In this document: positions 1 through 64,000 of the stretch, piece after piece
How positions within the stretch are numbered: the first letter of the stretch is position 1
How the letters are laid out: each line of letters starts with the position of its first letter
Source of the DNA: Halorubrum aethiopicum
Lineage (GTDB): Archaea; Halobacteriota; Halobacteria; Halobacteriales; Haloferacaceae
Length of the DNA: 64,000 nucleotides
Assembly (NCBI RefSeq): GCF_001542905.1
Contig: NZ_LOAJ01000001.1
Span: forward strand, 1,922,001-1,986,000
Reading direction: 5' to 3'
Program-made: the position numbers and the translations under genes
The notes under the pieces: model-generated
Seen by the model: the letters and a program-made list of their open reading frames with translations, nothing else
Databases searched by the model: none
Told to the model about the DNA's origin: nothing

Positions 1-51
1 GTCCGCTTCGCCGACGGCGACGACGACGACCGGCTCTCCGTCTCGCCATGA
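1..51 (+). CDS. 3' end of an upstream gene (partial)
   Basis: An open frame enters from the left edge and ends at a TGA at 49-51, giving only the last 16 residues of a protein with an Asp-rich tail. The TGA overlaps the ATG of the following aminotransferase in an ATGA arrangement, so the two are probably cotranscribed and translationally coupled. Too little is present to name the product. Confidence 0.6.
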   Translation, partial: VRFADGDDDDRLSVSP

Positions 52-1190
52 GGACGGCCGACCGCGCCCGCGAGCTCCCCGAGTCGGGGATCCGGAAGTT
101 CTTCGAGCTGGCGGAGGCGCGCGACGACGTCATCTCGCTCGGCGTCGGCGAGCCCGACTTCTCCGCGCCGTGGGCCGCGCGCAACGCCGCGATCGGCGGG
201 CTCGAGCGGGGCCGGACCTCCTACACCGCCAACCGCGGCACCGCGGAGCTCCGCGAGGCGATCGCCGCCCACCACGAGCGATACGACCAGTCGTACGATC
301 CGGGCGAGGAGGTCCTCGTCACCACGGGCGCGAGCGAGGCGGTCGACCTGGCGTTCCGGACGCTCGTCGACCCCGGCGACGTCGTCGCGATCCACGAGCC
401 CTCCTACATCTCGTACGCGCCGGGCGTCGAGCTCGCCGGCGGCGAGCCGCTGTCGGTCCCGACGCGCGCCGCGGACGACTTCGCGCTCACCCCCGAGCGG
501 CTCGAGGCGGCCGGGGCGGCGGAGGCCGACCTGCTCGTCCTCTGTTACCCGAACAACCCCACCGGCGCGACGATGACCGACGAGCAGTTGGCCGAGGTGG
601 CGGCGTTCTGTCGCGAGAACGACCTCCGCGTCGTCGCCGACGAGATCTACTCGGCGCTCACCTACGGGGCCGACCACGCCTCGATCGCCACCCAGCCGGG
701 GATGCGCGAGCGCACGATCGTCGTCAACGGCTTCTCGAAGGCGTACGCGATGACCGGGCTCCGGCTCGGCTACGCGCTCGGCCCGGCCGACGCGATCGAC
801 GCGATGAACCGGATCCACCAGTACACCATGCTCTCCGCGCCGACGACCGCCCAGATCGCCGCCCTGGAGGCGCTCCGGAGCTGCGACGACGAGGTGACCG
901 AGATGGTCGAGGAGTACAACCGCCGACGGCGGCTCGTCGTCTCCCGGTTCAACGCGATGGGGCTCGACACGTTCGAGCCCGGCGGGGCGTTCTACGCGTT
1001 CCCCGAGTGCGGCGGCGACGACGAGGCGTTCGCCGAGGCGCTTCTGGAGGCGGAGGGCGTCGCGGTCGTGCCCGGCTCCGTCTTCGGCGCGGGCGGCGAG
1101 GGCCACCTCCGCGTCTCGTACGCGACCTCGATGCGCGAACTGAAGGAGGCGACGGACCGGATCGCGCGGTTCCTCGCGGAGCGGGACTGA
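48..1190 (+). CDS. PLP-dependent aminotransferase, class I/II
   Basis: A 380-residue fold-type I aminotransferase of the aspartate/aromatic group, cytosolic, transferring an amino group between an amino acid and a 2-oxo acid. Visible hallmarks are the GVGEPDF substrate-binding segment near residue 32, NNPTG near 169, ADEIY near 197 and the PLP-binding lysine in FSKAYAMTG (Lys231). The length is normal for the family. The ATG overlaps the stop of the upstream gene by ATGA, which fixes the start. The substrate cannot be read from sequence; a second paralogue lies at 37557-38678 next to SAM-cycle genes. Confidence 0.93.
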   Translation: MRTADRARELPESGIRKFFELAEARDDVISLGVGEPDFSAPWAARNAAIGGLERGRTSYTANRGTAELREAIAAHHERYDQSYDPGEEVLVTTGASEAVDLAFRTLVDPGDVVAIHEPSYISYAPGVELAGGEPLSVPTRAADDFALTPERLEAAGAAEADLLVLCYPNNPTGATMTDEQLAEVAAFCRENDLRVVADEIYSALTYGADHASIATQPGMRERTIVVNGFSKAYAMTGLRLGYALGPADAIDAMNRIHQYTMLSAPTTAQIAALEALRSCDDEVTEMVEEYNRRRRLVVSRFNAMGLDTFEPGGAFYAFPECGGDDEAFAEALLEAEGVAVVPGSVFGAGGEGHLRVSYATSMRELKEATDRIARFLAERD

Positions 1191-1202
1191 CGGGCGGTTT
1201 CG

Positions 1203-2180
1203 TCAAACCCGCTTCCGTCGGAGCGCGACCGCGGCGACGACGCCGGCGGCCGCGACCCACGCGAGCAGCGACGCGAGGAGGAGCCCGGTCGAGAGGCCGC
1301 TGCCGTCGAGCGCGGCCGCGAGGCCGGCGCTCGCGGCGTCGGTGGGCGCGAGCGCGAGCAGGCGGTACGTCGCGACCGGGTTCGAGACGATCATGGCGGC
1401 GACGAACTCGCCCGCCCCCTCGAACGCCGAGAGCACGCCGAGCGCGAGCAGGTCGTGGACGAGCGCGGTCCACACCCAGACGAGCAGCGCCCCCGCCAGC
1501 GCGAACGTCGACGTCGGCGCGAGCGCGGAGATCGCCACGCCGACCCCGAGGAGCGCGACCGCGACCGCGACGGTCGCAAGCAGGAACCCCGCGAACGTCG
1601 GCCACCCCCCCAGCCCGAACTCGCGCAACAGGAGCAGCCCGGGGCCGCCGAAACCGAGGACGACGGCGCTCGCGAGGACGGCCGCCCGCCCGGCGAGGAT
1701 CCCGAGGGCCGTCTCCGCCCGCGAGACCGGCAGCGTCAGGAGCACGCCGAGCCGCCCACGCTCGGCCGCACCCACGACCGCGCCGTGGCCGAACGCCAGC
1801 GCGGCGAGCGGCACGAGGTACGTCGCCAGCTCGACGTAGCTCGCGACCACGGGGTCGTACCCGCTCGGCGCGACGCTCGACCCGCTGAACGTCGCCAGGA
1901 GGAGCGCGAACACCGCGAACAGGAGCGTCAGCCCGAGCGCCCAGCCCCGGCGGACCGTCAGGCGGGCCTCCCGCCGGGCGAGGCGGGCGACGATCCCCGG
2001 ACGCGGGAGCCCGGCGACGAGGCGGCCGAGGGACGACGCGCTCCGACCCTCCGCGCCCGCCGTCTGCTCGACCGCGCGCGACGCCTCGGCCGTCGACGCG
2101 TCGTCGACGGCGACGCCGCCGTCGGGGATTCCCTCGTTCCCCTCGTCGCCGTCGGCGTTTCCCTCGCGGCGCTCAGGCAT
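1203..2180 (-). CDS. nosY: NosY-type ABC transporter permease
   Basis: A 325-residue membrane protein and the last gene of the leftward nos operon. An acidic, Ala-rich cytoplasmic N-terminus of about 65 residues is followed by six or so hydrophobic segments, starting near GWALGLTLLFAVFALLLA. The ATG at 2180 is chosen because it overlaps the end of the ATPase gene by 8 bp and yields the expected ABC-2 permease. With NosF it forms the transporter that, in bacterial systems, supplies sulfur or another component for the NosZ copper-sulfide centre together with NosD. The call rests on topology and position; NosY sequences are poorly conserved. Confidence 0.82.
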   Translation of the reverse strand: MPERREGNADGDEGNEGIPDGGVAVDDASTAEASRAVEQTAGAEGRSASSLGRLVAGLPRPGIVARLARREARLTVRRGWALGLTLLFAVFALLLATFSGSSVAPSGYDPVVASYVELATYLVPLAALAFGHGAVVGAAERGRLGVLLTLPVSRAETALGILAGRAAVLASAVVLGFGGPGLLLLREFGLGGWPTFAGFLLATVAVAVALLGVGVAISALAPTSTFALAGALLVWVWTALVHDLLALGVLSAFEGAGEFVAAMIVSNPVATYRLLALAPTDAASAGLAAALDGSGLSTGLLLASLLAWVAAAGVVAAVALRRKRV

Positions 2181-2910
2181 CGCGACCACCCCCGGTGAGC
2201 GAGACGAACGCCCCCTCGAGCCCGTCCTCGTGGCCGTCGGCGAGGTCGGCGGGCGTCCCCTCCGCCACGAGCCGACCGCCGTCGACGACGCCGACGCGGT
2301 CGCAGACGCGCTCGACCTCCCGGAGCGCATGCGACGCGAGCAGGACCGTCGCGTTCGTCTCGTCGCGGACGCGGGTCAGGACCTCCCGCAGGGCGGCCAC
2401 GCCGTTCGGGTCGAGCCCCGCGGTCGGCTCGTCGAGGAGCAGCACCGAGGGGTTCGCCAACAGCGCGGCCGCGAGCCCGAGCCGCCGGCGCATCCCCTTC
2501 GAGTAGCCGCCGGTCGGGCGGTCGATCGCGTCCGCGAGCCCGACCGTCGCGGCCGCGCCCTCGATCCGCTCGACGACGTCGGCGGGGCCGGAGCCGATCC
2601 CGCGGACGTCCGCGTGGAAGGCGAGCGTCTCCCGGCCCGTCTCGCCGGGCGGGAAGCCGGGGTCCTCCGGGAGGAAGCCGATCTCCTCGCGGACCCGCCA
2701 GCCCGCCGCCGCGGCGTCGCGGCCGCCCACCTCGACGCGGCCCGCGTCGGGCCGCTCGTGGCCGGCGACGAGCCGGAACAGGGTGGACTTGCCCGCGCCG
2801 TTGGTGCCGACGAGGCCGTACGCGTCGCCGGGCTCGACCGTGAAGTCGACCCCGGCGAGGGCCTCGAGGTCGCCGTACCGTCTGTGGACGTCGGTGATGT
2901 CGATTCGCAT
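2173..2910 (-). CDS. nosF: NosF-type ABC transporter ATP-binding protein
   Basis: A 245-residue ABC ATPase: Walker A in GTNGAGKST, signature region GGYSKGM, Walker B LLLDEPTAG and a switch histidine in LLASHALREVERVCDR. The ATG at 2910 lies 2 nt beyond the nosD stop and gives the standard length. Longer readings upstream are antisense noise over nosD. It energises the NosY permease during maturation of nitrous-oxide reductase. The gene order nosD-nosF-nosY is the classical nos arrangement, which supports the assignment over a generic multidrug ABC ATPase. Confidence 0.92.
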   Translation of the reverse strand: MRIDITDVHRRYGDLEALAGVDFTVEPGDAYGLVGTNGAGKSTLFRLVAGHERPDAGRVEVGGRDAAAAGWRVREEIGFLPEDPGFPPGETGRETLAFHADVRGIGSGPADVVERIEGAAATVGLADAIDRPTGGYSKGMRRRLGLAAALLANPSVLLLDEPTAGLDPNGVAALREVLTRVRDETNATVLLASHALREVERVCDRVGVVDGGRLVAEGTPADLADGHEDGLEGAFVSLTGGGRDA

Positions 2911-2912
2911 TG

Positions 2913-4499
2913 TCAGTGGTGTTGGTCTCCGGGGTCGTCGTCGTACTCCACGGCCGGGTCGACTGCCGCGGCGTACGGGCGATACGGCTCCAGGTCGTGA
3001 GAGGGGCTCGCGAGCGGGCGGTGGTCGACCACGCCCGCGGTCTCGACCACCGGGAACCGGCTCTCGACGAGCCGGATCGCGTCGAAGGCGGGGCCGTTCG
3101 CGAAGACCGCGGCGCTCGGGTGCTCCTGGACGAGCCGCTCGGCCGCACCCGCCGGCCGGTGTCTGGCCTCGCCGACCCCGTCGCCGTCGCTGTCGGCCAC
3201 GCGGGCGTCCGACCAGTAGTTTCCGCGATCGCTCCCGTTCCACGCAAGCAGCTCGCGGGTCGTCGTCAACACCTGCTCCCCATTTCCGACGAAGTCGTTG
3301 CCGACGACGACGGTTCCCTGGGTGTCGGCGCTGTGATGGACGCCGACCCCGTTCGCGTAGACGAGGTTCCCCCGGACCTCGTTGCGCTGGGCGTTGTAGA
3401 GGAAGAGCCCCTGGTCGTTGGCGACGAGGTCGTTGCCGCGGACGACGCTGTCCTCGATCTCCTTGAGCAGGATCCCGTGGCCGCTCCGCCCGCGGTTCGC
3501 GACCGCGGTGTTGTTGGTGGCCTCGACCCCCTCGCTCACCATCAGCGCGTAGCCCACGTCGTTGCCGACGGCGACGTTGTCCGCGAGGCGGTTGTCGTCC
3601 GAGTACATGTAGTGGACGCCGTACCGCAGGTCCCACAGCGCGTTCCCCGTCGTCTCGACGTCCGAGGCCCACGAGAAGTAGATCCCGTCGCGGACCCCGG
3701 TGATCTCGTTGTTCCGGATCTCGGAGCCCGTCGTCTCCCAGAGGTTGATCCCGTTGCCGCGGTCGACGAACCGCGGGTCCTCGGTGCCCTCGATCCGGGA
3801 GTCGCGGACGACGATCCGGTCCGCGCCGTTCACCCAGACGCCGAAGGCGACGTCGGAGAGGTACAGGTCCGCGAGGACCGCCCCGTCCGCCCTCTCGGCG
3901 AGGAAGACGCCCGCGTCCTCGGACTCGAGGTCCTCGCCGGAGTCGTGGATCCGGATCCCCTCGACCGTGACGTTCGCCGCGCGGACCGCGAGGACGGTGT
4001 CCTCGCCGCCGCCGTCGATCAGCGCGGCCTCGGCCCCCGTGCCGCGGATCGTCGCGTTCGGCTCGTCGAGGACGACGGTCTCGGCCGGCTCGAAGACGCC
4101 GGACACCTCGACGGTGTCGCCCGGCCCCGCGGCGTCGACGGCGGCGGCGAGGTCGTCGTACGTCTCGCTCTCGCCCGCGGCGGAATCCGTCGACGCGTCG
4201 GTGGAACCGGGAACCACCCTGGCGACGCCCGGTTCGGTCGGCCGGTCCGGCTCGTCCGCGTCGGCGTCGACGAGCGCGTCCGTGACGTTCGCCGCGTCGG
4301 CCGCGTCGTTCCCGATCGCCTCGCCTTCGATCGCCTCGCCTCCGACGGCCTCGCCCCCGCCCCCGAGCCCGGCGCTCGCTCCCGCGCCCGTCCCGACGGC
4401 GGCGGCGGTGCCGCCGAGCACGACCGCGAGGACGAGGAGGGTCGCGAGCGCCACCGCGCGCGTCGAAACGACCCCGCCGAGCGACCGGAGGCGGCTCAT
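2913..4499 (-). CDS. nosD: NosD, periplasmic-type copper-centre maturation protein
   Basis: A 528-residue exported right-handed beta-helix protein. Residues about 14-36 form a hydrophobic signal or anchor (ATLLVLAVVLGGTAAAV), then an Asp/Glu/Ala-rich linker, then many short N- and G-rich repeats typical of the CASH/NosD beta-helix, such as IRGTGA, GNDVGYALMVSEG and LKEIEDSVVRGNDLVAN. NosD is needed to build the CuZ centre of nitrous-oxide reductase outside the membrane. It sits between the NosB-like gene and nosF with 2-4 nt gaps, so all are one transcript. The tail after residue about 430 departs from the repeat pattern and includes an EF-hand-like DSDGDGVGE stretch. Confidence 0.93.
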   Translation of the reverse strand: MSRLRSLGGVVSTRAVALATLLVLAVVLGGTAAAVGTGAGASAGLGGGGEAVGGEAIEGEAIGNDAADAANVTDALVDADADEPDRPTEPGVARVVPGSTDASTDSAAGESETYDDLAAAVDAAGPGDTVEVSGVFEPAETVVLDEPNATIRGTGAEAALIDGGGEDTVLAVRAANVTVEGIRIHDSGEDLESEDAGVFLAERADGAVLADLYLSDVAFGVWVNGADRIVVRDSRIEGTEDPRFVDRGNGINLWETTGSEIRNNEITGVRDGIYFSWASDVETTGNALWDLRYGVHYMYSDDNRLADNVAVGNDVGYALMVSEGVEATNNTAVANRGRSGHGILLKEIEDSVVRGNDLVANDQGLFLYNAQRNEVRGNLVYANGVGVHHSADTQGTVVVGNDFVGNGEQVLTTTRELLAWNGSDRGNYWSDARVADSDGDGVGEARHRPAGAAERLVQEHPSAAVFANGPAFDAIRLVESRFPVVETAGVVDHRPLASPSHDLEPYRPYAAAVDPAVEYDDDPGDQHH

Positions 4500-4503
4500 C
4501 GGG

Positions 4504-5226
4504 TCACACCCCCGTCCCCGCGTCGCCGCGGTCGTCGTCCTCCGGAGAGTTCCTCGAGACGCGTCGGCGGAGCGCGGCGGCCGCCTCGCCGATCGTGACC
4601 GTCGAGTCGCGCAACAGGTACGCGACCACGAGCAGCAGGAAGCCCAGCCCGGTGAGGTAGCCGCCGGGGCCGAACCACGCCACGCCGCTGATGTTGGCGA
4701 TCTGGTAGCCGCCCAGAAGCGGCGGGGTGAACTCCGCGACGCCGACGATCGGCGCGTCCTCGCCGAGCGCGTGGCCGGCCTGGTGGAGCCGGTACTGGAC
4801 GATCGCGAACGTGCCGACGAACGCGACCGTGGCCCCGATCAGCTGGCCGAGGAGTCCGAGCCGGAGCTTCCGATCCGTCGGCGCGAGCGCGACGAACACC
4901 CCCGCGGCCGCCACCGCGAGGAACACCACCGGCCCCAGGATCCACTCCGGGGCGGCGATCGCGTCCGGGTGGACCGCGTAGTTCGGGTCGACGAACACCG
5001 GGTCGGGATAGTAGAACCCGACGTAGTGGTTGAGCGCCTGTACCTCGGCGTAGTCGCCGCCGAGCCGGGGGTACGCGTACAGCGTGACGAGCAACCCGTC
5101 GGGGTACTGGGGCGCTTCGAAGGCGATCCGCCAGACGGGCACCGTGAGCGCGACGACGAACATCGCCGCCGCCGTCACGGGCAGGGCCCGTCTGAGCTCT
5201 CTCAGTCGGTCGAGTGGGGCGGTCAT
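4504..5226 (-). CDS. NosB-like integral membrane protein of the nos operon
   Basis: A 240-residue protein with four predicted membrane spans, near residues 14-35, 93-120, 128-152 and 195-220, and a large extracellular loop after span 1 containing PQYPDGL and LNHYVGFYYPD. Proteins with this layout occur between nosZ and nosD in clade II (atypical) nos clusters and are called NosB there; their biochemical role is not settled. The gene starts 80 nt beyond the nosZ stop and ends 4 nt before the nosD start, so it is cotranscribed. The NosB label is from position and the LNHY/YPDGL signature, not from a database match. Confidence 0.65.
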   Translation of the reverse strand: MTAPLDRLRELRRALPVTAAAMFVVALTVPVWRIAFEAPQYPDGLLVTLYAYPRLGGDYAEVQALNHYVGFYYPDPVFVDPNYAVHPDAIAAPEWILGPVVFLAVAAAGVFVALAPTDRKLRLGLLGQLIGATVAFVGTFAIVQYRLHQAGHALGEDAPIVGVAEFTPPLLGGYQIANISGVAWFGPGGYLTGLGFLLLVVAYLLRDSTVTIGEAAAALRRRVSRNSPEDDDRGDAGTGV

Positions 5227-5306
5227 GGCGTGTGGGTGGTGTCGGGGTAGCGGTTGGAGCGGGCGACGGCCGCGTCCGGCGCCCCGGCGGTTCGTCGTTC
5301 GATGCC

Positions 5307-7406
5307 TCAGCCGTCCCGCGGCTCCACGAGGATGCGCGAGCGCATCTCGAGGTGGAGCGCGCTACAGAAGTACGCGCAGTACGCCCAGAACACGCCGGGG
5401 TCGTCGGCGGTGAACGTCACTTCCCGGGTGTCCTGGGGCGCGAGCGCGAGGTTGATGTCGTACTCCGGGATCGCGATCGAGTGGATCACGTCGCTCGTGG
5501 TCTCGATGTTGGAGATCTTCAGATGGACCTCGTCGCCCTCCCGGATCGTCACCTCGGGGAACGCGTACTCGTTGCGGCGCGCCCACATCTCGATCTCGAC
5601 GGTGCTCTCGTCGACCCGCTCGAAGGACTCCTCGCCCTCGGGGACGAACTCGAGGTCGTAGTCGTCGGGGTCCCACGTCTTCGCCGGCTCGATCTTGTCC
5701 TTGTGGACGACGCTCGCGTCGTGCGGCTCGGGGTACGACGGCTTGTCCTTCACCAGCTCCATTCCGGCCTGGTCGTCGCCGATGTAGAACAGCTGGTCGT
5801 TCTCGGGGTGGATCGGACCCACCGGGAGGAACCGGTCCTTCGAGAGCTTGTTCAACGAGATCAGGTAGTCGCCCTGCGGCGACGCCGTGTACGACTCGCT
5901 CGCGATGAGGTGGCCGGGGTTGTAGTGGACGTCGTGTTTCTCGACTATCGGCTCCTCGGAGCCGGCCTCGGCCTCCACCGCAGCCTCGTAGTCCCACTTG
6001 ACGACCTGCGAGTCGATGAAAAGCGTCGTGTACGCGTGGCCGCGGTCGTCGTAGGCGGTGTGGAGCGGCCCCATCCCGACCCGCGGCTGGCCGACGATCG
6101 CGTCGGCGGGGTCGTCGACCTCGGCGATCTCCTCGATCCCGATGACCGTACAGGTCGGGTCGAGCTTGCCGGAGGCGATCGCGTAGTTCCCGTCCGGCGT
6201 CACGCTGACCCCGTGCGGACTCTTCGGCGTCGGGACGTATCGGACGACCGGCCGGTCGCCCCCGTTGAGCGGGCTCTCCATCGTGCCGTCGACGACCGGT
6301 ACGCCGCTTATCTCCTCGTACTCGCCGGCCTCGACGGCGTCCCAGATCGCGGGGATGTCGAACGCCTTCACGTAGTCGCGGTCCGACCGGGTCATCTCGC
6401 CCTGGGTGACGCCCTCCTCGCTGTTGTAGCCGGTCGCGAAGAACCAGCGGCCCTCCTTGCCGCCGTCGCCGTTGTCCATGTTGCCGTCGACCTCGACCTG
6501 CCACTCGATGTCCATCGTCTCGGGGTCGAAGGCCGTGAGCACGGAGCCGTACTCGTCGGGGCTGTCCACGTCGCGACCGTCGTTGGGCATCGGCACGCGG
6601 AACTCCCCGACGCCGAAGACGAGCTGGGTGTCGGGAAGCTGCATACACGCGCCGTGGACGCCCTGACAGTTCGGGACGTTCGTGATCGCGTCCGTCTCGA
6701 AGTACTCGAGGTCGACGCGGGCCATCCGGCCGTTCGCCTTGTCGTTGACGAACAGCCAGCGGCCGTCGTAGTCGTTGTCGGTCTGAGAGACCCGCGGGTG
6801 GTGGGTGTCGCCCCACGTGTAGCCGCCGCCCTCCTCCAGGATCTCGCTCGATCTCGCGTCGTGGCCGAACCCCCGCGCGCTCTCGGTGTTGAACACCGGG
6901 ATCCGCATGAGCTCGCGCATCGACGGGAGCCCGACGACCCGGATCTCGCCGGTGTGGCCCCCGCTGAGGAAGCCGTAGTACTCGTCGTGTTCGCCCGGGG
7001 CGACCGAGTGCTCGCCGCTCGAAGCGGCGGATCCGCCGTCGCCGTTCCCCTCGTCAGAGAGGACGCTCGTACAGCCCGCCAGGCCGGTCATCGCGCCCAC
7101 CGCGGCCCCGGCCTTCATGAAGTCGCGCCGGCCGATCTCCAGCCGCGGGAGCCCGAGGTTCGGCCGCCGAGCGGCCGTGGCGTCGGTCCCCTCCGCGGTC
7201 GCGGCGATGTCGCGCTCGTGGTCGGTCAGCAGGTGTTCGATGGTCCGGCCGTCGACGATCTCGGGACCGTCGTCGGTCGTCTCGTCTCCGGTCGTCCCGC
7301 CGTTCACCGTCCCGTCGTCGGTCGCGGAGGCGGTCCCCGCCGCGTCGGCGCGCTGTTCGTCGCTCCGTTCCCCCCGGTCGTCAGTTGAGTTCGGATGGGT
7401 AGTCAT
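5307..7406 (-). CDS. nosZ: Nitrous-oxide reductase NosZ, Tat lipoprotein form
   Basis: A 699-residue terminal reductase of denitrification (N2O to N2) acting on the outer face of the membrane. An Asp/Thr-rich N-terminal extension of about 90 residues precedes a twin-arginine motif GRRDFMK (Arg93-Arg94) and a lipobox LAGC (Cys112), so export by Tat and lipid anchoring are expected. Seven histidine contexts suited to the CuZ cluster are visible (DTHH, QGVHGAC, SPHG, PLHT, NPGH, EPHD). The C-terminal cupredoxin domain has CuA ligands in YCAYFCSALHLEM: Cys677, Cys681, His685, Met688. A Tyr occupies the position that is Trp in Paracoccus-type enzymes, as in clade II enzymes. The ATG at 7406 lies inside the upstream repressor gene (26-bp overlap). 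Confidence 0.96.
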   Translation of the reverse strand: MTTHPNSTDDRGERSDEQRADAAGTASATDDGTVNGGTTGDETTDDGPEIVDGRTIEHLLTDHERDIAATAEGTDATAARRPNLGLPRLEIGRRDFMKAGAAVGAMTGLAGCTSVLSDEGNGDGGSAASSGEHSVAPGEHDEYYGFLSGGHTGEIRVVGLPSMRELMRIPVFNTESARGFGHDARSSEILEEGGGYTWGDTHHPRVSQTDNDYDGRWLFVNDKANGRMARVDLEYFETDAITNVPNCQGVHGACMQLPDTQLVFGVGEFRVPMPNDGRDVDSPDEYGSVLTAFDPETMDIEWQVEVDGNMDNGDGGKEGRWFFATGYNSEEGVTQGEMTRSDRDYVKAFDIPAIWDAVEAGEYEEISGVPVVDGTMESPLNGGDRPVVRYVPTPKSPHGVSVTPDGNYAIASGKLDPTCTVIGIEEIAEVDDPADAIVGQPRVGMGPLHTAYDDRGHAYTTLFIDSQVVKWDYEAAVEAEAGSEEPIVEKHDVHYNPGHLIASESYTASPQGDYLISLNKLSKDRFLPVGPIHPENDQLFYIGDDQAGMELVKDKPSYPEPHDASVVHKDKIEPAKTWDPDDYDLEFVPEGEESFERVDESTVEIEMWARRNEYAFPEVTIREGDEVHLKISNIETTSDVIHSIAIPEYDINLALAPQDTREVTFTADDPGVFWAYCAYFCSALHLEMRSRILVEPRDG

Positions 7407-7797
7407 CGTGTCGTGGTCGGACGTCGGCGAGAGCGGCGTCTCCGCCGTCGTCGCCGTCGCGTTCCGTTCGGACCGCGCGGGCGAGTCGCTCCGCCGCCGG
7501 TTCGCCGAGGACGGCTCGCAGTTCCTCGGCGAACGCCGGGACGAGCCGGTCTCGGGCCGCCTCGACGTCGAAGCGGTACCGGTGGCGCGTCGTCCCGCGG
7601 TGCGTCTCGGCGTCGCGCTCGACGAGCCCCTTCTCGACCAGCCGGTCGACCGTCCGCTTGACGGTCGTGTACGCGACCTCGTCGCCGCGGCTCCGCACCG
7701 CGTCGAGCAGGTCGCGTGCCGTGAGGGGGGCGTCGGCGCGCCGCAGGACGGCGAGGATCTCGCGTTCCCGCGGTCCGAGCTGTGTCCACTGGGTCAT
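7381..7797 (-). CDS. BlaI/MecI-family winged-helix regulator coupled to nosZ
   Basis: A 138-residue protein. The N-terminal 80 residues form a BlaI/MecI/CopY winged helix (LGPREREILAVL, APLTARDLLDAV, VAYTTVKRTVDRLVEKGLVE), followed by a basic HRYRF segment and a helical tail for dimerisation. Its 3' end overlaps the nosZ start by 26 bp, so it is very probably translated from the same mRNA and linked to nosZ dosage. There is no Cys-x-Cys copper site like CopY and no BlaR-type partner in the window, so the signal is unknown. A 16-bp perfect palindrome 14-29 nt upstream of the ATG is a likely autoregulatory operator. Confidence 0.85.
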   Translation of the reverse strand: MTQWTQLGPREREILAVLRRADAPLTARDLLDAVRSRGDEVAYTTVKRTVDRLVEKGLVERDAETHRGTTRHRYRFDVEAARDRLVPAFAEELRAVLGEPAAERLARAVRTERDGDDGGDAALADVRPRHDDYPSELN

Positions 7798-7810
7798 GGG
7801 TTCCCGGAGC

Positions 7811-7826
7811 CGAACGAGTTCGTTCG
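7811..7826. promoter_or_regulatory. Perfect palindrome, candidate operator of the nos operon
   Basis: CGAACGA-GT-TCGTTCG is a perfect dyad (7-bp arms, 2-bp centre) 14-29 nt upstream of the BlaI-like ATG, where the transcription start of a short-leader haloarchaeal mRNA would lie. It contains CGAAC-N2-GTTCG; a related CGAAC-N-GTTCG core recurs at 7873-7883. The position suggests binding by the first gene's product or by the NarO-like regulator encoded upstream. Function is inferred. Confidence 0.55.
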
Positions 7827-7868
7827 ACCCCGCTACCGATCACTACGGTCGAACCCGCCGCATGCCTG

Positions 7869-7887
7869 CCGCCGAACAGTTCGGCGG
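7869..7887 (-). terminator. 19-bp perfect inverted repeat after the NarO-like gene
   Basis: CCGCCGAAC-A-GTTCGGCGG starts 1 nt after the TAA of the NarO-like gene when read on the minus strand. It may act as a 3'-end hairpin or as a second operator for the nos operon 70 nt downstream. No T-run follows, so a haloarchaeal T-rich terminator is not evident. The shared CGAAC/GTTCG core with 7811-7826 favours an operator role at least in part. Confidence 0.4.
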
Positions 7888-7888
7888 T

Positions 7889-8704
7889 TTAAGTATCCCG
7901 GCCCTCGGTAAAGACCTGCGAGAAGAGCGACGCCGTCACGAGCCGGAGGTGTTCGGAGACGGTCGACTTCGCGATCCCGAGCTCGTCGGCGAGGTCGGCC
8001 GCGGACGCGCCGCCGGGCTCGAAGTACCCGCGCTCGGCGGCGGCGGCCGCCACCTCCGCCTGTCGGTCGGTCACGCCGGTGAGGTCGATGGGGACGACGT
8101 CGCGGCGCTCGTCGTCGGGACTCCGGTCGACGAGGAGGCGACGCAGCTCGACGCCGAGCCCGGCGTCCTCGAAGCCGTCGACGACGGTCTCGAGCTCCTC
8201 GTGGCCGCTCAACACGAACGAGACGAGCAGCTCGCCGTCGTCCATCCGCGTCTCGCGCGGCGACACGGGGAAGTCCGCGAACGCCGCCGTGAGCCCGCCA
8301 CACGAGCAGTCGCCGCAGACCCCGTCGGCGACGCCGTCCGCGTCGACCTCGTCGTCCGCGTCCGGACCGATCTCGCCGTCGCCGGGCGCGGTCGTCCCGT
8401 CGGCGGACGCGGTCGCCCCGCCGGCGGACCCGCCGACCGCGATCCCCCCGTCGGTCGCGGGACGCGCGTGTTCGACGCCGCCGTCGGAGTGAGCGATCTC
8501 GTATCGGCCGTGCGCGCGACCGCCGAACTCGACGAGCTCCAAGTCGGACGGCGGGTCGGCGGGGGGATCGGACGCGACGAACTCGACCGTGTCGTCGACG
8601 GGGTCGACGCGCACGTCCTCCACCTCCGTCGCCGCCGAGAGCGTCGCCACGGGACAGGCGTCGCAGGCCGACACCGCGAGTTGAACGTGGATCCCGTCGG
8701 TCAT
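7889..8704 (-). CDS. NarO-like Cys-motif HTH regulator (Bat-type HTH_10)
   Basis: A 271-residue regulator. Cys14-x2-Cys17 near the N-terminus and Cys130-x2-Cys133-x-Cys135 mid-protein could hold a metal or Fe-S sensor. A low-complexity Gly/Asp/Ala linker (about 82-128) separates them. The C-terminal 60 residues form the bacterio-opsin-activator HTH (LTDRQAEVAAAAAERGYFEP, then ADELGIAKSTVSEHLR). NarO of Haloferax, a regulator of nitrate reductase and denitrification genes, has this layout, and its position immediately upstream of the nos genes fits. The ATG at 8704 is preferred over one 30 nt upstream because a TATA-like box lies about 30 nt before it, giving a leaderless transcript. Confidence 0.8.
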   Translation of the reverse strand: MTDGIHVQLAVSACDACPVATLSAATEVEDVRVDPVDDTVEFVASDPPADPPSDLELVEFGGRAHGRYEIAHSDGGVEHARPATDGGIAVGGSAGGATASADGTTAPGDGEIGPDADDEVDADGVADGVCGDCSCGGLTAAFADFPVSPRETRMDDGELLVSFVLSGHEELETVVDGFEDAGLGVELRRLLVDRSPDDERRDVVPIDLTGVTDRQAEVAAAAAERGYFEPGGASAADLADELGIAKSTVSEHLRLVTASLFSQVFTEGRDT

Positions 8705-8729
8705 GGTGGTCGAGGGTACGGTATCCCGA

Positions 8730-8738
8730 CTCAAATAA
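8730..8738 (-). promoter_or_regulatory. TATA-like box of the NarO-like gene
   Basis: On the minus strand the AT-rich TTATTTGA lies 27-34 nt before the ATG at 8704 in otherwise GC-rich DNA. That spacing is typical for leaderless haloarchaeal mRNAs, in which transcription begins at or just before the start codon. Confidence 0.5.
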
Positions 8739-8850
8739 CGCCGAGGGGGTTCCTACCGCGTGAAAACACGGCCGAACCGCCGTCTCGCGGATGTGACACG
8801 CTCGTTTCCGGCTGCCGTGGGCTTTTCACCCGGCGGGGAAACGTGTGGGT

Positions 8851-9651
8851 ATGCCGCCGATCGACCTCGGACTCGGGCTCGGCACGTCCGGACTCGACGA
8901 CCCCGCGGAGTGTACGGAGAGCGTGGTGACCGCCCTCGAGGCCGGCTACCGCCACGTCGACACCGCACAGATGTACGACAACGAGGCCGCGGTCGGCGAG
9001 GGGATCGCGGCCGCCGACGTCGACCGCGAGGAGGTCGTCGTCGCCACCAAGGTCCACCCGACGAACCTCGCGCCCGAGGATGCCCGCGAGACGGCCTACG
9101 AGAGCCTCGACCGGCTGGGGCTCGACCGCGTCGACCTGCTGTACGTCCACTGGCCCACGAAGGCGTACGACCCCGAGACGACGCTTCCGGTCTTCGACGA
9201 ACTCCGGGAGGAGGGGGTCACCGACCACGTCGCCGTCTCCAACTTCACGCCCGACCTGCTCCGGGAGGCTCGCGAGATCCTCGAGTCGCCGATCGCGGCC
9301 CACCAGGTCGAGTGTCACCCGCGCTTCCAGCAGCCCGAACTCCGGAAACTGGCCGCCGAGTTCGACCACCACCTGGTGGGCTACTCGCCGCTCGCGAGGG
9401 GCGACCTGCTCGACGACCCGACGCTCGCGGCGATCGCGGAGCGACGCGGGACCTCGACGGCGGTCGTCGCGCTCGCGTGGGCGCTCGCCCGCGACGTGGT
9501 CCCCATCCCCAAATCGACGGGCGACCACGTAACGGAGAACCTCGCGGCGCTGGAGGTCGACCTCTCCGCGGACGACCTCGCGGAGATCGACGGACTGACC
9601 GGCGGCGAGCGGCGGATCGACCCCGACGACGCGGCCTGGAACCGGGCGTAG
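8851..9651 (+). CDS. Aldo/keto reductase
   Basis: A 266-residue cytosolic NAD(P)H-dependent oxidoreductase of the AKR superfamily. Visible are the GYRHVDTAQMYDNE motif with catalytic Asp and Tyr, Lys in VVATKVHP, the active-site His in YVHWP, and the C-terminal cofactor-binding VVPIPKSTGDH. The ATG at 8851 is chosen; a GTG 6 nt upstream is also possible. The substrate is not deducible. It is transcribed divergently from the NarO-like gene with about 145 bp between them. Confidence 0.92.
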   Translation: MPPIDLGLGLGTSGLDDPAECTESVVTALEAGYRHVDTAQMYDNEAAVGEGIAAADVDREEVVVATKVHPTNLAPEDARETAYESLDRLGLDRVDLLYVHWPTKAYDPETTLPVFDELREEGVTDHVAVSNFTPDLLREAREILESPIAAHQVECHPRFQQPELRKLAAEFDHHLVGYSPLARGDLLDDPTLAAIAERRGTSTAVVALAWALARDVVPIPKSTGDHVTENLAALEVDLSADDLAEIDGLTGGERRIDPDDAAWNRA

Positions 9652-9685
9652 CGCCGGAGGCCGATCGTGAAGGGTTCGCGAGGAG

Positions 9686-10789
9686 TCAGACCGCCGCGAG
9701 CCGCGCGTCCATCTCCGCGTCGATCCGCTCGACGAGGTCGTTCATCGGCTCGTCGAGGTACGTCACCCACTGGTCGAGAAAGCCCGACCGCCCGAGGACC
9801 CGAACCACCCGATAGATCGCTCGTCGCTCCGCGAACCCCTCGGGAAGGCCGCCGGCGCGGTCGCGGTACCCCTCGTACACCGCCCCGCCGAACCGCTCCG
9901 GCCCCTCGTAGTCGAAGCCGTTACACAGTTGGTCGCGGGCGCGGACCAGGTCGCGGGCGGGGTCGCCGACGTGGGAGAGCTCCCAGTCGAGCAGTCCCAC
10001 GCCGGGGGCGTCTCCCCCCTTCTCTTTCCCGTTCCCGTCCCCGTCCGCTCCCCCGTTTCCCTCCGCCGCGAGGAACGCGTTCGGCGGCGCGACGTCGCCG
10101 TGGAGCAGCGCCGCGGGCGCGCGATCGAGGCGTTCCCGGTTCGACTCGACGCAGTCGATGACGGCGTCGAAGTGGCGGGCGAGCCGGTCGGTCGTGCCGA
10201 TCTCGCGGGTGCGCTCGATCGTCGAGCGCAGCGTGTCGGTCCACGAGGCGGCCGCGACCTCGAGGCCGGGAGCGTCGGGGTCGCCGGCGCGGTCGCTCGC
10301 GGGCGAGTCACCGTCGCGGCCGTCCGCGACCCCGCGTCTCTCCTCCCCGATCCCCAGGACACCGCCGCGGCCGACGATCTCCCCGTGACGCTCGAAACGG
10401 ACCGCGTGGAGCGTCGCGAGCGCCCCGCCGACGCGCCGCAACAGCGCCTCCCGCCGATCGTCGTCCGCCCCCTCGAGGACTGCGGGGAGGTCGCGTCCCG
10501 GCGCGGGCGCGGTCGCGAGGTAGGGAGGGCTCGCGTCGGGGTCGGCGGCGGCGACCGCCGGAACCGGGATCTCACGTCGCGCGGAGACGTACTCCAGGAC
10601 CGCCCGCTCACGGGCGATCCGGCTCCCGTCGCAGTCGAGCGCGACCTTGAGGTACGCGCGGCCGCCGTCGGCGAAGTCGACGCCGACGGTCTCGTTGCCG
10701 CCGTTCCAGGAGGGACCGACGTCGACGAGCCCCTCGACCGGGCGGCCCGGGAAGGCGTCGGCGAGCGCCGTCTCGAGGGACGGGTCCAT
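9686..10789 (-). CDS. APH-family phosphotransferase / small-molecule kinase
   Basis: A 367-residue protein of the aminoglycoside/choline kinase fold. The N-lobe has an AYLKVAL lysine and an ERAVLEYV glutamate; the C-lobe has the Brenner motif LLHGDVAPPN (catalytic Asp) and the Mg-binding LLDWELSHVGDPARDL. A Gly/Asp-rich insertion (about residues 150-180) and a second one (EGNGGADGDGNG) after the catalytic loop are low-complexity expansions. Substrates of haloarchaeal members are mostly unknown; antibiotic resistance should not be assumed. It converges on the aldo/keto reductase gene, with 34 bp between the stops. Confidence 0.85.
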   Translation of the reverse strand: MDPSLETALADAFPGRPVEGLVDVGPSWNGGNETVGVDFADGGRAYLKVALDCDGSRIARERAVLEYVSARREIPVPAVAAADPDASPPYLATAPAPGRDLPAVLEGADDDRREALLRRVGGALATLHAVRFERHGEIVGRGGVLGIGEERRGVADGRDGDSPASDRAGDPDAPGLEVAAASWTDTLRSTIERTREIGTTDRLARHFDAVIDCVESNRERLDRAPAALLHGDVAPPNAFLAAEGNGGADGDGNGKEKGGDAPGVGLLDWELSHVGDPARDLVRARDQLCNGFDYEGPERFGGAVYEGYRDRAGGLPEGFAERRAIYRVVRVLGRSGFLDQWVTYLDEPMNDLVERIDAEMDARLAAV

Positions 10790-10914
10790 GCCCCCGCTGG
10801 CCGTCGGGCGGGAAAAAGCGTTCCGCCCGGGTCCCGACGCGAAGCCGACCGGCGCGTTCCCGCCTCCCCGGATCGACCGACAACGTCATACGCGTTGCGG
10901 GTGTCTCGCGTTCG

Positions 10915-13092
10915 ATGACTGGATCGGACGACGGTCGTCGCGTGACCTTCGAGACGGCGGGCGAGACGCTGTACGTCCGCGACGCGCTCGAGGGCGAACG
11001 GCTCGCACTCCGGTTCGACCGGGAGCCGGATCCGCGACCCGCGCTCGTCGACCTGTTCGCGCTCCCCGTCGACCGGGCGGTGAGCTTCGAGGCCGAGTCG
11101 GTGTCGATCCCGAAGTACGCGACGGTGAGCGTCCGCGAGTCGGGCGGGGAGTTCGTCGCCGAGCTCACGGACGACCTCACGCTCCCGCGCGGCTCCTACT
11201 GTCTCGACGTCGTCGGGGTGACGAAGGCGTTCGTCCGCGCGGTCGACGTCGAGGTCTCCGCGACCGGGATGGCCGACGGCGGGGCCGTCGAGGTCGCGTT
11301 CGACCGGCCGACGACCGTGACCGTCGGCGGACGGTCGCTCCACACCCGCCCGGAGGCGACGATGACGGTGCCCGACGACCCGGAGGCGCTCATGCGCGCG
11401 GTGTCGACGCTCGGCTCGTCGATCGCCGAGGCGTCGCCGGAACGCTCCTGGCCGACGCTCCGCGGGTACCCGCCGCGGATCGCGCGCGGAGACGAACTCG
11501 AGATACCCGCGTCCCTCGCGACGCCGGACAGCGGGGTCGAGATCGCGGTTCCGGCGACGTACGCGGACGTCTATCGGGTCGCGCCGCTGGCGTACTACCT
11601 CGGCGCGACCGTCGTCGCCGGCGCGGATCCGGAGCTCCGGCTGGAGAGGGGATTCGTCGAGCCGCTGCCGAACGAGGGGGCCGCGCTCGAGCGCCGAACG
11701 GCGGACCTCCTCGGGACGACGCTGTTTCTGGACTCGTTGGCCCGGACCGAGGGGTACGTCCCCTCCGACCGATACGAGTACGACCGTATCGGCGGGGAGC
11801 TCCCCTTCTACCCGCCGAACCTGGCCGACCGCTCGATGAGCGACCGGCTGATGGAGTACCTCGAGGTCGACCGCGAGACCGTCGAGCCGTACCTCCCCGA
11901 CCGGGCGACGACCGCGGTTCTCCGGCCCGGTCCCGCGGGGATGGAGCTCCTCGGCCACCTCGCGCACCTGCTCGCGCCGATCCGGGTTCGCGGGTCGTCG
12001 ACGGCGGACGGTTGCGCCCGCGTGGACTTCCAGGACCGCGTGGACTCCCACGACCGCGCTCGCTCTCGCGAGGGGGGCGAGTCGCCCGGGTCGGGCGCGC
12101 CGATCGCGGCTGCGATCGCGTCCGACCTCCCGCTCTCGAGCGGGACGCCGAGCCCGGACAACGCGCCGTTCCCCTCGGGCGCGGCCGCCCTGAGCGTCGC
12201 CGCCTACGAGAACGCGCTCGCCCGGTCCCGGCCGACGAAGGGCGACCTCCGCGCCGCGTTCCTCGCGGACTCGGACGACCGGGTTCGGGCGTTCGAGCGC
12301 GCCATGACGGAGCCGGAGCCGCCCGACGGGATCGACGCGTGGGAGGTCCTCGACCGTCCGACCCGCGAGGCGGCCCGCGATCTGCTCGCCGACCCCGACG
12401 TCGGGCTGTGTCTGTGTTCGCTCCCGACCGACGGGAGCCGGATCGCCTGCTCCGACGGCGTCCTGGATCTCGCCGACCTCGATCGCGTCCCGACGACGAC
12501 GGCGTTCGAGCGCGCCCGGCGCGTCGCGCCCGCGGCGTCGGCCGTGGCGGCCGGATCGCACGGAGCGATCGCCGTCGACGGCGTGCTCGGTCCCGAGCGG
12601 GTCCGGACCCTCGTCGGCCTGCTCGCGACCGCGACGCCGCTCGCGTCGAGCGTCGCGCTCGCGCGGGTTCGCGAGGTCGCGGACGTCCGCCTCGCCGGCG
12701 ATCCCTCGACCGTCGCGGTCACGCCGGAGCAGGGGGGAACGCCGGGGCTGGTTCGGGTGCGCTCGCTCTCGGAGACGGCCCATGCCGTCGCGTGGCGGTC
12801 GCTGCCGTCGGTCGAGGCGCGACCCGGGTCGGAGTACCACCCGTTCTTCGAGTGGGCCGACACGCTCCCGGAGCTCGTCGGGGCGGAACGCGAGGGATCC
12901 CGCCCGATATCGACCGCGGAGGTGCTCGATCTCGTCCCCGAGCCCGACAGCGTCGTCGACCTCAACGGCGCGATCGTCTTCGAGCGCGACGGTATCACCG
13001 CGGACGACGTGCGGCGGTCGGCCCGTCGGGCGCTCGCGGAGGGGTCGTCCGGAGAGGGGATCTCCGTCCGGTTCGGCGAGGAGCTTCGGTGA
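10915..13092 (+). CDS. Large conserved haloarchaeal protein of unknown function
   Basis: A 725-residue acidic soluble protein without signal peptide or membrane spans. The N-terminal 200 residues read as a beta-rich domain (FETAGETLYVRDALEGE, VSIPKYATVSVRESGGEF). A middle part has ATYADVYRVAPLAYYLGATVV. Residues about 360-480 are Ser/Asp/Pro-rich, and the C-terminal part returns to alternating strand/helix. The length, codon use and single uninterrupted frame indicate a real gene. I recognise the N-terminal pattern as typical of unnamed haloarchaeal proteins but cannot assign a role. The ATG at 10915 is divergent from the phosphotransferase gene. Confidence 0.8.
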   Translation: MTGSDDGRRVTFETAGETLYVRDALEGERLALRFDREPDPRPALVDLFALPVDRAVSFEAESVSIPKYATVSVRESGGEFVAELTDDLTLPRGSYCLDVVGVTKAFVRAVDVEVSATGMADGGAVEVAFDRPTTVTVGGRSLHTRPEATMTVPDDPEALMRAVSTLGSSIAEASPERSWPTLRGYPPRIARGDELEIPASLATPDSGVEIAVPATYADVYRVAPLAYYLGATVVAGADPELRLERGFVEPLPNEGAALERRTADLLGTTLFLDSLARTEGYVPSDRYEYDRIGGELPFYPPNLADRSMSDRLMEYLEVDRETVEPYLPDRATTAVLRPGPAGMELLGHLAHLLAPIRVRGSSTADGCARVDFQDRVDSHDRARSREGGESPGSGAPIAAAIASDLPLSSGTPSPDNAPFPSGAAALSVAAYENALARSRPTKGDLRAAFLADSDDRVRAFERAMTEPEPPDGIDAWEVLDRPTREAARDLLADPDVGLCLCSLPTDGSRIACSDGVLDLADLDRVPTTTAFERARRVAPAASAVAAGSHGAIAVDGVLGPERVRTLVGLLATATPLASSVALARVREVADVRLAGDPSTVAVTPEQGGTPGLVRVRSLSETAHAVAWRSLPSVEARPGSEYHPFFEWADTLPELVGAEREGSRPISTAEVLDLVPEPDSVVDLNGAIVFERDGITADDVRRSARRALAEGSSGEGISVRFGEELR

Positions 13093-13181
13093 ACGCGGAG
13101 GGGGAGACGTTCGACGGTCGTGCCCCCGGCGCCCGCGAATCCGACCGTGCGTTTTTGAGTCCCGGCGACGAAGCGCCGACC

Positions 13182-13331
13182 ATGCCGCAGATACACCTCG
13201 ACGACTCGACCGTCGAACGGCTCGACGCGCTCCGGCGGGACGACGAGGAGTACGACGAGATCGTGACCGAGCTCATCAACATCTACGAGGCCGAGGAGCT
13301 GACGCTGTTCCACGGCGGCGACGTGGAGTAG
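13182..13331 (+). CDS. Small DUF7557-type protein
   Basis: A 49-residue acidic protein beginning with ATG at 13182. The pattern of a short strand (QIHLDDSTVERLDALR) followed by a charged helix (DEIVTELINIYE) is that of the small haloarchaeal DUF7557 family, resembling antitoxin-like ribbon-helix-helix proteins. No toxin gene adjoins it. An AT-rich GTTTTTGAG sits about 30 nt upstream, consistent with its own promoter. Confidence 0.75.
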   Translation: MPQIHLDDSTVERLDALRRDDEEYDEIVTELINIYEAEELTLFHGGDVE

Positions 13332-13444
13332 CGGGCCGTCGTCGACCGTCGTCGACACGTCGGTCGTCCTCGCGCCTCGACCGTCCTCGACGCCTCGACC
13401 GTCGAACGCGCGGTTTAACCGTCCAGACCCACGATCCGATCGAC

Positions 13445-14485
13445 ATGAGCGGGTCCACGGAGGGCGACCTCACCAAGACGGGGATGTCGCTGAAACACGA
13501 CCGAGAGTGGGATTACGAGCTCGACCGGATCGTCGAGGCCATCGAGGAGCGGGACGCGAGCAAGGTCGGCCTCCAGTTCCCGGAGGGACTCAAGCGCCGC
13601 GGCCCGCAGGTCGCCGACGACCTCCGGGAGGTCGCCCCCGACGACGTGACGTTCATGCTGTCGGGCCAGCCGTGTTACGGGGCCTGTGACCTCGACACCT
13701 ACCTGATGCGCCGGACGGACGTGTTCGTCCACTTCGGCCACACGCCGATGAAGGAGTCCGACAGCATCGTCTACGTCCCCCTCTTTTCGAACGTCGACCC
13801 GTTCCCGATCATGGAGGAGTCGCTCGCGGAGCTTCCGGACCCCGAGGAGGACCCCGACGTGGGGCTCGTGACGACCGCCCAGCACATGAACCGCTTCGAG
13901 GAGATGACCGACTGGCTCGAGGAGCGCGGCTACGAGGTCCACACCCGCCGGGGCGACGACCGGCTCACGAAGGAGGGGCAGGTCCTGGGCTGTAACTACG
14001 CCTCCGCGGACATCCCCGCCGACCAGGTGTTGTACGTCGGCGGCGGGAAGTTCCACCCGGTCGGGCTCGCGATGGAACATCCCGAGAAGACCGTCGTCAT
14101 CGCCGACCCCGTCAACAACGCGGTGTCGATCGCCGAACACGACCAGTTCCTCAAACAGCGCTACGCCTCGGTCCACAAGGCGATGGACGCCGAGAAGTGG
14201 GGCGTCATCTTCTGTACGAAGATCGGCCAGGGGCGCTGGGAGACGGCACAGGAGATCGTCGAGAACAACGACGACGCCTACCTCATCACGATGGACGAGG
14301 TGACGCCGGACCGCCTCCGCAACTTCGACATGGACGCGTTCGTCAACACCGGCTGTCCCCGGATCACCACCGACGACGGCCCGCGCTTCCACAAGCCCAT
14401 GTTGACCCCGGGCGAGTACGAGGCCGCGATCGGCGAGCGCCCCCTCGATCAGATCGAGTTCGACACGTTCCACGACACCTGGTAA
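13445..14485 (+). CDS. dph2: Diphthamide biosynthesis radical-type enzyme Dph2
   Basis: A 346-residue cytosolic enzyme performing the first step of diphthamide formation: transfer of the 3-amino-3-carboxypropyl group of SAM to a histidine of elongation factor aEF2. Three cysteines in the family contexts QPCYGACD, LGCNYA and NTGCPRI can ligate the [4Fe-4S] cluster. The N-terminus VGLQFPEGLKRR is also characteristic. The ATG at 13445 is chosen because the encoded N-terminus runs directly into the family core. No other diphthamide gene is nearby. Confidence 0.95.
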   Translation: MSGSTEGDLTKTGMSLKHDREWDYELDRIVEAIEERDASKVGLQFPEGLKRRGPQVADDLREVAPDDVTFMLSGQPCYGACDLDTYLMRRTDVFVHFGHTPMKESDSIVYVPLFSNVDPFPIMEESLAELPDPEEDPDVGLVTTAQHMNRFEEMTDWLEERGYEVHTRRGDDRLTKEGQVLGCNYASADIPADQVLYVGGGKFHPVGLAMEHPEKTVVIADPVNNAVSIAEHDQFLKQRYASVHKAMDAEKWGVIFCTKIGQGRWETAQEIVENNDDAYLITMDEVTPDRLRNFDMDAFVNTGCPRITTDDGPRFHKPMLTPGEYEAAIGERPLDQIEFDTFHDTW

Positions 14486-14617
14486 CCGACTGCGGCCGGG
14501 AAATGAGGCGGCGCCGGGGGAGTGGGTCCGTGACGCGCGCCCCCGGACGAACCGGCGGTGTTCACCGGACCGTCCCTGTGAAGTACTGGGGATCTCGACG
14601 GAGCCGTCCCGGCGAGT

Positions 14618-15007
14618 TCACTTGGCTTCGAGGAAGGTGACGTTGGCACGACCGACGGCGTCGAAGTCCCTGAGGCGGTAGGCAAGGTCGCGGATGCGAG
14701 CGGCCGGCCCGCGACAGAACAGTCCCTCGAGACACCACTCACCCTGATGGGAGTGGCTCGTCGTCTCGATGACGTCCTGAAACTCGTGTTGGACGTCGTG
14801 GAGTTCGCCGATGACGAGGGTGTGTTCGTAGTCGAAGACGATCATGGCGACGACCTCGCCCTCGATCGTTTCGAGTGCCTGGTGGCGTTCGACGTATTCC
14901 TGCATCGCCTCCCGAACCGCCCGGGATCGGGATTCCATGCCCTCGGCCTCCCACGTCTCGTCGAATTCGTCGAGTAACTCCCGTGGGATGTTGAGACTGG
15001 TCCGCAT
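14618..15007 (-). CDS. NikR-like metal-responsive ribbon-helix-helix regulator
   Basis: A 129-residue repressor: N-terminal ribbon-helix-helix (MRTSLNIPRELLDEFDE, then SRSRAVREAMQEYV) followed by an ACT-like metal-sensing domain. The nickel-site residues are present as His74, His85, His87 and Cys92. The H-x10-H-x-H spacing matches NikR, but the last step is H-x4-C instead of the canonical H-x5-C, so the metal or its geometry may differ. The gene is divergent from the NicO exporter at 15109, and a CDF exporter follows, so it probably controls metal efflux, not uptake. Base composition here is lower in GC than the surroundings. Confidence 0.85.
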   Translation of the reverse strand: MRTSLNIPRELLDEFDETWEAEGMESRSRAVREAMQEYVERHQALETIEGEVVAMIVFDYEHTLVIGELHDVQHEFQDVIETTSHSHQGEWCLEGLFCRGPAARIRDLAYRLRDFDAVGRANVTFLEAK

Positions 15008-15108
15008 ATCCGGTATCGGACGAGGAACCTCTTAGTGGTCGTTATTACGGTTCCCGCGAATCGTTCTTAACAACGCATACGTTACCCGGTCGCCTTCCGT
15101 TCGCTACG
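15008..15108. promoter_or_regulatory. Divergent promoter region between NikR-like and NicO genes
   Basis: This 101-bp AT-richer intergenic region holds both promoters. TTATTACGG and TTCTTAACAACG are the most AT-rich tracts and could be TATA elements. A short perfect dyad AACG-CATA-CGTT lies at 15072-15083, about 26-37 nt upstream of the NicO GTG. Its GTATG half (minus strand) recurs in the CDF promoter at 16958-16962 and resembles the half-site of bacterial NikR operators. Operator function is inferred. Confidence 0.4.
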
Positions 15109-16017
15109 GTGCTCCATAACGAAGCGGCGTCTCTCTTGGTCGGTGCGGTCGCCCTCGGTGCCGTTCACGGGATCGAACCCGGACACGGTTGGCCAGTAGC
15201 TGCGGCGTACGCACTCGACCAGACCAACAAGTGGCTCTACGGCTTCGCGTCCAGTTTGATCATCGGTGTCGGTCACCTCATCAGTAGCCTGGCGATGGTG
15301 GCGGTGTTCTTCTACGCGAAATCGTACTTCAGTCTCACTCAGGTCAACGAACCGATCACGGTGATACGACGTTTCGACGTCGCCGGCATCGAGACGCTGT
15401 CCGTTGGCGGCCCCGTCAGTCTCGTCGCTGGAACCCTCCTCGTTCTCCTGGGCATACGGGAGTACTTCGGCCACTCGCACGGTGACGAAGGCTCACACGA
15501 GGAAACCACACACAGCCACGGTGAACACGGTCACGATCACGGGCATACTCACGACCACGAGCATGCTCACGACCAACACGGTCACGACCACGACCACGCT
15601 CACGACCAACACGGTCACGACCACGACCACGAAACTGCCTCCGCGTCGAGTTCGGGGCCGTTCGCTCGGCTGAAGGGTCTCATCACGGGCGGCGGACACT
15701 CACACGGCCACGGTGAACTCGACCGGACGGCGGAGCGTGGACTCTTCGGCATCGCGTGGTTCGCGTTCGTTCTCGGCTTCGCTCACGAAGAGGAGTTCGA
15801 GATCATCGCGATGTGTGCGGGCTCTCGGTACTGTCTGGAACTGATGAGTGCGTACGCGGTCACGGTCGTTCTCGGGATCGTCGGACTGACCATGCTGCTG
15901 GTGGCCGGGTACGCCAACTACGAGGAGAGGGTGAAACGGTACACGCCGTATCTCCCGGTCTTCTCCGCTACCGTTCTGATCCTCATGGGTCTCGGCTTCA
16001 TTTCCGGGCTCTATTGA
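15109..16017 (+). CDS. NicO/RcnA-family nickel-cobalt exporter with His-rich loop
   Basis: A 302-residue membrane protein. The first helix carries the metal-binding AVHGIEPGHGWP motif; five or six further spans follow (GFASSLIIGVGHLISSLA, AGTLLVLLGIREYF, FAFVLGFAHEEEF, AVTVVLGIVGLTMLLVAGY, TVLILMGLGFISGLY). Between spans 3 and 4 (about residues 122-178) lies a loop of tandem His-Asp units (HDHGHTHDHEH and similar) that can bind metal. The start is GTG at 15109. The second motif is FAHEEEF instead of the usual histidine-rich signature. It is controlled in all likelihood by the divergent NikR-like gene. Confidence 0.87.
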   Translation: MLHNEAASLLVGAVALGAVHGIEPGHGWPVAAAYALDQTNKWLYGFASSLIIGVGHLISSLAMVAVFFYAKSYFSLTQVNEPITVIRRFDVAGIETLSVGGPVSLVAGTLLVLLGIREYFGHSHGDEGSHEETTHSHGEHGHDHGHTHDHEHAHDQHGHDHDHAHDQHGHDHDHETASASSSGPFARLKGLITGGGHSHGHGELDRTAERGLFGIAWFAFVLGFAHEEEFEIIAMCAGSRYCLELMSAYAVTVVLGIVGLTMLLVAGYANYEERVKRYTPYLPVFSATVLILMGLGFISGLY

Positions 16018-16062
16018 CGGGAGTCCGGCGTCCGGATCGTCGGTCGCGTACGCGGTGACCGG

Positions 16063-16956
16063 TCACGACTCGGTTGCGTCCTTCCACTCGCCGAGTCCAG
16101 CCGGGTCGAGATGGACGTGGACGTCCGAAACCGATCCGGCCTCGCGGACGCGTTTGCGGAGATCCGATTCGAGGTCGTGTGCCTCGACCACAGTCAGGTC
16201 CCGGTCTACTTCGGCGTGGAACTCGACTTCGACCACGTGCCCGGAGTAGTACGCGACGAAATCGTGAATCCCGTGAACGGCCGGGTGCTCCCGGATCCGC
16301 CGTTTGATCGCTTCCTGTTCTGATTCGGGGGGCGCACTGTCGGCGATGTACCGAACGTTCTCCCGAGTGATGTCTACACTCTGATGAATGACGAGCAGAC
16401 TCACGATGCCGCCCGCGATCGGGTCGAAGATCGGATAGCCGACGGCCATACCCGAGACGCCCACGAGGGCCGCACCCGTGGTATAGAGATCATTGAGGCT
16501 GTCGGCGGCAAGCGCTCGAAGGCTGGGCAGCTGGAGCTCCTGATTCTTGTATTGGGTATACCAGTAACAGAGGTACATGTCACCGAGCGCGAACAGGAGT
16601 CCGAGGACGAGCCAACCGCTGTACTCGGCGGCGACTCCGGTCAGAACCGAGTGCGCTGCGTCGTACAACAGTTTGAGTCCGAGAAGAACGAGGATCCCAC
16701 CGACGAAGAGCGCCGAGAGGGGTTCGAACCGGTTGTGTCCGTGCGGATGTGAGTCGTCGGCATCGTCGAAGACGGACCGGCCCCAGATCAGGACGACGCC
16801 GCTCGCGAGAAGGTCAGCGACGGAGTGAGCCGCGTCAGCGATGAGCGCGAGGCTTCCGGTGAGGAGTCCGAGCGCTCCCTCGACACCGATCTTGAGGGCA
16901 TTCAATAGGACGTTGGCCCAGGAGACTTTGAGAAAGGTCGCACGTGCGTCCGTCAT
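16063..16956 (-). CDS. Cation diffusion facilitator (CDF) metal exporter
   Basis: A 297-residue CDF transporter with six spans. Metal-site residues are in LIADAAHSVAD (span 2) and LAADSLND (span 5), a form with HxxxD plus DxxxD as in Zn/Co/Mn carriers. The PHGHNRFE loop follows span 2. The C-terminal cytoplasmic domain (about 205-297) has the usual alpha-beta fold with HAEVD and HVHLDP metal-binding histidines. Its 3' end faces the NicO gene 45 bp away, so the two exporters and the regulator form one compact metal-homeostasis island. Confidence 0.93.
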   Translation of the reverse strand: MTDARATFLKVSWANVLLNALKIGVEGALGLLTGSLALIADAAHSVADLLASGVVLIWGRSVFDDADDSHPHGHNRFEPLSALFVGGILVLLGLKLLYDAAHSVLTGVAAEYSGWLVLGLLFALGDMYLCYWYTQYKNQELQLPSLRALAADSLNDLYTTGAALVGVSGMAVGYPIFDPIAGGIVSLLVIHQSVDITRENVRYIADSAPPESEQEAIKRRIREHPAVHGIHDFVAYYSGHVVEVEFHAEVDRDLTVVEAHDLESDLRKRVREAGSVSDVHVHLDPAGLGEWKDATES

Positions 16957-16992
16957 GGTATGCTGGTATACTGCTACTCCCGCATAAGAGGC
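16957..16992 (-). promoter_or_regulatory. Leaderless promoter and possible metal operator of the CDF gene
   Basis: Read on the minus strand, CTCTTATGCG lies about 26-35 nt before the ATG at 16956, the spacing of a leaderless haloarchaeal promoter. Between box and ATG are AGTATAC and CATACC, i.e. two GTAT-type half-sites similar to the one in the NicO promoter. The DNA from 16993 to 17208 shows no gene. Confidence 0.42.
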
Positions 16993-17208
16993 CTCATTAG
17001 GCGCATATAATCGGTTTTTTGATTCAGTCTAAATATCTCTGGATCACCGCGAAACATTGGACACCCAGGGGCTCCTCGGACGACCGTGTCTACGCGCACG
17101 TCGCGAACGGCGGTCTCAGCTAACTGTCGTGCGGCCGCGAATTCTTCCACGCTAGTCGGTGACTCTCCATGGGAGGTCGATGAGCCGCCGAGAAACCGCC
17201 GGTGCGTT

Positions 17209-17367
17209 CTACTTCAGGTTCGGCGGGTCGTGGTCGTCGTCGAGGAAGTAGCTGTCCGCGTCGGGGTCGAAGTACACCTGGAGCGCCCGGATCGACCCGA
17301 CGAACGCGGCGAACGCGGCCACGCCGAACCCGACGACGCCGTAGAGGAGCACGATCGCGAGCGACAT
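17209..17367 (-). CDS. Small single-span membrane protein
   Basis: A 52-residue protein beginning MSLAIVLLYGVVGFG: one hydrophobic span of about 23 residues, then ALQVYFDPDADSYFLDDDHD, an acidic tail. The ATG at 17367 is preferred over a longer in-frame reading because the extra N-terminus is Arg-rich noise. Nothing in the sequence gives a function. It is followed by non-coding DNA and precedes nothing obvious on its strand. Confidence 0.6.
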   Translation of the reverse strand: MSLAIVLLYGVVGFGVAAFAAFVGSIRALQVYFDPDADSYFLDDDHDPPNLK

Positions 17368-17425
17368 CGGCGAGAGTTCTCGGTCTACCGACGTATCTCT
17401 TGTGTCGATCGACGCCCGGTATCGG

Positions 17426-17896
17426 TCACGACTCCGTCCCCGCGGCCGCCTCGACGTACTCCACCGCGGCGGTCGGGGAGGCAACCGCCTCGACGCCCTC
17501 GACCTCGTGGGTGTCGAGCCCGGCCACGGGCCGTCCGTGCGCGAGCGCGAGTCCGATCTCCGAGAGCGTGCCGTACGAGCCGTCGACCGCGATCGCGGCG
17601 TCGCCGTTCATCACCACGAGCGCGTTGCGGGCGTGACCCAGTCCGGTCGCGATGGGGGTCGTGACGTACGGGTTCGCGTCCTCGCGTCGGTCGGTCGGGA
17701 GGATCCCGATCGTCTCGCCGCCGTCTTCGTGCCCGCTCCCCGCCTCGCGAGCGCCCCGACAGACCGCCTCCATCACGCCGCCGAGGCCGCCGCAGACGAC
17801 GGCGTGGCCGCGAGCGGCGAGTTCGGCTCCGAGTTCCTCCGCGACCGCCGCCGTGTGGGGCGGGACGGAACTCCCGCCGATGACGCTCACGCGCAT
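17426..17896 (-). CDS. LOG-like / TIGR00725-type Rossmann protein
   Basis: A 156-residue protein starting MRVSVIGGSS with a nucleotide-binding Rossmann fold. The segments VVCGGLGGVMEAVCRGA and DGSYGTLSEIGLAL match the SLOG/lysine-decarboxylase-like family (GGxxGxM and the PGGxGTxxE-equivalent, here with Asp-Gly-Ser). Relatives hydrolyse cytokinin-like nucleotides or bind nucleotide ligands; the haloarchaeal substrate is unknown. The ATG at 17896 is the family start. Confidence 0.8.
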   Translation of the reverse strand: MRVSVIGGSSVPPHTAAVAEELGAELAARGHAVVCGGLGGVMEAVCRGAREAGSGHEDGGETIGILPTDRREDANPYVTTPIATGLGHARNALVVMNGDAAIAVDGSYGTLSEIGLALAHGRPVAGLDTHEVEGVEAVASPTAAVEYVEAAAGTES

Positions 17897-17953
17897 GCCG
17901 GAACTCCCCCGCGGAGGCACAAAAACCGGGGGTTTCACTGGACCGCAACGCGG

Positions 17954-18370
17954 CTACGAATCGACTTCCCTGATCTCGACGTCGTGGACGCCGTCGCGGA
18001 GCGTCGCCCGTTCGACCTCGCGAAGCTCCTCCGCTGTCGCGTCGACCGTCGCGAAGTGGTTGCCGGCGAGCTCGCCCGCGGGACTCTTGAAGCAGGTCGG
18101 CCCGCAGGGGAGGAGGATCTCCTGTTCGTTCCGATATCCCGGGTACAACAGGAGGTCGCCGCGCGACGGGTAGACCGTGTGGTTCTCCCGGGGGATCTCC
18201 GGGAGGTCGATCTCGTCGATGTTGATCCAGGTGGCGATCCCGCTCCAGCGAACGTGCATGAGCTCCGACTCCAGGGGCAGGAACTCGCGAACCGCCGCGA
18301 CCGACTCGGGCGCTCGGTCCTCGTGGAGTTCGGCCGTGAACGTCGTTCCGTCGATGTCGATCGCAATCAT
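17954..18370 (-). CDS. DUF3830 cyclophilin-like protein
   Basis: A 138-residue soluble protein of the cyclophilin-like fold. Family marks are HVRWSGIATWI, ENHTVYPSRGDLLLYPG and CFKSPAGELAGNHF near the C-terminus. Members are usually encoded with amidases or hydantoin/carbamoyl hydrolases. Here an M20 amidohydrolase gene ends 57 nt upstream on the same strand, so the pair is probably cotranscribed. The molecular role of DUF3830 is unknown; peptidyl-prolyl isomerase activity should not be assumed. Confidence 0.85.
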   Translation of the reverse strand: MIAIDIDGTTFTAELHEDRAPESVAAVREFLPLESELMHVRWSGIATWINIDEIDLPEIPRENHTVYPSRGDLLLYPGYRNEQEILLPCGPTCFKSPAGELAGNHFATVDATAEELREVERATLRDGVHDVEIREVDS

Positions 18371-18427
18371 GGCTAGTGTCGTGTGTGCCGTCGGCGTCGC
18401 CGATCTTAACGGTGTCGTCGGCGTCGG

Positions 18428-19789
18428 TCACGGATCGTTAAGGTCGGTGGCGGTACCGTTGCCGTCGGCTACGCTGTCCTCGTCGGCGTTGGAATCGCCG
18501 TCGGTCCCGGGCTCGTCACCGCCGCCGGTGCCGGTCGTCGCGAGCCGCGCGAGCGACTCCGCGAGCACGGTCGCCGCGGCTGCGCAGTCCGCCCAGTCGG
18601 CCCGCTCCTTCGGCGAGTGGGAGTGCCCGTTCTCGGACGCGACGAAGAGCAAGGCCGCGTCGGTCACGTCGGCGACCCGCATCGTGTCGTGGCCGGCACC
18701 CGAGTGGACGGCCAGCGTGTCGACGCCGGCGCGGCGCGCGGCCGCCTCGACGACCGCACGACACCGGTCGGAGAGGGGCGTCGGCGGCACGTCGTACGGA
18801 CGCTCCAGCGACGTGGAGACGCCGCGGTCGGCCTCGACCGACTCCAGGACGCGCCGCACCGCGTCCAGCTGGCGGCGGATCTCCGAGCGATCCACGGAGC
18901 GGAGGTCGAGGCGAAGCGACGCCGACCCCGGAACGACGTTCACGGCGTTCGGGTCGACGTCGAGCTCGCCGACCGTCCCAACCGCGGTCCCGCTCCCCGT
19001 CGCGGCCGCCTCGGCGGCGGCCTCCTCCGTCGCGAGAACGACCTCACTCGCCGCCGCGAGCGCGTCCGTCCGGTCCGCCATGCTCGTCGTTCCGGCGTGG
19101 TCGGCCTCGCCCTCGATCGTCACGTGACACCGGACGGTGCCGGTGATGTCGGTCACGACGCCGAGCGGGACGCCGGCCTCCGCGAGTCGGTCGGTCTGTT
19201 CGATGTGGAGCTCCAGCCAGGCGTCCCACTCGCTCGCGTCGAGCCGGCCGGTGCCGCGGTAGCCGATCCGCGAGAGCGCCTCCTCGAGCGTCACGTCGCC
19301 GTCCGACAGCGCCAGCGCCTCGTCGATCCGGCGCTCGCCGGCGGCCACGGAGGACCCGAGGACGCCGTCGGCGAAGCGGGTCCCCTCCTCGCCGGTGAAA
19401 CAGACGACGTCCACCGGGCGGACGGGAGAGACCTCCGCCTCGCGGACCGCGCGGACCGCCTCCAGCGCGGCGTAGACGCCGAGCGGTCCGTCGAAGATGC
19501 CGCCGCGGGGCACCGAATCCAGGTGGCTGCCGGCCGCGACCGGGGCCGCCGCGGGGTCCGCGGTCGGCGGCGTCCAGCGCCCGGCGACGTTGCCCACGGC
19601 GTCGATGCGGACGTCGAGCCCGGCCTCCTCGAGCCGATCGACGAGGTAGTCCCGGGCCCGCGCGTTCGCGGCGTCGGCCGGGAGGGTGGTCCGTCCCCGG
19701 CCGTCGTCCGCGTCCACGGCCCCGAACGCGGCGGTCCGTTCGAGGTGCGCTCGAAGGCGCTCGCCGTCGACCCGAACGCGGGCCGTCAC
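18428..19789 (-). CDS. M20-family amidohydrolase, N-carbamoyl-amino-acid hydrolase / allantoate amidase type
   Basis: A 453-residue zinc-dependent hydrolase of the HyuC/AllC/beta-ureidopropionase group. Metal and catalytic contexts are GSHLDSVPRGGIFDGPLG, TGEEGTRFA, LELHIEQ and the C-terminal SGAGHDTM; the dimerisation domain contains HAGTTSM. These enzymes cleave N-carbamoyl or ureido amides in purine and pyrimidine catabolism. The substrate cannot be read. The last 35 residues are a Gly/Asp/Asn-rich low-complexity tail. The next gene downstream is DUF3830. Confidence 0.9.
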   Translation of the reverse strand: MTARVRVDGERLRAHLERTAAFGAVDADDGRGRTTLPADAANARARDYLVDRLEEAGLDVRIDAVGNVAGRWTPPTADPAAAPVAAGSHLDSVPRGGIFDGPLGVYAALEAVRAVREAEVSPVRPVDVVCFTGEEGTRFADGVLGSSVAAGERRIDEALALSDGDVTLEEALSRIGYRGTGRLDASEWDAWLELHIEQTDRLAEAGVPLGVVTDITGTVRCHVTIEGEADHAGTTSMADRTDALAAASEVVLATEEAAAEAAATGSGTAVGTVGELDVDPNAVNVVPGSASLRLDLRSVDRSEIRRQLDAVRRVLESVEADRGVSTSLERPYDVPPTPLSDRCRAVVEAAARRAGVDTLAVHSGAGHDTMRVADVTDAALLFVASENGHSHSPKERADWADCAAAATVLAESLARLATTGTGGGDEPGTDGDSNADEDSVADGNGTATDLNDP

Positions 19790-20070
19790 GCGATCACCCG
19801 ACGGAGTGCGACCGAGGACGGCCGCTCCGTCGACGGGTCACCGAAACCGGAACGCGACCGCGGGATCGAGAGAGTCACTCCATCACCGAAGCCAGCTATT
19901 TCGGAACGGTTGAAAAGGATACCGGCCGTTCGCCTCCGAACGACCCCGTCGGCGGCCCCGACCGCCGGCGTCTCGCCCGCTTCGCCGGTCGCGATCGGGG
20001 CCGCCGCGGGTTCGAACGGCATCCGTTGCCGAGGTGAAACGTTTTTACCCGTCGGCCGAGGAAGGACCGT

Positions 20071-20730
20071 ATGAGATACGATACCGTCGTCTTCGACAAC
20101 GACGGTGTTCTCGTCGGCCGCACGCGCTTCGACGTGCTCCGGGAGGCGACCCGGGACGCGTTCGAGGAGTGTGGCGTCGACGACCCCGACCCCGACGACG
20201 TAGAGCGGATGACGATCGGCGCGACCCCCGGCAGCGTGGGGACCGTCTGCCAGACGTACGACCTCGATCCGGGCTCGTTCTGGCGGACGCGCGACGACGT
20301 GGTCTCGAGGGCCCAACAGCAGGAGGCGCGCGCGGGCCGGAAGACCCCCTACGACGACCTCGACACCCTCGAGGACCTCGACGTGAAGATGGGGATCGTC
20401 TCCTCGAACCAGCAGGCGACCGTCGACTTCCTCGTCGACCACTTCGACGGCTTCGAGGAGTTCGGCGCGGCCTACGGCCGCGAGCCCACGATCCACAGCC
20501 TCCAGCTCCGGAAGCCGAACCCGCACTACCTCGAGCGGGCGCTCGGCGATCTGGACGCCGACTCGGCGCTTTTCGTCGGCGACAACGAGTCCGACGTGAA
20601 GGCCGCGGAGAACGCGGGCGTCGACTCCGCGTTCATCCGCCGCCCCCACCGCCGCGACTGGGAGCTCAACGTCTGGCCCACCTGGGAGATCGAGACGCTG
20701 GACGACCTCTTCGACGTCTGTGGCGTGTGA
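20071..20730 (+). CDS. HAD-superfamily hydrolase, phosphatase-like
   Basis: A 219-residue protein of the HAD fold: motif I VFDNDGVL (nucleophile Asp; the usual FDxDG appears as FDNDG), motif II region IVSSNQQ, the Lys in LRKPNPHYL and motif III VGDNESDVKAAENAG. The cap is the small alpha-helical subclass I type. Members dephosphorylate small metabolites such as phosphoglycolate; specificity is unknown. AT-rich CGTTTTTACC about 25-30 nt before the ATG fits a leaderless promoter. Confidence 0.92.
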   Translation: MRYDTVVFDNDGVLVGRTRFDVLREATRDAFEECGVDDPDPDDVERMTIGATPGSVGTVCQTYDLDPGSFWRTRDDVVSRAQQQEARAGRKTPYDDLDTLEDLDVKMGIVSSNQQATVDFLVDHFDGFEEFGAAYGREPTIHSLQLRKPNPHYLERALGDLDADSALFVGDNESDVKAAENAGVDSAFIRRPHRRDWELNVWPTWEIETLDDLFDVCGV

Positions 20731-20799
20731 CGGTCGGGAGGTCGCTTCGCCGGGGCTGACCGGCCCGACCGGTCACGGAATCTCCCGATTCTCGCTCGC

Positions 20800-21972
20800 A
20801 TGACCCGACGAGCCTTCGGTACGCTCTGCGGGCTCGTCTTCCTCATCAACCTCGGACGCGTCGCGTTCGCGCCGCTCGTCCCGACGATCGGCTCGGAGTT
20901 CGGCGCGAGCCCCGCGGTCGTCGGCTCGGTCACGACGCTGGTGTGGCTCGGCTCCGCGCTCCCGCGGATCCCCGTCGGCTATCTCCTCACGCGGGTCCCG
21001 CGACACTACGTCGTCCTCGGGTCGGGCCTCTGGCTCGCTGGTGCCGCGATGTTCACCGGCAGCGCCGGGTCGATCCCGGCGCTCCGGGTCGGCGCGCTCT
21101 CCATCGGACTCGCCTCCGGCGCGTACTTCGTCGCCGCGATACCGCTCGTCGCCGAGCTGTTCCCGAGCGGGCGCGGGCGCGCCATCGGGATCCACGGGGC
21201 GGCGAGCCAGCTGGCGGCCGTCGTCGCCCCCGGCGTCGTGGTCGGCGTTCTCGTCGTCGCCGGCTGGGAGGACGTCTTCCGGCTGCTCGCCGTCGCCGCG
21301 CTCGCGGTGACCGCGGTCCTCCTCGTCGTCCTCCGCCGGCACCCCCTCCCGGAGAGCGCGGGCGCGGACCGCGACTTCCGCTCCGTGCTGGGTCACTGGC
21401 GGATCATCCTCCTCGTGATCGTCGTCGTCGCCACGCCGGGCTTCGTCTGGCAGGGCGTGTTCAACTTCTACGTCACGTACCTGACCGGCACGAAAGGGAT
21501 CTCCGGCGGGTTCGCGAACGCGCTTCTCACGGTCGTGTTCGCCGCCGGCCTGCCGGGGTTCTGGTACGGCGGTCGGCTCGCCGACCGGCTCCCGCAGATC
21601 CCGTACCTCCTCGGGATCCTCGTCGCCTTCGCGACGGCGCTCGGCGTCCTCGTGGCCGCCCAGTCGGCCGTCGCGCTCGTCGTCGCCACCGCCCTGCTCG
21701 GCTTCGTGATCCACACGACGTTCCCCGCGGCCGACACGTTCCTGCTCGACTCGCTGCCGGCGGACGTCCGCGCCAGCGCGTACGCGGTCTTCAGCGGCAC
21801 CGCCCTGCTCGTCGAGTCCACCGGCAGCGGGGTGTTCGGCCTCGCGGCCGAACGGGTCGGCTTCGACGCCGCGTTCGCCGCCGGCGCGGCCGGCGTCCTC
21901 GCGCTCGCGGCCGTCCTCGCCGCGGCGCACGTCGGGCGCGGGCTTCCCGACGGTCCCGCGGCCGTCGAGTAG
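20800..21972 (+). CDS. Major facilitator superfamily transporter
   Basis: A 390-residue MFS protein with 12 predicted spans. The signature loop between spans 2 and 3 is degenerate (RIPVGYLLTRVPRHYV) and the C-half equivalent is GGRLADRLPQ. A central loop around residue 185 is short. The substrate is unknown. The gene begins 69 nt after the HAD gene in the same direction. Confidence 0.92.
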   Translation: MTRRAFGTLCGLVFLINLGRVAFAPLVPTIGSEFGASPAVVGSVTTLVWLGSALPRIPVGYLLTRVPRHYVVLGSGLWLAGAAMFTGSAGSIPALRVGALSIGLASGAYFVAAIPLVAELFPSGRGRAIGIHGAASQLAAVVAPGVVVGVLVVAGWEDVFRLLAVAALAVTAVLLVVLRRHPLPESAGADRDFRSVLGHWRIILLVIVVVATPGFVWQGVFNFYVTYLTGTKGISGGFANALLTVVFAAGLPGFWYGGRLADRLPQIPYLLGILVAFATALGVLVAAQSAVALVVATALLGFVIHTTFPAADTFLLDSLPADVRASAYAVFSGTALLVESTGSGVFGLAAERVGFDAAFAAGAAGVLALAAVLAAAHVGRGLPDGPAAVE

Positions 21973-22034
21973 GGGATCGATCCGCCGGCCCTCGCTCTGA
22001 AGGTTTAACCGGGGTGGGGCGTAACCCGGGCGTA

Positions 22035-24398
22035 GTGACGAACGACCCGCCGTGGGCCGACGTGTTCGGCCACGAGGAGCCGTACCCCGAGCAGGCGGAC
22101 GGCATCGACGCCGCGATCGACGCCGCCGAGGACGGCGGCTTCCTCGCGCTCGAGGGCGCGTGCGGCACCGGCAAGACGATGCTGGCGTTGACCGCCGGTA
22201 TCGACCGCGTCCGCGACCCCGACTCCGACTTCGAGCGCGTGTTCGTGCTCACGAGCGTCAAACAGCAGCTCCGCCAGTTCGAGACCGATCTCGAGACGGT
22301 CAACGCGAACCTCCCCGACGACTACGACCCCGTCTCCGGGCTGACGCTCGTCGGCAAGGCGGACGTCTGTCCGTACGCCCGCGAGAACCGCGCCGGTATC
22401 GACCGCGAGAACGTCTACGAGCGCTGTGAGGGGCTCCGCGAGCGCACCCGGAACCTCGTCGGCGACGGCGGCGAGACGAGCGCCGGAGCCCTCGCGAGCG
22501 AGGCGCGGAGCCAGCAGGTCGGCCTGCTGGACTCGGGAACCGCGAGCGGCTCCGACGGCGGATCGACCGGCGGCGGAGCCGCCGCCGACTACCTGACCGT
22601 CGACGGCGAGCCGACGCCGTACCCGCCCGACACCGAGACGTTCGGCGAGACGGAGTTCTGTCCGTTCTACGCGGGCTTCCTCGACGATGTCCCCGACGAC
22701 GGCGGCGACCCGGCGGAGGCCGTCCCGTTCGATATCACCGAACTCGGCCACGTCGACGCCGAGGAACTCGTCCGGCTCTCGGCTGGCCACGGCTCGTGTC
22801 CCCACTCGGTGATGGGCGCGCTCGTCCCCGAGGTCGAGGTCGTCATCGGCAACTACTACCACGCGTTCGACCCGACCACCACCGCGACGTTCACGGGCGC
22901 GCTGATCGACGACGCGACGTTCCTCGTCTGTGACGAGGCGCACATGCTCGAGCCCCGCGTGCGGGACCTCGTCAGCGACGCGGTCGCCGACGCGAGCCTC
23001 CGGGACGCGGTCTCGGAGATCACCCGCGTCGTCCAGCCGCTCTCGTTCGAACGCGAGGGCGCGGAGTCCGCGGACGCCGACCTCGTTCGCGGGGAGCTCG
23101 AGGAGAGCGACGTGACGGTCGAGGAGCTGGAGGCGGTACGGGAGTTCTACGCGGACCTCCGCGGGGAGCTCGACCGTCGGGTCACCGACCGCCTCGACCG
23201 GGAGCGCCCCGACTGGCGCGCGTCGATGCGCGAGCTCGAGGACGACGAGATCCCGCTTCGCGACCCCGAGGAGCCGGGCGAGGACGCGATCACGGCGTGG
23301 GCGAAGGAAGCCGGGTACCGCGACCGCGTCTGGTCGCGCGCGCCCGCCGTCGGCGCGACCGTCAAGCGCGTCCTGGACACGCTCGAAGACGAGGACAAGC
23401 GGCGCGCCGCTCCCGGCGTCGGGCGCACCCTCAACGCGTGGTACCGCGAGGGACATACCGAGTTCTTCCGCGCCGTCGACCTCGAGCGCACGTACGACGA
23501 GACGGAGCCGCCGGACTCGTGGCGGCGCGCGTACAACGCGAGCCTCGCGCTGTACAACTGCCTCCCGAGCGGGCCGATCGGCGAGCGGCTCGGCGAGTTC
23601 GGCGGCGGCGTCGTGATGAGCGCGACGCTCGAGCCGATGGACGTGTTCCGGGAGGTGACGGGGCTCGACCACCTCGCGGAGCGGGGCCGACCGGTCGTCG
23701 AGCGGACGTACGGGCTCTCGTTCCCGCCGGAGAACCGCGCGAGCTTCGCGGTCGACGCGCCGAAGTTCACCCACGCCAACCGCGGCGCGCCGGGCGAGCG
23801 AACCGACGCCCGGCTCGCCCACCTCGACGCGGTCGCGACGGTCGCGAGCCGCGACGGCAACGTGCTGGTCGGCGCGCCGAACTACGCCGAGGCGGCGTGG
23901 TTCGCCGACGAGCTCGACGCGCGCCTCGAGAAACCCGTCCTCCTCGATGAGTCCTCGGGCGACCGCGAGACCGAGTCGCTCAAGGACGCCTTCTTCGCCG
24001 GCGAGGGGAAGGTGCTCGTCACGAGCCTCCGGGGAACGCTCACCGAAGGGGTCGACTACCGCGGCGACCGGCTCGCCGCGGCGGTCGTCTGCGGCGTCCC
24101 CCTCATCAACACCGCCCGGCCCCGAACGCGGGCGGTGATCGCGGCGTACGACCGGCGCTTCGAGTCGGGGTTCGAGACCGCGCTCACCGTCCCCGCCGTC
24201 CGGAAGGCGCGACAGGCCGTCGGCCGGGTCATCCGCGGCCCCGACGAGCGCGGGGTCCGTGTCCTCCTCGACGCGCGGTACGCCCGCGAGTCGTGGAACG
24301 GCGTCCGCGAGTACCTCCCCGAACACGAACGCGAGGAGTTCCAGCCGGTCAGCACGGACATGCTCTCGGTCGCGCTCGACCGGTTCGATGTGGACTGA
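22035..24398 (+). CDS. XPD/Rad3-like Fe-S superfamily 2 DNA helicase
   Basis: A 787-residue ATP-dependent helicase. Walker A is GACGTGKT (41-48), the DEAH box is VCDEAHM near 297, motif VI is QAVGRVIRGPDERG near 720. Four cysteines spaced like the XPD iron-sulfur domain are Cys112, Cys131, Cys209 and Cys255. Between the second and third lies a Gly/Ser/Ala-rich insertion (about 141-190) not expected in the minimal domain. The GTG at 22035 is chosen since the protein begins just before the Q-motif-like EPYPEQ; an in-frame reading upstream is only a shadow over the MFS gene. It likely acts in repair or recombination. Confidence 0.92.
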   Translation: MTNDPPWADVFGHEEPYPEQADGIDAAIDAAEDGGFLALEGACGTGKTMLALTAGIDRVRDPDSDFERVFVLTSVKQQLRQFETDLETVNANLPDDYDPVSGLTLVGKADVCPYARENRAGIDRENVYERCEGLRERTRNLVGDGGETSAGALASEARSQQVGLLDSGTASGSDGGSTGGGAAADYLTVDGEPTPYPPDTETFGETEFCPFYAGFLDDVPDDGGDPAEAVPFDITELGHVDAEELVRLSAGHGSCPHSVMGALVPEVEVVIGNYYHAFDPTTTATFTGALIDDATFLVCDEAHMLEPRVRDLVSDAVADASLRDAVSEITRVVQPLSFEREGAESADADLVRGELEESDVTVEELEAVREFYADLRGELDRRVTDRLDRERPDWRASMRELEDDEIPLRDPEEPGEDAITAWAKEAGYRDRVWSRAPAVGATVKRVLDTLEDEDKRRAAPGVGRTLNAWYREGHTEFFRAVDLERTYDETEPPDSWRRAYNASLALYNCLPSGPIGERLGEFGGGVVMSATLEPMDVFREVTGLDHLAERGRPVVERTYGLSFPPENRASFAVDAPKFTHANRGAPGERTDARLAHLDAVATVASRDGNVLVGAPNYAEAAWFADELDARLEKPVLLDESSGDRETESLKDAFFAGEGKVLVTSLRGTLTEGVDYRGDRLAAAVVCGVPLINTARPRTRAVIAAYDRRFESGFETALTVPAVRKARQAVGRVIRGPDERGVRVLLDARYARESWNGVREYLPEHEREEFQPVSTDMLSVALDRFDVD

Positions 24399-24462
24399 TA
24401 GGCAATGACTACCGGGTCGACAACGAGCGCTTAACTAACCGCTCCGGACGCGCAGTGGTCCT

Positions 24463-24615
24463 ATGACCCCACAGAAGCGTACCAAGCTGTACCACGCCGT
24501 CTGCCGCGACTGCTCGCTCGAGCGCGTCTTCGACTCCGCCGACGCGGCCGAGACGTTCGTGACCCGCCACGTCGAGGAGACCGCACACACGGCGCTCGCC
24601 GAACGCGTCGACTGA
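24463..24615 (+). CDS. Small CxxC haloarchaeal protein
   Basis: A 50-residue protein from ATG 24463 to TGA 24615. It contains CRDCSLERVFDSADAAETF followed by HVEETAH, i.e. a CxxC pair plus a downstream HxxxxxH that could form one zinc-finger half. Codon use is normal for the genome and TTAACTAACC sits about 30 nt upstream as a TATA-like element. The function is unknown. Confidence 0.7.
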   Translation: MTPQKRTKLYHAVCRDCSLERVFDSADAAETFVTRHVEETAHTALAERVD

Positions 24616-24620
24616 GAACC

Positions 24621-24795
24621 GACGGGCGAGTGCGGAAGCGACGGGCGAGGGCGAGTGCGGAAGCGACGGGCGAGGGCGAGTGCGGAAGCGACGGGCGAGG
24701 GCGAGTGCGGAAGCGACGGGCGAGGGCGAGTGCGGAAGCGACGGGCGAGGGCGAGTGCGGAAGCGACGGACGAGGGCGAGAGCGGAAGCGACGAG
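24621..24795. repeat. 25-bp tandem repeat, about seven copies
   Basis: The unit GCGAGGGCGAGTGCGGAAGC plus GACGG repeats with exact 25-bp period. The TGCGGAAGCG landmark falls at 24631, 24656, 24681, 24706, 24731 and 24756, with a degenerate copy (AGCGGAAGCG) at 24781. The first copy lacks one GCGAGG block and the last two carry substitutions, so the middle copies are the youngest. It fills the gap between two convergent genes. Apparent reading frames through it are artefacts of the repeat. Confidence 0.95.
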
Positions 24796-24843
24796 CGATA
24801 TCGGTCGCGAGCGGTGTGATCGCGGCGAGCGCCGCGACCGCGG

Positions 24844-25455
24844 TCAGTTCTCCCGGCGGGCGAACGCGAGGTTGCCCGAGACGTTCTTGATGTACGCCCG
24901 GACGGTGTCGCCCTCCTGTGCGCCGGGGACGAAGACGGTGTACTCGCCGCGCTCGGCGACGCCGTCGCCCTTGCGGCCCGTGCCGACGATCTCCAGCTCG
25001 TAGGTGTTGCCCTCCTCGATGGCCTCCTCCTGGCGCTGGGTGTTCGACGTCGTCTGTTTCGCGACCGGTCGGAACGCCCCGCAGGCCTCACAGCGGAGCA
25101 TGGGCGTCCGGTTCTCCGTCTCCAGTCGCGTGTCGGGCAGGCCACACTCCGAGCAGGTGACGAACGACTCGATGTACGAGTCGATCGCCGCCTGGAAGTC
25201 GCGCTCGCGGAAGTTCCCGCTGTATCGCGCGCGGCCGTCCTCGTACTGGCCGGCCGTCCCGAGCTCCTGTTGGATCTTCGAGTGGACGTGTTCGGGCTCG
25301 CGGCTCAACGCGTCCGCGATGGCCGAGAGGTTCGTCAGTCGGGTGAACGCGCCGTCCTTCTGCGTCTCGGGGTCGGGGACCGACAGCCGCTCGTCGGACC
25401 CGTCGAAGTCCGGGACCGCGTCCATCGCGCGGTCGAGGCTCGATTCGTACTCCAT
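24844..25455 (-). CDS. eif2b: Translation initiation factor aIF2 subunit beta with TRAM domain
   Basis: A 203-residue protein. The N-terminal and central part is the aIF2-beta/eIF5 domain (KIQQELGTAG, SGNFRERDF). The zinc ribbon has CSECGLPD and LRCEACGA. The C-terminal 60 residues form a TRAM RNA-binding domain (YELEIVGTGRKGDGVA, YTVFVPGAQEGDTVRAYI), a fusion known in haloarchaea. It is part of the ternary complex that brings initiator tRNA-Met to the ribosome; the initiator tRNA gene lies 93 bp upstream on the same strand. Confidence 0.93.
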   Translation of the reverse strand: MEYESSLDRAMDAVPDFDGSDERLSVPDPETQKDGAFTRLTNLSAIADALSREPEHVHSKIQQELGTAGQYEDGRARYSGNFRERDFQAAIDSYIESFVTCSECGLPDTRLETENRTPMLRCEACGAFRPVAKQTTSNTQRQEEAIEEGNTYELEIVGTGRKGDGVAERGEYTVFVPGAQEGDTVRAYIKNVSGNLAFARREN

Positions 25456-25548
25456 ACGCGAACGGTGGACTGGGCGACGGAAATCGCTTCCGGGTTGGAT
25501 CGAGCGGCGAGTCGTCCGACTTCCACCGGAGAGAACGTCGAAGAGAAG

Positions 25549-25623
25549 TAGCGGGAGGTAGATTTGAACTACCGATCTCCGGGTTATGAGCCCGGCGGAA
25601 TCTCCTGGCTATCCCATCCCGCT
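25549..25623 (-). tRNA. Initiator tRNA-Met (CAT anticodon)
   Basis: A 75-nt cloverleaf can be folded: acceptor AGCGGGA/TCCCGCT with A1-U72 and discriminator A; anticodon stem CCGGG/CCCGG with the loop CTCATAA; T arm GGTAG-TTCAAAT-CTACC. The A1-U72 pair and three consecutive G-C pairs next to the anticodon loop are initiator features, and the sequence resembles the known Haloferax initiator tRNA. No intron and no encoded CCA. TTAACAG about 25-30 nt upstream is a likely TATA element. Confidence 0.96.
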
Positions 25624-25736
25624 ACCGTGATCAAACCGCGGTGAACTGTTAAGGGTTCTGATCCCGTCGCCGGTGTGCGGTTCGCTCCCGTAGACGTTAT
25701 AAACGAATCGGGGGAGTTGCGGCCCGGACGACGACC

Positions 25737-26849
25737 CTACTCCTCGCCGAGCAGGCTGTCGACGAGCGCCTCCGGATCGAACCGCGCCAGGTCGTCGTAC
25801 CCCTGGCCGGTCCCCAGAAAGAGGATCGGCTTGCCGGTGACGTACGCGACGGAGATCGCCGCGCCGCCGGAGGAGTCGGCGTCCGCCTTCGTCAACACCG
25901 CGCCGTCGATCTCGGCGGCCTCGTTGAACTCCTTCGCGCGGTTGACCGCGTCCTGGCCGGCGACCGCCTCGTCGACGAACAGCGTCATGTCCGGGTCGAC
26001 GACGCGGTCGATCTTCTCCAATTGCGCCATCAGGTCGTCGCTCGTGTGGAGCCGGCCGGCGGTGTCGCCGAGGACGACGTCGACGTCGTTGGCCGCGGCG
26101 TACTCGACGCCGTCGTAGATCACGGCCGCCGGGTCGCCGCCCTGGTCGTGGGAGATCAGCTCGCGGTCGAGCCGCTCGGCGTGCTCGGCGATCTGCTCGT
26201 TCGCGCCCGCGCGGTAGGTGTCGCCGTTCGCCAACACCGACGAGTAGCCGCGGTCGTCGAGCCACTCGGAGAGCTTGGCGATGGTCGTCGTCTTGCCGAC
26301 GCCGTTGACGCCGGTGAAGACGATCGTCAGCGGCTTCTCCGCCTCCGCGACGCGCTCCTCGAAGTCGAACTGCCCGACCGCGATCACGTCGAGGAGCGCG
26401 TCGTGGAGCGCCCGCTCGACCAGCTCGCCGGTCGTCTCGACCTGCTTTCGCGACTCGCCGAGCATCGTCTCGCGGACCGTCTCGAGGATCCGTTCGGCGA
26501 CGCTCATCTCCACGTCGCTCTCTAAGAGCGCCATCTCGAGCTCCCAGAGCGGCTCCTCTAAGTCCTCCTCCTCGATGATGATCCGGCCGGTCGCGAACGC
26601 CTTCGCGCGCTGGAAGGTGCTCGGCTCCGCCGAGCCGTCCCTCTCCTCGTCAGTCGGGGCGTCGGTCGCGGCGGACTCGGCCGTTCCGCTCGCCCCGTCC
26701 GCGTCGGCGGTCTCGACCGTCTCGGCTGCGGTCTCGGGCTCCGCGGCCGCGTCTGGCGCGTCCTCGCCCTCGGGGACCTCCTCGGCGTCCGTGGACTCCT
26801 CTACGTCCTCACGGAAGCTGCTCAGCTTGTCCTTCAGTCCGTCGAACAC
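25737..26849 (-). CDS. ftsY: FtsY, signal recognition particle receptor
   Basis: A 370-residue SRP GTPase. The acidic N-terminal A region (to about 85) is followed by the four-helix N domain and the G domain with GVNGVGKTTTIAKL, the TYRAGANEQ (DTYRAGA) box, DTAGR and TKAD motifs, and the C-terminal GTGQGYDDLARFDP. It docks ribosome-SRP complexes at the membrane. The gene follows prefoldin alpha and L18Ae in the conserved archaeal order, with 11 nt between it and the prefoldin gene. Confidence 0.97.
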   Translation of the reverse strand: MFDGLKDKLSSFREDVEESTDAEEVPEGEDAPDAAAEPETAAETVETADADGASGTAESAATDAPTDEERDGSAEPSTFQRAKAFATGRIIIEEEDLEEPLWELEMALLESDVEMSVAERILETVRETMLGESRKQVETTGELVERALHDALLDVIAVGQFDFEERVAEAEKPLTIVFTGVNGVGKTTTIAKLSEWLDDRGYSSVLANGDTYRAGANEQIAEHAERLDRELISHDQGGDPAAVIYDGVEYAAANDVDVVLGDTAGRLHTSDDLMAQLEKIDRVVDPDMTLFVDEAVAGQDAVNRAKEFNEAAEIDGAVLTKADADSSGGAAISVAYVTGKPILFLGTGQGYDDLARFDPEALVDSLLGEE

Positions 26850-26860
26850 GGTCCGTTACC

Positions 26861-27316
26861 TCACTCGTCGTCGGCCTGCCCCTGCATCTGTTGCATCTGC
26901 TGTTGTTGCATCTGTTGTTGCATCTGCTGGGCCTGCTGTTCGAGCTCCTGGCTCTCGTCTTCCAGCTCGGCGATCTCCGCTTCCGTCTCCTCGATGCGGT
27001 CGTCGAGCGCCTCCTGTTTGCGGCGGAGCACGTCGATGGCGTCGTCCTGCTCCTGCTCGGCCGAGTAGTTGCCGCCGAGCGAGACGACGATCTCGTCGAT
27101 GTCCTGGACCTCCGCGCGGACGTACGCGCCGCCGCCGAGCGGCACCTGAACCGTCGCGCCGGTCTCGAGGGTCTCGATCGCCTCGACGGCGTCGTCGATG
27201 TCGGCCTTCTCCTGGCGGTACTCCTCGACTTCCGTCTCGAGTACCTCGATCTCCTCGTCAAGCGCCTGAAGCTCCTGGGAGAGCTGCTGGAGCTGCTGTT
27301 GTCCGCCGCCCATCAT
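26861..27316 (-). CDS. pfdA: Prefoldin subunit alpha
   Basis: A 151-residue coiled-coil chaperone subunit. Two long helices (about 3-55 and 95-145) flank the beta-hairpin region PLGGGAYVRAEVQDIDEIVVSLGGNY typical of alpha prefoldin (quoted in part: LGGGAYVRAEV). The C-terminal tail is Gln/Met-rich (QQMQQQ repeats). It assembles with beta subunits into a hexamer holding unfolded proteins. The ATG overlaps the L18Ae stop in an ATGA arrangement. Confidence 0.95.
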   Translation of the reverse strand: MMGGGQQQLQQLSQELQALDEEIEVLETEVEEYRQEKADIDDAVEAIETLETGATVQVPLGGGAYVRAEVQDIDEIVVSLGGNYSAEQEQDDAIDVLRRKQEALDDRIEETEAEIAELEDESQELEQQAQQMQQQMQQQQMQQMQGQADDE

Positions 27317-27489
27317 GCCGCGGACACCTCCTCGATCTCGATCTGGGTGCGCTTCCGGTTGTGCTGGCTACCGACCTGCGTGTAGATGCGCTCGCGCGCG
27401 AGGTCCTCGTTCTCCGCCTCGACGTCCTTGGTGAACGGCTGGAAGCCGTCTCTACTCTGGAACCGCCCGCTCACGGTGTAAGTACTCAT
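27313..27489 (-). CDS. rpl18a: Large-subunit ribosomal protein L18Ae (LX)
   Basis: A 58-residue basic-acidic protein starting MSTYTVSGRFQSRDGFQPF and ending in QIEIEEVSAA, matching the archaeal LX/L18a/L20e family, including the VGSQHNRKRTQI segment. Its TGA overlaps the prefoldin ATG (27313-27316). The gene lies between aif6 and pfdA, as in other haloarchaea. Confidence 0.93.
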   Translation of the reverse strand: MSTYTVSGRFQSRDGFQPFTKDVEAENEDLARERIYTQVGSQHNRKRTQIEIEEVSAA

Positions 27490-27594
27490 GTTCCGACTTC
27501 CGGCAGGGACAGGGAAGTATCTTCCTAAAAACGGACGACGGGACGGAACGGAACGGACCGCCGAGATCGGGAGCGAGAGCGACGTAGACGACGA

Positions 27595-28260
27595 TCAGTC
27601 GATGAATCCGAGCGTCTCCTCGATGCGCCCGAGCTCGGGGCCGGTCGTGTCCTCGCCGACGACGTAGCCGTCGTCGCTCGCGACGAGCCCGGAGCCGACG
27701 AGCGGCGCGCCGTAGTTGACCGTCCCGAGGTCCGCCCGAACGTCGAGCGCCTCCTCGACGGCCTGTAACTCCGACTCCCGCGACTTCGGGTGACAGAGCA
27801 CGCCCGTGTCGTTCGCGACCGCGGCGGTGCCGACGGTCCGCACGTCCGCGAGGTCGCCGCGCTCGACCGGGACCGAGAGCGTCTCCTTGATCGTCGTGAT
27901 CGCCTCGCGCGGGAGGTCGGGGTGGACGTACGCGCCGTAGTCGTTGGCCAGGACGACGTTGCCGGCGGCGTTGATCCGGCCGGGAAGCTCCGCGATCTCG
28001 CGGTCCGCGGCCTCGGCGATCCGCTCTCTCTCCCGGTCGGTCGCGCGCTCGGAGACGAGCACGCCGTTCTCGTTGCCGGTCGCGAGCGACCCGACGGTGT
28101 TGGAGCCGCCGACGGTCGTCGCGAGCACGTCCGCGCCGAGCTCGTCGGCGAGGTCGTCGGCGAGGTCGTCGTCGACGTCCGGCCTGACCAGAAGGAGGTC
28201 GTCGACGACGCGGGCGAAGACCCCCACGTACGACGAGCCGGTGAAGGTCGCCCGTAACAC
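27595..28260 (-). CDS. eif6: Translation initiation factor aIF6
   Basis: A 221-residue pentein-fold protein with five pseudo-repeats; [32 protein letters not shown] and [14 protein letters not shown] are characteristic. It binds the large ribosomal subunit and prevents premature joining with the small one. It follows the L31e gene by 1 nt, and the ATG gives the standard archaeal length of about 220. Confidence 0.96.
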
Positions 28261-28261
28261 G

Positions 28262-28540
28262 TTACTCGGCGTGCTCGGCTTCGACGACCGGCTCGCCGTC
28301 CTCGACGAACCGGGCCGCGCGGACGCGGAGCTTGCTCGGCGGGTTCTGCCGACCGTTCGCCCAGACGGCCTCGTTGACGGAGGCGTCGAGGATCACGTCC
28401 TCGCCGTCGACCGAGAAGTGCTTCGCGAGGTGCTCGCGGACGATCTTCACGGCGTAGTCGGCGCGCTGCTGGACGGGCTTCTCCTTTGCGTCGCGGAGCG
28501 GGACGGTGACGACACGCTCCTCGAAATCACTCGTGCTCAT
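28262..28540 (-). CDS. rpl31e: Large-subunit ribosomal protein L31e
   Basis: A 92-residue protein with the L31e core [20 protein letters not shown] and [20 protein letters not shown]. It is located between L39e (5 nt gap) and aIF6 (1 nt gap), a standard archaeal order. The C-terminus is acidic, as is usual in haloarchaeal ribosomal proteins. Confidence 0.97.
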
Positions 28541-28545
28541 CTACT

Positions 28546-28698
28546 CTACTCGTCGAGGTCGTTCCGGCGCCAGTTGCGCCGCTTGGGGTTTCGCGTGACG
28601 TTCATGTCGGTCTTCATCATGACCCACGCGGGGACGCGGGTGTTCTGGCGCTCCGCCTTCGCCAGCCGCTTCTTCTTGGCCTTCGATTTGTCTCCCAT
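28546..28698 (-). CDS. rpl39e: Large-subunit ribosomal protein L39e
   Basis: A 50-residue very basic protein ([19 protein letters not shown], then PAWVMMKTD and [15 protein letters not shown]). The ATG at 28698 gives the universal 50-residue length. It is the first gene of the L39e-L31e-aIF6-L18Ae-pfdA-ftsY block. Confidence 0.97.
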
Positions 28699-28827
28699 AG
28701 TGGGCCTCACTTCCGCCGGACCGCATAAAACCCCTTCCATACGACCCCGACGAGCGGGCCGTCACGGCGGCGGTTCGGTCGGACCGTCACGGCGGCGGTT
28801 CGGTCGCTCGTCGCGCTCGCCGCCCGA

Positions 28828-29958
28828 TCACCACCCGCGTTCCGCGAGCGCCGCGTAGACCTCCCGACACCGCTCCAGCACGTCGATCGAGACGCTCTCC
28901 GTCTCCGTGTGCGCCTCGCCGGGTTCGGAGGGGCCGCAGACGAGACACTCCGTGCCGGCCTCCGAGAGCCACCCCGCGTCCGTGGCGTGCGGCTTGGTGA
29001 CGTGTTCGGGGCGGTCGAGCCCGCGGGCCTCGTGGACCTCGCGTGCGGCCGCGAGCGCCGCGTCCGCGAACGCGTCGTCGCCACAGCCCATCGGCGGGAG
29101 GTCTTGGTCGACGACCCACTCGACGCCCGGAACCTCCTCCGTGCGCGCGAGGTCCGCCCGCTCGCCGGGGACGGTGCGCTCGTCGATCGTGACCTCACAC
29201 CGGTCGGGGATCACGTTCCAGGTGTCGCCGCCGTGGAACTCCGTGACGACGACGGAGCCCGTCACGTCCTCGCCGAACACCGTCGTCGCCGGCGCGTCGA
29301 GGTCGCGGACGACGTCGACCGCGTCGCAGGCGCGGTAGATCGCGTTCTCGCCCGCCTCGGGCTCGGAGGCGTGTGCCGAGGACCCCTCGGCGACGAGCGT
29401 CGACGCCCGCCGGCCCTTGTGCGCGACGACGACGTCGGTCACGCCCGGCTTCGAGTAGTTCGTCGACCCCTCCGCGACGAGCGCGTGGTCGGGGCGGAAC
29501 CCCTCCTCTATCGCGTGCCGTGCGCCCTCGCCGCCGGTCTCCTCGCCGACGAAGGAGGCGACCGCGAGTTCGCGGCCCGCCGGCGGCGTCGCGTCCCGGA
29601 ACGCGAGCAGGCAGGCCGCGACCGCGCCCTTCATGTCGGCCGTCCCGCGCCCGAAGATCCGGCCGTCGCGACGTTCGACCACGTACTCGCCCTCGCCCGT
29701 CGTCTGTCGCTCCGCCGGCGGGACCACGTCGTGGTGGCCGACGAGCGCGACCGTCTCGGCGTCGGGGTCGGTTCCGGGCCCGCTCTCGTCGCTTCCGTCG
29801 GCCCGCCTGTACGCGATCACGTTGCCGACGGCGTCGCGCTCGACGTCGGCGTCGGTCTCCGCCCGGAGCCACTCCTCGATGGCGTCGCCGGCGGCGGTCT
29901 CGTCCTCGTGGGAGGGGATCGAGACCAGCCGTTCGGTCAGGTCCGCGAGTTCGCTCAT
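28828..29958 (-). CDS. M20-family metallopeptidase (ArgE/DapE-like deacylase)
   Basis: A 376-residue dizinc hydrolase: metal ligands in LVGHHDVVPP, GRGTADMKGA and VGEETGGEG, a dimerisation domain starting near residue 170, and a final His context TKPHATDAGW. It removes acyl or desuccinyl groups from N-acyl amino acids; which one is not clear. Shortened Asp/Gly-rich insertions are present near residue 60. The ATG at 29958 is followed by SIPSHED, the family N-terminus. Confidence 0.9.
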   Translation of the reverse strand: MSELADLTERLVSIPSHEDETAAGDAIEEWLRAETDADVERDAVGNVIAYRRADGSDESGPGTDPDAETVALVGHHDVVPPAERQTTGEGEYVVERRDGRIFGRGTADMKGAVAACLLAFRDATPPAGRELAVASFVGEETGGEGARHAIEEGFRPDHALVAEGSTNYSKPGVTDVVVAHKGRRASTLVAEGSSAHASEPEAGENAIYRACDAVDVVRDLDAPATTVFGEDVTGSVVVTEFHGGDTWNVIPDRCEVTIDERTVPGERADLARTEEVPGVEWVVDQDLPPMGCGDDAFADAALAAAREVHEARGLDRPEHVTKPHATDAGWLSEAGTECLVCGPSEPGEAHTETESVSIDVLERCREVYAALAERGW

Positions 29959-30055
29959 ACACGCGAGTCGAGAGTCGAGTACTTAAATGCGGTCGGGAGG
30001 CTTCGGCGAACCGTTCACGGATCGATGAGTTCCGTTCCGGTGCGGTCAGGGCCAC

Positions 30056-30262
30056 TCATGTCGTAACGCTACTGACTGCCTTGTCCAGAACCGGTGTAAT
30101 AACTACGAATCCGATGAAGATCGCGACAACGTAGGCGATGAACTCGGTACCGATCGTGATTGGGTCAGCAAGACCGCCAGTATAGGCGTTATAGAGCGTG
30201 AATATGGCCGCAGCAACTACGGCGTTCGGAAGGTGATCGTGAACCAACGTTCGTAGCTTCAT
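30056..30262 (-). CDS. Small two-span membrane protein
   Basis: A 68-residue protein with hydrophobic spans at about 12-28 and 37-60 (FIAYVVAIFIGFVVITPVL). The AT content is clearly higher than in neighbours, suggesting lateral origin or a rapidly evolving orphan. An AATTTGAAG box about 25-30 nt upstream of the ATG fits a leaderless promoter. No family recognised. Confidence 0.62.
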   Translation of the reverse strand: MKLRTLVHDHLPNAVVAAAIFTLYNAYTGGLADPITIGTEFIAYVVAIFIGFVVITPVLDKAVSSVTT

Positions 30263-30344
30263 AGACGGGATCGTTCAGCGAATCTTCAAATTCGTATCGG
30301 TTAGGACGTGGTCGTCCGAGACGGCTCACGCCGGTACGATCCCG

Positions 30345-30629
30345 TCACGTCGTGAACAGTTCGGTGTCGTCGGGGACCGCGAACAGTCCCAGCCGAACGC
30401 CGGCGTCGAGCCAGCCGTAGCCGTACGAGTAGGACGCGAGCGCGTTGACCGGGTCGTCGTCCGCGCGGAAGTGACGCCCGTCCTCCAGGTACGACTCCGC
30501 CATCTCGGCGACGTCGTCGGCGGCGTCGCCGAGCGGGGTGTCCGCCGGCGGCCGCGGCTCCGCGGCGTCGAGCGCGTCGGCGAGCATTCGCTCGTAGCGG
30601 TCCGTCTTCTCCGCGAGGTCGGCGGGCAT
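30345..30629 (-). CDS. DUF357 family protein
   Basis: A 94-residue helical protein (MPADLAEKTDRYERMLADAL, then MAESYLEDGRHF and VNALASYSYGYGWLDAGV). The DPVNALASYSYGYGWLDAG stretch is the family signature in archaea. It is an all-alpha small protein of unknown function. The ATG at 30629 is chosen as the family start. Confidence 0.85.
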   Translation of the reverse strand: MPADLAEKTDRYERMLADALDAAEPRPPADTPLGDAADDVAEMAESYLEDGRHFRADDDPVNALASYSYGYGWLDAGVRLGLFAVPDDTELFTT

Positions 30630-30744
30630 ACCCTCCCGTCCGCGGGGACGACCAAAAGTCATCGACACTCGTCACCGCCGTTCGGCGCGGCACCGATCCC
30701 CGGCGACGCGAGGCTATAGGGGGCTCCGGCGTGTAGCCGTCCGC

Positions 30745-30951
30745 ATGTCGGAACCCGACGGCGTCCGCTGGGAGTACGAGACCCTCCGGCCGCCCCGCGA
30801 CGAGACGCGAAAGGAGGCGACGGACCCGGAGGCGGAGCTGAACGAGCTGGGAGCCGAGGGGTGGGAGCTCGTGACGACGATCGACTACGAGGGCGGCGGC
30901 AGCAAGTTCCTCGTGTTCAAACGGCCGGCCCGGTCGAACGAACGGGCATGA
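30745..30951 (+). CDS. DUF4177-like small protein
   Basis: A 68-residue protein with the pattern WEYETLRP ... ELNELGAEGWELVTT ... KFLVFKRP, which is the DUF4177 beta-alpha-beta unit. Function unknown. Its TGA overlaps the ATG of the next gene (ATGA), so they are coupled. Confidence 0.85.
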   Translation: MSEPDGVRWEYETLRPPRDETRKEATDPEAELNELGAEGWELVTTIDYEGGGSKFLVFKRPARSNERA

Positions 30952-31916
30952 CCGGCGGGCCGTCCCGCCCGGCGCGCTGGTTCCTGGTGGACGCGAACCG
31001 GCTGCTCGTCGCCGGCGTCTCGACGTTCGCCGTGTTCGTCGCGTTCGTGGCGGTCGCCTCCGGAGTCTCGCCGTCGTTCGTCGCGCGGGTCGAGTCGGGC
31101 GACCCGATCGAGACGATGTTCGGGACGATGATCACGGTCGTCGTGACCGGCACGACCCTCGTCGTCACGATCGGCCAGCTCGTGCTCACCCAGGAGAACG
31201 GGCCGCTCGGCGACCAGCGCGACCGGATGAGCAACTCGATGGACGTCCGGGAGTTCACCGCGGAGCTGACCGGCTCGCCGGCCGCCACCGACCCGGCCGC
31301 CTTCCTCGACGACCTCGTCCGGACCGCCGCGGACCGGGCGGAGACGCTGCGCGAGTCCGCTTCGGGGGGCGAGGACGCGTCGCTCGAGTCGGCCGTCGAG
31401 GGGCTCGCCGAGGACGTCGGCCGCAACGCCGACGCCGTGAGCGACCGGCTCGACGGGGCGCGGTTCGGCTCCTTTTCCGTCGTCTCCGCCGCCCTCGGGT
31501 TCGAGTACGGCCGACTGCTCGGGCGGGCCGAGCGGATCGCCGCCGACCACGACGGGACGCTCTCCGACCGCGACCGGGAACTCCTCGAGGAGCTGAAAGG
31601 GTCGCTGTCGCTCTTCGGACCTGCCCGCGAGCACGTCAAGACGCTGTACTTCCAGTGGGCGCTCATCGAGCTCTCCCAGCTGATCCTCTACGCGGCGGTG
31701 CCCGCGCTGGTCGTCGCGGGCGTCACGCTCGCGGTCGTCGACGCCGCCGCGGTGTCCGGATCGACGCTCGGGATCGCCCACCTCGCGCTCGTCGTCGGCG
31801 CGGCGTTCGCGGTGACGGTCCTGCCGTTCATGCTGTTCGTCTCCTACGTCCTCCGGATCCTGACGGTCGCGAAGCGGACGCTCGCCATCGAGCCGCTGGT
31901 GTTGCGGGAGGAGTGA
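30948..31916 (+). CDS. Four-span membrane protein with cytoplasmic helical domain
   Basis: A 322-residue protein. Two spans near the N-terminus (LLVAGVSTFAVFVAFVAVA and MITVVVTGTTLVVTIGQLVL), a 160-residue acidic helical domain, then two spans near 245-270 and 280-305. This layout occurs in haloarchaeal proteins of unknown function. The ATG overlaps the DUF4177-like stop, so the two probably work together. Confidence 0.8.
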   Translation: MTGGPSRPARWFLVDANRLLVAGVSTFAVFVAFVAVASGVSPSFVARVESGDPIETMFGTMITVVVTGTTLVVTIGQLVLTQENGPLGDQRDRMSNSMDVREFTAELTGSPAATDPAAFLDDLVRTAADRAETLRESASGGEDASLESAVEGLAEDVGRNADAVSDRLDGARFGSFSVVSAALGFEYGRLLGRAERIAADHDGTLSDRDRELLEELKGSLSLFGPAREHVKTLYFQWALIELSQLILYAAVPALVVAGVTLAVVDAAAVSGSTLGIAHLALVVGAAFAVTVLPFMLFVSYVLRILTVAKRTLAIEPLVLREE

Positions 31917-31989
31917 CCGACGACCGCCGTTCGTTCCACCCCGGCGTGAAAGCCGACGTTTTATGTTCCGGCTGATCGATGCCTCTCGC

Positions 31990-32121
31990 ATGAGCATAGG
32001 GAAGATCCTCAGCGGAGAAGAACTCACGATGCGGCGCGCGGGGATCATCATGGTCGGCTGGATCGCGTTCGTCTGTATCGTCTCGGTTCTGCTTCTCCTC
32101 TTTACGGCGTTCCGGGTGTGA
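31990..32121 (+). CDS. 43-residue single-span membrane protein
   Basis: The frame from ATG 31990 to TGA 32121 encodes MSIGKILSGEELTMRRAG followed by a strongly hydrophobic segment of about 24 residues ending LLLLFTAFRV. An AT-rich TTTTATG lies about 25-30 nt before the ATG, fitting a leaderless promoter. Small proteins of this kind are often missed in annotation. Function unknown. Confidence 0.55.
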   Translation: MSIGKILSGEELTMRRAGIIMVGWIAFVCIVSVLLLLFTAFRV

Positions 32122-32254
32122 CCCCGGCGACGCGGCGTCGACGCCGGACGCGGCGACCGTGGATCCGGCGACCGTGACCGTCGGCGGCCGGGTCGCGGGA
32201 TCTCGCCGAGCGGCGGGACGCGGTCTATTTGTGCGTCGCGCCCGTACCGTTCCC

Positions 32255-33010
32255 ATGAGCACCGGATCGGCGGCGACGCTTCACACCGCCCCGCGGTCGA
32301 CGGTCGAACAGGATCAGGGGTCGTTCCGAACGCGGTTCAACTTCCCCGGTCGGCTCCGTCCCGGCCACGACGACCACGGGTACGGTCCCCTCTCGACCGT
32401 CGTCGAGTCGTTCATGGACCCCGGCACGCTGATCCCGATGCACCAGCACCGGAACGAGGAGATCGTCTCGTGGGTGCCCGCGGGCGTGATGCGTCACGAC
32501 GACCGCGATGGCAACGAGCTCGTGACCGACGCCGACCACCTCATGGTCATGAACGCCGGCGAGGGGTTCTGGCACGAGGAGCGCACCCTCGCCGACGACC
32601 CGCCCCTGCGGATGCTCCAGATCTTCGTTCGCCCGCACGAGCTGGACCTGCCGGCGGGGATCCAACACGAACCCCTCCCGGACCCGGTCGCGGGCGAGTG
32701 GCGGCACCTGTTCGGTCCCGAGGGGTCCGACGCGCCGCTCTCGGTCCGCAACGAGGTCCACCTCCACGACGTCCGCCTCGAGGCGGGTCAGCAGGTCGAC
32801 GTTCCGGCCGGCGACGGCTGGGACACGTACTTCTACGTCTTCGACGGAACCGTCTCCGGCGGCGGCGAGACCCTCGAGTCGACCGAGAGCGGCCTGCTCG
32901 TCGGCGACGGTGCCGACCTGACGCTGACCGCCGACGCCGACGCGACCTTGGTCGCGTTCCGCGTCGACCCCGACGCGCCGGTCACCCGGCAGGGGACGAT
33001 CGGTCGGTAA
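32255..33010 (+). CDS. Pirin-like cupin protein
   Basis: A 251-residue bicupin. The first cupin has PMHQHRNEEIVSWV and a HDDRDGNELV / EGFWHEE pair, giving histidines and a glutamate that can bind one metal as in pirin. The second cupin (from about 165) is degenerate. Pirins are iron proteins with regulatory or quercetin dioxygenase activity; the haloarchaeal role is unknown. The ATG at 32255 is followed by a normal-length N-terminus. Confidence 0.88.
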   Translation: MSTGSAATLHTAPRSTVEQDQGSFRTRFNFPGRLRPGHDDHGYGPLSTVVESFMDPGTLIPMHQHRNEEIVSWVPAGVMRHDDRDGNELVTDADHLMVMNAGEGFWHEERTLADDPPLRMLQIFVRPHELDLPAGIQHEPLPDPVAGEWRHLFGPEGSDAPLSVRNEVHLHDVRLEAGQQVDVPAGDGWDTYFYVFDGTVSGGGETLESTESGLLVGDGADLTLTADADATLVAFRVDPDAPVTRQGTIGR

Positions 33011-33061
33011 CTCGGCGCGAGGCGATCGGTCGGTAACTCGGCGCGAGGCGATCGGTCGGTG
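32998..33061. repeat. 26-bp tandem repeat over the pirin-like stop codon
   Basis: GATCGGTCGGTAACTCGG plus CGCGAGGC is repeated with a 26-bp period (starting near 32998, 33024 and 33050; the last copy is partial). The first copy contains the TAA stop at 33008-33010, so the termination region itself was duplicated downstream. Confidence 0.85.
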
Positions 33062-33130
33062 AGCCGCCGGGTGGCCGATCGATAGCCCGAGGAGCGGTAC
33101 GGTTTTACCGATCCGCCGGTTCGACCGACC

Positions 33131-34351
33131 ATGGATACGGGCGCCATCCGTTCCGTCCTCGCGGGGTCGAAGCTCAGGATCGCGCTCCTCGGGGTACTGG
33201 TCGTCGTCGGGGCCGTCGGCGGAGCGTTCGCGCTCGGGATACTCGGAACGCCGAGCGTCGCGGCCGTCGACAACTCCTTCGGCGAGGTGACGAACGAGAC
33301 GACGACCGTCGAGACGGACGTCGTCGTCTCCAACCCGAACCCGGTCGGGATCGGGCTCGACGGCGTGGCCGTGAACTACACCGTCTCGATGAACTCGATC
33401 GAGATGGCGCGGGGCGGTCGCGAGGGGATCCGGATCGGGACCGGGAACTCGACGGTGGCGCTCGAGACGCGGATGCGAAACGACGCGATCCCCCCGTGGT
33501 GGGCCAGCCACGTCCGCAACGGCGAACGAACGACCGTCGACATCGACGCGACCGTCACCTCCGACCGGCTCGGGCGGGGGGTGGCGTTCAGTCGGAGCCG
33601 CGAGATAGAGACGGACCTCCTCTCCGCGTTCGACTCCGAGGAGACGCGGCCGGTGAACGCCGACAGCGCCCTCGTCGACGATCCGGTGTTGTACGTCAAC
33701 GAGACGCGCGGCCAGTGGGGGTCGGTCTCCGAGTCGGAGACGCCGATCGACATGGCGTTCGTGGTCTACAACCCGAACCTCGAACCGTACGCGGTCACCG
33801 AGATCGGCTACGACGTCACGATGAACGGCGTCGAGATGGGATCGGGACGGACCGACGAGGGCTACGTGATCCCCTCGCGGACCTCCGAGACCGTCGAACT
33901 CACGACGGCCCTCGACAACGAGCGGCTCGACGAGTGGTGGGTCACCCACCTCGATCCGGCGGTCAACGGTCACCAAGTGAGCGACCTCCGGATCGAGTTC
34001 TACGCCGTGGTCGAGTTCCCCTCCGGCGGAGAGGTCACCGTCCCGCTGGACCAACTCACCTACGAGGAGACGATAGAGACCGATATCTTCGGCGAGGGCG
34101 AGGACGTCCGCGACTCCGCGAACGGAACCGACGGGGAGGCCGAGCCCGACGGCGACGACTCCGGCTCTACCGACGGGTCTTCGGACGGAGACAGCCGGAC
34201 TGACGACGGCTCCACCGACGATACCACCGGTGGCGCGACCGACGACACCACGGACGACACGACCGACGGCACGACCGACGGCAGCACGACCGACGGATCA
34301 ACCGACGACGGAAACGAGACGGGATCCGACGACGGCGTTCTCCCGTTGTGA
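33131..34351 (+). CDS. Membrane-anchored protein with two LEA14/WHy-type domains
   Basis: A 406-residue protein. An N-terminal span (LRIALLGVLVVVGAVGGAFALGI cut short here: LLGVLVVVGAVGGAFAL) anchors it. Two LEA2/WHy beta domains follow, each with the NPNPVGIGL or NPNLEPYAV motif and strands VNYTVSMN / IGYDVTMN (about 55-170 and 195-330). The C-terminal 70 residues are a Thr/Asp/Gly/Ser low-complexity tail, probably extracellular and possibly glycosylated. LEA14-like domains are linked to desiccation stress in other organisms. Confidence 0.85.
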   Translation: MDTGAIRSVLAGSKLRIALLGVLVVVGAVGGAFALGILGTPSVAAVDNSFGEVTNETTTVETDVVVSNPNPVGIGLDGVAVNYTVSMNSIEMARGGREGIRIGTGNSTVALETRMRNDAIPPWWASHVRNGERTTVDIDATVTSDRLGRGVAFSRSREIETDLLSAFDSEETRPVNADSALVDDPVLYVNETRGQWGSVSESETPIDMAFVVYNPNLEPYAVTEIGYDVTMNGVEMGSGRTDEGYVIPSRTSETVELTTALDNERLDEWWVTHLDPAVNGHQVSDLRIEFYAVVEFPSGGEVTVPLDQLTYEETIETDIFGEGEDVRDSANGTDGEAEPDGDDSGSTDGSSDGDSRTDDGSTDDTTGGATDDTTDDTTDGTTDGSTTDGSTDDGNETGSDDGVLPL

Positions 34352-34367
34352 GGAGCGGATCCGTTCC

Positions 34368-34568
34368 TCACTCCCCGCCGCTCCGTCGTAACAGAAGGGT
34401 CGCGACGCCGAAGGCGAGGCCGCCGAACGTCCCCGTGACGACCGCGTCAGTCGGCCGTCCGCCGGCGACCGTGAACTCGACGACGCCCGCCACGGCGATC
34501 CAGACGGCGACGGTCGCGAGGAGGTACCTCGTCGGGTTCGAGCGGTCGGGATCGATCGAGGGCGTCAT
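34368..34568 (-). CDS. Small two-span membrane protein
   Basis: A 66-residue protein with spans at about 15-32 (LLATVAVWIAVAGVVEFTVA) and 41-60, ending LLLRRSGGE. The ATG overlaps the stop of the DUF5804 gene (ATGA), so the two are coupled. Function unknown. Confidence 0.7.
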   Translation of the reverse strand: MTPSIDPDRSNPTRYLLATVAVWIAVAGVVEFTVAGGRPTDAVVTGTFGGLAFGVATLLLRRSGGE

Positions 34569-35017
34569 CCCGAGAACTCCGCCTCGCTCACCCGGACCAC
34601 GAGCGTCTCCTCGACGTCGCGGAGGTCGTACTCGGGCGTCTCGCCCTGCGTCCGCCGGACGAAGAGCGGCTCGACCGGCTCGCCGTCGACGAGGCCGAAC
34701 ACCTTCAGCCGCTGGTCCGTCTCCTCGGGCGGAACCTCGCCGTCGCGGACCTCGCGTGCGAGGTCGCGCGAGAGCCACTCGGTGCGGGAGATCGATGGCT
34801 CCAGGACGATGGCCTCGGCGACGAACCGGACGAGATACCATTCCAGGTCGTTCAGAAGCGACACCGCCGTTCCAAGGCTCACGGTGTCGACGGCGACGCT
34901 GTTCGCGAACGGCTCGTCGATGTCGTAGGTCGCGAGCGCCTCCCGTGCGGTCTCGCGGGACAACAGCTCGTAGCTCAGGTTCACGTCGGATTCGCCGAGG
35001 AGACACACCCGCGTCAC
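34565..35017 (-). CDS. DUF5804 family protein
   Basis: A 150-residue soluble protein that starts at GTG 35017 (VTRVCLLGESDVNLSYELLS). The GTG is chosen because no ATG lies in a sensible place and this is where the family N-terminus begins. The conserved DLRDVEETLVVRVSEAEFSG C-terminus ends in an overlap with the next small gene. The family is restricted to haloarchaea and its role is unknown. It diverges from a histidine kinase gene 82 bp away. Confidence 0.85.
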   Translation of the reverse strand: MTRVCLLGESDVNLSYELLSRETAREALATYDIDEPFANSVAVDTVSLGTAVSLLNDLEWYLVRFVAEAIVLEPSISRTEWLSRDLAREVRDGEVPPEETDQRLKVFGLVDGEPVEPLFVRRTQGETPEYDLRDVEETLVVRVSEAEFSG

Positions 35018-35098
35018 GTCCGTGAACTCGGAAGGCTCTCGGAAATCGATTGCGGTCGGCAGGGCAAACGATTTAGGTCTCTCCGCGGACGCTAACCC

Positions 35099-36157
35099 GT
35101 GGTCTCCCTCTCCAACCGGGTCCGGCCGCGACACGCCGTCTACGCGCTGGGGACGTTTTGTTTCGGACTCGGGATAGTTCACCTGCTCACCGAAGGGGAG
35201 GAGTTCGGGACGGTCCTCGAGACCTTCGTGATCGGGTCGATCTCCGCGTTCGTTCTGCTCACCGCCTACCGGTTTCCGGACCGGTCGATCTCCGAATCCG
35301 GGCGGTGGCGGGCGGTTCGATTGGGCGTCGGCGTGACCGCGGCGTTCACGCTGTTGGCGTTCGCGGTCTGGACCATCTGGGCCATCGAGGGGGACCCGAC
35401 CGAGTTCTCGTTTCTGCTCTCCTTCGCGGCCGCCCTCGGCGCGATGGTGGGGATCCGGGGCGGCCTGTACGCCGTCGAGTCCGACGAGCGGCTCGAGGAG
35501 GCCGAGGACCTGAGCAAGCTGTTGACGATCAACCAGCGCGTCCTGCGGCACAACCTCCGCAACGAGCTCTCGGTCGCGCTCGGACACTTGGACAACATCG
35601 AGACCGCGGAAGGCGCGGCGGACACGAGCGAGGACGCCCGGATCATCCGGGAACACCTCGAGCGACTCCTCGAGACGACCGACCGAACGCGGGAGATCGT
35701 GACGATATGGAACGCCGACCGGACCGTCGAACACCGCCTCGCGCCGATGGTCGAAGAGCGGATCGCACGGCTGCGGGACGCGTACCCGGACGTCGAGATA
35801 TCCACGTCCTTCGAGGCCGACCTCCGCGTCCGGTCGCACCCCTCCCTTCCGACGGCGGTAGACGAGGCGCTGAAGAACGCGATCGAGCACACGCCCGCCG
35901 ACGCGTCGGTCACCGTCACCGTCCGGACGAACTCGAACGGGGAGGCGGTCCTGGAGATCGCCGACACGGGCGCGGGCATCCCGAGATACGACCTCGACGC
36001 GATCGAGAGTTCGGTCGAGACGCCGCTCGTCCACACCCAGGGGCTCGGCCTCTGGATACTCTACTGGACGCTGAAGACGTCGGACGGGACGCTCGAACTG
36101 GTCGAAAACCGGCCCACCGGAACGGTCGTCCGGATGACGTTCCCGAGGGTCCGGTAG
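35099..36157 (+). CDS. Membrane sensor histidine kinase
   Basis: A 352-residue kinase starting at GTG 35099. Four spans in the first 130 residues are followed by a HisKA-type helix with the phosphorylated histidine in RVLRHNLRNELSVA, and an HATPase domain with the N box DEALKNAIEHTP, G1 DTGAGIP and G2 GLGLWILYW. There is no PAS, HAMP or receiver domain and no response regulator gene adjoins, so its partner is elsewhere. Confidence 0.93.
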   Translation: MVSLSNRVRPRHAVYALGTFCFGLGIVHLLTEGEEFGTVLETFVIGSISAFVLLTAYRFPDRSISESGRWRAVRLGVGVTAAFTLLAFAVWTIWAIEGDPTEFSFLLSFAAALGAMVGIRGGLYAVESDERLEEAEDLSKLLTINQRVLRHNLRNELSVALGHLDNIETAEGAADTSEDARIIREHLERLLETTDRTREIVTIWNADRTVEHRLAPMVEERIARLRDAYPDVEISTSFEADLRVRSHPSLPTAVDEALKNAIEHTPADASVTVTVRTNSNGEAVLEIADTGAGIPRYDLDAIESSVETPLVHTQGLGLWILYWTLKTSDGTLELVENRPTGTVVRMTFPRVR

Positions 36158-36251
36158 CGCGGACGAGTCGCGAGGACCCGGAAGGGCGCAGGCGAGTCGC
36201 GAGAGTCCAGTAGCGCGCAGGCGAGTCGCGAGTGCGTGGGGTGTCGCGACC

Positions 36252-37454
36252 TCAGAACGTGGAGACGTCGCCGTCGATGACTCGGCGGGTGACGCCGGTC
36301 ACGTCCGCCAGCTCGTCGTCGACGATGGCGACGACCTCATCCTCGATCGCCGACAGCTCGACGCCCTCCTCCGTGACGATCTGCGCGTCGGCGACGTGCG
36401 GCTCGTCGATCGGCCGGCCGATCTGCGAGAGCAGCCGGACCTGGAGGTCGCGGATCCCGTCGACCTCGTCGGTGACCGTCTCCGCGACGTGCGTCGACAG
36501 CAGGTTGTAGATCTTCCCGATGTGGTTGACCGGGTTCTTCCCGGAGGTGGCCTCCATCGACATCGGGCGGTTGGGCGTGATGAGGCCGTTCGCGCGGTTC
36601 CCGCGACCGACGGAGCCGTCGTCGCCCTGCTCCGCCGACGTGCCCGTGACGGTGAGATAGATGGAGCCCTCCTCGTAGTCGTCGGCGGTGTTGACGTCGA
36701 CGTGGACCTCCCGGTCCGTGTGGTCCTCGGCGAGGTCGGCCACGAACTCGCGGACGCCGTTCACGGCGTCGTCGTACTCCTCGAGGTCCGCGACGTGGGC
36801 GTCGACCATCGCGGCCGCGACCGTGATGTCGATGCGGTCGCCCTCGCGTTTGCCCATCACCTTCACGTCGGGGCCGAGCTCGGGGTGGTCGGCGTAGTAG
36901 GTCGTGTTGAGCTCGCGTTCGGTCTCGCGGACGATCGTCTCCGTCTCGGTCAGCGGCGCGTGGCCGACGCCGAAGGAGGTGTCGTTGGCCATCGGGACCT
37001 CCTGGGTCTCCTCGCCGAAGACGTCCTGGAGGTCGCCGGAGCCCTCGCCGAGCCTGACGTCGACGATCACGTCCGTCCCGTACTCGAGCTCCGGGAGGGC
37101 CTCCTCGAGGTACTCGCGGGCGGCCGCGAGCGCGGTGGAGTCGACCGGGAGCTGCCGGCCCTCGTACTCCTTCGTTGCGCGGCCGACGATGAGGACGTAG
37201 ATCGGCTCGATCACCTCGCCGCCGCCGAACGCCGGGGCGGCGCGACCCGCGACGAGCTGGGTCTCGTCGGTGTTGTAGTGGAGGACCTTGCCGACGCGGT
37301 CGAGGTAGAGCTGCGAGAGCGCGCGAGAGACCGACTCCGCGAGACCGTCACAGATCGAGTCGGGGTGTCCGATACCCTTTCGCTCGACGATCTCGACCTC
37401 CTGGTCCTCGACCGCCCGTCGGTCGAGGCGGCTGACTTGGATGTTCCGGCTCAT
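36252..37454 (-). CDS. mat: Archaeal S-adenosylmethionine synthetase
   Basis: A 400-residue enzyme making SAM from methionine and ATP, of the archaeal MAT class, which is distant from bacterial MetK. Visible marks are [17 protein letters not shown] near the N-terminus, [29 protein letters not shown] and [14 protein letters not shown]. It neighbours an aminotransferase and an MTA/SAH deaminase, so SAM and methionine cycling are grouped here. Confidence 0.97.
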
Positions 37455-37556
37455 GCTGGTACCGTCGTCTCCCGGCGGCAGTATAACTTGCGGAAACCAC
37501 TCCAGATCGAATAATGCTCGGTGGTAATCGATGCCGCACCGGGTTTCGGCGATCCG

Positions 37557-38678
37557 TTATCGGACCGCCTCGTAGGCGTCCGCCATGACCGAGATCGCCT
37601 CGCGGAGGTCCTCCTCGTCGGTCGCATAGGAGATGCGCGCGTGGCCCCGTCCGCCCTCCCCGAACGCCTCGCCGGGGACGACGATCACGTCGCGCTCGAG
37701 GCACTCCTCGACGAACCCCTCGGGCACCTCCGGCATCGCGTAGAACGCCCCCTGCGGGGTCGGACACTCGATGCCGGCGTCGGCGAACCCGTCGAGGAGG
37801 ACGTCCCGGCGGCGCTCGAAGGAGTCGGTCATCTCCGCGACCACGTCGCGGTCGCCGCGCAGCGCCGCCTCCGCGGCGTACTGGGCGGGGGCCGACGCGC
37901 ACGCCTGCGCGTACTGGTGGACGCGGAGCATGCGGTCCACCCGTTCCTCGGAGCCGTACACCCACCCGAGCCGCCAGCCGGTCATCGAGAACAGCTTCGA
38001 GGCGGAGTTCACGACGACGACGCTGTCGGTCTCTGCGAACTCCATCGGCGAGTAGTGTTCGCCGTCGAAGACGGTGTACTCGTACACCTCGTCGGAGAGA
38101 CAGAGCACGTCGTGTTCGTCGGCGATCCGCGCGAACTCCCGGACGTCCGCCTCGGAGGAGACCGCTCCCGTCGGGTTGCCGGGCGAGTTGACGACGAACG
38201 CCGCGGTGTCGTCCGTGATCGCGGCCTCGATCGCGGCGGGGTCGATCGTGAGGTCGTCGCGGAGCGGGACCGGAACCGGGTCGCCGCCCGCCAGCTTCGT
38301 CAACGCGTCGTAGGAGACGAATCCGGGGTCGGGGACGATCACCTCGTCGCCGGCGCTCACGTGCGCCTCGAGGGCGACGTGGAGCGCCTCGCTGCCGCCC
38401 GCGGTGGCGATCACGTTCGCCGGGTCGAGGTCGACGCCCTGGTCGGCGCGGTGTTTCTCGGCTATCGCCTCCCGGAGCGGGGCGATCCCCTTGTTCCCGG
38501 TGTAGGCGTCGGCCTTTCCCGCCTCGATGGCGTCGACCGCCGCCTGCCGGGCGTGCGTCGGCGTCGGGAAGTCCGGCTGGCCGATCCCGAGGTTGATCGC
38601 GTCCTCGCCGGCCGCCTCGAACACCTCGCGGATCCCGCTCACCGCGATCCGCTCGACCCTGTCGGAGAATGTCGGCAT
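37557..38678 (-). CDS. Pyridoxal-phosphate aminotransferase, class I
   Basis: A 373-residue fold-type I enzyme: GIGQPDF near 31, SPGNPTG near 165, the aspartate in LSDEVYEY, and PLP-binding Lys228 in SASKLFSMTGWR. The ATG at 38678 matches the family N-terminus; an upstream in-frame ATG is rejected because the added 35 residues are Arg-rich. It may act on aspartate, aromatic amino acids or methionine precursors. Its stop is 102 nt from the SAM synthetase start on the same strand. Confidence 0.93.
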   Translation of the reverse strand: MPTFSDRVERIAVSGIREVFEAAGEDAINLGIGQPDFPTPTHARQAAVDAIEAGKADAYTGNKGIAPLREAIAEKHRADQGVDLDPANVIATAGGSEALHVALEAHVSAGDEVIVPDPGFVSYDALTKLAGGDPVPVPLRDDLTIDPAAIEAAITDDTAAFVVNSPGNPTGAVSSEADVREFARIADEHDVLCLSDEVYEYTVFDGEHYSPMEFAETDSVVVVNSASKLFSMTGWRLGWVYGSEERVDRMLRVHQYAQACASAPAQYAAEAALRGDRDVVAEMTDSFERRRDVLLDGFADAGIECPTPQGAFYAMPEVPEGFVEECLERDVIVVPGEAFGEGGRGHARISYATDEEDLREAISVMADAYEAVR

Positions 38679-38836
38679 GGCGTACCGAGGTATCCGCCCG
38701 GAGTTAGTTCTTGTCACGTCGCCCGCGGCGGTCGGTCGAGCCCCCCTCGGAGCCGCCTCCATCCGCCGCCGACCGTCCGTCACCGTCCGTCACCGACCAC
38801 CGACAGTTCCTTGCCGTCCGGTCGTGATCACGCCCC

Positions 38837-40282
38837 ATGGACACGCTCGTCACCGACACGCTGCTCGTCACCATGGACCCGGACGTCCCCGGCGCGACGG
38901 GCGATCTCGGGATCGTCGACGACGGCGCGGTCGGCTGGGCCGACGGCGAACTGACCTACGTCGGCCCCGCCGACGACGTCGACACCGAGGACGCGGACCG
39001 AACGGTCGACGGCGGCGGCTGTCTCACGCTTCCGGGGCTCGTGAACGCCCACGTCCACGGCCACCACACCGTGTTGCGGGGGGCCGCCCAGGACGTGCCG
39101 GAGATCGAGTGGATGACCCGGTCGCTGGGGCCGATATCCGCGCACGCGACGCCCGAGGACGCGATCGTCGGCGCGGAGCTCACCGCGATCGAGGCGCTCG
39201 CCTCCGGCACGACGACGGTCGGCGAGTACGCCAACGGCGTCGACGAGCTCGTGCGCGAGGTGTACCGCCCGCTGGGGCTTCGGGTCGTCGCCACCGAAAC
39301 GATAAACGAGGTCCCCGAGGATCGCTCCGACGTCGGCCCGGACGAGCCCTACCCCTTCGACCGCGACGGCGGCGAGGCCGGCCTCGAGCGCGCCGACGAC
39401 CTCGTCGCCGAGTTCGACGACGACCCGCTCGTCGAGCCGGCGTACGGCCCGCAGGCGCTGGACATGATCTCGCTCGACCTCCTCGAGACGATCACCGAGC
39501 GGGCCCGCGAGGAGGGCCGCACCGTCCACATGCACGTCGCGCAGGGCGACCGGGAGCGCAGACAGATCGCCGCCCGGTACGGCGAGGGCGAGACCACCGT
39601 CGGCGTCCTCGACCGCGAGGGGCTGCTCGGCGACCACCTGCTCGCGGCGCACCTCCACGGCGCGACCCCGGCGGAACGCGCCCGGCTCGCCGACGCCGAC
39701 GTCCGGATGGTGGGGTGTCCCTCCTCCATCACCGCCATCGACGGGATCGTCCCGCCGGTCGCCGAGTACCTCGACCACGGCGGGACCGTCGGGATCGGCA
39801 CCGATCAGGCGCCCGGCCCCGGCGGACACGACGCGCTCCGCGAGGCGCGCACGACGGCGATGCTCGCGAAGGCCGACCGGACCGACCCCACCGCGCTCGA
39901 CGCGAGCGGCGTCCTCGAGCTCATGACGGTCGGCGGCGCTCGCGCGCTCGGCATCGCCGACCGCGTCGGGTCGCTCTCGCCCGGGAAGCGCGCGGACGTG
40001 GTCGTCTGCGACCTGGAGCGCCCCGGGGTCGCGCCGACCGTCACGGAGCCGTTCCACACCGCGATCCCGAACCTCGTGTACGGCGGCGGCAGCGACGCCG
40101 TGCGGGACGTGTTCGTCGACGGCGTCCAGCTCGTCTCCGCGGGCGGGATCGTCGGCGTCGACGTCGACGCGGTCGTCGCGGACGCGACCGAGCGCGCCGA
40201 GCGGGTCTTCGCCGACGCCGAGGCGGACTGGCGCGCCGCGGGGTCGGCGCTCGTCGACGCCGTCGACGAGGGGCGGCTCTGA
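38837..40282 (+). CDS. Amidohydrolase, MTA/SAH deaminase type
   Basis: A 481-residue TIM-barrel amidohydrolase. Metal ligands are in LVNAHVHGHHT, HMHVAQGD and HLHGAT, with the aspartate of GIGTDQAPGPG. The GTDQ context differs slightly from the usual GTDG/GTDS. The family deaminates methylthioadenosine, S-adenosylhomocysteine or adenosine, in line with the adjacent SAM genes, but other substrates are possible. The gene diverges from the aminotransferase. Confidence 0.87.
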   Translation: MDTLVTDTLLVTMDPDVPGATGDLGIVDDGAVGWADGELTYVGPADDVDTEDADRTVDGGGCLTLPGLVNAHVHGHHTVLRGAAQDVPEIEWMTRSLGPISAHATPEDAIVGAELTAIEALASGTTTVGEYANGVDELVREVYRPLGLRVVATETINEVPEDRSDVGPDEPYPFDRDGGEAGLERADDLVAEFDDDPLVEPAYGPQALDMISLDLLETITERAREEGRTVHMHVAQGDRERRQIAARYGEGETTVGVLDREGLLGDHLLAAHLHGATPAERARLADADVRMVGCPSSITAIDGIVPPVAEYLDHGGTVGIGTDQAPGPGGHDALREARTTAMLAKADRTDPTALDASGVLELMTVGGARALGIADRVGSLSPGKRADVVVCDLERPGVAPTVTEPFHTAIPNLVYGGGSDAVRDVFVDGVQLVSAGGIVGVDVDAVVADATERAERVFADAEADWRAAGSALVDAVDEGRL

Positions 40283-40320
40283 GGGCGGATCGGTCCTTCC
40301 GCCGCCGCTCCCGTCGCCGG

Positions 40321-41190
40321 CTACCGACGCCTGTCCCACACCGGCCGGTCGTCGGCTCGCACTCGACCGACCCCGCCGCCGGCGTCCGCCGCCTCGAAGA
40401 GTTCGCGGAGCGCCGACGGGAACCGCTCGGCGTCGACGCGGTAGAGCGTCTCGTCGACGGCGCGGAGCCGGTAGTTCGGCCTGCCGATCCCCATCGGAAC
40501 CTTGATCGACTCGACCAGCCCGCGCTCCTCGAGCGCGCGGCGGGCTGCCGAAAACGTCTGTTTCGGAGCGATCCCCACGTCGTCGGCCCACTCGCGCACG
40601 TCCGCGAAGAGGTGGTCGTGGCGGGCCGCCAACGCGACGAGCAGCGTCCGGTCGTCGAGCGCGTCGGCGCGGTCGAGGGCCGTCGGCTCCGTTCCCAGCG
40701 TCGAGAGGACGGTCGCCAAGTCGTCGGCGAACCGGTCGTCGAGCGCCTCGCGGGCCGCCGCCACCAACCGGGTCCGCGACGGCATCCCGATCGACGCCGG
40801 GTCGGCCGTCTCGAACCGCGTCTCGACGGCTTCCGCGGCGGCGGTCACCCGGTCCGGATCCGCGTCCGTCAGGAGCGTCCGGTCGTCGACCGGTCCCACG
40901 ACCGCGTCGACGCGACCGGCGCTCGCGAACAGCGGCCGGTCCGGCCGCGTGCCGGTCCCGGTACGCAGTGCGACCGTTCCCCTCTCACAGGCCTCGGCCG
41001 CGGCGCTCCCGAGCGCGAGCGCGCGACCGAGGTCGTCGACCACCTCCGGCGGACACGCCGCCCGCCAGCGGCCGCCGCCGTCGCCGTGACGCGCCGAGAG
41101 AACCGCGGCGAGGAGATCGGCGTCGACGCCGACGGCGACCACGTCGTCGCGCCCGGCGAGCGCGGCCTCGACGTCGTCGGCGATGGACAT
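40321..41190 (-). CDS. TbsP-like transcriptional regulator (DUF5821)
   Basis: A 289-residue acidic protein. The C-terminal third is a winged helix (VREWADDVGIAPKQTFSAAR, then ALEERGLVESIKVPMGIGRP). The N-terminal two-thirds carry a Rossmann-like sensing domain without obvious ligand motifs. This matches the haloarchaeal DUF5821 group, to which the Haloferax metabolic regulator TbsP belongs; I am confident of the group but not of orthology. Convergent with the deaminase gene. Confidence 0.65.
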   Translation of the reverse strand: MSIADDVEAALAGRDDVVAVGVDADLLAAVLSARHGDGGGRWRAACPPEVVDDLGRALALGSAAAEACERGTVALRTGTGTRPDRPLFASAGRVDAVVGPVDDRTLLTDADPDRVTAAAEAVETRFETADPASIGMPSRTRLVAAAREALDDRFADDLATVLSTLGTEPTALDRADALDDRTLLVALAARHDHLFADVREWADDVGIAPKQTFSAARRALEERGLVESIKVPMGIGRPNYRLRAVDETLYRVDAERFPSALRELFEAADAGGGVGRVRADDRPVWDRRR

Positions 41191-41292
41191 ACCGGTTCTG
41201 GCGGTCGCGGTGGAATGAAGCTTCCCCCGATATCGGGGTCGACGCGGCCGAACCGCGGGTCGCGGGTGCTCGATCGGTTCGCGTGCCCGTGC

Positions 41293-42075
41293 TCAGGGCG
41301 CTCTGGCGATCACGAGATAGCCGGTGTGGCCGACGCCGCGGGTGGAGGGTCTGGAGCCGCGGTCGGAGAAGTCCATCTCGCGCTGGATCGTCTCCAGCGT
41401 CTCGATCCCCGCGAGCCCGGCCTCGCGCGCGGCCGTCACGGCCTCGCGGGTCCCCTCGACGAACGGCGAGTAGACGGCGAGGAACCCGCTGGAGACGAGC
41501 AGGTCGGGAGCGCGGGAGACGATCGCCGGCGCGTCGCCGGTGTCGAGCGTGAGCACGTCGAAGGGTGCCGAGGGGTCGGCCGCCTCGTCGCCGCCCCCGT
41601 CCTCGTCGCCTCCGCCGACGAGCGCGTCGACCTCATCGGCGAGGTCGCCGGTCCGGACCTCGACGCGCTCCTCGACGCCCGCGACGCGCATGTTCTCGCG
41701 CGCCACGTCTGCGAACTCCGGATCGACCTCGTAGGTGGTCACGTCCGCGCCGACCCGGCCGAGGTGCGCCGCGAGGATGCCGGTCCCCGTGCCGGCGTCG
41801 AGGACGCGGTCGCCCGCGGCGACGCCGGTCAGCCCCATCACGAGCCCCACGTCCCGGGGCATCATCGGAGCGCCGGTGCGCTCGAGGTGGTCGAACAGGT
41901 CGGGGCCGCGAAGCTCGCGGACCTCGAAGGGGGTGCCGAGGTGGCTCTCGACCGTGTCGCCGGCGGCGACGTCCTCGGGGACCTCGAGCACGCCGAGGTC
42001 GGTGCCGAACTCCTCGCCGGGCTCGAGGAGGTACTCGCGGTCCTCGTGGACCAGGAGGTACGCGGCGTCGGTCAC
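41293..42075 (-). CDS. SAM-dependent RNA/tRNA methyltransferase, TrmI-like
   Basis: A 260-residue enzyme from GTG 42075, which overlaps the NAC stop (GTGA). The N-terminal region has [20 protein letters not shown], then the tRNA m1A methyltransferase-like [19 protein letters not shown] and the SAM motif [18 protein letters not shown]; later motifs are TYEVDPEFA and [10 protein letters not shown]. It probably methylates adenosine in tRNA. A Gly/Asp-rich insertion near residue 175 is an expansion. Translational coupling to NAC is conserved in haloarchaea. Confidence 0.88.
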
Positions 42076-42464
42076 TCGAGTTCGGCGATCGCGGCCGCGA
42101 GGTCGCCGTCGTGGGCCTCGAGCGTCTCGCGGGCGAGCGACTCGGGGACGCCCGCGCGCTCCGCGACGAGCGCCACGTCGTCGTCGGGGATCCCGCCGGC
42201 TTCCGTCTCCTCGTCGGCGTCGGCGGCCTCGACTGCGCTCGCGCCGCCCGCGCCCGCGTCGGCGACCTCGTCGGGGTCGCCCACGATCTGGTAGGTCTTC
42301 TGGCCCTGCGCGTCCATGCGCGTGACCTGCGGGTCCTCGAAGACGAGGTCGCCGTCGGCCGTCTCGACGACGACCCGCTCGGCGTCGAGCTCCTCGACGT
42401 CGATCCCCATCTGTTTCATCATCTGTTTCATCTTTCGCGGATTCATGCCGCCTCCTCCGAACAT
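42072..42464 (-). CDS. nac: Nascent polypeptide-associated complex protein
   Basis: A 130-residue protein: [20 protein letters not shown] leads into the NAC beta-barrel ([26 protein letters not shown]), an Ala/Asp/Glu linker and a C-terminal UBA domain ([20 protein letters not shown]). It binds ribosomes and emerging chains as a homodimer. Its stop codon overlaps the methyltransferase GTG. Confidence 0.95.
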
Positions 42465-42590
42465 GTCCCGGAATTCGCCCGGGCGGCACAAAAAGGGTGA
42501 CGAAGGGTCGCGGGACCGTCGCCGCCCTCGCTCCCCCCGTTCGCCTGCCTCCTCACGGAGTTTGATACACCTCCGGGTTCTGGGAGTCGT

Positions 42591-43364
42591 ATGTACCTCG
42601 CGGACCACACCTGGCCGGAACTGGGCGATCGACTCGAGGACGCCTCCACCGCGATCGTGCCGCTCGGATCGACAGAACAGCACGGGCCGCACCTCCCGCT
42701 CGCGACCGACCACCTCATCGCCGAAGGACTCGCGACCGCGGCCGCCGAGGAGACCGGAATCCCCCGCACGCCCACCGTCGACATCGGCGTCAGCCCGCAC
42801 CACCGCCAGTTCCCCGGGACGCTCTGGGTGGATCCGCCGGAGTTCCGCGACTACGTCGAGAGCCTCACGCGCAACCTCGCGTACCACGGGATCGACCGCG
42901 TCGTCTACGTCAACGCCCACGGCGGCAACGTCGACCACCTCCGCGAGGTCGGCCGCCGGCTCCACCAGGACGGGACGATGTACGCCATCGAGTGGATGTG
43001 GGACGAGTCGATCCCGGAGCTCGTCGACGACCTGTTCGAACAGAACGGTCCCCACGCCGGCCCCAAGGAGACCGCGATGATCACCCACCTCGCGCCCGAC
43101 CTCGTCCATCCCGAGGAGTTCGAGGCCGCCCGCGACGGCGGTCTCACGGACATCGAGGACTCGGAGACGATGGTCCACGGCGCGCGAACCTTCTACGACG
43201 CGGTCGACAACTCCGCGAACGGCGCGTTCGGCGACCCGACCGACGTCACGCCCGAGAAGGCCGAGCGGCTGTTCGAGGCCGCCGCCGACCAGTTGGTCCA
43301 ACTCCTGGAGTGGCTCGACGCCCGCGAACTCGAGACGCTGATGCCCGAGCCGCGAGTGAAGTGA
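42591..43364 (+). CDS. Creatininase-family amidohydrolase
   Basis: A 257-residue metal hydrolase: [19 protein letters not shown] (Glu, His and Asp ligands), [19 protein letters not shown] and [10 protein letters not shown]. Archaeal members include the FAPy deformylase ArfB of riboflavin/F420 biosynthesis as well as mycofactocin and creatinine enzymes. The ArfB role is a possible but unproven assignment here. An AT-rich GTTTGATACA lies about 30-40 nt upstream. Confidence 0.87.
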
Positions 43365-43551
43365 GCGCTCGAGGACGCGTTTGGTCAGTACAGCCACCTT
43401 TTTCATCGTCGGGTGCCCTCGCTCACTGCGTTCGCTTCGGGAACCGCTCCTCGAAAAACCTGGAGGGAAAAAGCCGACTCCGCCGTCTTCGACGGCTCCG
43501 TCGGTGAACCGCTCGCTTCGCTCGCGGATGCTCACTCCAGCCGAAGGAGTG

Positions 43552-43828
43552 AGCGACCGATTGCGGTGGCGCGCCTCCGAGCGAGCCATCGGCTCGCGAG
43601 GAGCCCGCGAGGGACGCGGCGAGTGGTGAAACCACGAGCCGCGAGGCTGGGGAGGTGTGAGGTGCGGTTGCGGGACGGTTGGGCGGGACTCAAAGGGGCA
43701 GTCGCGAGGGCGAAGACGCGCGACGCAAGCACCGCAGGGAGCGAGTGAAACGAGCGACCGAGGAGCACAGCGAGCGCATCGAGTCCTCGCGACTGGGGCT
43801 TTGGAGATCGTCACCGCGCCAGCAACGA
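43552..43828 (+). repeat. Dispersed ~0.3-kb repeat, copy 1
   Basis: The stretch from GACCGATTGCGGTGGCGCGC to CCAGCAACGA closely matches 58338-58664 in the same orientation. Shared blocks include GAGGCTGGGGAGG, GGACTC-AAGGGGCAGTCGCG in parts, and GCGACTGGGGCTTTGGA. The 594-bp gap 43365-43958 holds no gene: the repeat is preceded by a stretch with CGCTCGCTTCGCTCGCG-like alternations (43365-43551) and followed by AT-rich DNA (43829-43958). Short frames on both strands in the repeat are spurious. Confidence 0.9.
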
Positions 43829-43958
43829 TCGCGTTTCTATCAGAGTAAGATTACATGTAACACCCGCACCACTAGCACTCGAAATATAACGGCGGTTTCA
43901 GCCGACTACACGCCCAAAAATCGTGGCGTAACGAACAAAGAGAAGTAAAACCCGGATA

Positions 43959-44498
43959 TCACCGCGAAAGCGGCATCGAGAGCCGATAGGCCGCCCACAG
44001 CTGGGCGACGGTCACGACCGCGAACGCCGCGAGCGCGCCGCTCGTCCAGAGTAAGGGATCGACCGCGCCGACGACCGGCGCGCCGAGCTGGGCGGCGAGC
44101 ACGACACACAGCGTCACGATACCGAGCAGCTGGTACAGCTCCGTCCAGGTGAACCCGTAGCCGGTCACGACGGTCATGTACCGTTCCACGTCGCGTGCGC
44201 CCCGGCACGCGCGGACCTCCTTGCGCGTGCGGTCGTACTCGACGACGCCGAGCTCGTGGAGCCGCGGCAGGTGCGTCTGGTGGAGGGAGGCGTACACGCT
44301 CTCGCGCACGCAGCGCGGCGCGGGCGACTCGCCCGTCTCGTCGGCGGCGATCGCCTCCGAGAGCTCCCTCACCGAGACGGCCCCGCCCCGCGTCCGAAGC
44401 TCCCGCAGCGCGTTCTTTCGGCGGCTGTTCGAGAGCACGTCGTGAATGACGTTCTCCGGGAGCGAGTCGGATCGGATCTGGAGTGGAATGGAGAACAC
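43959..44498 (-). CDS. DUF7344 winged-helix protein with two membrane spans
   Basis: A 179-residue protein from GTG 44498. The N-terminal 110 residues are a winged-helix DUF7344 domain (DVLSNSRRKNALRELRTRG, SVRELSEAIAADE, SVYASLHQTHLPRLHELGVV). Two spans (about 128-147 and 153-173) follow, so it is a membrane-bound DNA-binding protein. A TATATGTATGC box lies 32-42 nt upstream. It is divergent from the TasA-like series, and the shared intergenic region contains the CGGTAGG array, so I infer it is the local regulator. Confidence 0.8.
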   Translation of the reverse strand: MFSIPLQIRSDSLPENVIHDVLSNSRRKNALRELRTRGGAVSVRELSEAIAADETGESPAPRCVRESVYASLHQTHLPRLHELGVVEYDRTRKEVRACRGARDVERYMTVVTGYGFTWTELYQLLGIVTLCVVLAAQLGAPVVGAVDPLLWTSGALAAFAVVTVAQLWAAYRLSMPLSR

Positions 44499-44527
44499 CT
44501 CGTCTGAGAACGTGAAGGACGGATGAG

Positions 44528-44540
44528 GGTATATGTATGC
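44528..44540 (-). promoter_or_regulatory. TATA-like box of the DUF7344 gene
   Basis: On the minus strand GCATACATATACC is the only strongly AT-rich tract of the area. It lies about 30-42 nt upstream of the GTG at 44498, which implies a 5' leader of roughly 5-12 nt. Confidence 0.5.
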
Positions 44541-44597
44541 GCCCCGTACTTCCGTGTCACTTGTTAGCAATCGAAACCGGATCTCGGGGCGAAACCA

Positions 44598-44691
44598 CGG
44601 TAGGCGATCCCACGAGATCCGGTAGGGAGTCACAGACGGGGCGGTAGGGGGCCACGTGCGGGGCGGTAGGCACCACCACGCGGACGGTATG
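44598..44691 (+). promoter_or_regulatory. Array of four CGGTAGG boxes at exact 22-bp spacing
   Basis: CGGTAGG occurs at 44598, 44620, 44642 and 44664, each exactly 22 bp after the last; a degenerate CGGTATGG follows at 44685. The spacing is two helical turns, so the boxes lie on one face of the DNA. The 386-bp intergenic region 44499-44884 also contains CGAAACC at 44572, 44590, 44722 and 44732. No gene is seen in it. The array lies between the DUF7344 gene and the first TasA-like gene and is a candidate operator or enhancer; binding protein and effect are inferred. Confidence 0.6.
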
Positions 44692-44884
44692 GCCCGCCAT
44701 CCGCCCCTTCCGGGCGTTCTTCGAAACCGTCCGAAACCGCCGAATTCGGTCGAACGAGCGGTTAGTTCGGTCGATGGCGCGGTTCGTCGCGCCGATGGCG
44801 GCGTTAGGATCCGACGTGTCGAGTCGTAACTATCCCCCCTGCCGCTAAGGGAGGGGTACTGGCCGAGACGCCAGGGATGATCAA

Positions 44885-46222
44885 ATGGACGATAACAAAA
44901 ACAACTTCGGACTCTCGCGGCGGCAGATGCTCGGCGGCCTCGGCATGATCGGCGTGGCCTCCGCGGGCGCGGGTCTCGGAACGACGGCATACTTCAGCGA
45001 CGAGGAGGGCTTCACCGGCAACCAGCTCGAGGCCGGGACCCTCGATCTCTTGGTGGACTACGAGGCCTCCTACGACAGCGACGGCGCGGTCGAGAACATG
45101 GCCGACGTGGCGATGGGCACGCAGGACGGCGAGCCCGCGGGCATGTTCTATGATCTCGACGACGTGAAGCCGGGCGACTCCGGCCACGTGGAGTTCTGCT
45201 TCCGGATCGTGGACAACCCTTCCTACATGTGGGCGTGTGCCGACCTCTCGCAGACCGAGAACGGCATGAACGAACCCGAGATGATCGTCGACGACACGCC
45301 CGACCTGGGCGAGCTCGGCGACGCCATCGACGCACGGCTCGTCTACTGCGAGCGCGACGACGGCGAACTCATCGAGGGCGAAGAGATCGTCTCCGGCTCG
45401 CTGGTTGACGTCATCGCGGCCATCACCGGCGGCGTACCCCTCGACGGCGAGGGCATGCCCGGCATGGCGCCCGGCGACCAGGCGGAGTACGCCGACGTCG
45501 TCGAGCCCGAGGAGGGCGAGGCGTACATCACCGGCCCGTGCGTGTGCCTGTTCTGGAACGTGCCGATCGAGGTGGGCAACGAGATCCAGTCCGACACGCT
45601 GACGATGGACTTCGAGTTCCACGCGATCCAGTCGCGCCACAACGACGGGATGTACAACCCGTGCGTTCCCACCGTCACGACCCGGACCGGCGAGGGCTTC
45701 GCCAAGCAACAGGAGTTCGCCACCCAGCAGGAGACCTCCTTCGCCCGCGGCCGCTACGGTGACAACAACGGCACCGCCGGTGCCTGGGAGGTCGCGGTCG
45801 GCCCCGACGTCGGGAGCGCCGACACCGCGAACTACGCGTGGACGCCCGGAAACACGGTTCCGTTCAGCTACACCTACGATGGGAGCGGCAACGCCTCGTT
45901 CACGCTCAACGGCGCGACCGTCTCCAGCGCGATCCCCGCCCCCAGCGGGAAGCTGGCGATCACGACGAAGGCCGACGAGGCCACCGTCTCCGTCGCGAAC
46001 CTCACGCTCGACCTGGACGGCACCACCGTGGCCCTCAGCGGCCCCGACGCCGTCTCCGCGACCAACGACGGCTCCGGCCGCGAGGTCACCTACCTCGTGT
46101 TCGACACCGATGCCGCGGACGTCGCGAACGCGTTCACCGTCAGCGGCGACGTGACCGTCGACGTACAGGGCGACTACTCCGGCTCCGACGAGGGGGTCGC
46201 GTTCGACGTCAGCGTCGAATAA
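44885..46222 (+). CDS. TasA/camelysin-like secreted protein A (SipW-type signal)
   Basis: A 445-residue exported protein. The signal has a twin-arginine motif LSRRQMLGGLG (Arg12-Arg13) and ends in the SipW-type cleavage context AYFSDEEG (36-42). The TasA-like beta-sandwich (about 40-265) shows the family landmarks NQLEAGTLDL, DDVKPGDSG, GELGDAID, IVSGSLVDV, GNEIQSDTLTMDFEF and QSRHNDG. Five cysteines in the core could pair. The C-terminal 165 residues form a second beta domain (GAWEVAVGPDVG, VPFSYTYDGSGNASFTLNG) resembling a choice-of-anchor type. First gene of four tandem paralogues; a GGGA 8-11 nt before the ATG is the likely ribosome-binding site. Confidence 0.87.
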   Translation: MDDNKNNFGLSRRQMLGGLGMIGVASAGAGLGTTAYFSDEEGFTGNQLEAGTLDLLVDYEASYDSDGAVENMADVAMGTQDGEPAGMFYDLDDVKPGDSGHVEFCFRIVDNPSYMWACADLSQTENGMNEPEMIVDDTPDLGELGDAIDARLVYCERDDGELIEGEEIVSGSLVDVIAAITGGVPLDGEGMPGMAPGDQAEYADVVEPEEGEAYITGPCVCLFWNVPIEVGNEIQSDTLTMDFEFHAIQSRHNDGMYNPCVPTVTTRTGEGFAKQQEFATQQETSFARGRYGDNNGTAGAWEVAVGPDVGSADTANYAWTPGNTVPFSYTYDGSGNASFTLNGATVSSAIPAPSGKLAITTKADEATVSVANLTLDLDGTTVALSGPDAVSATNDGSGREVTYLVFDTDAADVANAFTVSGDVTVDVQGDYSGSDEGVAFDVSVE

Positions 46223-46314
46223 TCCCCGGATCGGCCGCGCGGCGTTCGTCCGGAGATCCGGGCGTTCGGCCGCGATCACGACAGCCGACGTCGGCTGTCC
46301 ACCCACTTGGCGTA

Positions 46315-46355
46315 CGACGGTTCGACTCCGTCGGTGGGAGTTTCCCTACCGGGAA
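46315..46355 (+). promoter_or_regulatory. Two-hairpin leader element, copy A
   Basis: Hairpin I is CGACGG-TTCGACT-CCGTCG (46315-46333). Downstream, TTCCC-TACC-GGGAA (46342-46355) forms hairpin II, enclosing the GGGA that would serve as Shine-Dalgarno 9 nt before the ATG at 46365. An alternative pairing GGGA-GTT-TCCC (46336-46346) would free that GGGA. Similar elements precede the next two paralogues. No TATA box lies at promoter distance, so the element is probably inside the mRNA. Confidence 0.5.
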
Positions 46356-46364
46356 TGATACACA

Positions 46365-47828
46365 ATGGACGACAAAAAGATCGGACTCTCGCGGCGCAAG
46401 ATGCTCGTCGGCCTCGGGGCGATGGGCGTCGCCTCCGCGGGCGCGGGACTCGGAACGACGGCGTACTTCAGCGACGAGGAGGGCTTCACCGGCAACCAGC
46501 TCGAGGCCGGGACCCTCGACCTCAAGCTCGACTACAAATCGACGTACCTCGGCGGCCCTGGCCGTCTGGCTGACGTTCAGTCGATGGGCTACCCGGATGC
46601 CCAGGATCTCGGCGACGGGCGGTACCTGCTCGACCAGGCTCCCAGCCCCGGTGACATGCAAGAATGGGAGAATTACGTGCAGGACGACGAGATGTTCGAC
46701 TTCTGTTCGCCCGAGGCGGACCAGTACCTCGTCAACGGTGACGGGATCCCGGTCTTCACCCTCGACGACGTGAAGCCCGGCGACTCCGGCGAGGTCACGA
46801 TCAGCATCCACATCTGTGACAACCCCGCGTACCTCTACTTCTCGGGCGAACTCACCGAGAACGCGGAGAACGGACAGACCGAGCCCGAGATGGAGGACGA
46901 GGGCGAGGACACCGACGGGATCGGCGAGCTCGCCGACGCCATCGAGGTCTGCGTCTGGTACGACGAGGACTGTGACAACGTGTACGAGCCCACCGGCACG
47001 GGCCAGCAGAACGAACTGGAGGTCGCCCTCGTCAGCGACGTCTCCGGATCGATGAGCGGCGCCCCGCTCTCGGCGCTGAAGACGGCCGCGACGAGTTTCG
47101 TGGACAACCTCTCCTCGCCGGACGAGGCCGCCGCGATCTCGTTCAGCGGCGGCGCGTCGACGGATCAGGAACTGACGACGAACTACCAGAGCGTCCAGAA
47201 CGCGATCAACAACTACACCGCGGGCGGCAGCACCTCGATCGCGGCCGGCATCAACGAGGGCGCGGACGAGCTCCTCAACGGCACCAACGCCACGCCCGGC
47301 GCGTCCAAGGTGATGATCCTGCTGAGTGACGGGAACTCCAGCGCGAGCGCCGCGACCAACGCGGCGAACGCCGCGAAGAACGCGGGCATCCGCGTCTTCA
47401 CGATCGCGCTCGGCAGCGCGAACACCTCGCTGCTCGAGAGCCTCGCCTCCAGCCCGGACGACGCCTTCGTCGCGCCGGACCCGGCCGACCTCGACACCGT
47501 CTACGCCGAGATCGCGCAGATCGTCCTCGCGGGCGAACAGAAGATCATCTCCGGCACGATGACCGAGGTCTTCGAGGCGCTCTCCGAGGGCGTCGCCCTC
47601 GACGGCAACCGCCAGGAGGCGGGTAGGCAGCCGTACCCCGGCGCGACGACCCAGTGTATCGGCTTCGAGTGGACGCTCCCCGCGGAGGTCGGAAACGAGA
47701 TCCAGAGCGACTCTGTCTCCTTCGACATCGGCCTCTACGCGGAGCAGTTCCGCCACAACGACAACCCGGACGTCTCGTTCAACGGGACGAACGTGACCAG
47801 CAACAGCACCGGAAACGTGTCCAATTAA
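46365..47828 (+). CDS. TasA-like secreted protein B with inserted vWA domain
   Basis: A 487-residue exported protein. Twin-arginine LSRRKMLVGLG (Arg10-Arg11) and AYFSDEEG (33-40) form the signal. The TasA-like sandwich is split: its first part runs to VWYDEDCDN (about 205) and its second resumes at ISGTMTEVFEAL (396) and ends with GNEIQSDSVSFDIGLYAEQ (in part). Between lies a complete vWA domain (about 217-388) with MIDAS residues Asp225, Ser227, Ser229 (DVSGSMS), Thr290 (GGSTSI) and Asp322 (LLSDGN), so metal-dependent ligand binding is likely. The C-terminus is Asn/Thr-rich with possible N-glycosylation sites. Confidence 0.88.
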   Translation: MDDKKIGLSRRKMLVGLGAMGVASAGAGLGTTAYFSDEEGFTGNQLEAGTLDLKLDYKSTYLGGPGRLADVQSMGYPDAQDLGDGRYLLDQAPSPGDMQEWENYVQDDEMFDFCSPEADQYLVNGDGIPVFTLDDVKPGDSGEVTISIHICDNPAYLYFSGELTENAENGQTEPEMEDEGEDTDGIGELADAIEVCVWYDEDCDNVYEPTGTGQQNELEVALVSDVSGSMSGAPLSALKTAATSFVDNLSSPDEAAAISFSGGASTDQELTTNYQSVQNAINNYTAGGSTSIAAGINEGADELLNGTNATPGASKVMILLSDGNSSASAATNAANAAKNAGIRVFTIALGSANTSLLESLASSPDDAFVAPDPADLDTVYAEIAQIVLAGEQKIISGTMTEVFEALSEGVALDGNRQEAGRQPYPGATTQCIGFEWTLPAEVGNEIQSDSVSFDIGLYAEQFRHNDNPDVSFNGTNVTSNSTGNVSN

Positions 47829-47921
47829 ACATTTGACACGACACATCGAGCGGGACGTCCGCTCTCTCCGAACGACACGCTCGTTCGGTTCCCGATCCGG
47901 CACCCTTCGGGGCGGCCGACG

Positions 47922-47961
47922 CGGCGGTTCGCGACCGCCGACGGGAGTTCCCCACTGGGGA
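47922..47961 (+). promoter_or_regulatory. Two-hairpin leader element, copy B
   Basis: Hairpin I is CGGCGGT-TCGCG-ACCGCCG (47922-47940), different in sequence from copies A and C but equally perfect in pairing. Hairpin II is TCCCC-ACT-GGGGA (47949-47961), which pairs the GGGGA 9 nt before the ATG at 47971. The alternative GGG-AGTT-CCC (47943-47952) is also available. The intergenic gap is 142 nt, exactly as before gene B. Confidence 0.5.
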
Positions 47962-47970
47962 CGATATACA

Positions 47971-49290
47971 ATGAACGACGATACCATCGGACTGTCGCGG
48001 CGCAAGATGCTGTTCGGACTCGGCGCGGTCGGCGTGGCCTCCGCGGGCGCGGGTCTCGGAACGACGGCGTACTTCAGCGACGAGGAGGGCTTCACCGGCA
48101 ACCAGCTCGAGGCCGGGACTCTCGACCTCTTCGTCCACGTGGACTACTCGGAGGACCAGGGGAGCTACGCGCAGTACTCCACGCCGTCCGGAACCTTCAT
48201 CCACGGCAACGTCGTCGGCGGCGGCGACGGCGAACCCCTCAGCATTCAGGTCTCCGACCTGAAGCCCGGCGACTCCGGCGAGGGGGAGTTCTGCTTCTCG
48301 ATCGTCGACAACCCCGCCTACATGTGGATGTGCGGCGAGTTGACGGCGAACGACGAGAACGGCCAGACCGAGCCCGAGACGGACGCCGACACGACCGGCG
48401 GCGACCCCGGCGAGGGCATGGGCGAGCTCGCCGACGCGATGCAGGTGACCGTCTCGTACTGTACCGCCGACGGGGAGGTCGGAAACGAGATCGTCTCCGG
48501 CTCGCTGGCTGACGTGATGCTGGCGCTTCAGGCCGGCGTCCCGCTCTCCGGCGACGGCGACGCGAGCGTGCCCCTCGACGGACGCGACCCGTTCGAGGGC
48601 GTCACCGAGGCGTTCCTCGACGACGAACCGAACGTCGCGGAGCAGTGCGTCTGCGTCGAGTGGGAGGTCCCGACGGACGTCGGCAACGAGATCCAGAGCG
48701 ACTCCGTCACCTTCGACTTCGAGTTCTACGCGGAACAGTCGCGGCACAACGACGGCACGAACAACCCGTGCGTCGACGAGGTCGTCGTCACGGCGTACGA
48801 CAACGACTGGAAGGGCCAGACGCTGGCGAACCCCACCGACGGGAACGTCTACACCAGCGTCGCCTACGGCCAGAACCAGGTCGTCCTCGGTTTCACCTTC
48901 GTCGACGACGGCGACGGCATGGACTTCCTCGACACCGCGGACTACTCCAGCACGAACCTCCCGGTCGCGGTCGACGCGGACGACGACGGCACGCACGACT
49001 GGCAGCTCATCTGGCAGCCGAACGCGGGCCTCCCGGACGCCCCCTTCGGCTACGTGGAGAACACCGGCGGCAGCTACGGCGCGGCTCAGTCGCTTCCGGC
49101 CGGCTTCTCCGCGCAGAAGGTCGGGAACACGATCCTGTTCGGCGTCCCGCGCAGCGAGATCGCCTCGACGTTCCGCCTGCTCGCCTACGGCAGCACCGGC
49201 GGCGAGGGACCGATCGCGAAGGTCAACGCCGACCCCGCGGTCGGACCGGACTTCTACGACAGCAGCGACGCGGTCGTGTTCAGCGAGTGA
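47971..49290 (+). CDS. TasA/camelysin-like secreted protein C
   Basis: A 439-residue exported protein: signal LSRRKMLFGLG plus AYFSDEEG (34-41), TasA-like sandwich with NQLEAGTLDL, SDLKPGDSGEGEFCF, GELADAMQ, IVSGSLADVML, DVGNEIQSDSVTFDFEFYAE and QSRHNDG (quoted in pieces). Cysteine contexts FCFSI, WMCGEL, SYCTAD and QCVCVEW match protein A. A C-terminal beta domain of about 170 residues follows (VVTAYDNDWKGQTLANP, LVLGFTFVDDGDG-like). ATG 47971 is chosen; a frame extending upstream is only the structured leader. Confidence 0.87.
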   Translation: MNDDTIGLSRRKMLFGLGAVGVASAGAGLGTTAYFSDEEGFTGNQLEAGTLDLFVHVDYSEDQGSYAQYSTPSGTFIHGNVVGGGDGEPLSIQVSDLKPGDSGEGEFCFSIVDNPAYMWMCGELTANDENGQTEPETDADTTGGDPGEGMGELADAMQVTVSYCTADGEVGNEIVSGSLADVMLALQAGVPLSGDGDASVPLDGRDPFEGVTEAFLDDEPNVAEQCVCVEWEVPTDVGNEIQSDSVTFDFEFYAEQSRHNDGTNNPCVDEVVVTAYDNDWKGQTLANPTDGNVYTSVAYGQNQVVLGFTFVDDGDGMDFLDTADYSSTNLPVAVDADDDGTHDWQLIWQPNAGLPDAPFGYVENTGGSYGAAQSLPAGFSAQKVGNTILFGVPRSEIASTFRLLAYGSTGGEGPIAKVNADPAVGPDFYDSSDAVVFSE

Positions 49291-49373
49291 CGCCGGCCGG
49301 GTGACCCGCCTCGGGTCCACTCGTCCGACGCGCTGACCGCCACCCACGTCGGGCCCGCGAGGGCGGCCGACGA

Positions 49374-49410
49374 CGACGGTTCGACTCCGTCGGTGGGACT
49401 CCCTTCGGGG
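49374..49410 (+). promoter_or_regulatory. Two-hairpin leader element, copy C
   Basis: Hairpin I (49374-49392) is identical to that of copy A, within a 26-nt identical stretch (49373-49398). Hairpin II is TCCC-TTC-GGGG (49400-49410, with one G-U pair), ending 10 nt before the ATG at 49421. The alternative GGG-ACT-CCC (49395-49403) competes. Confidence 0.48.
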
Positions 49411-49420
49411 ATTCACAATC

Positions 49421-51127
49421 ATGACAGACAACGATTCAATCGACACGATCGGACTCTCGCGGCGCAAGATGCTGGCGGGCCTCGGTGCGGTGGGCATCGC
49501 CTCCGCGGGTGCGGGACTGGGTACCACGGCGTACTTCAGCGACGAGGAGGGGTTCGAGGGCAACACGCTCACCGCCGGGAACCTCGACCTGCTCGTCGAC
49601 TGGCAACAGACCTACGACTTCGGCGAGGGCCACCAGTTCGTCAGCGCCCACCCCGACCACGACGGCGACGGCGAACAGTCCGTCGAGATCGACGGGGAAG
49701 TCCTCAGATACAGCGACTTCCCGGACGAGGAGGACGAGGACAGCAACGGCGCGAACATCCCGGACCTCGACTGTGCGGCCATCCCGCCGCTCTCGGAGGC
49801 GGACTTCGGTACCGACCCCGTCACCGGCGAGGAGATGGACACGCTGGTGCAGCTCACCGACGTGAAGCCCGGCGACTCCGGCGAGATCACCTTCTCGCTC
49901 CACCTGTGTGACAACCCCGGCTACATCTGGATGCAGGCGTCCAACGTCGCCGACGAGGGCGGGGTCGGAACCGAACCCGAACTACTGGTGGATCCCGACA
50001 ACCTCGGCGACCTCGGCGACGCCATCCAGGCGACGCTCTGGTACGACGAGGACTGCGACAACGTGTACGACGGCGCGGAGCCTGTCGACATCATGCTGAC
50101 GCTGGACTTCTCCGGCTCCATGCTGTACGACCAGTACGGCGGCGTGGTCAGTAGCGACCCGATCCAGATCAACGGGACGACCTACGGGGAGACGACGAAG
50201 ATCGATCTCGTCGAACTCGGAACCCGACAGTTCGTCGACTACCTCCAGTCGCAGGGGTCGGACGTTCAGGTCGGCGTGGCCTACTTCGACGGCGAAGGAA
50301 GCAACGACACCGAGCCGCGGACCGGCGTCCTCCAGCCGCTGACCACCGACCTTTCGGTCGTCGACGGCGCGCTCTCGGGGCTCCGGCAGAAGCTCGCGAA
50401 CCTCGTGACCGGTGGCCCCGGCTCGACGCCGTTCGACGGTGACGGGAACCCGAACCCGTTCTCGAACGCGAGCGGCATCGCGACGGGTACCTACATCGGC
50501 GAAGGCGTCGACGACGCTCAGGACGAACTCGCCGCGAACGGTCGCCCGAACGCCGAGAAGCGTAACATCGTTCTCTCGGACGGCGAGTCGTTCAACGGCA
50601 CGGGAAGCACGCAGTTCTCCTCGCCGACCGCGGCCGCGGACGACGCGCGGGCGGCCTCACCGGCCCCCGCCACGGACGTCTACACGATCAACGTCGACGG
50701 CAGCGCCAGCACGCTCCAGGCGATGGCCGGGCCGGCCGGCGGATCGGGCGGCGACTCGGCGTACTTCAACGACGTCGACGACCCGCTGAACATCCCCACG
50801 GTGTTCGGCAACCTCGCGGCCCAGACCGGCCAGGAGAAGATCATCATGGAGGACTCGCTCGGGAACGTCTTGGACGCGCTCGCCGACGGGAACGGCATCC
50901 CGCTCGACGGCAACCGCGCGACGCCGTACGACGAGCTCGCCGACCCGGCCGACGATTCGAACCGAGACGCGTTCCGCGGCGACGGCGTGATGCACTGTGT
51001 CGCGCTTTCGTGGGAGCTGCCGTTCGAGGTCGGAAACGAGGTCCAAGGCGACACGCTCGGCTTCGATCTCGGGTTCTACACCGAACAGGAGCGACACAAC
51101 GACGGCTCCGGGCCGACGCCGGCCTGA
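49421..51127 (+). CDS. TasA-like secreted protein D with inserted vWA domain
   Basis: A 568-residue exported protein. Twin-arginine GLSRRKMLAGLG (Arg14-Arg15), AYFSDEEG (38-45), then an acidic stretch (70-135) and TDVKPGDSGEITFSLHLCDN. The vWA domain (about 221-470) sits between LWYDEDCDN and the resumed sandwich (KIIMEDSLGNVLDALADG), i.e. at the same point as in protein B. MIDAS residues are Asp229, Ser231, Ser233 (LDFSGSM), Thr357 and Asp387 (LSDGES). The sandwich ends with VGNEVQGDTLGFDLGFYTEQ and RHNDG. Last gene before a strong hairpin. Confidence 0.87.
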   Translation: MTDNDSIDTIGLSRRKMLAGLGAVGIASAGAGLGTTAYFSDEEGFEGNTLTAGNLDLLVDWQQTYDFGEGHQFVSAHPDHDGDGEQSVEIDGEVLRYSDFPDEEDEDSNGANIPDLDCAAIPPLSEADFGTDPVTGEEMDTLVQLTDVKPGDSGEITFSLHLCDNPGYIWMQASNVADEGGVGTEPELLVDPDNLGDLGDAIQATLWYDEDCDNVYDGAEPVDIMLTLDFSGSMLYDQYGGVVSSDPIQINGTTYGETTKIDLVELGTRQFVDYLQSQGSDVQVGVAYFDGEGSNDTEPRTGVLQPLTTDLSVVDGALSGLRQKLANLVTGGPGSTPFDGDGNPNPFSNASGIATGTYIGEGVDDAQDELAANGRPNAEKRNIVLSDGESFNGTGSTQFSSPTAAADDARAASPAPATDVYTINVDGSASTLQAMAGPAGGSGGDSAYFNDVDDPLNIPTVFGNLAAQTGQEKIIMEDSLGNVLDALADGNGIPLDGNRATPYDELADPADDSNRDAFRGDGVMHCVALSWELPFEVGNEVQGDTLGFDLGFYTEQERHNDGSGPTPA

Positions 51128-51137
51128 GCCGCTGAAA

Positions 51138-51167
51138 CCCCGGCGTTCCGAACGTCGGAACGTGGGG
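51138..51167 (+). terminator. Strong hairpin after the first tandem series
   Basis: CCCC-GG-CGTTCCGA-ACG-TCGGAACG-T-GGGG: an 8-bp perfect stem with a 3-nt loop, extended by four G-C pairs after a small bulge. It lies 10 nt after the stop of protein D and probably ends or stabilises the mRNA of the first operon. No T-run follows, so the termination role is inferred. Confidence 0.55.
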
Positions 51168-51382
51168 TCGGGAGCCACACGGTACGCCACCGCGCATCAA
51201 CGGGCGGATTCTCCGCTCGGTGACGGCGGTTCGAGCGCCCACGGACGAGGGCGTCGGCGTACGTCGAACGTCGACGGGGCGGCGGCGTACGCCGACGAGC
51301 ACGACCACGGTTCGGCGTCGAACCGGGTCGCCGAGTGGCCGGTTAGGCACACCCTGCCGGTCGTTCAATGACTCAATCAACG

Positions 51383-51425
51383 CGGTTCGGTGTCCGAACC
51401 GTTTGGGTAGGAGGCGCATACATAC
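51383..51425 (+). promoter_or_regulatory. 19-bp palindrome and TATA-like box before the second operon
   Basis: CGGTTCGG-TGT-CCGAACCG (51383-51401) is a perfect 8-bp inverted repeat. A GGTAGG (51406-51411) and an AT-rich GCATACATACG (51417-51426 approx.) follow, about 65 nt before the ATG at 51488, implying a leader of about 35-40 nt. A CGGTTAGGCAC at 51340 resembles the fourth CGGTAGGCAC box of the first promoter. The 360-bp gap 51128-51487 contains no gene. Confidence 0.5.
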
Positions 51426-51487
51426 GTACCGAGAACGCGTGGAGACTATCGACGAACCGGCCGTCCGGAGCCGACCACGGGACACGA

Positions 51488-52321
51488 ATGACGAAACGAG
51501 ACACACACCTGACTCGGCGGCAAGCACTCGCGGGCATCGGAGCCGTGGGCTTCGCGGCCGCCGGGATGGCCGTCGGAACCCGGTCGACGGGCAGTTGGAA
51601 CCAGTACACGAGCTATACCTACGCGCAGTCGAACGTTCCGACCAGCCTGCTGGTCGGCTGGCGGAGCAGATACAACGACCAGCTCGTCCGGGAGAGCCCG
51701 ACCGACGAGGTCGCGGACGTCGACGAGATCGGCGCGCCGGTCCGTCTCATCGACCAGGACAACGTCCTCCCGATGGACACGGGCTCGACGAGCGTCGGTC
51801 TGCGGATCGACGATCAGGGCCAGAACGTCCCGGACGGCGTCCGGGTGTGGATGAAGATCGATCCGGAGATCGGCACCGATCCGGCGAGCCAGGCGCTCGC
51901 GGAGCGGATCGAGGTCTCCGTTCGCTACGACACCGGGTTCCTCGGCGTCGGCGGCTGTGCCGGCGCGGAGAACCTCGAGAGCTTCCCGAGTTTCCCGACC
52001 TTCGGTAACGGGATCTTCTCGGGGACCCTCGCGGAGCTCGACGGCCACGATCTGACCGAGGGGATCGAGGTCGATCCCAGCATCCTCGACAACGGCTGCC
52101 TACAACCTGACGAGAGCCGCTGTCTCGCGTTTAACTGGAGGTTCCCGATCGGCGAGGGCGGCAACGCCGGGAAGGGCGGATCCGTCGACTTCGACGTGTC
52201 GTTTTACGCCGTCGACTGCGGATGGACCGGCAACCCGTTCGCGGATGCGGTGCCGGACCGCGAGGACTCGGAGGGATCGGCTGACTCGACGGACTCGACG
52301 GACTCGGAGGTGGCGGAATGA
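51488..52321 (+). CDS. TasA-like exported protein E, no FSD motif
   Basis: A 277-residue protein. The signal has a twin-arginine LTRRQALAGIG (Arg10-Arg11) but lacks YFSDEE, so the cleavage route may differ. The sandwich keeps the family marks: NVPTSLLVGW, LIDQDNVLPMDTGSTSVG, a GIFSGTLAEL strand, CLAFNWRFP and GGSVDFDVSFYAVDCG. The C-terminus is Ser/Asp/Glu-rich. The ATG at 51488 is chosen because only it yields a proper signal; an upstream in-frame ATG at 51368 falls before the presumed TATA box. The next gene overlaps by ATGA. Confidence 0.78.
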   Translation: MTKRDTHLTRRQALAGIGAVGFAAAGMAVGTRSTGSWNQYTSYTYAQSNVPTSLLVGWRSRYNDQLVRESPTDEVADVDEIGAPVRLIDQDNVLPMDTGSTSVGLRIDDQGQNVPDGVRVWMKIDPEIGTDPASQALAERIEVSVRYDTGFLGVGGCAGAENLESFPSFPTFGNGIFSGTLAELDGHDLTEGIEVDPSILDNGCLQPDESRCLAFNWRFPIGEGGNAGKGGSVDFDVSFYAVDCGWTGNPFADAVPDREDSEGSADSTDSTDSEVAE

Positions 52322-53811
52322 CCGCCGACGGGAGCGGACGAGGGGGCTCCGGCCTCGCCGACCTCAGCCGTCGCCGGCTCCTCGCGGGGCTCGGCGGATT
52401 AGGCGCGATCGGTGCCGCGAGCGGCGCGGGAACGTTCGCGTACTTCTCCGACGAGGAGACGCTGCCGCGCAACGAGATCGGTGCCGGCGAGGTTGAACTC
52501 GACGTGTCGTGTTCGGATTCGAACGGAGGCAACTGTACCGTCTCGAACGGTACCGTGAGCTACACGCCCGAGAATCCGATCGACCGCGGCGACTCCGGGT
52601 ACGTGACGTTCGACGTCTCGGTCCGGACGAACCCGGCGAGGCTCTGGTTCGCGACGACCTGCCCGCCGACGCGGGACCCGCTCGGCAACGCGCTGGAGGT
52701 TTCGCTCTACATAGAAGGCGACGAGGAGTTCTCCGGGTCGCTCTCGGAACTCCGCCGCGAGTTCGCCGGCGGACTTCGGATCGACGACCTCGACGGCGGT
52801 GCGTGTCTCGATCCGGAGGGAGACGCGCTCGAGATCGAACTCGCCTGGGAGCTTCCCGAGGACGCTCCGGCCGCCGCGGCCGGGCAGACGACCGCGTTCG
52901 AGTTCCAGCTCTACACCGAGCAGTGCCGGCACGTCTCCGAGGACGACGCCGCGGGATCGAACCCCTACGCGGTGTTCGGACCGTGTGACGAACCCGAACC
53001 GAAGTGTGTGGACTGCGACGACGGCGGAAAGGCGGACGGGATCGACGGAAACGTCGACATCAGCGACTCGAACGATATCTCGACGTGGTTGACCATCGAC
53101 GAGGGTCCGCTCGCCGGCGACGCGTACCTCTTCGTCACCGACGTCGAGTACAAGGACGGCAACGAGGCCGTCGGCGTCGGCTTCGAACTCGTGGACGAGA
53201 ACGGCGACCCGGCCGGACGGCTCTGTGAGGTCCGGATCAAGGGCGGAAACGACACGAAGCCGTACCCGATCGAGCCGCCGAGCAACGACACGGGCGAGAT
53301 ACTGTACTCGCCCGAGAACAACGGCGGGAACCCCGCCGGAATCAGCAACATCCAGATCGACGTCTGTGTGGACGACGACGGCGGAGACGACCACGACGAT
53401 CCGGGCGACTGCGAGTGCGGCGGAAACGTCCGCTACCGCGACCTGACGTTCCGATACGACGGCGGATCCGACGCCACGATCCGGGCCACCACGCAGCGGA
53501 CGGGCGGCGGAAACGAGGTCGTGTTCGAGGACGCGACGATCGCGTCCGGTGGAACGTTCACCGCCGACGGCAGCGACGTCCCCCAAACGTGGGGGAACGT
53601 CGGAACGAGCCTCGGACAGAACACGACGATCTCGATCGTCGACGGCGGCGACGACGGTGCCTCGGAGAGCGTGGAGATCCACACCAGCTGCTCGGAGGTG
53701 CTCGCGATCGGAGACACGTTCGGCTCCGACGGATCCGGAGGAACGCTCTACGAACTCGTCGGCGGAACGTTCACCGACGAGAATCCGCTCTGCGACTCGG
53801 AGGACCTATAA
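52318..53811 (+). CDS. TasA-like exported protein F with Cys-rich C-terminal domain
   Basis: A 497-residue protein. Signal LSRRRLLAGLGG (Arg18-20) and AYFSDEETL (41-49). The sandwich has RNEIGAGEVELDVSC, RGDSGYVTFDV, FSGSLSELRREF, LEIELAWELPED and FEFQLYTEQCRH. From about residue 225 an extra domain begins with KCVDCDDG, followed by a beta-rich region (DVEYKDGNEAVGVGFELVD, CECGGNVRYRDLTFRYDGG). The stop overlaps the start of the signal-peptidase gene by 1 nt (TAATG), a strong sign of coupled expression. Confidence 0.84.
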   Translation: MTADGSGRGGSGLADLSRRRLLAGLGGLGAIGAASGAGTFAYFSDEETLPRNEIGAGEVELDVSCSDSNGGNCTVSNGTVSYTPENPIDRGDSGYVTFDVSVRTNPARLWFATTCPPTRDPLGNALEVSLYIEGDEEFSGSLSELRREFAGGLRIDDLDGGACLDPEGDALEIELAWELPEDAPAAAAGQTTAFEFQLYTEQCRHVSEDDAAGSNPYAVFGPCDEPEPKCVDCDDGGKADGIDGNVDISDSNDISTWLTIDEGPLAGDAYLFVTDVEYKDGNEAVGVGFELVDENGDPAGRLCEVRIKGGNDTKPYPIEPPSNDTGEILYSPENNGGNPAGISNIQIDVCVDDDGGDDHDDPGDCECGGNVRYRDLTFRYDGGSDATIRATTQRTGGGNEVVFEDATIASGGTFTADGSDVPQTWGNVGTSLGQNTTISIVDGGDDGASESVEIHTSCSEVLAIGDTFGSDGSGGTLYELVGGTFTDENPLCDSEDL

Positions 53812-55004
53812 TGAACTCACCTATCACACTCAAACGATTTGCCAACCTGCTCGGGATCGCCCTGTTGATCGCGGTCGTCGCGCCCTTCGTGGTGTACGCG
53901 GTGCCGGCGGTCGTCGGGGCGGAGTACAGCTTCGTCGTCCTGACGGCGAGCATGACGCCCGCGATCGCCCCCGGCGACGTGGTGATCGTCGACGAACGCG
54001 ATCCGGCGGCGATCGGCGAGGGCGACGTGATCACGTTCGTCCGCGGCGACAGCGAGGTGCCGGTGACCCACCGCGTGATCGGGGTGACGGAATCGGGCGG
54101 CGAGGTCGCCTTCGAGACGAAGGGCGACGCCAATGAGGACCCGGACTCCGCGCTGGTGCCCGGATCGAACGTCCTCGGCGCGGTAGCGTTCTCGATCCCG
54201 TACATCGGGTACGTGGTCCAGTTCACCGACTCCGCGACGGGCTTCACCCTGCTCGTCGTCCTGCCGTTCGCCCTGCTCGCGCTCTCGGAGGTCTGGAGCC
54301 TCTACCGCTCCCGAACCGGGAGCGGCGAGGGCTCGACGGCGGCCGACCCGGACGCGGTCGACGCCGACGCGAACGCGGAAGCGATGGACTCGGAAGCGAT
54401 TGACACGGAGAAGACGGCCGCGACTGCCGCGGCCGCGACCGGATCCACCGAAACCGAGTCCGACGCGGCTGACGAGCCGGGATTCGTCGTGACGAACCGG
54501 ACGGTGGAGGGAGCCGTGGGCGTCCTCCTGGCGTTCGTCCCGTACGCGGCGTACACGGCGTACACGCTCCAGACCGCCCTGACCATCGCGGTCGCGGTCG
54601 GAACCGGCATGACGCTCCTGATGGCGGCCGTCCTCCTCGTCACGGCCGGAGACGGCGAGGGATCGTCCGACGAAGCGTCCCGCTCGACGGACGGTGACGG
54701 AGACGACGGTGACGGCGACCGCGGCGACGACGGAGGTCTCGACGCCGACCGCGACGCGCCCGCCGAGGGCGACGACGCCGGAACGGACGCCGGCGACGAG
54801 GACCTCGACGGCCACGAGGACGACCGCGTCGAAGGACCGAGTGGAATCGACGACGGGAATCCCATGGGGATCTTCGAGCGGCCCGTGATCGCGTCCGCCA
54901 CGGATGGCGGATCGGAGGCGGTCGTCGAGGCCGACGAGACTGACGAAATCGTCGAGGCCGACGAGATCCCCGAGTCCGCCAAGGCCGACGAGGTGGGACG
55001 ATGA
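53811..55004 (+). CDS. Signal peptidase I of SipW/Sec11 (Ser-His) type with C-terminal extension
   Basis: A 397-residue membrane peptidase. Span 1 (about 12-33) precedes the catalytic Ser47 in TASMTPAIAPGD. The second catalytic residue is His87 in PVTHRVIG, as in archaeal/eukaryotic Sec11 and Bacillus SipW, instead of the bacterial lysine; KGDANEDPD (105-112) supplies the acidic residue. A second span follows near 135-160. Unusually, two more spans (about 232-275) and a 120-residue acidic tail are appended. The one-base overlap with protein F and the SipW-type signals of its neighbours suggest they are its substrates. Confidence 0.88.
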   Translation: MNSPITLKRFANLLGIALLIAVVAPFVVYAVPAVVGAEYSFVVLTASMTPAIAPGDVVIVDERDPAAIGEGDVITFVRGDSEVPVTHRVIGVTESGGEVAFETKGDANEDPDSALVPGSNVLGAVAFSIPYIGYVVQFTDSATGFTLLVVLPFALLALSEVWSLYRSRTGSGEGSTAADPDAVDADANAEAMDSEAIDTEKTAATAAAATGSTETESDAADEPGFVVTNRTVEGAVGVLLAFVPYAAYTAYTLQTALTIAVAVGTGMTLLMAAVLLVTAGDGEGSSDEASRSTDGDGDDGDGDRGDDGGLDADRDAPAEGDDAGTDAGDEDLDGHEDDRVEGPSGIDDGNPMGIFERPVIASATDGGSEAVVEADETDEIVEADEIPESAKADEVGR

Positions 55005-56020
55005 CCCACCCCGCGTCGGTCGTGATGGTCGCCGTCCTCGTGTTGCTCGCGGGGTTCGGCGGCGGAGCCGGGACGCTCGCGGTGTTCTCCGACGAGGTCA
55101 CGGTCCAGGGGAACTTCGCGAGCGTCGACGAGTTCGAGCAGCTCGAATCCGCGGAGAACGGATCACAGACGGACGACTCGTCGGGCGAGACCGAGACGCT
55201 TGAGAACGACGAGACCGCTCCCGGTGGGGGCAACGGAAACGGTGCCGACAAGGGTGAAAAGAAGGGCGTGGGCCAGGGCGACGGCGTCGGGCTCACCCGA
55301 ACCTCCGTCGACGGGGACGGTGAGACGCCCGAGATCGACGGCGGATCCGACGGAGACGACGGTAAGAGCGTCGACGGCGACGCCGATAGTGACGCCGCCG
55401 ACGCCGACGGCGACACCGACGACGGAGCCGCCGGCGACGACGAACCGGCGAAGGAGACGGACTCCGAGCCGAAGTCGGACCAACCGACGAAGCCGGAGAA
55501 CGACACGGAGAGCGGCGAGAACGGCGACGTCGGGAACGGCGAGAAGACGGCCGGAAGCGACGAGGATGCCGCCGGTGACGGCGCCGAAGACGGATCCGAT
55601 GAGGCCGACGGCGACGACGCCGACGACGCTGGCGACGCCGACGAAAGCGGCGAAAACGACGAGACGGACGGAGAGAACGGTGACGACGAGACGGACGGCA
55701 CCGACGACGCGCAGAACCCTGACACCGAGGACGGCTCCGACGGGGCCGACGGCGGGGCCGACGAGAACGGTGATGACGGGACGACGGACACCGAAGGCGG
55801 TGAGACCGAGGAGATCGAAACCACCAGCGGCGACGGTGACGGGAGTAACGGCGACGAGAGCGGCGCCGGCGAAACGGAGACGTCCGAAGACGGGAACGTC
55901 GACGGTGACGACGGCGACGCGGACGAGACCGGCGACGACGCGAATGACGACGGAACCGGCGACGACACCGGCGGCGACGCCGGCACCGACACCGGAGGTG
56001 ACGATGGGCGATCGGCGTGA
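55001..56020 (+). CDS. Sec/SipW-type exported protein with a 300-residue acidic tail
   Basis: A 339-residue protein. A hydrophobic N-terminus without twin arginines (MTHPASVVMVAVLVLLAGFG) ends in TLAVFSDEVTVQGN, the SipW-type context, so this member would use Sec, not Tat. After residue about 45 the sequence is almost only Asp, Glu, Gly, Thr, Ser, Asn and Ala, with no fold expected. It overlaps the peptidase gene by 4 bp and the next small gene by 17 bp. It could be an unstructured linker, surface polyanion or cation-binding component; this is inference. Confidence 0.75.
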   Translation: MTHPASVVMVAVLVLLAGFGGGAGTLAVFSDEVTVQGNFASVDEFEQLESAENGSQTDDSSGETETLENDETAPGGGNGNGADKGEKKGVGQGDGVGLTRTSVDGDGETPEIDGGSDGDDGKSVDGDADSDAADADGDTDDGAAGDDEPAKETDSEPKSDQPTKPENDTESGENGDVGNGEKTAGSDEDAAGDGAEDGSDEADGDDADDAGDADESGENDETDGENGDDETDGTDDAQNPDTEDGSDGADGGADENGDDGTTDTEGGETEEIETTSGDGDGSNGDESGAGETETSEDGNVDGDDGDADETGDDANDDGTGDDTGGDAGTDTGGDDGRSA

Positions 56021-56195
56021 GGAACGCTGCGTTCCGGAGGGTCGCCGAACCGCCTTACCCCGGCGGAACGGTCACCGACCCGAACGACTGTCGGCGCTCC
56101 GGACGCGACCGTGGATCACGAAGCGCCGCGTGCTCCTGGCGCTCTTCGCCGGGCTCCTGGCGCTCTTCGGCTACGGACTCCTTTTCGAGTTCTGA
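56004..56195 (+). CDS. 63-residue basic single-span protein
   Basis: The frame from ATG 56004 overlaps the end of the acidic protein by 17 bp and encodes an Arg-rich N-terminus (MGDRREERCVPEGRRTALPR) and a single span RRVLLALFAGLLALFGYGLL at the C-terminus. Charge bias is opposite to that of the preceding protein, so it may bind it. Alternative frames here are less protein-like. Last gene of the second operon. Function unknown. Confidence 0.5.
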   Translation: MGDRREERCVPEGRRTALPRRNGHRPERLSALRTRPWITKRRVLLALFAGLLALFGYGLLFEF

Positions 56196-56216
56196 GGCGG
56201 GTTCCTTCCGCTCGAT

Positions 56217-56921
56217 TCACTCCGCGAGCAGCGCGTCGAGTTCGCGACGGACCCGATCGCGCCGGTCGTCGAGGACGGCGAACTGCTCGCCTCGAAGCCG
56301 CTCCAGCCAGCCCAGCAGCCGGGCGGCCCACGCGAGCTTCCGTTCCTTCATCGGGCCCACGTCCGGGTCGTCGAAGTTCCAGCCCGGGAAGGTCAGCCGT
56401 CCGGCACCGGCGTGGTCCGCGAGGAACGCGGCGCGGTCGCCGTCGGTGAAGCCACCGACGTTGCGGACCGGGCCGACGGGGGCCGCCTGCGTCGTCGTCA
56501 GGGTGTGGTCGGCGTCGAAGCGCGGGAGCCACTCGCGGACCGCGGGGACGTTGTCGCCGTGGGCGTGCGCCACGACCGGCACGCCGCGCGCGGTCAGTTC
56601 GACCGCGGTCTCGGGGTTCTTGTCGAGGTCGGTGACCAGGCAGTCGACGGCGACGCCCGCCTCGAGGAGGACGTCGGCCGCCGTCGACGCGGCGACGACG
56701 ACGTCGGCCTCGCGGGCGAGGCGGATCTCCTCGTCCTCGCGGAGACGCGGCGCGCCCCCCGCGACGGCGACGGTCCGGCCCTCCCAGCCGTCGAACCGCG
56801 AGAGGTCGAACGGCGTCGACAGCGACGCGGCGACGTCGCGGGCCTCCTCGTCGGCGTGGCGGTCGAACCCGAAGTCGGCCAGGATCGCCTCGTAGACGGG
56901 TTCGAACGTCTCGAAGTTCAC
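56217..56921 (-). CDS. mptE: MptE-like 6-hydroxymethylpterin diphosphokinase
   Basis: A 234-residue protein of the DUF115/MptE family, making 6-hydroxymethyl-7,8-dihydropterin diphosphate for folate or methanopterin synthesis. Visible marks are VNFETFEPVYEAILADFGFD at the start, VAVAGGAP, VDCLVTDLDKN, VVAHAHGDN and the LTFPGWNFDDPD region. The GTG at 56921 is chosen since it gives the usual length and family N-terminus. A dihydropteroate synthase gene lies 178 nt upstream on the same strand, so two consecutive steps are encoded together. Confidence 0.9.
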   Translation of the reverse strand: MNFETFEPVYEAILADFGFDRHADEEARDVAASLSTPFDLSRFDGWEGRTVAVAGGAPRLREDEEIRLAREADVVVAASTAADVLLEAGVAVDCLVTDLDKNPETAVELTARGVPVVAHAHGDNVPAVREWLPRFDADHTLTTTQAAPVGPVRNVGGFTDGDRAAFLADHAGAGRLTFPGWNFDDPDVGPMKERKLAWAARLLGWLERLRGEQFAVLDDRRDRVRRELDALLAE

Positions 56922-57098
56922 GGGATCACCTCCGGCGTCGCGTCGGACGGTCGGGGGACCGACCCGTCGGGACGGCGCTGCCGCTCGCGGTGGTGAATAT
57001 GGTATGGGCCGAAGTGGCACAGAGTACCCCTACCCGCGTGCCCCTTCGGCGTCCGGTTGAAGCGTTGTCCACACGACGGCATAAACTTTCTCTTACTT

Positions 57099-58265
57099 CT
57101 AGGTGTCGCCGATCGTCGAGAGAGCGGCGTCGAGCGCCTCCGAAACGCCGTGAACGGCCGCCACGGCCGACGAGAGACCGTCGGCCGTACCGACGAGGAC
57201 GCCTCGGCTCGTCTCTCCCCTCTCGCCGTCTCCGTCGTCTCCCCGACCGACCGCGAAGGCGGCGTCGCCCTCGTTCGTGGCCGCCCGGAGCGCGCCGACG
57301 GCCTCCGGCGACAGCCCCGACAGCTCGTAGGTGTGGACGACGGTCTCGTCGGCGACCTCGCGGGAGACGCCGAGTCGGTCGAGGTGGCGCTCGGCCTCTC
57401 GGACCGTGGTCACGTCCAGTTCCTCGACCGCCACTGGGCCGTCGCGGCGCGGGCGTCTCCTGGCGAACGCCTCGCCGATCAGCGCCGCGTCCCGCGTCTC
57501 GGCCACGTCGTGGGTGCGGATCACGTGCGCGCCGCGCTCGACCGCCATCGAGGTGGCCGCCAGCGAGACGGGGAGCGCCTCCTCGGTGGTGCGGCCGGCG
57601 ATGGTCTTGAGGAAGCTCTTGCGGTTGATCGAGACGAGGAGCGGCCGGCCGTAGCCGCGGAACTCCCGGAGCCGGCGGAACGTCTCGCGGTCGTCGGCGT
57701 GGGTCTTGGCCTCCGACCAGCCGCCGAAGGCGGGATCGAGGATCGTCTTGTCGGTGAAGCCGTTCATCGAGAGCGCGTCGTAGATGTCGTCGACGTCCTC
57801 GATTGCGCCCGGGCGTTCGAGGTCCGGCGGCGAGGCCATCTTCGAGACGGCGGCGTCGTGTTCGCGGCAGACGCGGGGCATCTCCGGGTCGGCGAACCCG
57901 CAGACGTCGTTGACCATGTCGAACCCGCGCGAGAGCGCCTCGTCGGCGACCTCGTGGTACCGCGTCTCGATCGACCAGACCGCGTCGCCCGAGGTGGATT
58001 CGAGCGTCTCGACCGCGACGTCGAGCCGTTCCAGCTCCTCCTCCGCGGAGAGCACGTCGAGGTCCTTGTTCGCGGACTCGAGCCCCACGTCGACGATGTC
58101 GGCCCCCTCGCCGATCAGCTCCTCGTCGACGTACTCGGCGGCCTCGCCGGGGTCGTCGTACACGCTCGGGTCGTACGGCGACTCCGCCGAGACGTTCAAC
58201 ACGCCCATGATCCGGGGCGGGTGGTCGTCGCCGATCCCGAGGCCCGCGGCGTCCACGTTTCGCAT
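57099..58265 (-). CDS. Dihydropteroate synthase
   Basis: A 388-residue TIM-barrel enzyme joining p-aminobenzoate to hydroxymethyldihydropterin diphosphate. Motifs: MGVLNVSAESPYD (N-terminal pterin-site loop), DIVDVGLESAN, MVNDVCGFAD, ILDPAFGGWSEAKTH, VSINRKSFLKTI and GAHVIRTHDVAETRDA. A C-terminal extension of about 100 residues is of unknown role. The ATG at 58265 lies just downstream of the dispersed repeat. With mptE it forms the folate pathway pair. Confidence 0.93.
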   Translation of the reverse strand: MRNVDAAGLGIGDDHPPRIMGVLNVSAESPYDPSVYDDPGEAAEYVDEELIGEGADIVDVGLESANKDLDVLSAEEELERLDVAVETLESTSGDAVWSIETRYHEVADEALSRGFDMVNDVCGFADPEMPRVCREHDAAVSKMASPPDLERPGAIEDVDDIYDALSMNGFTDKTILDPAFGGWSEAKTHADDRETFRRLREFRGYGRPLLVSINRKSFLKTIAGRTTEEALPVSLAATSMAVERGAHVIRTHDVAETRDAALIGEAFARRRPRRDGPVAVEELDVTTVREAERHLDRLGVSREVADETVVHTYELSGLSPEAVGALRAATNEGDAAFAVGRGDDGDGERGETSRGVLVGTADGLSSAVAAVHGVSEALDAALSTIGDT

Positions 58266-58337
58266 ACCGGATCGAGGGTCGCGACTCTTAAAGCCCGCCC
58301 GGAACCGGCGGGCGAGGGGACCGACGATCCGCCGCAA

Positions 58338-58664
58338 CGACCGATTGCGGTGGCGCGCCGGTGAGCGGGTCGGAGGCCCGCGAACCGCCCGCGAGGGACG
58401 CGACGAACGGTGAAACCGTGAGTCGCGAGGCTGGGGAGGCGTGAGGTGCGGTCGCGGTTGGGTGGGACTCGAAGGGGCAGTCGCGAGGGCGAAGGTGGCC
58501 GAAGTAAGCACTGGAAGGAGTGAGAGGAGCGAACGACTGAAGCGCGCAGCGAGGCCCCCGAGTCCTTGCGACTGGGGTTTTGGAGGTGTGCATCGCAGTC
58601 ACGTTTTCAGCAGCGTACAGCCGAGCGACTGGGGCTTTGGACGTGTTCACCGCGTCAGCAACGA
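58338..58664 (+). repeat. Dispersed ~0.3-kb repeat, copy 2
   Basis: It matches 43552-43828 in the same orientation over its whole length, with about 50 extra bp. The excess arises from an internal duplication: GCGACTGGGG-TTTTGGAGGTGTGCATCGC (from 58568) and GCGACTGGGG-CTTTGGACGTGTTCACCGC (from 58625, period about 58 bp). The gap 58266-58721 has no gene other than this element. Confidence 0.9.
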
Positions 58665-58721
58665 CACCCACCTATGGATCCGACGGCACCGTTTTGTACG
58701 ATTCCGGTGAAACGCGATAGT

Positions 58722-59174
58722 ATGACCGACTCGTCCCCGCTCGAGCGCGCGAGAGAGAACGCGACCGAGATCGCCTCGACCGTGGTCACGGGCGTCTGGC
58801 TGGTCGCGCTCTTCCTCGACTTCGGGTGGTGGCTCCCGCTCATGCTGTTCGGCTACGTCGTGGTCGTCCCGGTGGTCTCGATGCTCTTCGACGAGGAGGA
58901 AGAGGAAACGGACGACGCGACGGAGACCGCCACGGAAACCGCACGCGAGGACACGAGAGCCCGAGGGATCGACGAGGACGGCGTCACCGGGGGCAACGCC
59001 GACGCGATCGACCGCCTCCGAACCCGGTACGCGGAGGGCGACCTGACCGACGAGCAGTTCGAGCGCAAGCTGGACAAGCTGCTCGAGACGGAGACGCCGG
59101 AGGACGCGGCGGAGTGGCGGAAACGTGAGCAGGAACGAGACCGGGAGCGCGCGCTCGACCGGGACCGGTCCTGA
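58722..59174 (+). CDS. Membrane protein with SHOCT domain
   Basis: A 150-residue protein: one or two spans (about 20-58, VVTGVWLVALFLDFGWWLPL and FGYVVVVPVVSML), an acidic linker, then a SHOCT domain (RLRTRYAEGDLTDEQFERKL) and a charged tail. SHOCT domains are short oligomerisation units. Function unknown. The ATG at 58722 directly follows the repeat copy. Confidence 0.85.
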   Translation: MTDSSPLERARENATEIASTVVTGVWLVALFLDFGWWLPLMLFGYVVVVPVVSMLFDEEEEETDDATETATETAREDTRARGIDEDGVTGGNADAIDRLRTRYAEGDLTDEQFERKLDKLLETETPEDAAEWRKREQERDRERALDRDRS

Positions 59175-59312
59175 CGGCTCGGGAACCGTCCGCCGCGTTC
59201 CGTTTCGGACACCTCTCCGCCAGCGCCTCCCCAGCGACCGCGGGTCCGCCGAGTACCGGAACCGCGGGCCCGGAAGGACGCGCTTTTATCCGCGCCGCGA
59301 CAAGCCGCGGAC

Positions 59313-59921
59313 ATGGCGAAAGTGAGCATCGGCCTCCGCGGTTGGCGGTTCGACGAGGAGGTGATCATCTCCGAGGACGGGGAGTTGAAGCCCCTCGAGG
59401 AGATCCCCGAGGAGCCGAGAGAGCGGCTCGTGCGGCTCGTCGGGCTCGTCGAGGAGCCGTGTGACGTCTGTTATCTCGAGTACGGCGAGGAGGAGGTCCA
59501 CCGCAGCAAGGAGGCGGAGATCGTCTACGGCGAGCCGGGCGGGGAGGTGCTGCTCTGTCCCGACCACGAGCCCGACTTCATCTACTGGTTCCGCGAGGCC
59601 GGCGGCAGCGACCACAAGGGCAGCCAGGAGTTCGGCGACCAGTTCCACGAGTGGGTCGCCGCCGGCAACGAGGCTCCCGACGGCTACGCGTCGGTCGAAC
59701 ACGTCGAGGAGGACCCCGAGGGGCTCCCCGACCTCCCGGACCAACACGAGGTCCAGAAGCGCCTCGAGCAGAACTTCGAGGGCGAGCGGATCGACATCCG
59801 AGCGCTCGCCGGCGAGACGTCCGACGACGAGGACGCGGACGCCGAGGACGACCGCCTCAGCGAGGAGGACTTGGCCGACTCCGACGTCGACCTCTCGACG
59901 GAGTACCCATCGAACCGATGA
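59313..59921 (+). CDS. Haloarchaeal conserved protein with Cys pair
   Basis: A 202-residue acidic protein. The N-terminal MAKVSIGLRGWRFDEEVI and CDVCYLEYGEEEVHR give a compact domain with one CxxC; LLCPDHEPDF provides another Cys and His, so a zinc site is plausible. The C-terminal 60 residues are Asp/Glu-rich. It overlaps the following RNA methylase gene by ATGA, suggesting a link to RNA modification. No family name recognised. Confidence 0.75.
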   Translation: MAKVSIGLRGWRFDEEVIISEDGELKPLEEIPEEPRERLVRLVGLVEEPCDVCYLEYGEEEVHRSKEAEIVYGEPGGEVLLCPDHEPDFIYWFREAGGSDHKGSQEFGDQFHEWVAAGNEAPDGYASVEHVEEDPEGLPDLPDQHEVQKRLEQNFEGERIDIRALAGETSDDEDADAEDDRLSEEDLADSDVDLSTEYPSNR

Positions 59922-60763
59922 GCGAGGGAGACGCGAACGACGCGAAAGACGCGAACGACGCGGGAGGGGAGGGAGCTCCCGACGAGAGCTCGACCCGCCG
60001 GAAGCCGGTCGTGGTCGTCGTCGAACCCGAGACGCCGGGCAACGTCGGCACCATCGCGCGGGCGATGAAGAACTTCGGGCTCTCCGACCTCAAGCTGGTC
60101 GATCCCCCCGAACTCGACGAGGACGGCGAGGCGTACGGCTTCGCCGGCCACGCCCGCGAGGACGTGCTGCCGAACGCCGACGAGGTGACCTTCGAGGAGG
60201 TCGTCGAGAACTACCACACCGTCGGCACCACCGCGATCACGGGCGAGGACGACCGACGCCACGAGCGCTGGCCGTTCAAGACGCCCGAGGAGTTGCGGGA
60301 GTCGCTCGCGACCGTCGACGCGCCGACCGCGATCGTCTTCGGCCGCGAGGGCCGCGGGCTCAACAACGAGGAGCTCTCGCGGCTCGACGAGGTGTGTTCG
60401 ATCCCCGCCGCCGACGACTACCCCGTGCTCAACCTCGGGCAGGCGGCGACGGTGCTCCTCTACGAGCTCCGCGACCTCACCGTCGAGGAGACGCAGCTTC
60501 CCGACACCGCGGTCACCCGCGCGCCGGAGGAGGACGTGGAGCGGCTCCACGACCTCTTCGGCGACTTCCTCGCGGCGACGGGCCAGCGCGAGCACCGCCG
60601 TGAGAAGAACGAACTGTTGTTGCGTCGGCTGCTCGGCCGCGCGCACCCGACCGAGCGGGAGGTCCACTCGCTCCTAGGGACCGTTCGGAAGGCGACGACG
60701 AAGCTGGAACACGCCGACTACCTCGCCGCCAAACACGACGAGCCGGCCTACCCCCGCGAATGA
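59918..60763 (+). CDS. SpoU-family (TrmJ-type) RNA 2'-O-methyltransferase
   Basis: A 281-residue SPOUT enzyme. The N-terminal 30 residues are low complexity. The core has VVVEPETPGNVGTIARAMKN (motif 1), FGREGRGLNNEEL (motif 2) and PVLNLGQAATVLLYEL (motif 3). A C-terminal helical domain follows, as in TrmJ, which methylates the ribose at position 32 of tRNA. The start overlaps the previous gene and its own stop overlaps azlC (ATGA), giving a coupled set. Confidence 0.9.
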   Translation: MSEGDANDAKDANDAGGEGAPDESSTRRKPVVVVVEPETPGNVGTIARAMKNFGLSDLKLVDPPELDEDGEAYGFAGHAREDVLPNADEVTFEEVVENYHTVGTTAITGEDDRRHERWPFKTPEELRESLATVDAPTAIVFGREGRGLNNEELSRLDEVCSIPAADDYPVLNLGQAATVLLYELRDLTVEETQLPDTAVTRAPEEDVERLHDLFGDFLAATGQREHRREKNELLLRRLLGRAHPTEREVHSLLGTVRKATTKLEHADYLAAKHDEPAYPRE

Positions 60764-61458
60764 CCCGGACGGACGGGGACGTGATCCACGAGGACCTGGC
60801 CGCCGGCGTGCGCGACGTGACGCCGCTCATGCTTGGGATCGTCCCGTTCGCGCTCGTCGCCGGGATCGCCGCCGTCGACGCCGGGCTCACGCTCGCGGAG
60901 GCGGTCGGCCTCTCGGTGATCGTGTTCGCGGGCGCGTCCCAGCTCGCCGCGATCGACCTCCTCGGGTCGAACGCGCCGCTCGCGGTCGTGATCGGCACGG
61001 CGGTCGTGATCAACCTCCGGATGATGATGTACTCCGCGTCGATCGCGCCGTACTTCGCCGACTACGCCCGTCGGACGCGGGCCGGGCTCGCGTACCTGCT
61101 CACCGACCAGGCGTACGCGCTCTCGATCGCCGAGTACGAGCGGAACGACGACCGCAGCCGCTGGCGCTACTACCTCGGGGCGGCGGCGTCGCTGTGGGTC
61201 GTCTGGCAGATCGGGACGGTCGTCGGCGTCGTCGTCGGCGCGGGCGTCCCCGACGCGTGGGGGCTCACCTTCGCCGTGCCGCTCGTGTTCCTCGCGCTCC
61301 TGGTCCCCGCGATGAAGGACCGACCGACGACGGTCGCGGGGGCCGTCGGCGGCTCGGTCGCGGTCGTCGCCGCCGGGCTCCCGCTCAACCTCGGCCTGCT
61401 GGTCGGCGCCCTATTCGGGATCGCCGCCGGGATGGTGACGGAGGTGACGGCGTCGTGA
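60760..61458 (+). CDS. azlC: AzlC-family branched-chain amino acid exporter subunit
   Basis: A 232-residue protein with five or more spans. GIVPFALVAGIAAVDAGL, VIVFAGASQLAAIDLL and LRMMMYSASIAPYF fit the AzlC family, which with AzlD exports branched-chain amino acids or their analogues. Start overlaps the methylase stop and its end overlaps azlD (GTGA), so expression is coupled. Confidence 0.9.
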   Translation: MTRTDGDVIHEDLAAGVRDVTPLMLGIVPFALVAGIAAVDAGLTLAEAVGLSVIVFAGASQLAAIDLLGSNAPLAVVIGTAVVINLRMMMYSASIAPYFADYARRTRAGLAYLLTDQAYALSIAEYERNDDRSRWRYYLGAAASLWVVWQIGTVVGVVVGAGVPDAWGLTFAVPLVFLALLVPAMKDRPTTVAGAVGGSVAVVAAGLPLNLGLLVGALFGIAAGMVTEVTAS

Positions 61459-61811
61459 CGGGCGGGCTCGGCGCGGTCGTCAGCGACCCGCGCGTCTGGG
61501 CGGCCATCCTCGTGATCGGGACGCTCACCTACGGGATCCGGCTCTCGTTTATTCACCTGTTCGGCCGGATCGACGAGGTCCCGGCGCGCGTCAGGCGACC
61601 GTTGCGGTACGTCCCGCCCGCGGTGCTGGCGGCGCTCGTCCTCCCCGATCTGGTGACGGTGGGACCCTCGGTCGCCGCGACGCTTCTCGACGAGCGCCTG
61701 CTCGCCGGGGTCGTCGCCGGCGCGGTCGCGTGGCGGACGGAGAACGTGTTCGCGACCATCGCGGCCGGCATGGGCGCGCTGTGGCTGCTCCGGTTCGTCG
61801 TCCTCGCGTGA
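61455..61811 (+). CDS. azlD: AzlD-family subunit
   Basis: A 118-residue protein with about four spans, starting at GTG 61455. TYGIRLSFIHLFGRI, RPLRYVPPAVLAALVLPDL and ENVFATIAAGMGALWLL match AzlD, the small partner of AzlC. The GTG overlaps the azlC stop by 4 bp. Confidence 0.9.
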   Translation: MTGGLGAVVSDPRVWAAILVIGTLTYGIRLSFIHLFGRIDEVPARVRRPLRYVPPAVLAALVLPDLVTVGPSVAATLLDERLLAGVVAGAVAWRTENVFATIAAGMGALWLLRFVVLA

Positions 61812-61833
61812 ACTGCCCCGATCCCGGATCCGC

Positions 61834-62205
61834 TCACGCCGAGAACCGCTCGGGATACCGCCGTGCGAGGAGGAGGACGGCGACGCCGCAGACGACCGCG
61901 ACCCCGACCGCGCTCTCCGCGCTCACGAACGGACGAGCCGGCGGCATGGAATACGACACCGCGGCCGCGGCGAGCAGCGCGTAGCCGACCGCGGAGCAGC
62001 CGAGGAGAACGGGACGCAGGCCGTGACGATCCCAGAGGCGGACCCACGTCACCACGCCCGCGACCGCGCCGGCGACGACGCCGACGGGAAGTCCGACGAG
62101 CGCCGAGAAGGCGATCCTGGCGGAGAGCAGTTCGGTGAGGAGCGCGGCGACGACGAGAAACGTCGTCAGCGCGGTTCCCACTGTCGCGACGGCGCGTCCG
62201 GTCAT
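61834..62205 (-). CDS. Four-span membrane protein
   Basis: A 123-residue protein with four hydrophobic segments (about 9-27, 32-54, 64-84, 97-113) and short charged loops. No motif identifies it. Convergent with azlD, with a 22-bp gap. Confidence 0.72.
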   Translation of the reverse strand: MTGRAVATVGTALTTFLVVAALLTELLSARIAFSALVGLPVGVVAGAVAGVVTWVRLWDRHGLRPVLLGCSAVGYALLAAAAVSYSMPPARPFVSAESAVGVAVVCGVAVLLLARRYPERFSA

Positions 62206-62253
62206 ACCGCCGAGTTCGCCGCGATCGAATATAAACCGTCCCGCCGAGGGCGG

Positions 62254-62562
62254 CTACCGCTCGCGCTCCGTGAGACGGTTCGGCTCCGTCCCGCTCGACG
62301 CGTCGCGGTCGGCGGATCGATCCGACTCGCGCTCCTTCGCGTCGGCGACCCGCTGGGCGGCGTCGGCGACGGCATCGAGGACGGCGAACGTCCGGTACGA
62401 GAGGTACGCGCCCGCCGTCAGGGATCCGGCGACCAGGACGGCGAGGAGCAGTTCCGCGACGATCAGGACGCCGTACACGAGCACGAGGAGACCCAGGGCG
62501 GCGAGGGTCGCCCCGACTCGAGTGCGCAACGCCTCGGAGGGAGAGAGCGGATCGTGGACCAT
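62254..62562 (-). CDS. Small two-span membrane protein with charged tail
   Basis: A 102-residue protein: spans at about 17-34 and 36-52, then a charged helical tail rich in Arg, Asp and Glu. GACTTTTAAG-type AT-rich DNA (TACTTAAAAAC on the plus strand, near 62584) lies about 25-30 nt upstream, fitting a leaderless promoter. Function unknown. Confidence 0.7.
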   Translation of the reverse strand: MVHDPLSPSEALRTRVGATLAALGLLVLVYGVLIVAELLLAVLVAGSLTAGAYLSYRTFAVLDAVADAAQRVADAKERESDRSADRDASSGTEPNRLTERER

Positions 62563-62643
62563 GCCGGCGGCTACCGCGGCCGGCTACTTAAAAACTGAAG
62601 GCGGGTGATCCGTCGCGCGGCGGTCGCCGGATCGCTCGTCGGA

Positions 62644-64000
62644 TCAGTCGTCGGCGGGTGCCGCCGAGTCGCCGGCGGAGACGCCCGTTCCGGGGCCGAT
62701 GTCGATCCCGAGCTCGTCGAGCTTCTCGTCGGGGACGACGCCGTCGACCCAGCCGCGGTGCTCGTAGTACTCCTCCTTCATCAGGTCCAGTTCGGCGAGT
62801 TCGCCCTCGCTCGCGCCCTGGCCGGGGATCGCGTCGGGGTGGCCCTCCACGAACCGGCCGGGGAGGCTGTCGTCCTCGCCGTCGAAGCCCGCGAGGTTGT
62901 TGAAGTACCGTTCGAGGTTGTAGATCCGCTCGCCCGCCTCGAACAGGTCGTCCTCCGTCACGTCGCGGCCGGTCATGCCGCTGTACTGGAGGACGTACTC
63001 CTCTATCCCCTCCGCGAACGCGTTGAACTTGCAGATGTCGAAGGAGTCGGAGATCGCGTGGAGGTCCTGGAAGGTGGCGGTGAGCTCGCCTTTGCCCTCC
63101 CACTCGTAGGGATCGACCTTCTCCGGGATCCCGAGGATCTCCGCCGCGGGCGTGTACCCGCGGAGGTGACACGCACCGCGGTTCGAGGTGGCGAACGCGA
63201 TCGCCATCCCCTTCATACAGCGCGGGTCGTACGCCGCGATGCTCTGGCCCTTGACCGAGAGCTTGTTGTCGTGGGCGTCCTTGCGCTCGCCGATCCGATC
63301 GGGGCCCTCCGCGAGGAGGTCGCCGAGTTCGGTCGAGCGGTTGCCGATCTCGTCGATGAGGTCGATCATCCGCTCGGAGTCGCCCCAGTCGATGCCGACG
63401 TCGAGTTTGCCCTCCTCGGTCATCTCCATCGCCATCGCCATCGTGTTGCCGACCTCGATGGTGTCGACGCCCACGTCGTTACACCGCTCGAGCATCAGGG
63501 CGATCTCGTCGCGGTCGGTGTGTCCCGAGTTCGGGCCGAGCGCCCACGCGGACTCGTACTCGTACGACTCCGTGCGGACGTTCATGTCCTGGCCCTTGTG
63601 GTGGAGCTGGACCTCGACCTCCTTCTTACACGCCACGGGACAGGAGTGACACGTCGGCTCGTCGACGAGGATGTTCTCGCGGACGTTCTCGCCGGAGACG
63701 CGCTCGGCGTCGACGTCGATCCCCTCGGTGCCGTTGTACGACTCCGTGGAGGTGTACTTCGCGTTCTTGGTGGGGAGTCCGTCCATCTCCTCGGTCGCGT
63801 TCATCAGGACGTTGGTGCCGTACATCGAGAGCCCGCCCTCGTTGGGCGCGGTGACGTCCGACTCCCGGATGACCTCCATCGCCTGCTGGTACCCCTCCTT
63901 GAACGTCTCGGGATCGGCCGGCTTCGGCATGTCCGTGCCGCTCTTCACGACGACCGCCTTCACTCCCTTCGAGCCCATCACCGCGCCGGTGCCGCCGCGG
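62644..64000 (-). CDS. Aldehyde ferredoxin oxidoreductase, C-terminal part (truncated by window edge)
   Basis: About 452 residues of a tungsten-pterin enzyme oxidising aldehydes to acids with ferredoxin. The reading frame runs past the right edge (GGTGAVMGSKGVKAV at the edge), so the N-terminal third is missing. Three cysteines of the [4Fe-4S] cluster lie in CHSCPVACKK and the fourth in SFDICKFNAF; the pterin-binding region includes YDPRCMKGMAIAFATSNRGA (in part). The C-terminus has a short Ala/Asp tail. Confidence 0.93.
   Translation of the reverse strand, partial: RGGTGAVMGSKGVKAVVVKSGTDMPKPADPETFKEGYQQAMEVIRESDVTAPNEGGLSMYGTNVLMNATEEMDGLPTKNAKYTSTESYNGTEGIDVDAERVSGENVRENILVDEPTCHSCPVACKKEVEVQLHHKGQDMNVRTESYEYESAWALGPNSGHTDRDEIALMLERCNDVGVDTIEVGNTMAMAMEMTEEGKLDVGIDWGDSERMIDLIDEIGNRSTELGDLLAEGPDRIGERKDAHDNKLSVKGQSIAAYDPRCMKGMAIAFATSNRGACHLRGYTPAAEILGIPEKVDPYEWEGKGELTATFQDLHAISDSFDICKFNAFAEGIEEYVLQYSGMTGRDVTEDDLFEAGERIYNLERYFNNLAGFDGEDDSLPGRFVEGHPDAIPGQGASEGELAELDLMKEEYYEHRGWVDGVVPDEKLDELGIDIGPGTGVSAGDSAAPADD

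Follow-up and report, generated by a model that had tools for sequence, protein, structure and literature searches.

What would a haloarchaeal cluster make, when it encodes several similar exported proteins together with a signal peptidase, and why should pieces of DNA that resemble parts of a tRNA be placed between its genes? This question is raised by a locus of Halorubrum aethiopicum, found in the 64,000-nucleotide stretch of DNA that we analysed and that we call the window. We favour, with a probability of about 0.55, a reading that joins a TasA-type surface fibre or adhesin system with tRNA-like processing of its operon. The features are listed below in window coordinates, the six proteins with a TasA pattern being named subunits.

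43959–44498, minus strand: putative regulator, a winged-helix protein of the DUF7344 family that has two hydrophobic segments towards its C-terminus (PF24035, E=6e-26; start based on orthologues)
44499–44884, no strand: intergenic region between the divergent starts, presumed from its position to hold the promoters
44885–46222, plus strand: subunit P0002, with a Tat+SipW signal, a TasA-like core and a C-terminal choice-of-anchor W domain (TIGR04088; NF041928, E=7e-24)
46300–46340, plus strand: tRNA-like element 1 (covariance model R1, 56.8 bits, E=1e-9 in the window; covariation)
46341–46364, plus strand: short hairpin TTCCC..GGGAA over a presumed ribosome-binding sequence, adjoining the start codon (predicted fold)
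46365–47828, plus strand: subunit P0003, with a Tat+SipW signal and a TasA-like core into which a VWA domain is inserted (domain, signal-profile and structure evidence)
47022–47504, plus strand: the VWA domain of P0003, residues 220–380, with its MIDAS (DVSGS / T / D) kept (PF00092, E=3e-25; fold matches)
47922–47940, plus strand: T-arm hairpin in a degenerate copy, separating the second subunit gene from the third, CGGCGG-TTCGCGA-CCGCCG (partial R1 match, E=3.4, not significant alone)
47971–49290, plus strand: subunit P0004, with a Tat+SipW signal, a TasA-like core and a C-terminal extension (signal-profile evidence)
49352–49399, plus strand: tRNA-like element 2, with a longer bulge (R1, 33.9 bits, E=8e-5 in the window)
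49421–51127, plus strand: subunit P0005, with a Tat+SipW signal, a TasA-like core and a divergent VWA insert at about 50090–50740 (domain and signal profiles)
51488–52321, plus strand: subunit P0006, with a twin-arginine signal without SipW box; small beta-sandwich (AF2 model, pLDDT 74.5; PDB match 8aur)
52318–53811, plus strand: subunit P0007, with a Tat+SipW signal, a TasA-like core and a C-terminal DUF7467 (PF24269, E=7e-13; TIGR04088)
53811–55004, plus strand: P0008, a signal peptidase I (SipW-like / archaeal) that also has an acidic tail and another hydrophobic region, its second (TIGR02228, E=5e-33, over the cut-off; SipW model NF046067, E=6e-32, under its cut-off)
55001–56020, plus strand: P0009, with a SipW-type signal without twin arginine, a donor-strand-like start and a long acidic tail (overlap with the end of the peptidase gene across loci)
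56004–56195, plus strand: basic single-span protein of 63 aa, kept in a subset of loci (tblastn)

The gene content that a preliminary description had read from this DNA is indeed there. All six TasA-pattern proteins were recovered, the third starting at 47971 and not at 47833, and the SipW signals claimed for five of them are borne out by TIGR04088, above its curated cut-off in five; P0006 is the divergent sixth. The Ser-His signal peptidase displays Ser, His and Asp motifs (ASMTP, VTHR and GDANED), and it is followed by both the acidic-tail protein and the basic single-span protein. The divergent winged-helix protein exists too, as a member of DUF7344, a family on which a literature search found no papers, but its open frame extends to 44990, overlapping the next gene, which is an unlikely start, and because the orthologues are 187–203 aa long the start is probably the GTG at 44498. 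That description overlooked the VWA domains in subunits, the twin-arginine motif within the signals, the tRNA-like elements of the spacers, and the variation among alleles.

How, then, are the subunits exported, and how do they fold? Their signals combine a twin-arginine motif with a SipW box. In 286 of the 306 open reading frames of subunits the hydrophobic stretch has a twin arginine ahead of it, and most of the remainder are the acidic partner or miscalled frames; TIGR04088 is matched at E<=0.01 by all 54 core homologues. As to the fold, the sequence of P0006 found no matches in PDB and Pfam. Its model, compared with PDB folds, had a single match at E<=0.001, to 8aur, the fibre of TasA (probability 1.00, E=7e-4), a modest one, with a TM-score of 0.34–0.40 and 13% identity. 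Through this match the SipW/TasA reading of the locus probably withstands the comparison of folds. Because the TM-score is low, a TasA-like fold is likely and short of proven, and fibre formation stays putative. Elsewhere the core profile aligned with TasA over most of its length, at an E-value of about 0.1 that is below significance, and NCBIfam TasA and TafA were matched weakly by some core members. Compared with a viral fold library, the P0006 model gave a match whose E-value was similar but whose fold was not convincing.

Fold matches of the VWA domain in P0003 are integrin I domains and the pilus tip adhesins SpaC and Mfa5. In the loci that we compared, where one to three subunits carry such a domain, it lies within the TasA-like domain in all 92 VWA proteins, always after the N-terminal and middle TasA motifs and, in 89 of the 92, before the C-terminal motif. 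The MIDAS signature D-x-[ST]-x-S is retained in every one of them. Most likely, to judge from these sequences, integrin-like binding domains would be borne by the putative fibre. Mfa5 of Porphyromonas and SpaC of Lactobacillus similarly have a metal-site VWA on a fimbrial subunit; the haloarchaeal domain differs in sitting inside the TasA-like core, and in being present in up to three subunits of a locus.

Is this set of genes more than a chance neighbourhood? Of the 291 good Halobacteria genomes, which represent 77 genera, 140 hold relatives (50 genera), about half of the sampled species, and the gene order is the same in most loci examined, so that chance is excluded. Sixty haloarchaeal loci, most of them retrieved via their TasA-like genes, were compared: a divergent DUF7344 regulator adjoins the first subunit gene in 56, a SipW-like signal peptidase is present in 54, and at least one subunit bears a VWA domain in 56. 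That the locus has its own peptidase and regulator, as had been proposed, is well supported by this conserved synteny. The smaller subunit P0006, itself conserved, and the acidic protein P0009 belong to the same ensemble. The latter scores 18.4 bits with TIGR04088, for a cut-off of 19 (20.4 bits at the same place in a genome-wide search), and in almost every one of the 54 loci the peptidase gene is overlapped at its end by an open frame of this general type, the locus of Archaeoglobus being the clear exception; on this arrangement P0009 is a conserved partner of peptidase P0008. The 63-aa basic protein was recovered by tblastn at 46–86% identity in six loci (L053, L056, L052, L060, L054 and L067), and more weakly in others. 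By its sequences the cluster is a widespread, single conserved locus, and an uncharacterised one, public annotation of the relatives being limited to 'SipW-dependent signal', 'vWA domain' or 'hypothetical'.

What could such an ensemble build? The subunits would fold in the cytoplasm and exit by Tat; the local peptidase would then cut at the SipW box, exposing an N-terminal strand, and subunits would be linked by donor-strand complementation, as in TasA and the archaeal bundling pili. P0009 may act as a TapA-like starter or anchor, while the VWA-bearing subunits may bind ligands or neighbours via their metal site, in the manner of pilus tip adhesins. We hold with some confidence that the locus encodes a TasA-type surface fibre or adhesin system, and the role in fibre, matrix or adhesion that was initially suggested is plausible. 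A different view would make these proteins secreted or surface adhesins, or matrix components, that do not polymerise: they would share only a beta-sandwich, and their SipW signals would merely route them. The camelysin/TasA superfamily has members that are not known as fibre formers, several subunits possess extra C-terminal domains, and the modest likeness of P0006 to TasA leaves polymerisation itself as something that we infer. Against this, arrays of subunits are conserved with a dedicated peptidase and partner, as in tapA-sipW-tasA (PMC9674648), we identified no anchor at the C-terminus of the subunits, and it is TasA in its fibre form, specifically, that the fold comparison matched best. 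We take the absence of polymerisation to be unlikely, and prefer the fibre or adhesin system.

The latter is best compared with what is established elsewhere. With the tapA-sipW-tasA operon of Bacillus subtilis the locus shares SipW-type signals, a dedicated SipW-like peptidase, probably a TasA-like sandwich and, by analogy, a putative TapA-like partner with a similar N-terminus. A SipW-signal protein lies beside the peptidase in nearly all loci, and in family profile searches the TapA family was matched by no window protein. In B. subtilis, by contrast, the signals are of the Sec type, where the haloarchaeal ones are of the Tat type, and control is by SinR, here replaced by DUF7344; the haloarchaeal locus further has several subunits, VWA inserts and intergenic RNA elements. 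The Abp pili of Pyrobaculum and Pyrodictium are TasA-related archaeal donor-strand fibres, and AbpX (9sj2) gave a sub-threshold profile match. Their sequence similarity to the haloarchaeal subunits is, however, not significant and, to our knowledge, neither VWA insertion nor twin-arginine SipW signals are features of these pili. Type IV pili and archaella were considered and rejected, no matching families and no pilus ATPase or membrane platform being found among the proteins of the locus.

Might the locus rather be one branch of the Taf fimbriae, a haloarchaeal group that was named recently, and thus already known in kind? Twin-arginine signals are also present on these fimbrial-family proteins (NCBIfam TafA, TafC, TafE; PDB 9p0a), the 'Pilin' of 9p0a having a similar start; DUF1102 genes have the same tRNA-like spacer elements as our subunit genes, and their products match TafE/TafA below cut-off; and 6 of the 54 core homologues match TafA at E<=0.01. 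The Taf matches of all these relatives are far below the curated cut-offs, those of the six to TafA being weak, and no window protein matches TafA, TafC or TafE. The sequence families are different, a YFSDEE-type box is missing from the DUF1102-type genes, and we saw no VWA domain in them. We find a Taf affiliation distinctly unlikely.

The spacers bring us to the second part of the question. They were the least expected result of the analysis.

Each element is made of an acceptor-like stem and a T-arm, with strong covariation; element 1 has a GG-containing bulge and a 6-bp T-arm with the loop TTCGACT. Elements keep a tight distance from the start codon, usually ending some 20 nt 5′ of it, and in most copies a CCCC..GGGG hairpin comes next, covering a ribosome-binding-like sequence. 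Elements were found upstream of 83 of 133 later subunit genes (about 38% have no recognisable one), of 3 of 56 first genes and of none of 54 peptidase genes; the T-arm motif alone precedes 93 of 314 subunit genes, as against 9 of 838 other genes. Since the folding energies of single elements are unexceptional for such GC-rich DNA (z from −0.3 to −2.7), and do not discriminate, we took covariation as evidence. Among candidates unselected for pairing, 69 of 147 T-stems pair, compared with a mean of 22.5 and a maximum of 32 when the 3′ strands are re-dealt. Both-sided changes affect 9 of 13 pairs, which 0 of 500 shuffles equalled, and 11 of 13 pairs in 106 matches, keeping in mind that the way in which alignments A6 and A7 were built favours the proposed structure – A6 was picked for pairing, which inflates its pair counts – and that re-dealing is the fairer control. 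In its own genome model R1 has only four hits at E<=0.01, all upstream of subunit genes. Of 30 loci with high scores, 29 being in other genomes, all lie behind a gene of the same strand, and 27 lie ahead of a twin-arginine exported protein. Rfam families had no meaningful match at 44300–56300.

The same model also finds the element at 5S rRNA in other haloarchaeal genomes, where two matches (L135 1075–1118 and L129 1852–1894) stop 1–2 nt short of the Rfam 5S rRNA. In Haloferax the 5S rRNA element is a proven substrate and site of tRNase Z (PMC3296008, PMC4326828). The t-element upstream of 5S rRNA in Haloferax volcanii is likewise an acceptor-like stem with a T-arm, and its end abuts the RNA that is set free; the elements considered here, by contrast, separate the protein genes of a putative exported-fibre array, and their cleavage is a prediction. 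Following this lead, tRNase Z, perhaps with RNase P, would cut the polycistronic transcript at the tRNA-like elements. Every subunit message would then carry at its head a short hairpin, next to the ribosome-binding site, and such hairpin-led single-gene messages could set the ratios of subunits. Messengers are cut by tRNA punctuation in mitochondria. From the sequence patterns the spacer elements probably split a long messenger into single-gene messages, and we favour tRNA-like processing of the subunit operon, with somewhat more reserve than we do a fibre or adhesin. The usual distance of the element from the start codon and the hairpin that masks a ribosome-binding-like sequence would also suit elements that stay uncut, as structured leaders tuning translation, or as sites bound by a tRNA-modifying enzyme or some other protein. 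Yet a translation switch would be expected on first genes too, where the element is rare, the 30 best loci all sit between same-strand genes, and a proven processing element was retrieved by the very same model. Uncut leaders are in our opinion a doubtful explanation, and processing remains the preferred one.

Could these repeats be used as DNA instead? At one chromosomal site of Halorubrum the flanking genes are 80–100% identical, while the first subunits belong to three types that are 41–58% identical, and alleles of P0006 and of the peptidase assort differently; a megaplasmid copy of the locus lies near a recombinase. In H. ezzemoulense two mutually exclusive cassettes, the homeocassettes of Islands 4+5, were reported in a pan-genome paper of 2024 (PMC11078007). 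With their peptidase and VWA proteins assigned to adhesion/signalling, their place beside a core peptidase and their alternative alleles, they are probably the locus studied here, reported only as islands of unknown function. The earlier statement that no characterised haloarchaeal system has this composition holds for this gene set, and has to be tempered both by this probable sighting and by the existence of Tat-type Taf families with a solved pilin (9p0a) of similar signal. All this variation would fit repeated tRNA-like DNA serving recombination, subunit genes being swapped as cassettes to give mosaic alleles. Covariation of both helices is, however, simply explained by folding of an RNA, and the tight placement before start codons and the presence of the element at 5S rRNA also speak against a recombination role, which we deem very unlikely. 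RNA processing is again the reading that we retain.

We would extend it, at even odds, to a general proposal: intercistronic tRNA-like elements may be a systematic haloarchaeal punctuation of operons for Tat-exported fibre proteins (TasA-like, DUF1102), with tRNA-processing enzymes cutting the messenger and setting subunit ratios, the operon of the window coding for a new VWA-studded TasA-type fibre. If this is true, a TasA-type fibre with integrin-like domains is added to the surface of halophilic archaea, one that is probably variable and may have a bearing on adhesion, on biofilms and on how viruses attach. The spacers raise the wider question of whether protein-coding operons of archaea are split by tRNA-processing enzymes. 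The elements are short, processing predicts that each has one cut site only, at its 3′ edge, and enzymes and reporters exist in Haloferax volcanii, so that this question is directly testable.

Real tRNA genes were rejected as an account of the spacers, the one tRNA called by ARAGORN in the window being located far away. At other loci the program calls six spacer elements tRNAs, calls that we read as annotation artefacts of the element. Finally, the same genome has a second copy of the locus, without the peptidase, at C1:2197382-2203134.

All genes named in the preliminary description of this region were found at 43959-56195, arranged as follows.

44885-56195, plus strand: six TasA-pattern proteins, a signal peptidase, an acidic protein and a small basic protein
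43959-44498, minus strand: DUF7344 winged-helix protein, divergent

The first four subunit genes (P0002-P0005) are separated by spacers of 130-142 nt. After a gap of 360 nt behind P0005 come five genes overlapping by 1 to 17 nt (P0006, P0007, the peptidase, the acidic-tail protein P0009 and the basic protein), a spacing which suggests two blocks, P0002-P0005 and then P0006 to the basic protein.

Comparison of the spacers revealed a hairpin resembling the T-arm of a tRNA, with the loop TTCGACT. In full, the element has an acceptor-like stem of 7 bp, a bulge of some 7-16 nt in which GG is usual, and a 6-bp T-arm; in most copies a short CCCC..GGGG hairpin follows, beside the start codon. Among candidates picked by loop and position only, T-stems were paired at all five inner positions in 69 of 147 cases, against a mean of 22.5 (maximum 32) after their 3′ strands had been dealt anew, and long acceptor stems likewise exceeded the control. 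Both sides change in 9 of 13 pairs of a curated set and in 11 of 13 pairs among 106 matches of the covariance model R1, built from fibre-gene spacers, both sets leaning towards structure by construction.

The T-arm motif of this element was seen ahead of 93 of 314 subunit genes, against 9 of 838 other genes. The whole element stands before 83 of the 133 later subunit genes, but before only 3 of the 56 first genes and before no peptidase gene out of 54. Model R1 matches in 67 of 194 Halobacteria genomes; in the 3.3 Mb of the organism's own genome it has four matches at E<=0.01, each before a subunit gene of one of two loci. In 30 high-scoring loci, 29 of them from other genomes, the element lies close behind a same-strand gene in every case and a twin-arginine exported protein comes next in 27, in a sample which is not fully independent, as it was ranked by the fibre-spacer-trained model. 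The proteins that follow include DUF1102 proteins, whose relatives bear the NCBIfam fimbrial names TafE and TafA and include the solved pilin 9p0a; the same elements occur in tandem DUF1102 or Taf-like gene arrays (L119, L120, L125, L130, L131). ARAGORN calls some elements tRNA genes (comparison stretches L063, L065, L026, L037 and L048), and automated annotation may contain false tRNAs there.

What might such an element do? Two weaker R1 matches stand directly before 5S rRNA (L129 1852-1894; L135 1075-1118), their 3′ edge 1-2 nt from its 5′ end. In Haloferax volcanii this end is made by tRNase Z at a tRNA-like structure (PMC3296008), and t-elements of this kind flanking a crRNA yield the processed RNA in vivo; RNase P and tRNase Z are credited with this processing (PMC4326828). 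A model built solely from fibre spacers has therefore recovered the counterpart of a proven tRNase Z substrate. It is mainly for this reason that, rather than translational control or recombination, we prefer to see in the spacer elements RNA processing signals, that is, candidate cleavage sites. The fibre family and t-elements are each already known in kind; their combination, the VWA (von Willebrand A) insertion described below and the way the elements are systematically set between genes for exported fibre proteins are undescribed in the literature searched, which covered part of the work on Haloferax t-elements. The RNA prediction, precise and cheap to test, is the chief interest of the locus.

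With reference to the proteins, a TasA-type fold is supported, short of proof, by the predicted structure of P0006, the most divergent subunit (pLDDT 74.5): among 350,542 PDB chains its one match below E=0.001 is the TasA fibre 8aur (probability 1.00, TM 0.34/0.40). A core profile aligns with TasA over most of its length (E about 0.1). By analogy with TasA (PMC9674648), the subunits may assemble by donor-strand complementation. The preliminary description had missed a VWA domain in P0003 and P0005, placed between two TasA-like core strands (194-199 and 393-398 in the P0003 model). The insert keeps its place relative to the TasA motifs across 92 proteins, the window's two included, all of which retain the metal-site motif D-x-[ST]-x-S. 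In the PDB, the P0003 VWA model matches two pilus adhesins, SpaC and Mfa5, among others. P0003, whose closest named relative is from Halorubrum halodurans (95%), has four N-glycosylation sequons within its last 40 residues; such sequons abound in the C-terminal tails of many P0003-type proteins (window 47780-47828; L020-L049 orthologues).

Of 306 subunit ORFs, 286 have a twin-arginine motif ahead of the hydrophobic stretch; most of the others encode the acidic P0009-type protein or have a wrongly called start. In SipW-signal subunits the SipW box directly follows; P0006-type subunits keep the twin arginine and lack the box. Judging from these signals, subunits would leave by Tat and then be cut by the local peptidase.

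A scan of named genomes gave 65 loci. Among the 60 haloarchaeal ones with at least two subunit genes, window and paralogue included, a DUF7344 gene is immediately upstream and divergent in 56, a VWA subunit is present in 56 and a signal peptidase in 54, the end of its gene being overlapped by an acidic or similar SipW-signal partner in nearly all. Of 291 good Halobacteria genomes, 140 hold relatives, spread over 50 of 77 genera. In an Archaeoglobus MAG (L079), four TasA-like genes accompany a signal peptidase; the signals there are Sec-like, and both VWA and twin arginine are absent. The second locus of the organism's own genome (L009 7382-13134, that is C1:2197382-2203134) comprises DUF7344, three TasA-like genes, one with VWA, and spacer elements; it has no signal peptidase, and presumably the window's peptidase serves it. 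Four DUF7344 genes lie in and beside it, three of them after it.

At one chromosomal site in Halorubrum, the conserved genes that flank the locus share 80-100% identity, whereas three types of first subunit occur there (41-58% identical); the groupings of P0006 and of the peptidase are different ones. In keeping with this variation, H. ezzemoulense has mutually exclusive 'homeocassettes' that include peptidase and VWA proteins and adjoin a core 'Peptidase S24' (PMC11078007); we infer that these are the same locus as the window's. A megaplasmid copy in that species (L139, NZ_CP034941.1 481587-500978) has a recombinase and an IS6 transposase nearby. Finally, the window's downstream flank (56217-57020 and 57099-58511, minus strand) looks like ordinary housekeeping genes, by appearance probably of pterin and folate metabolism.
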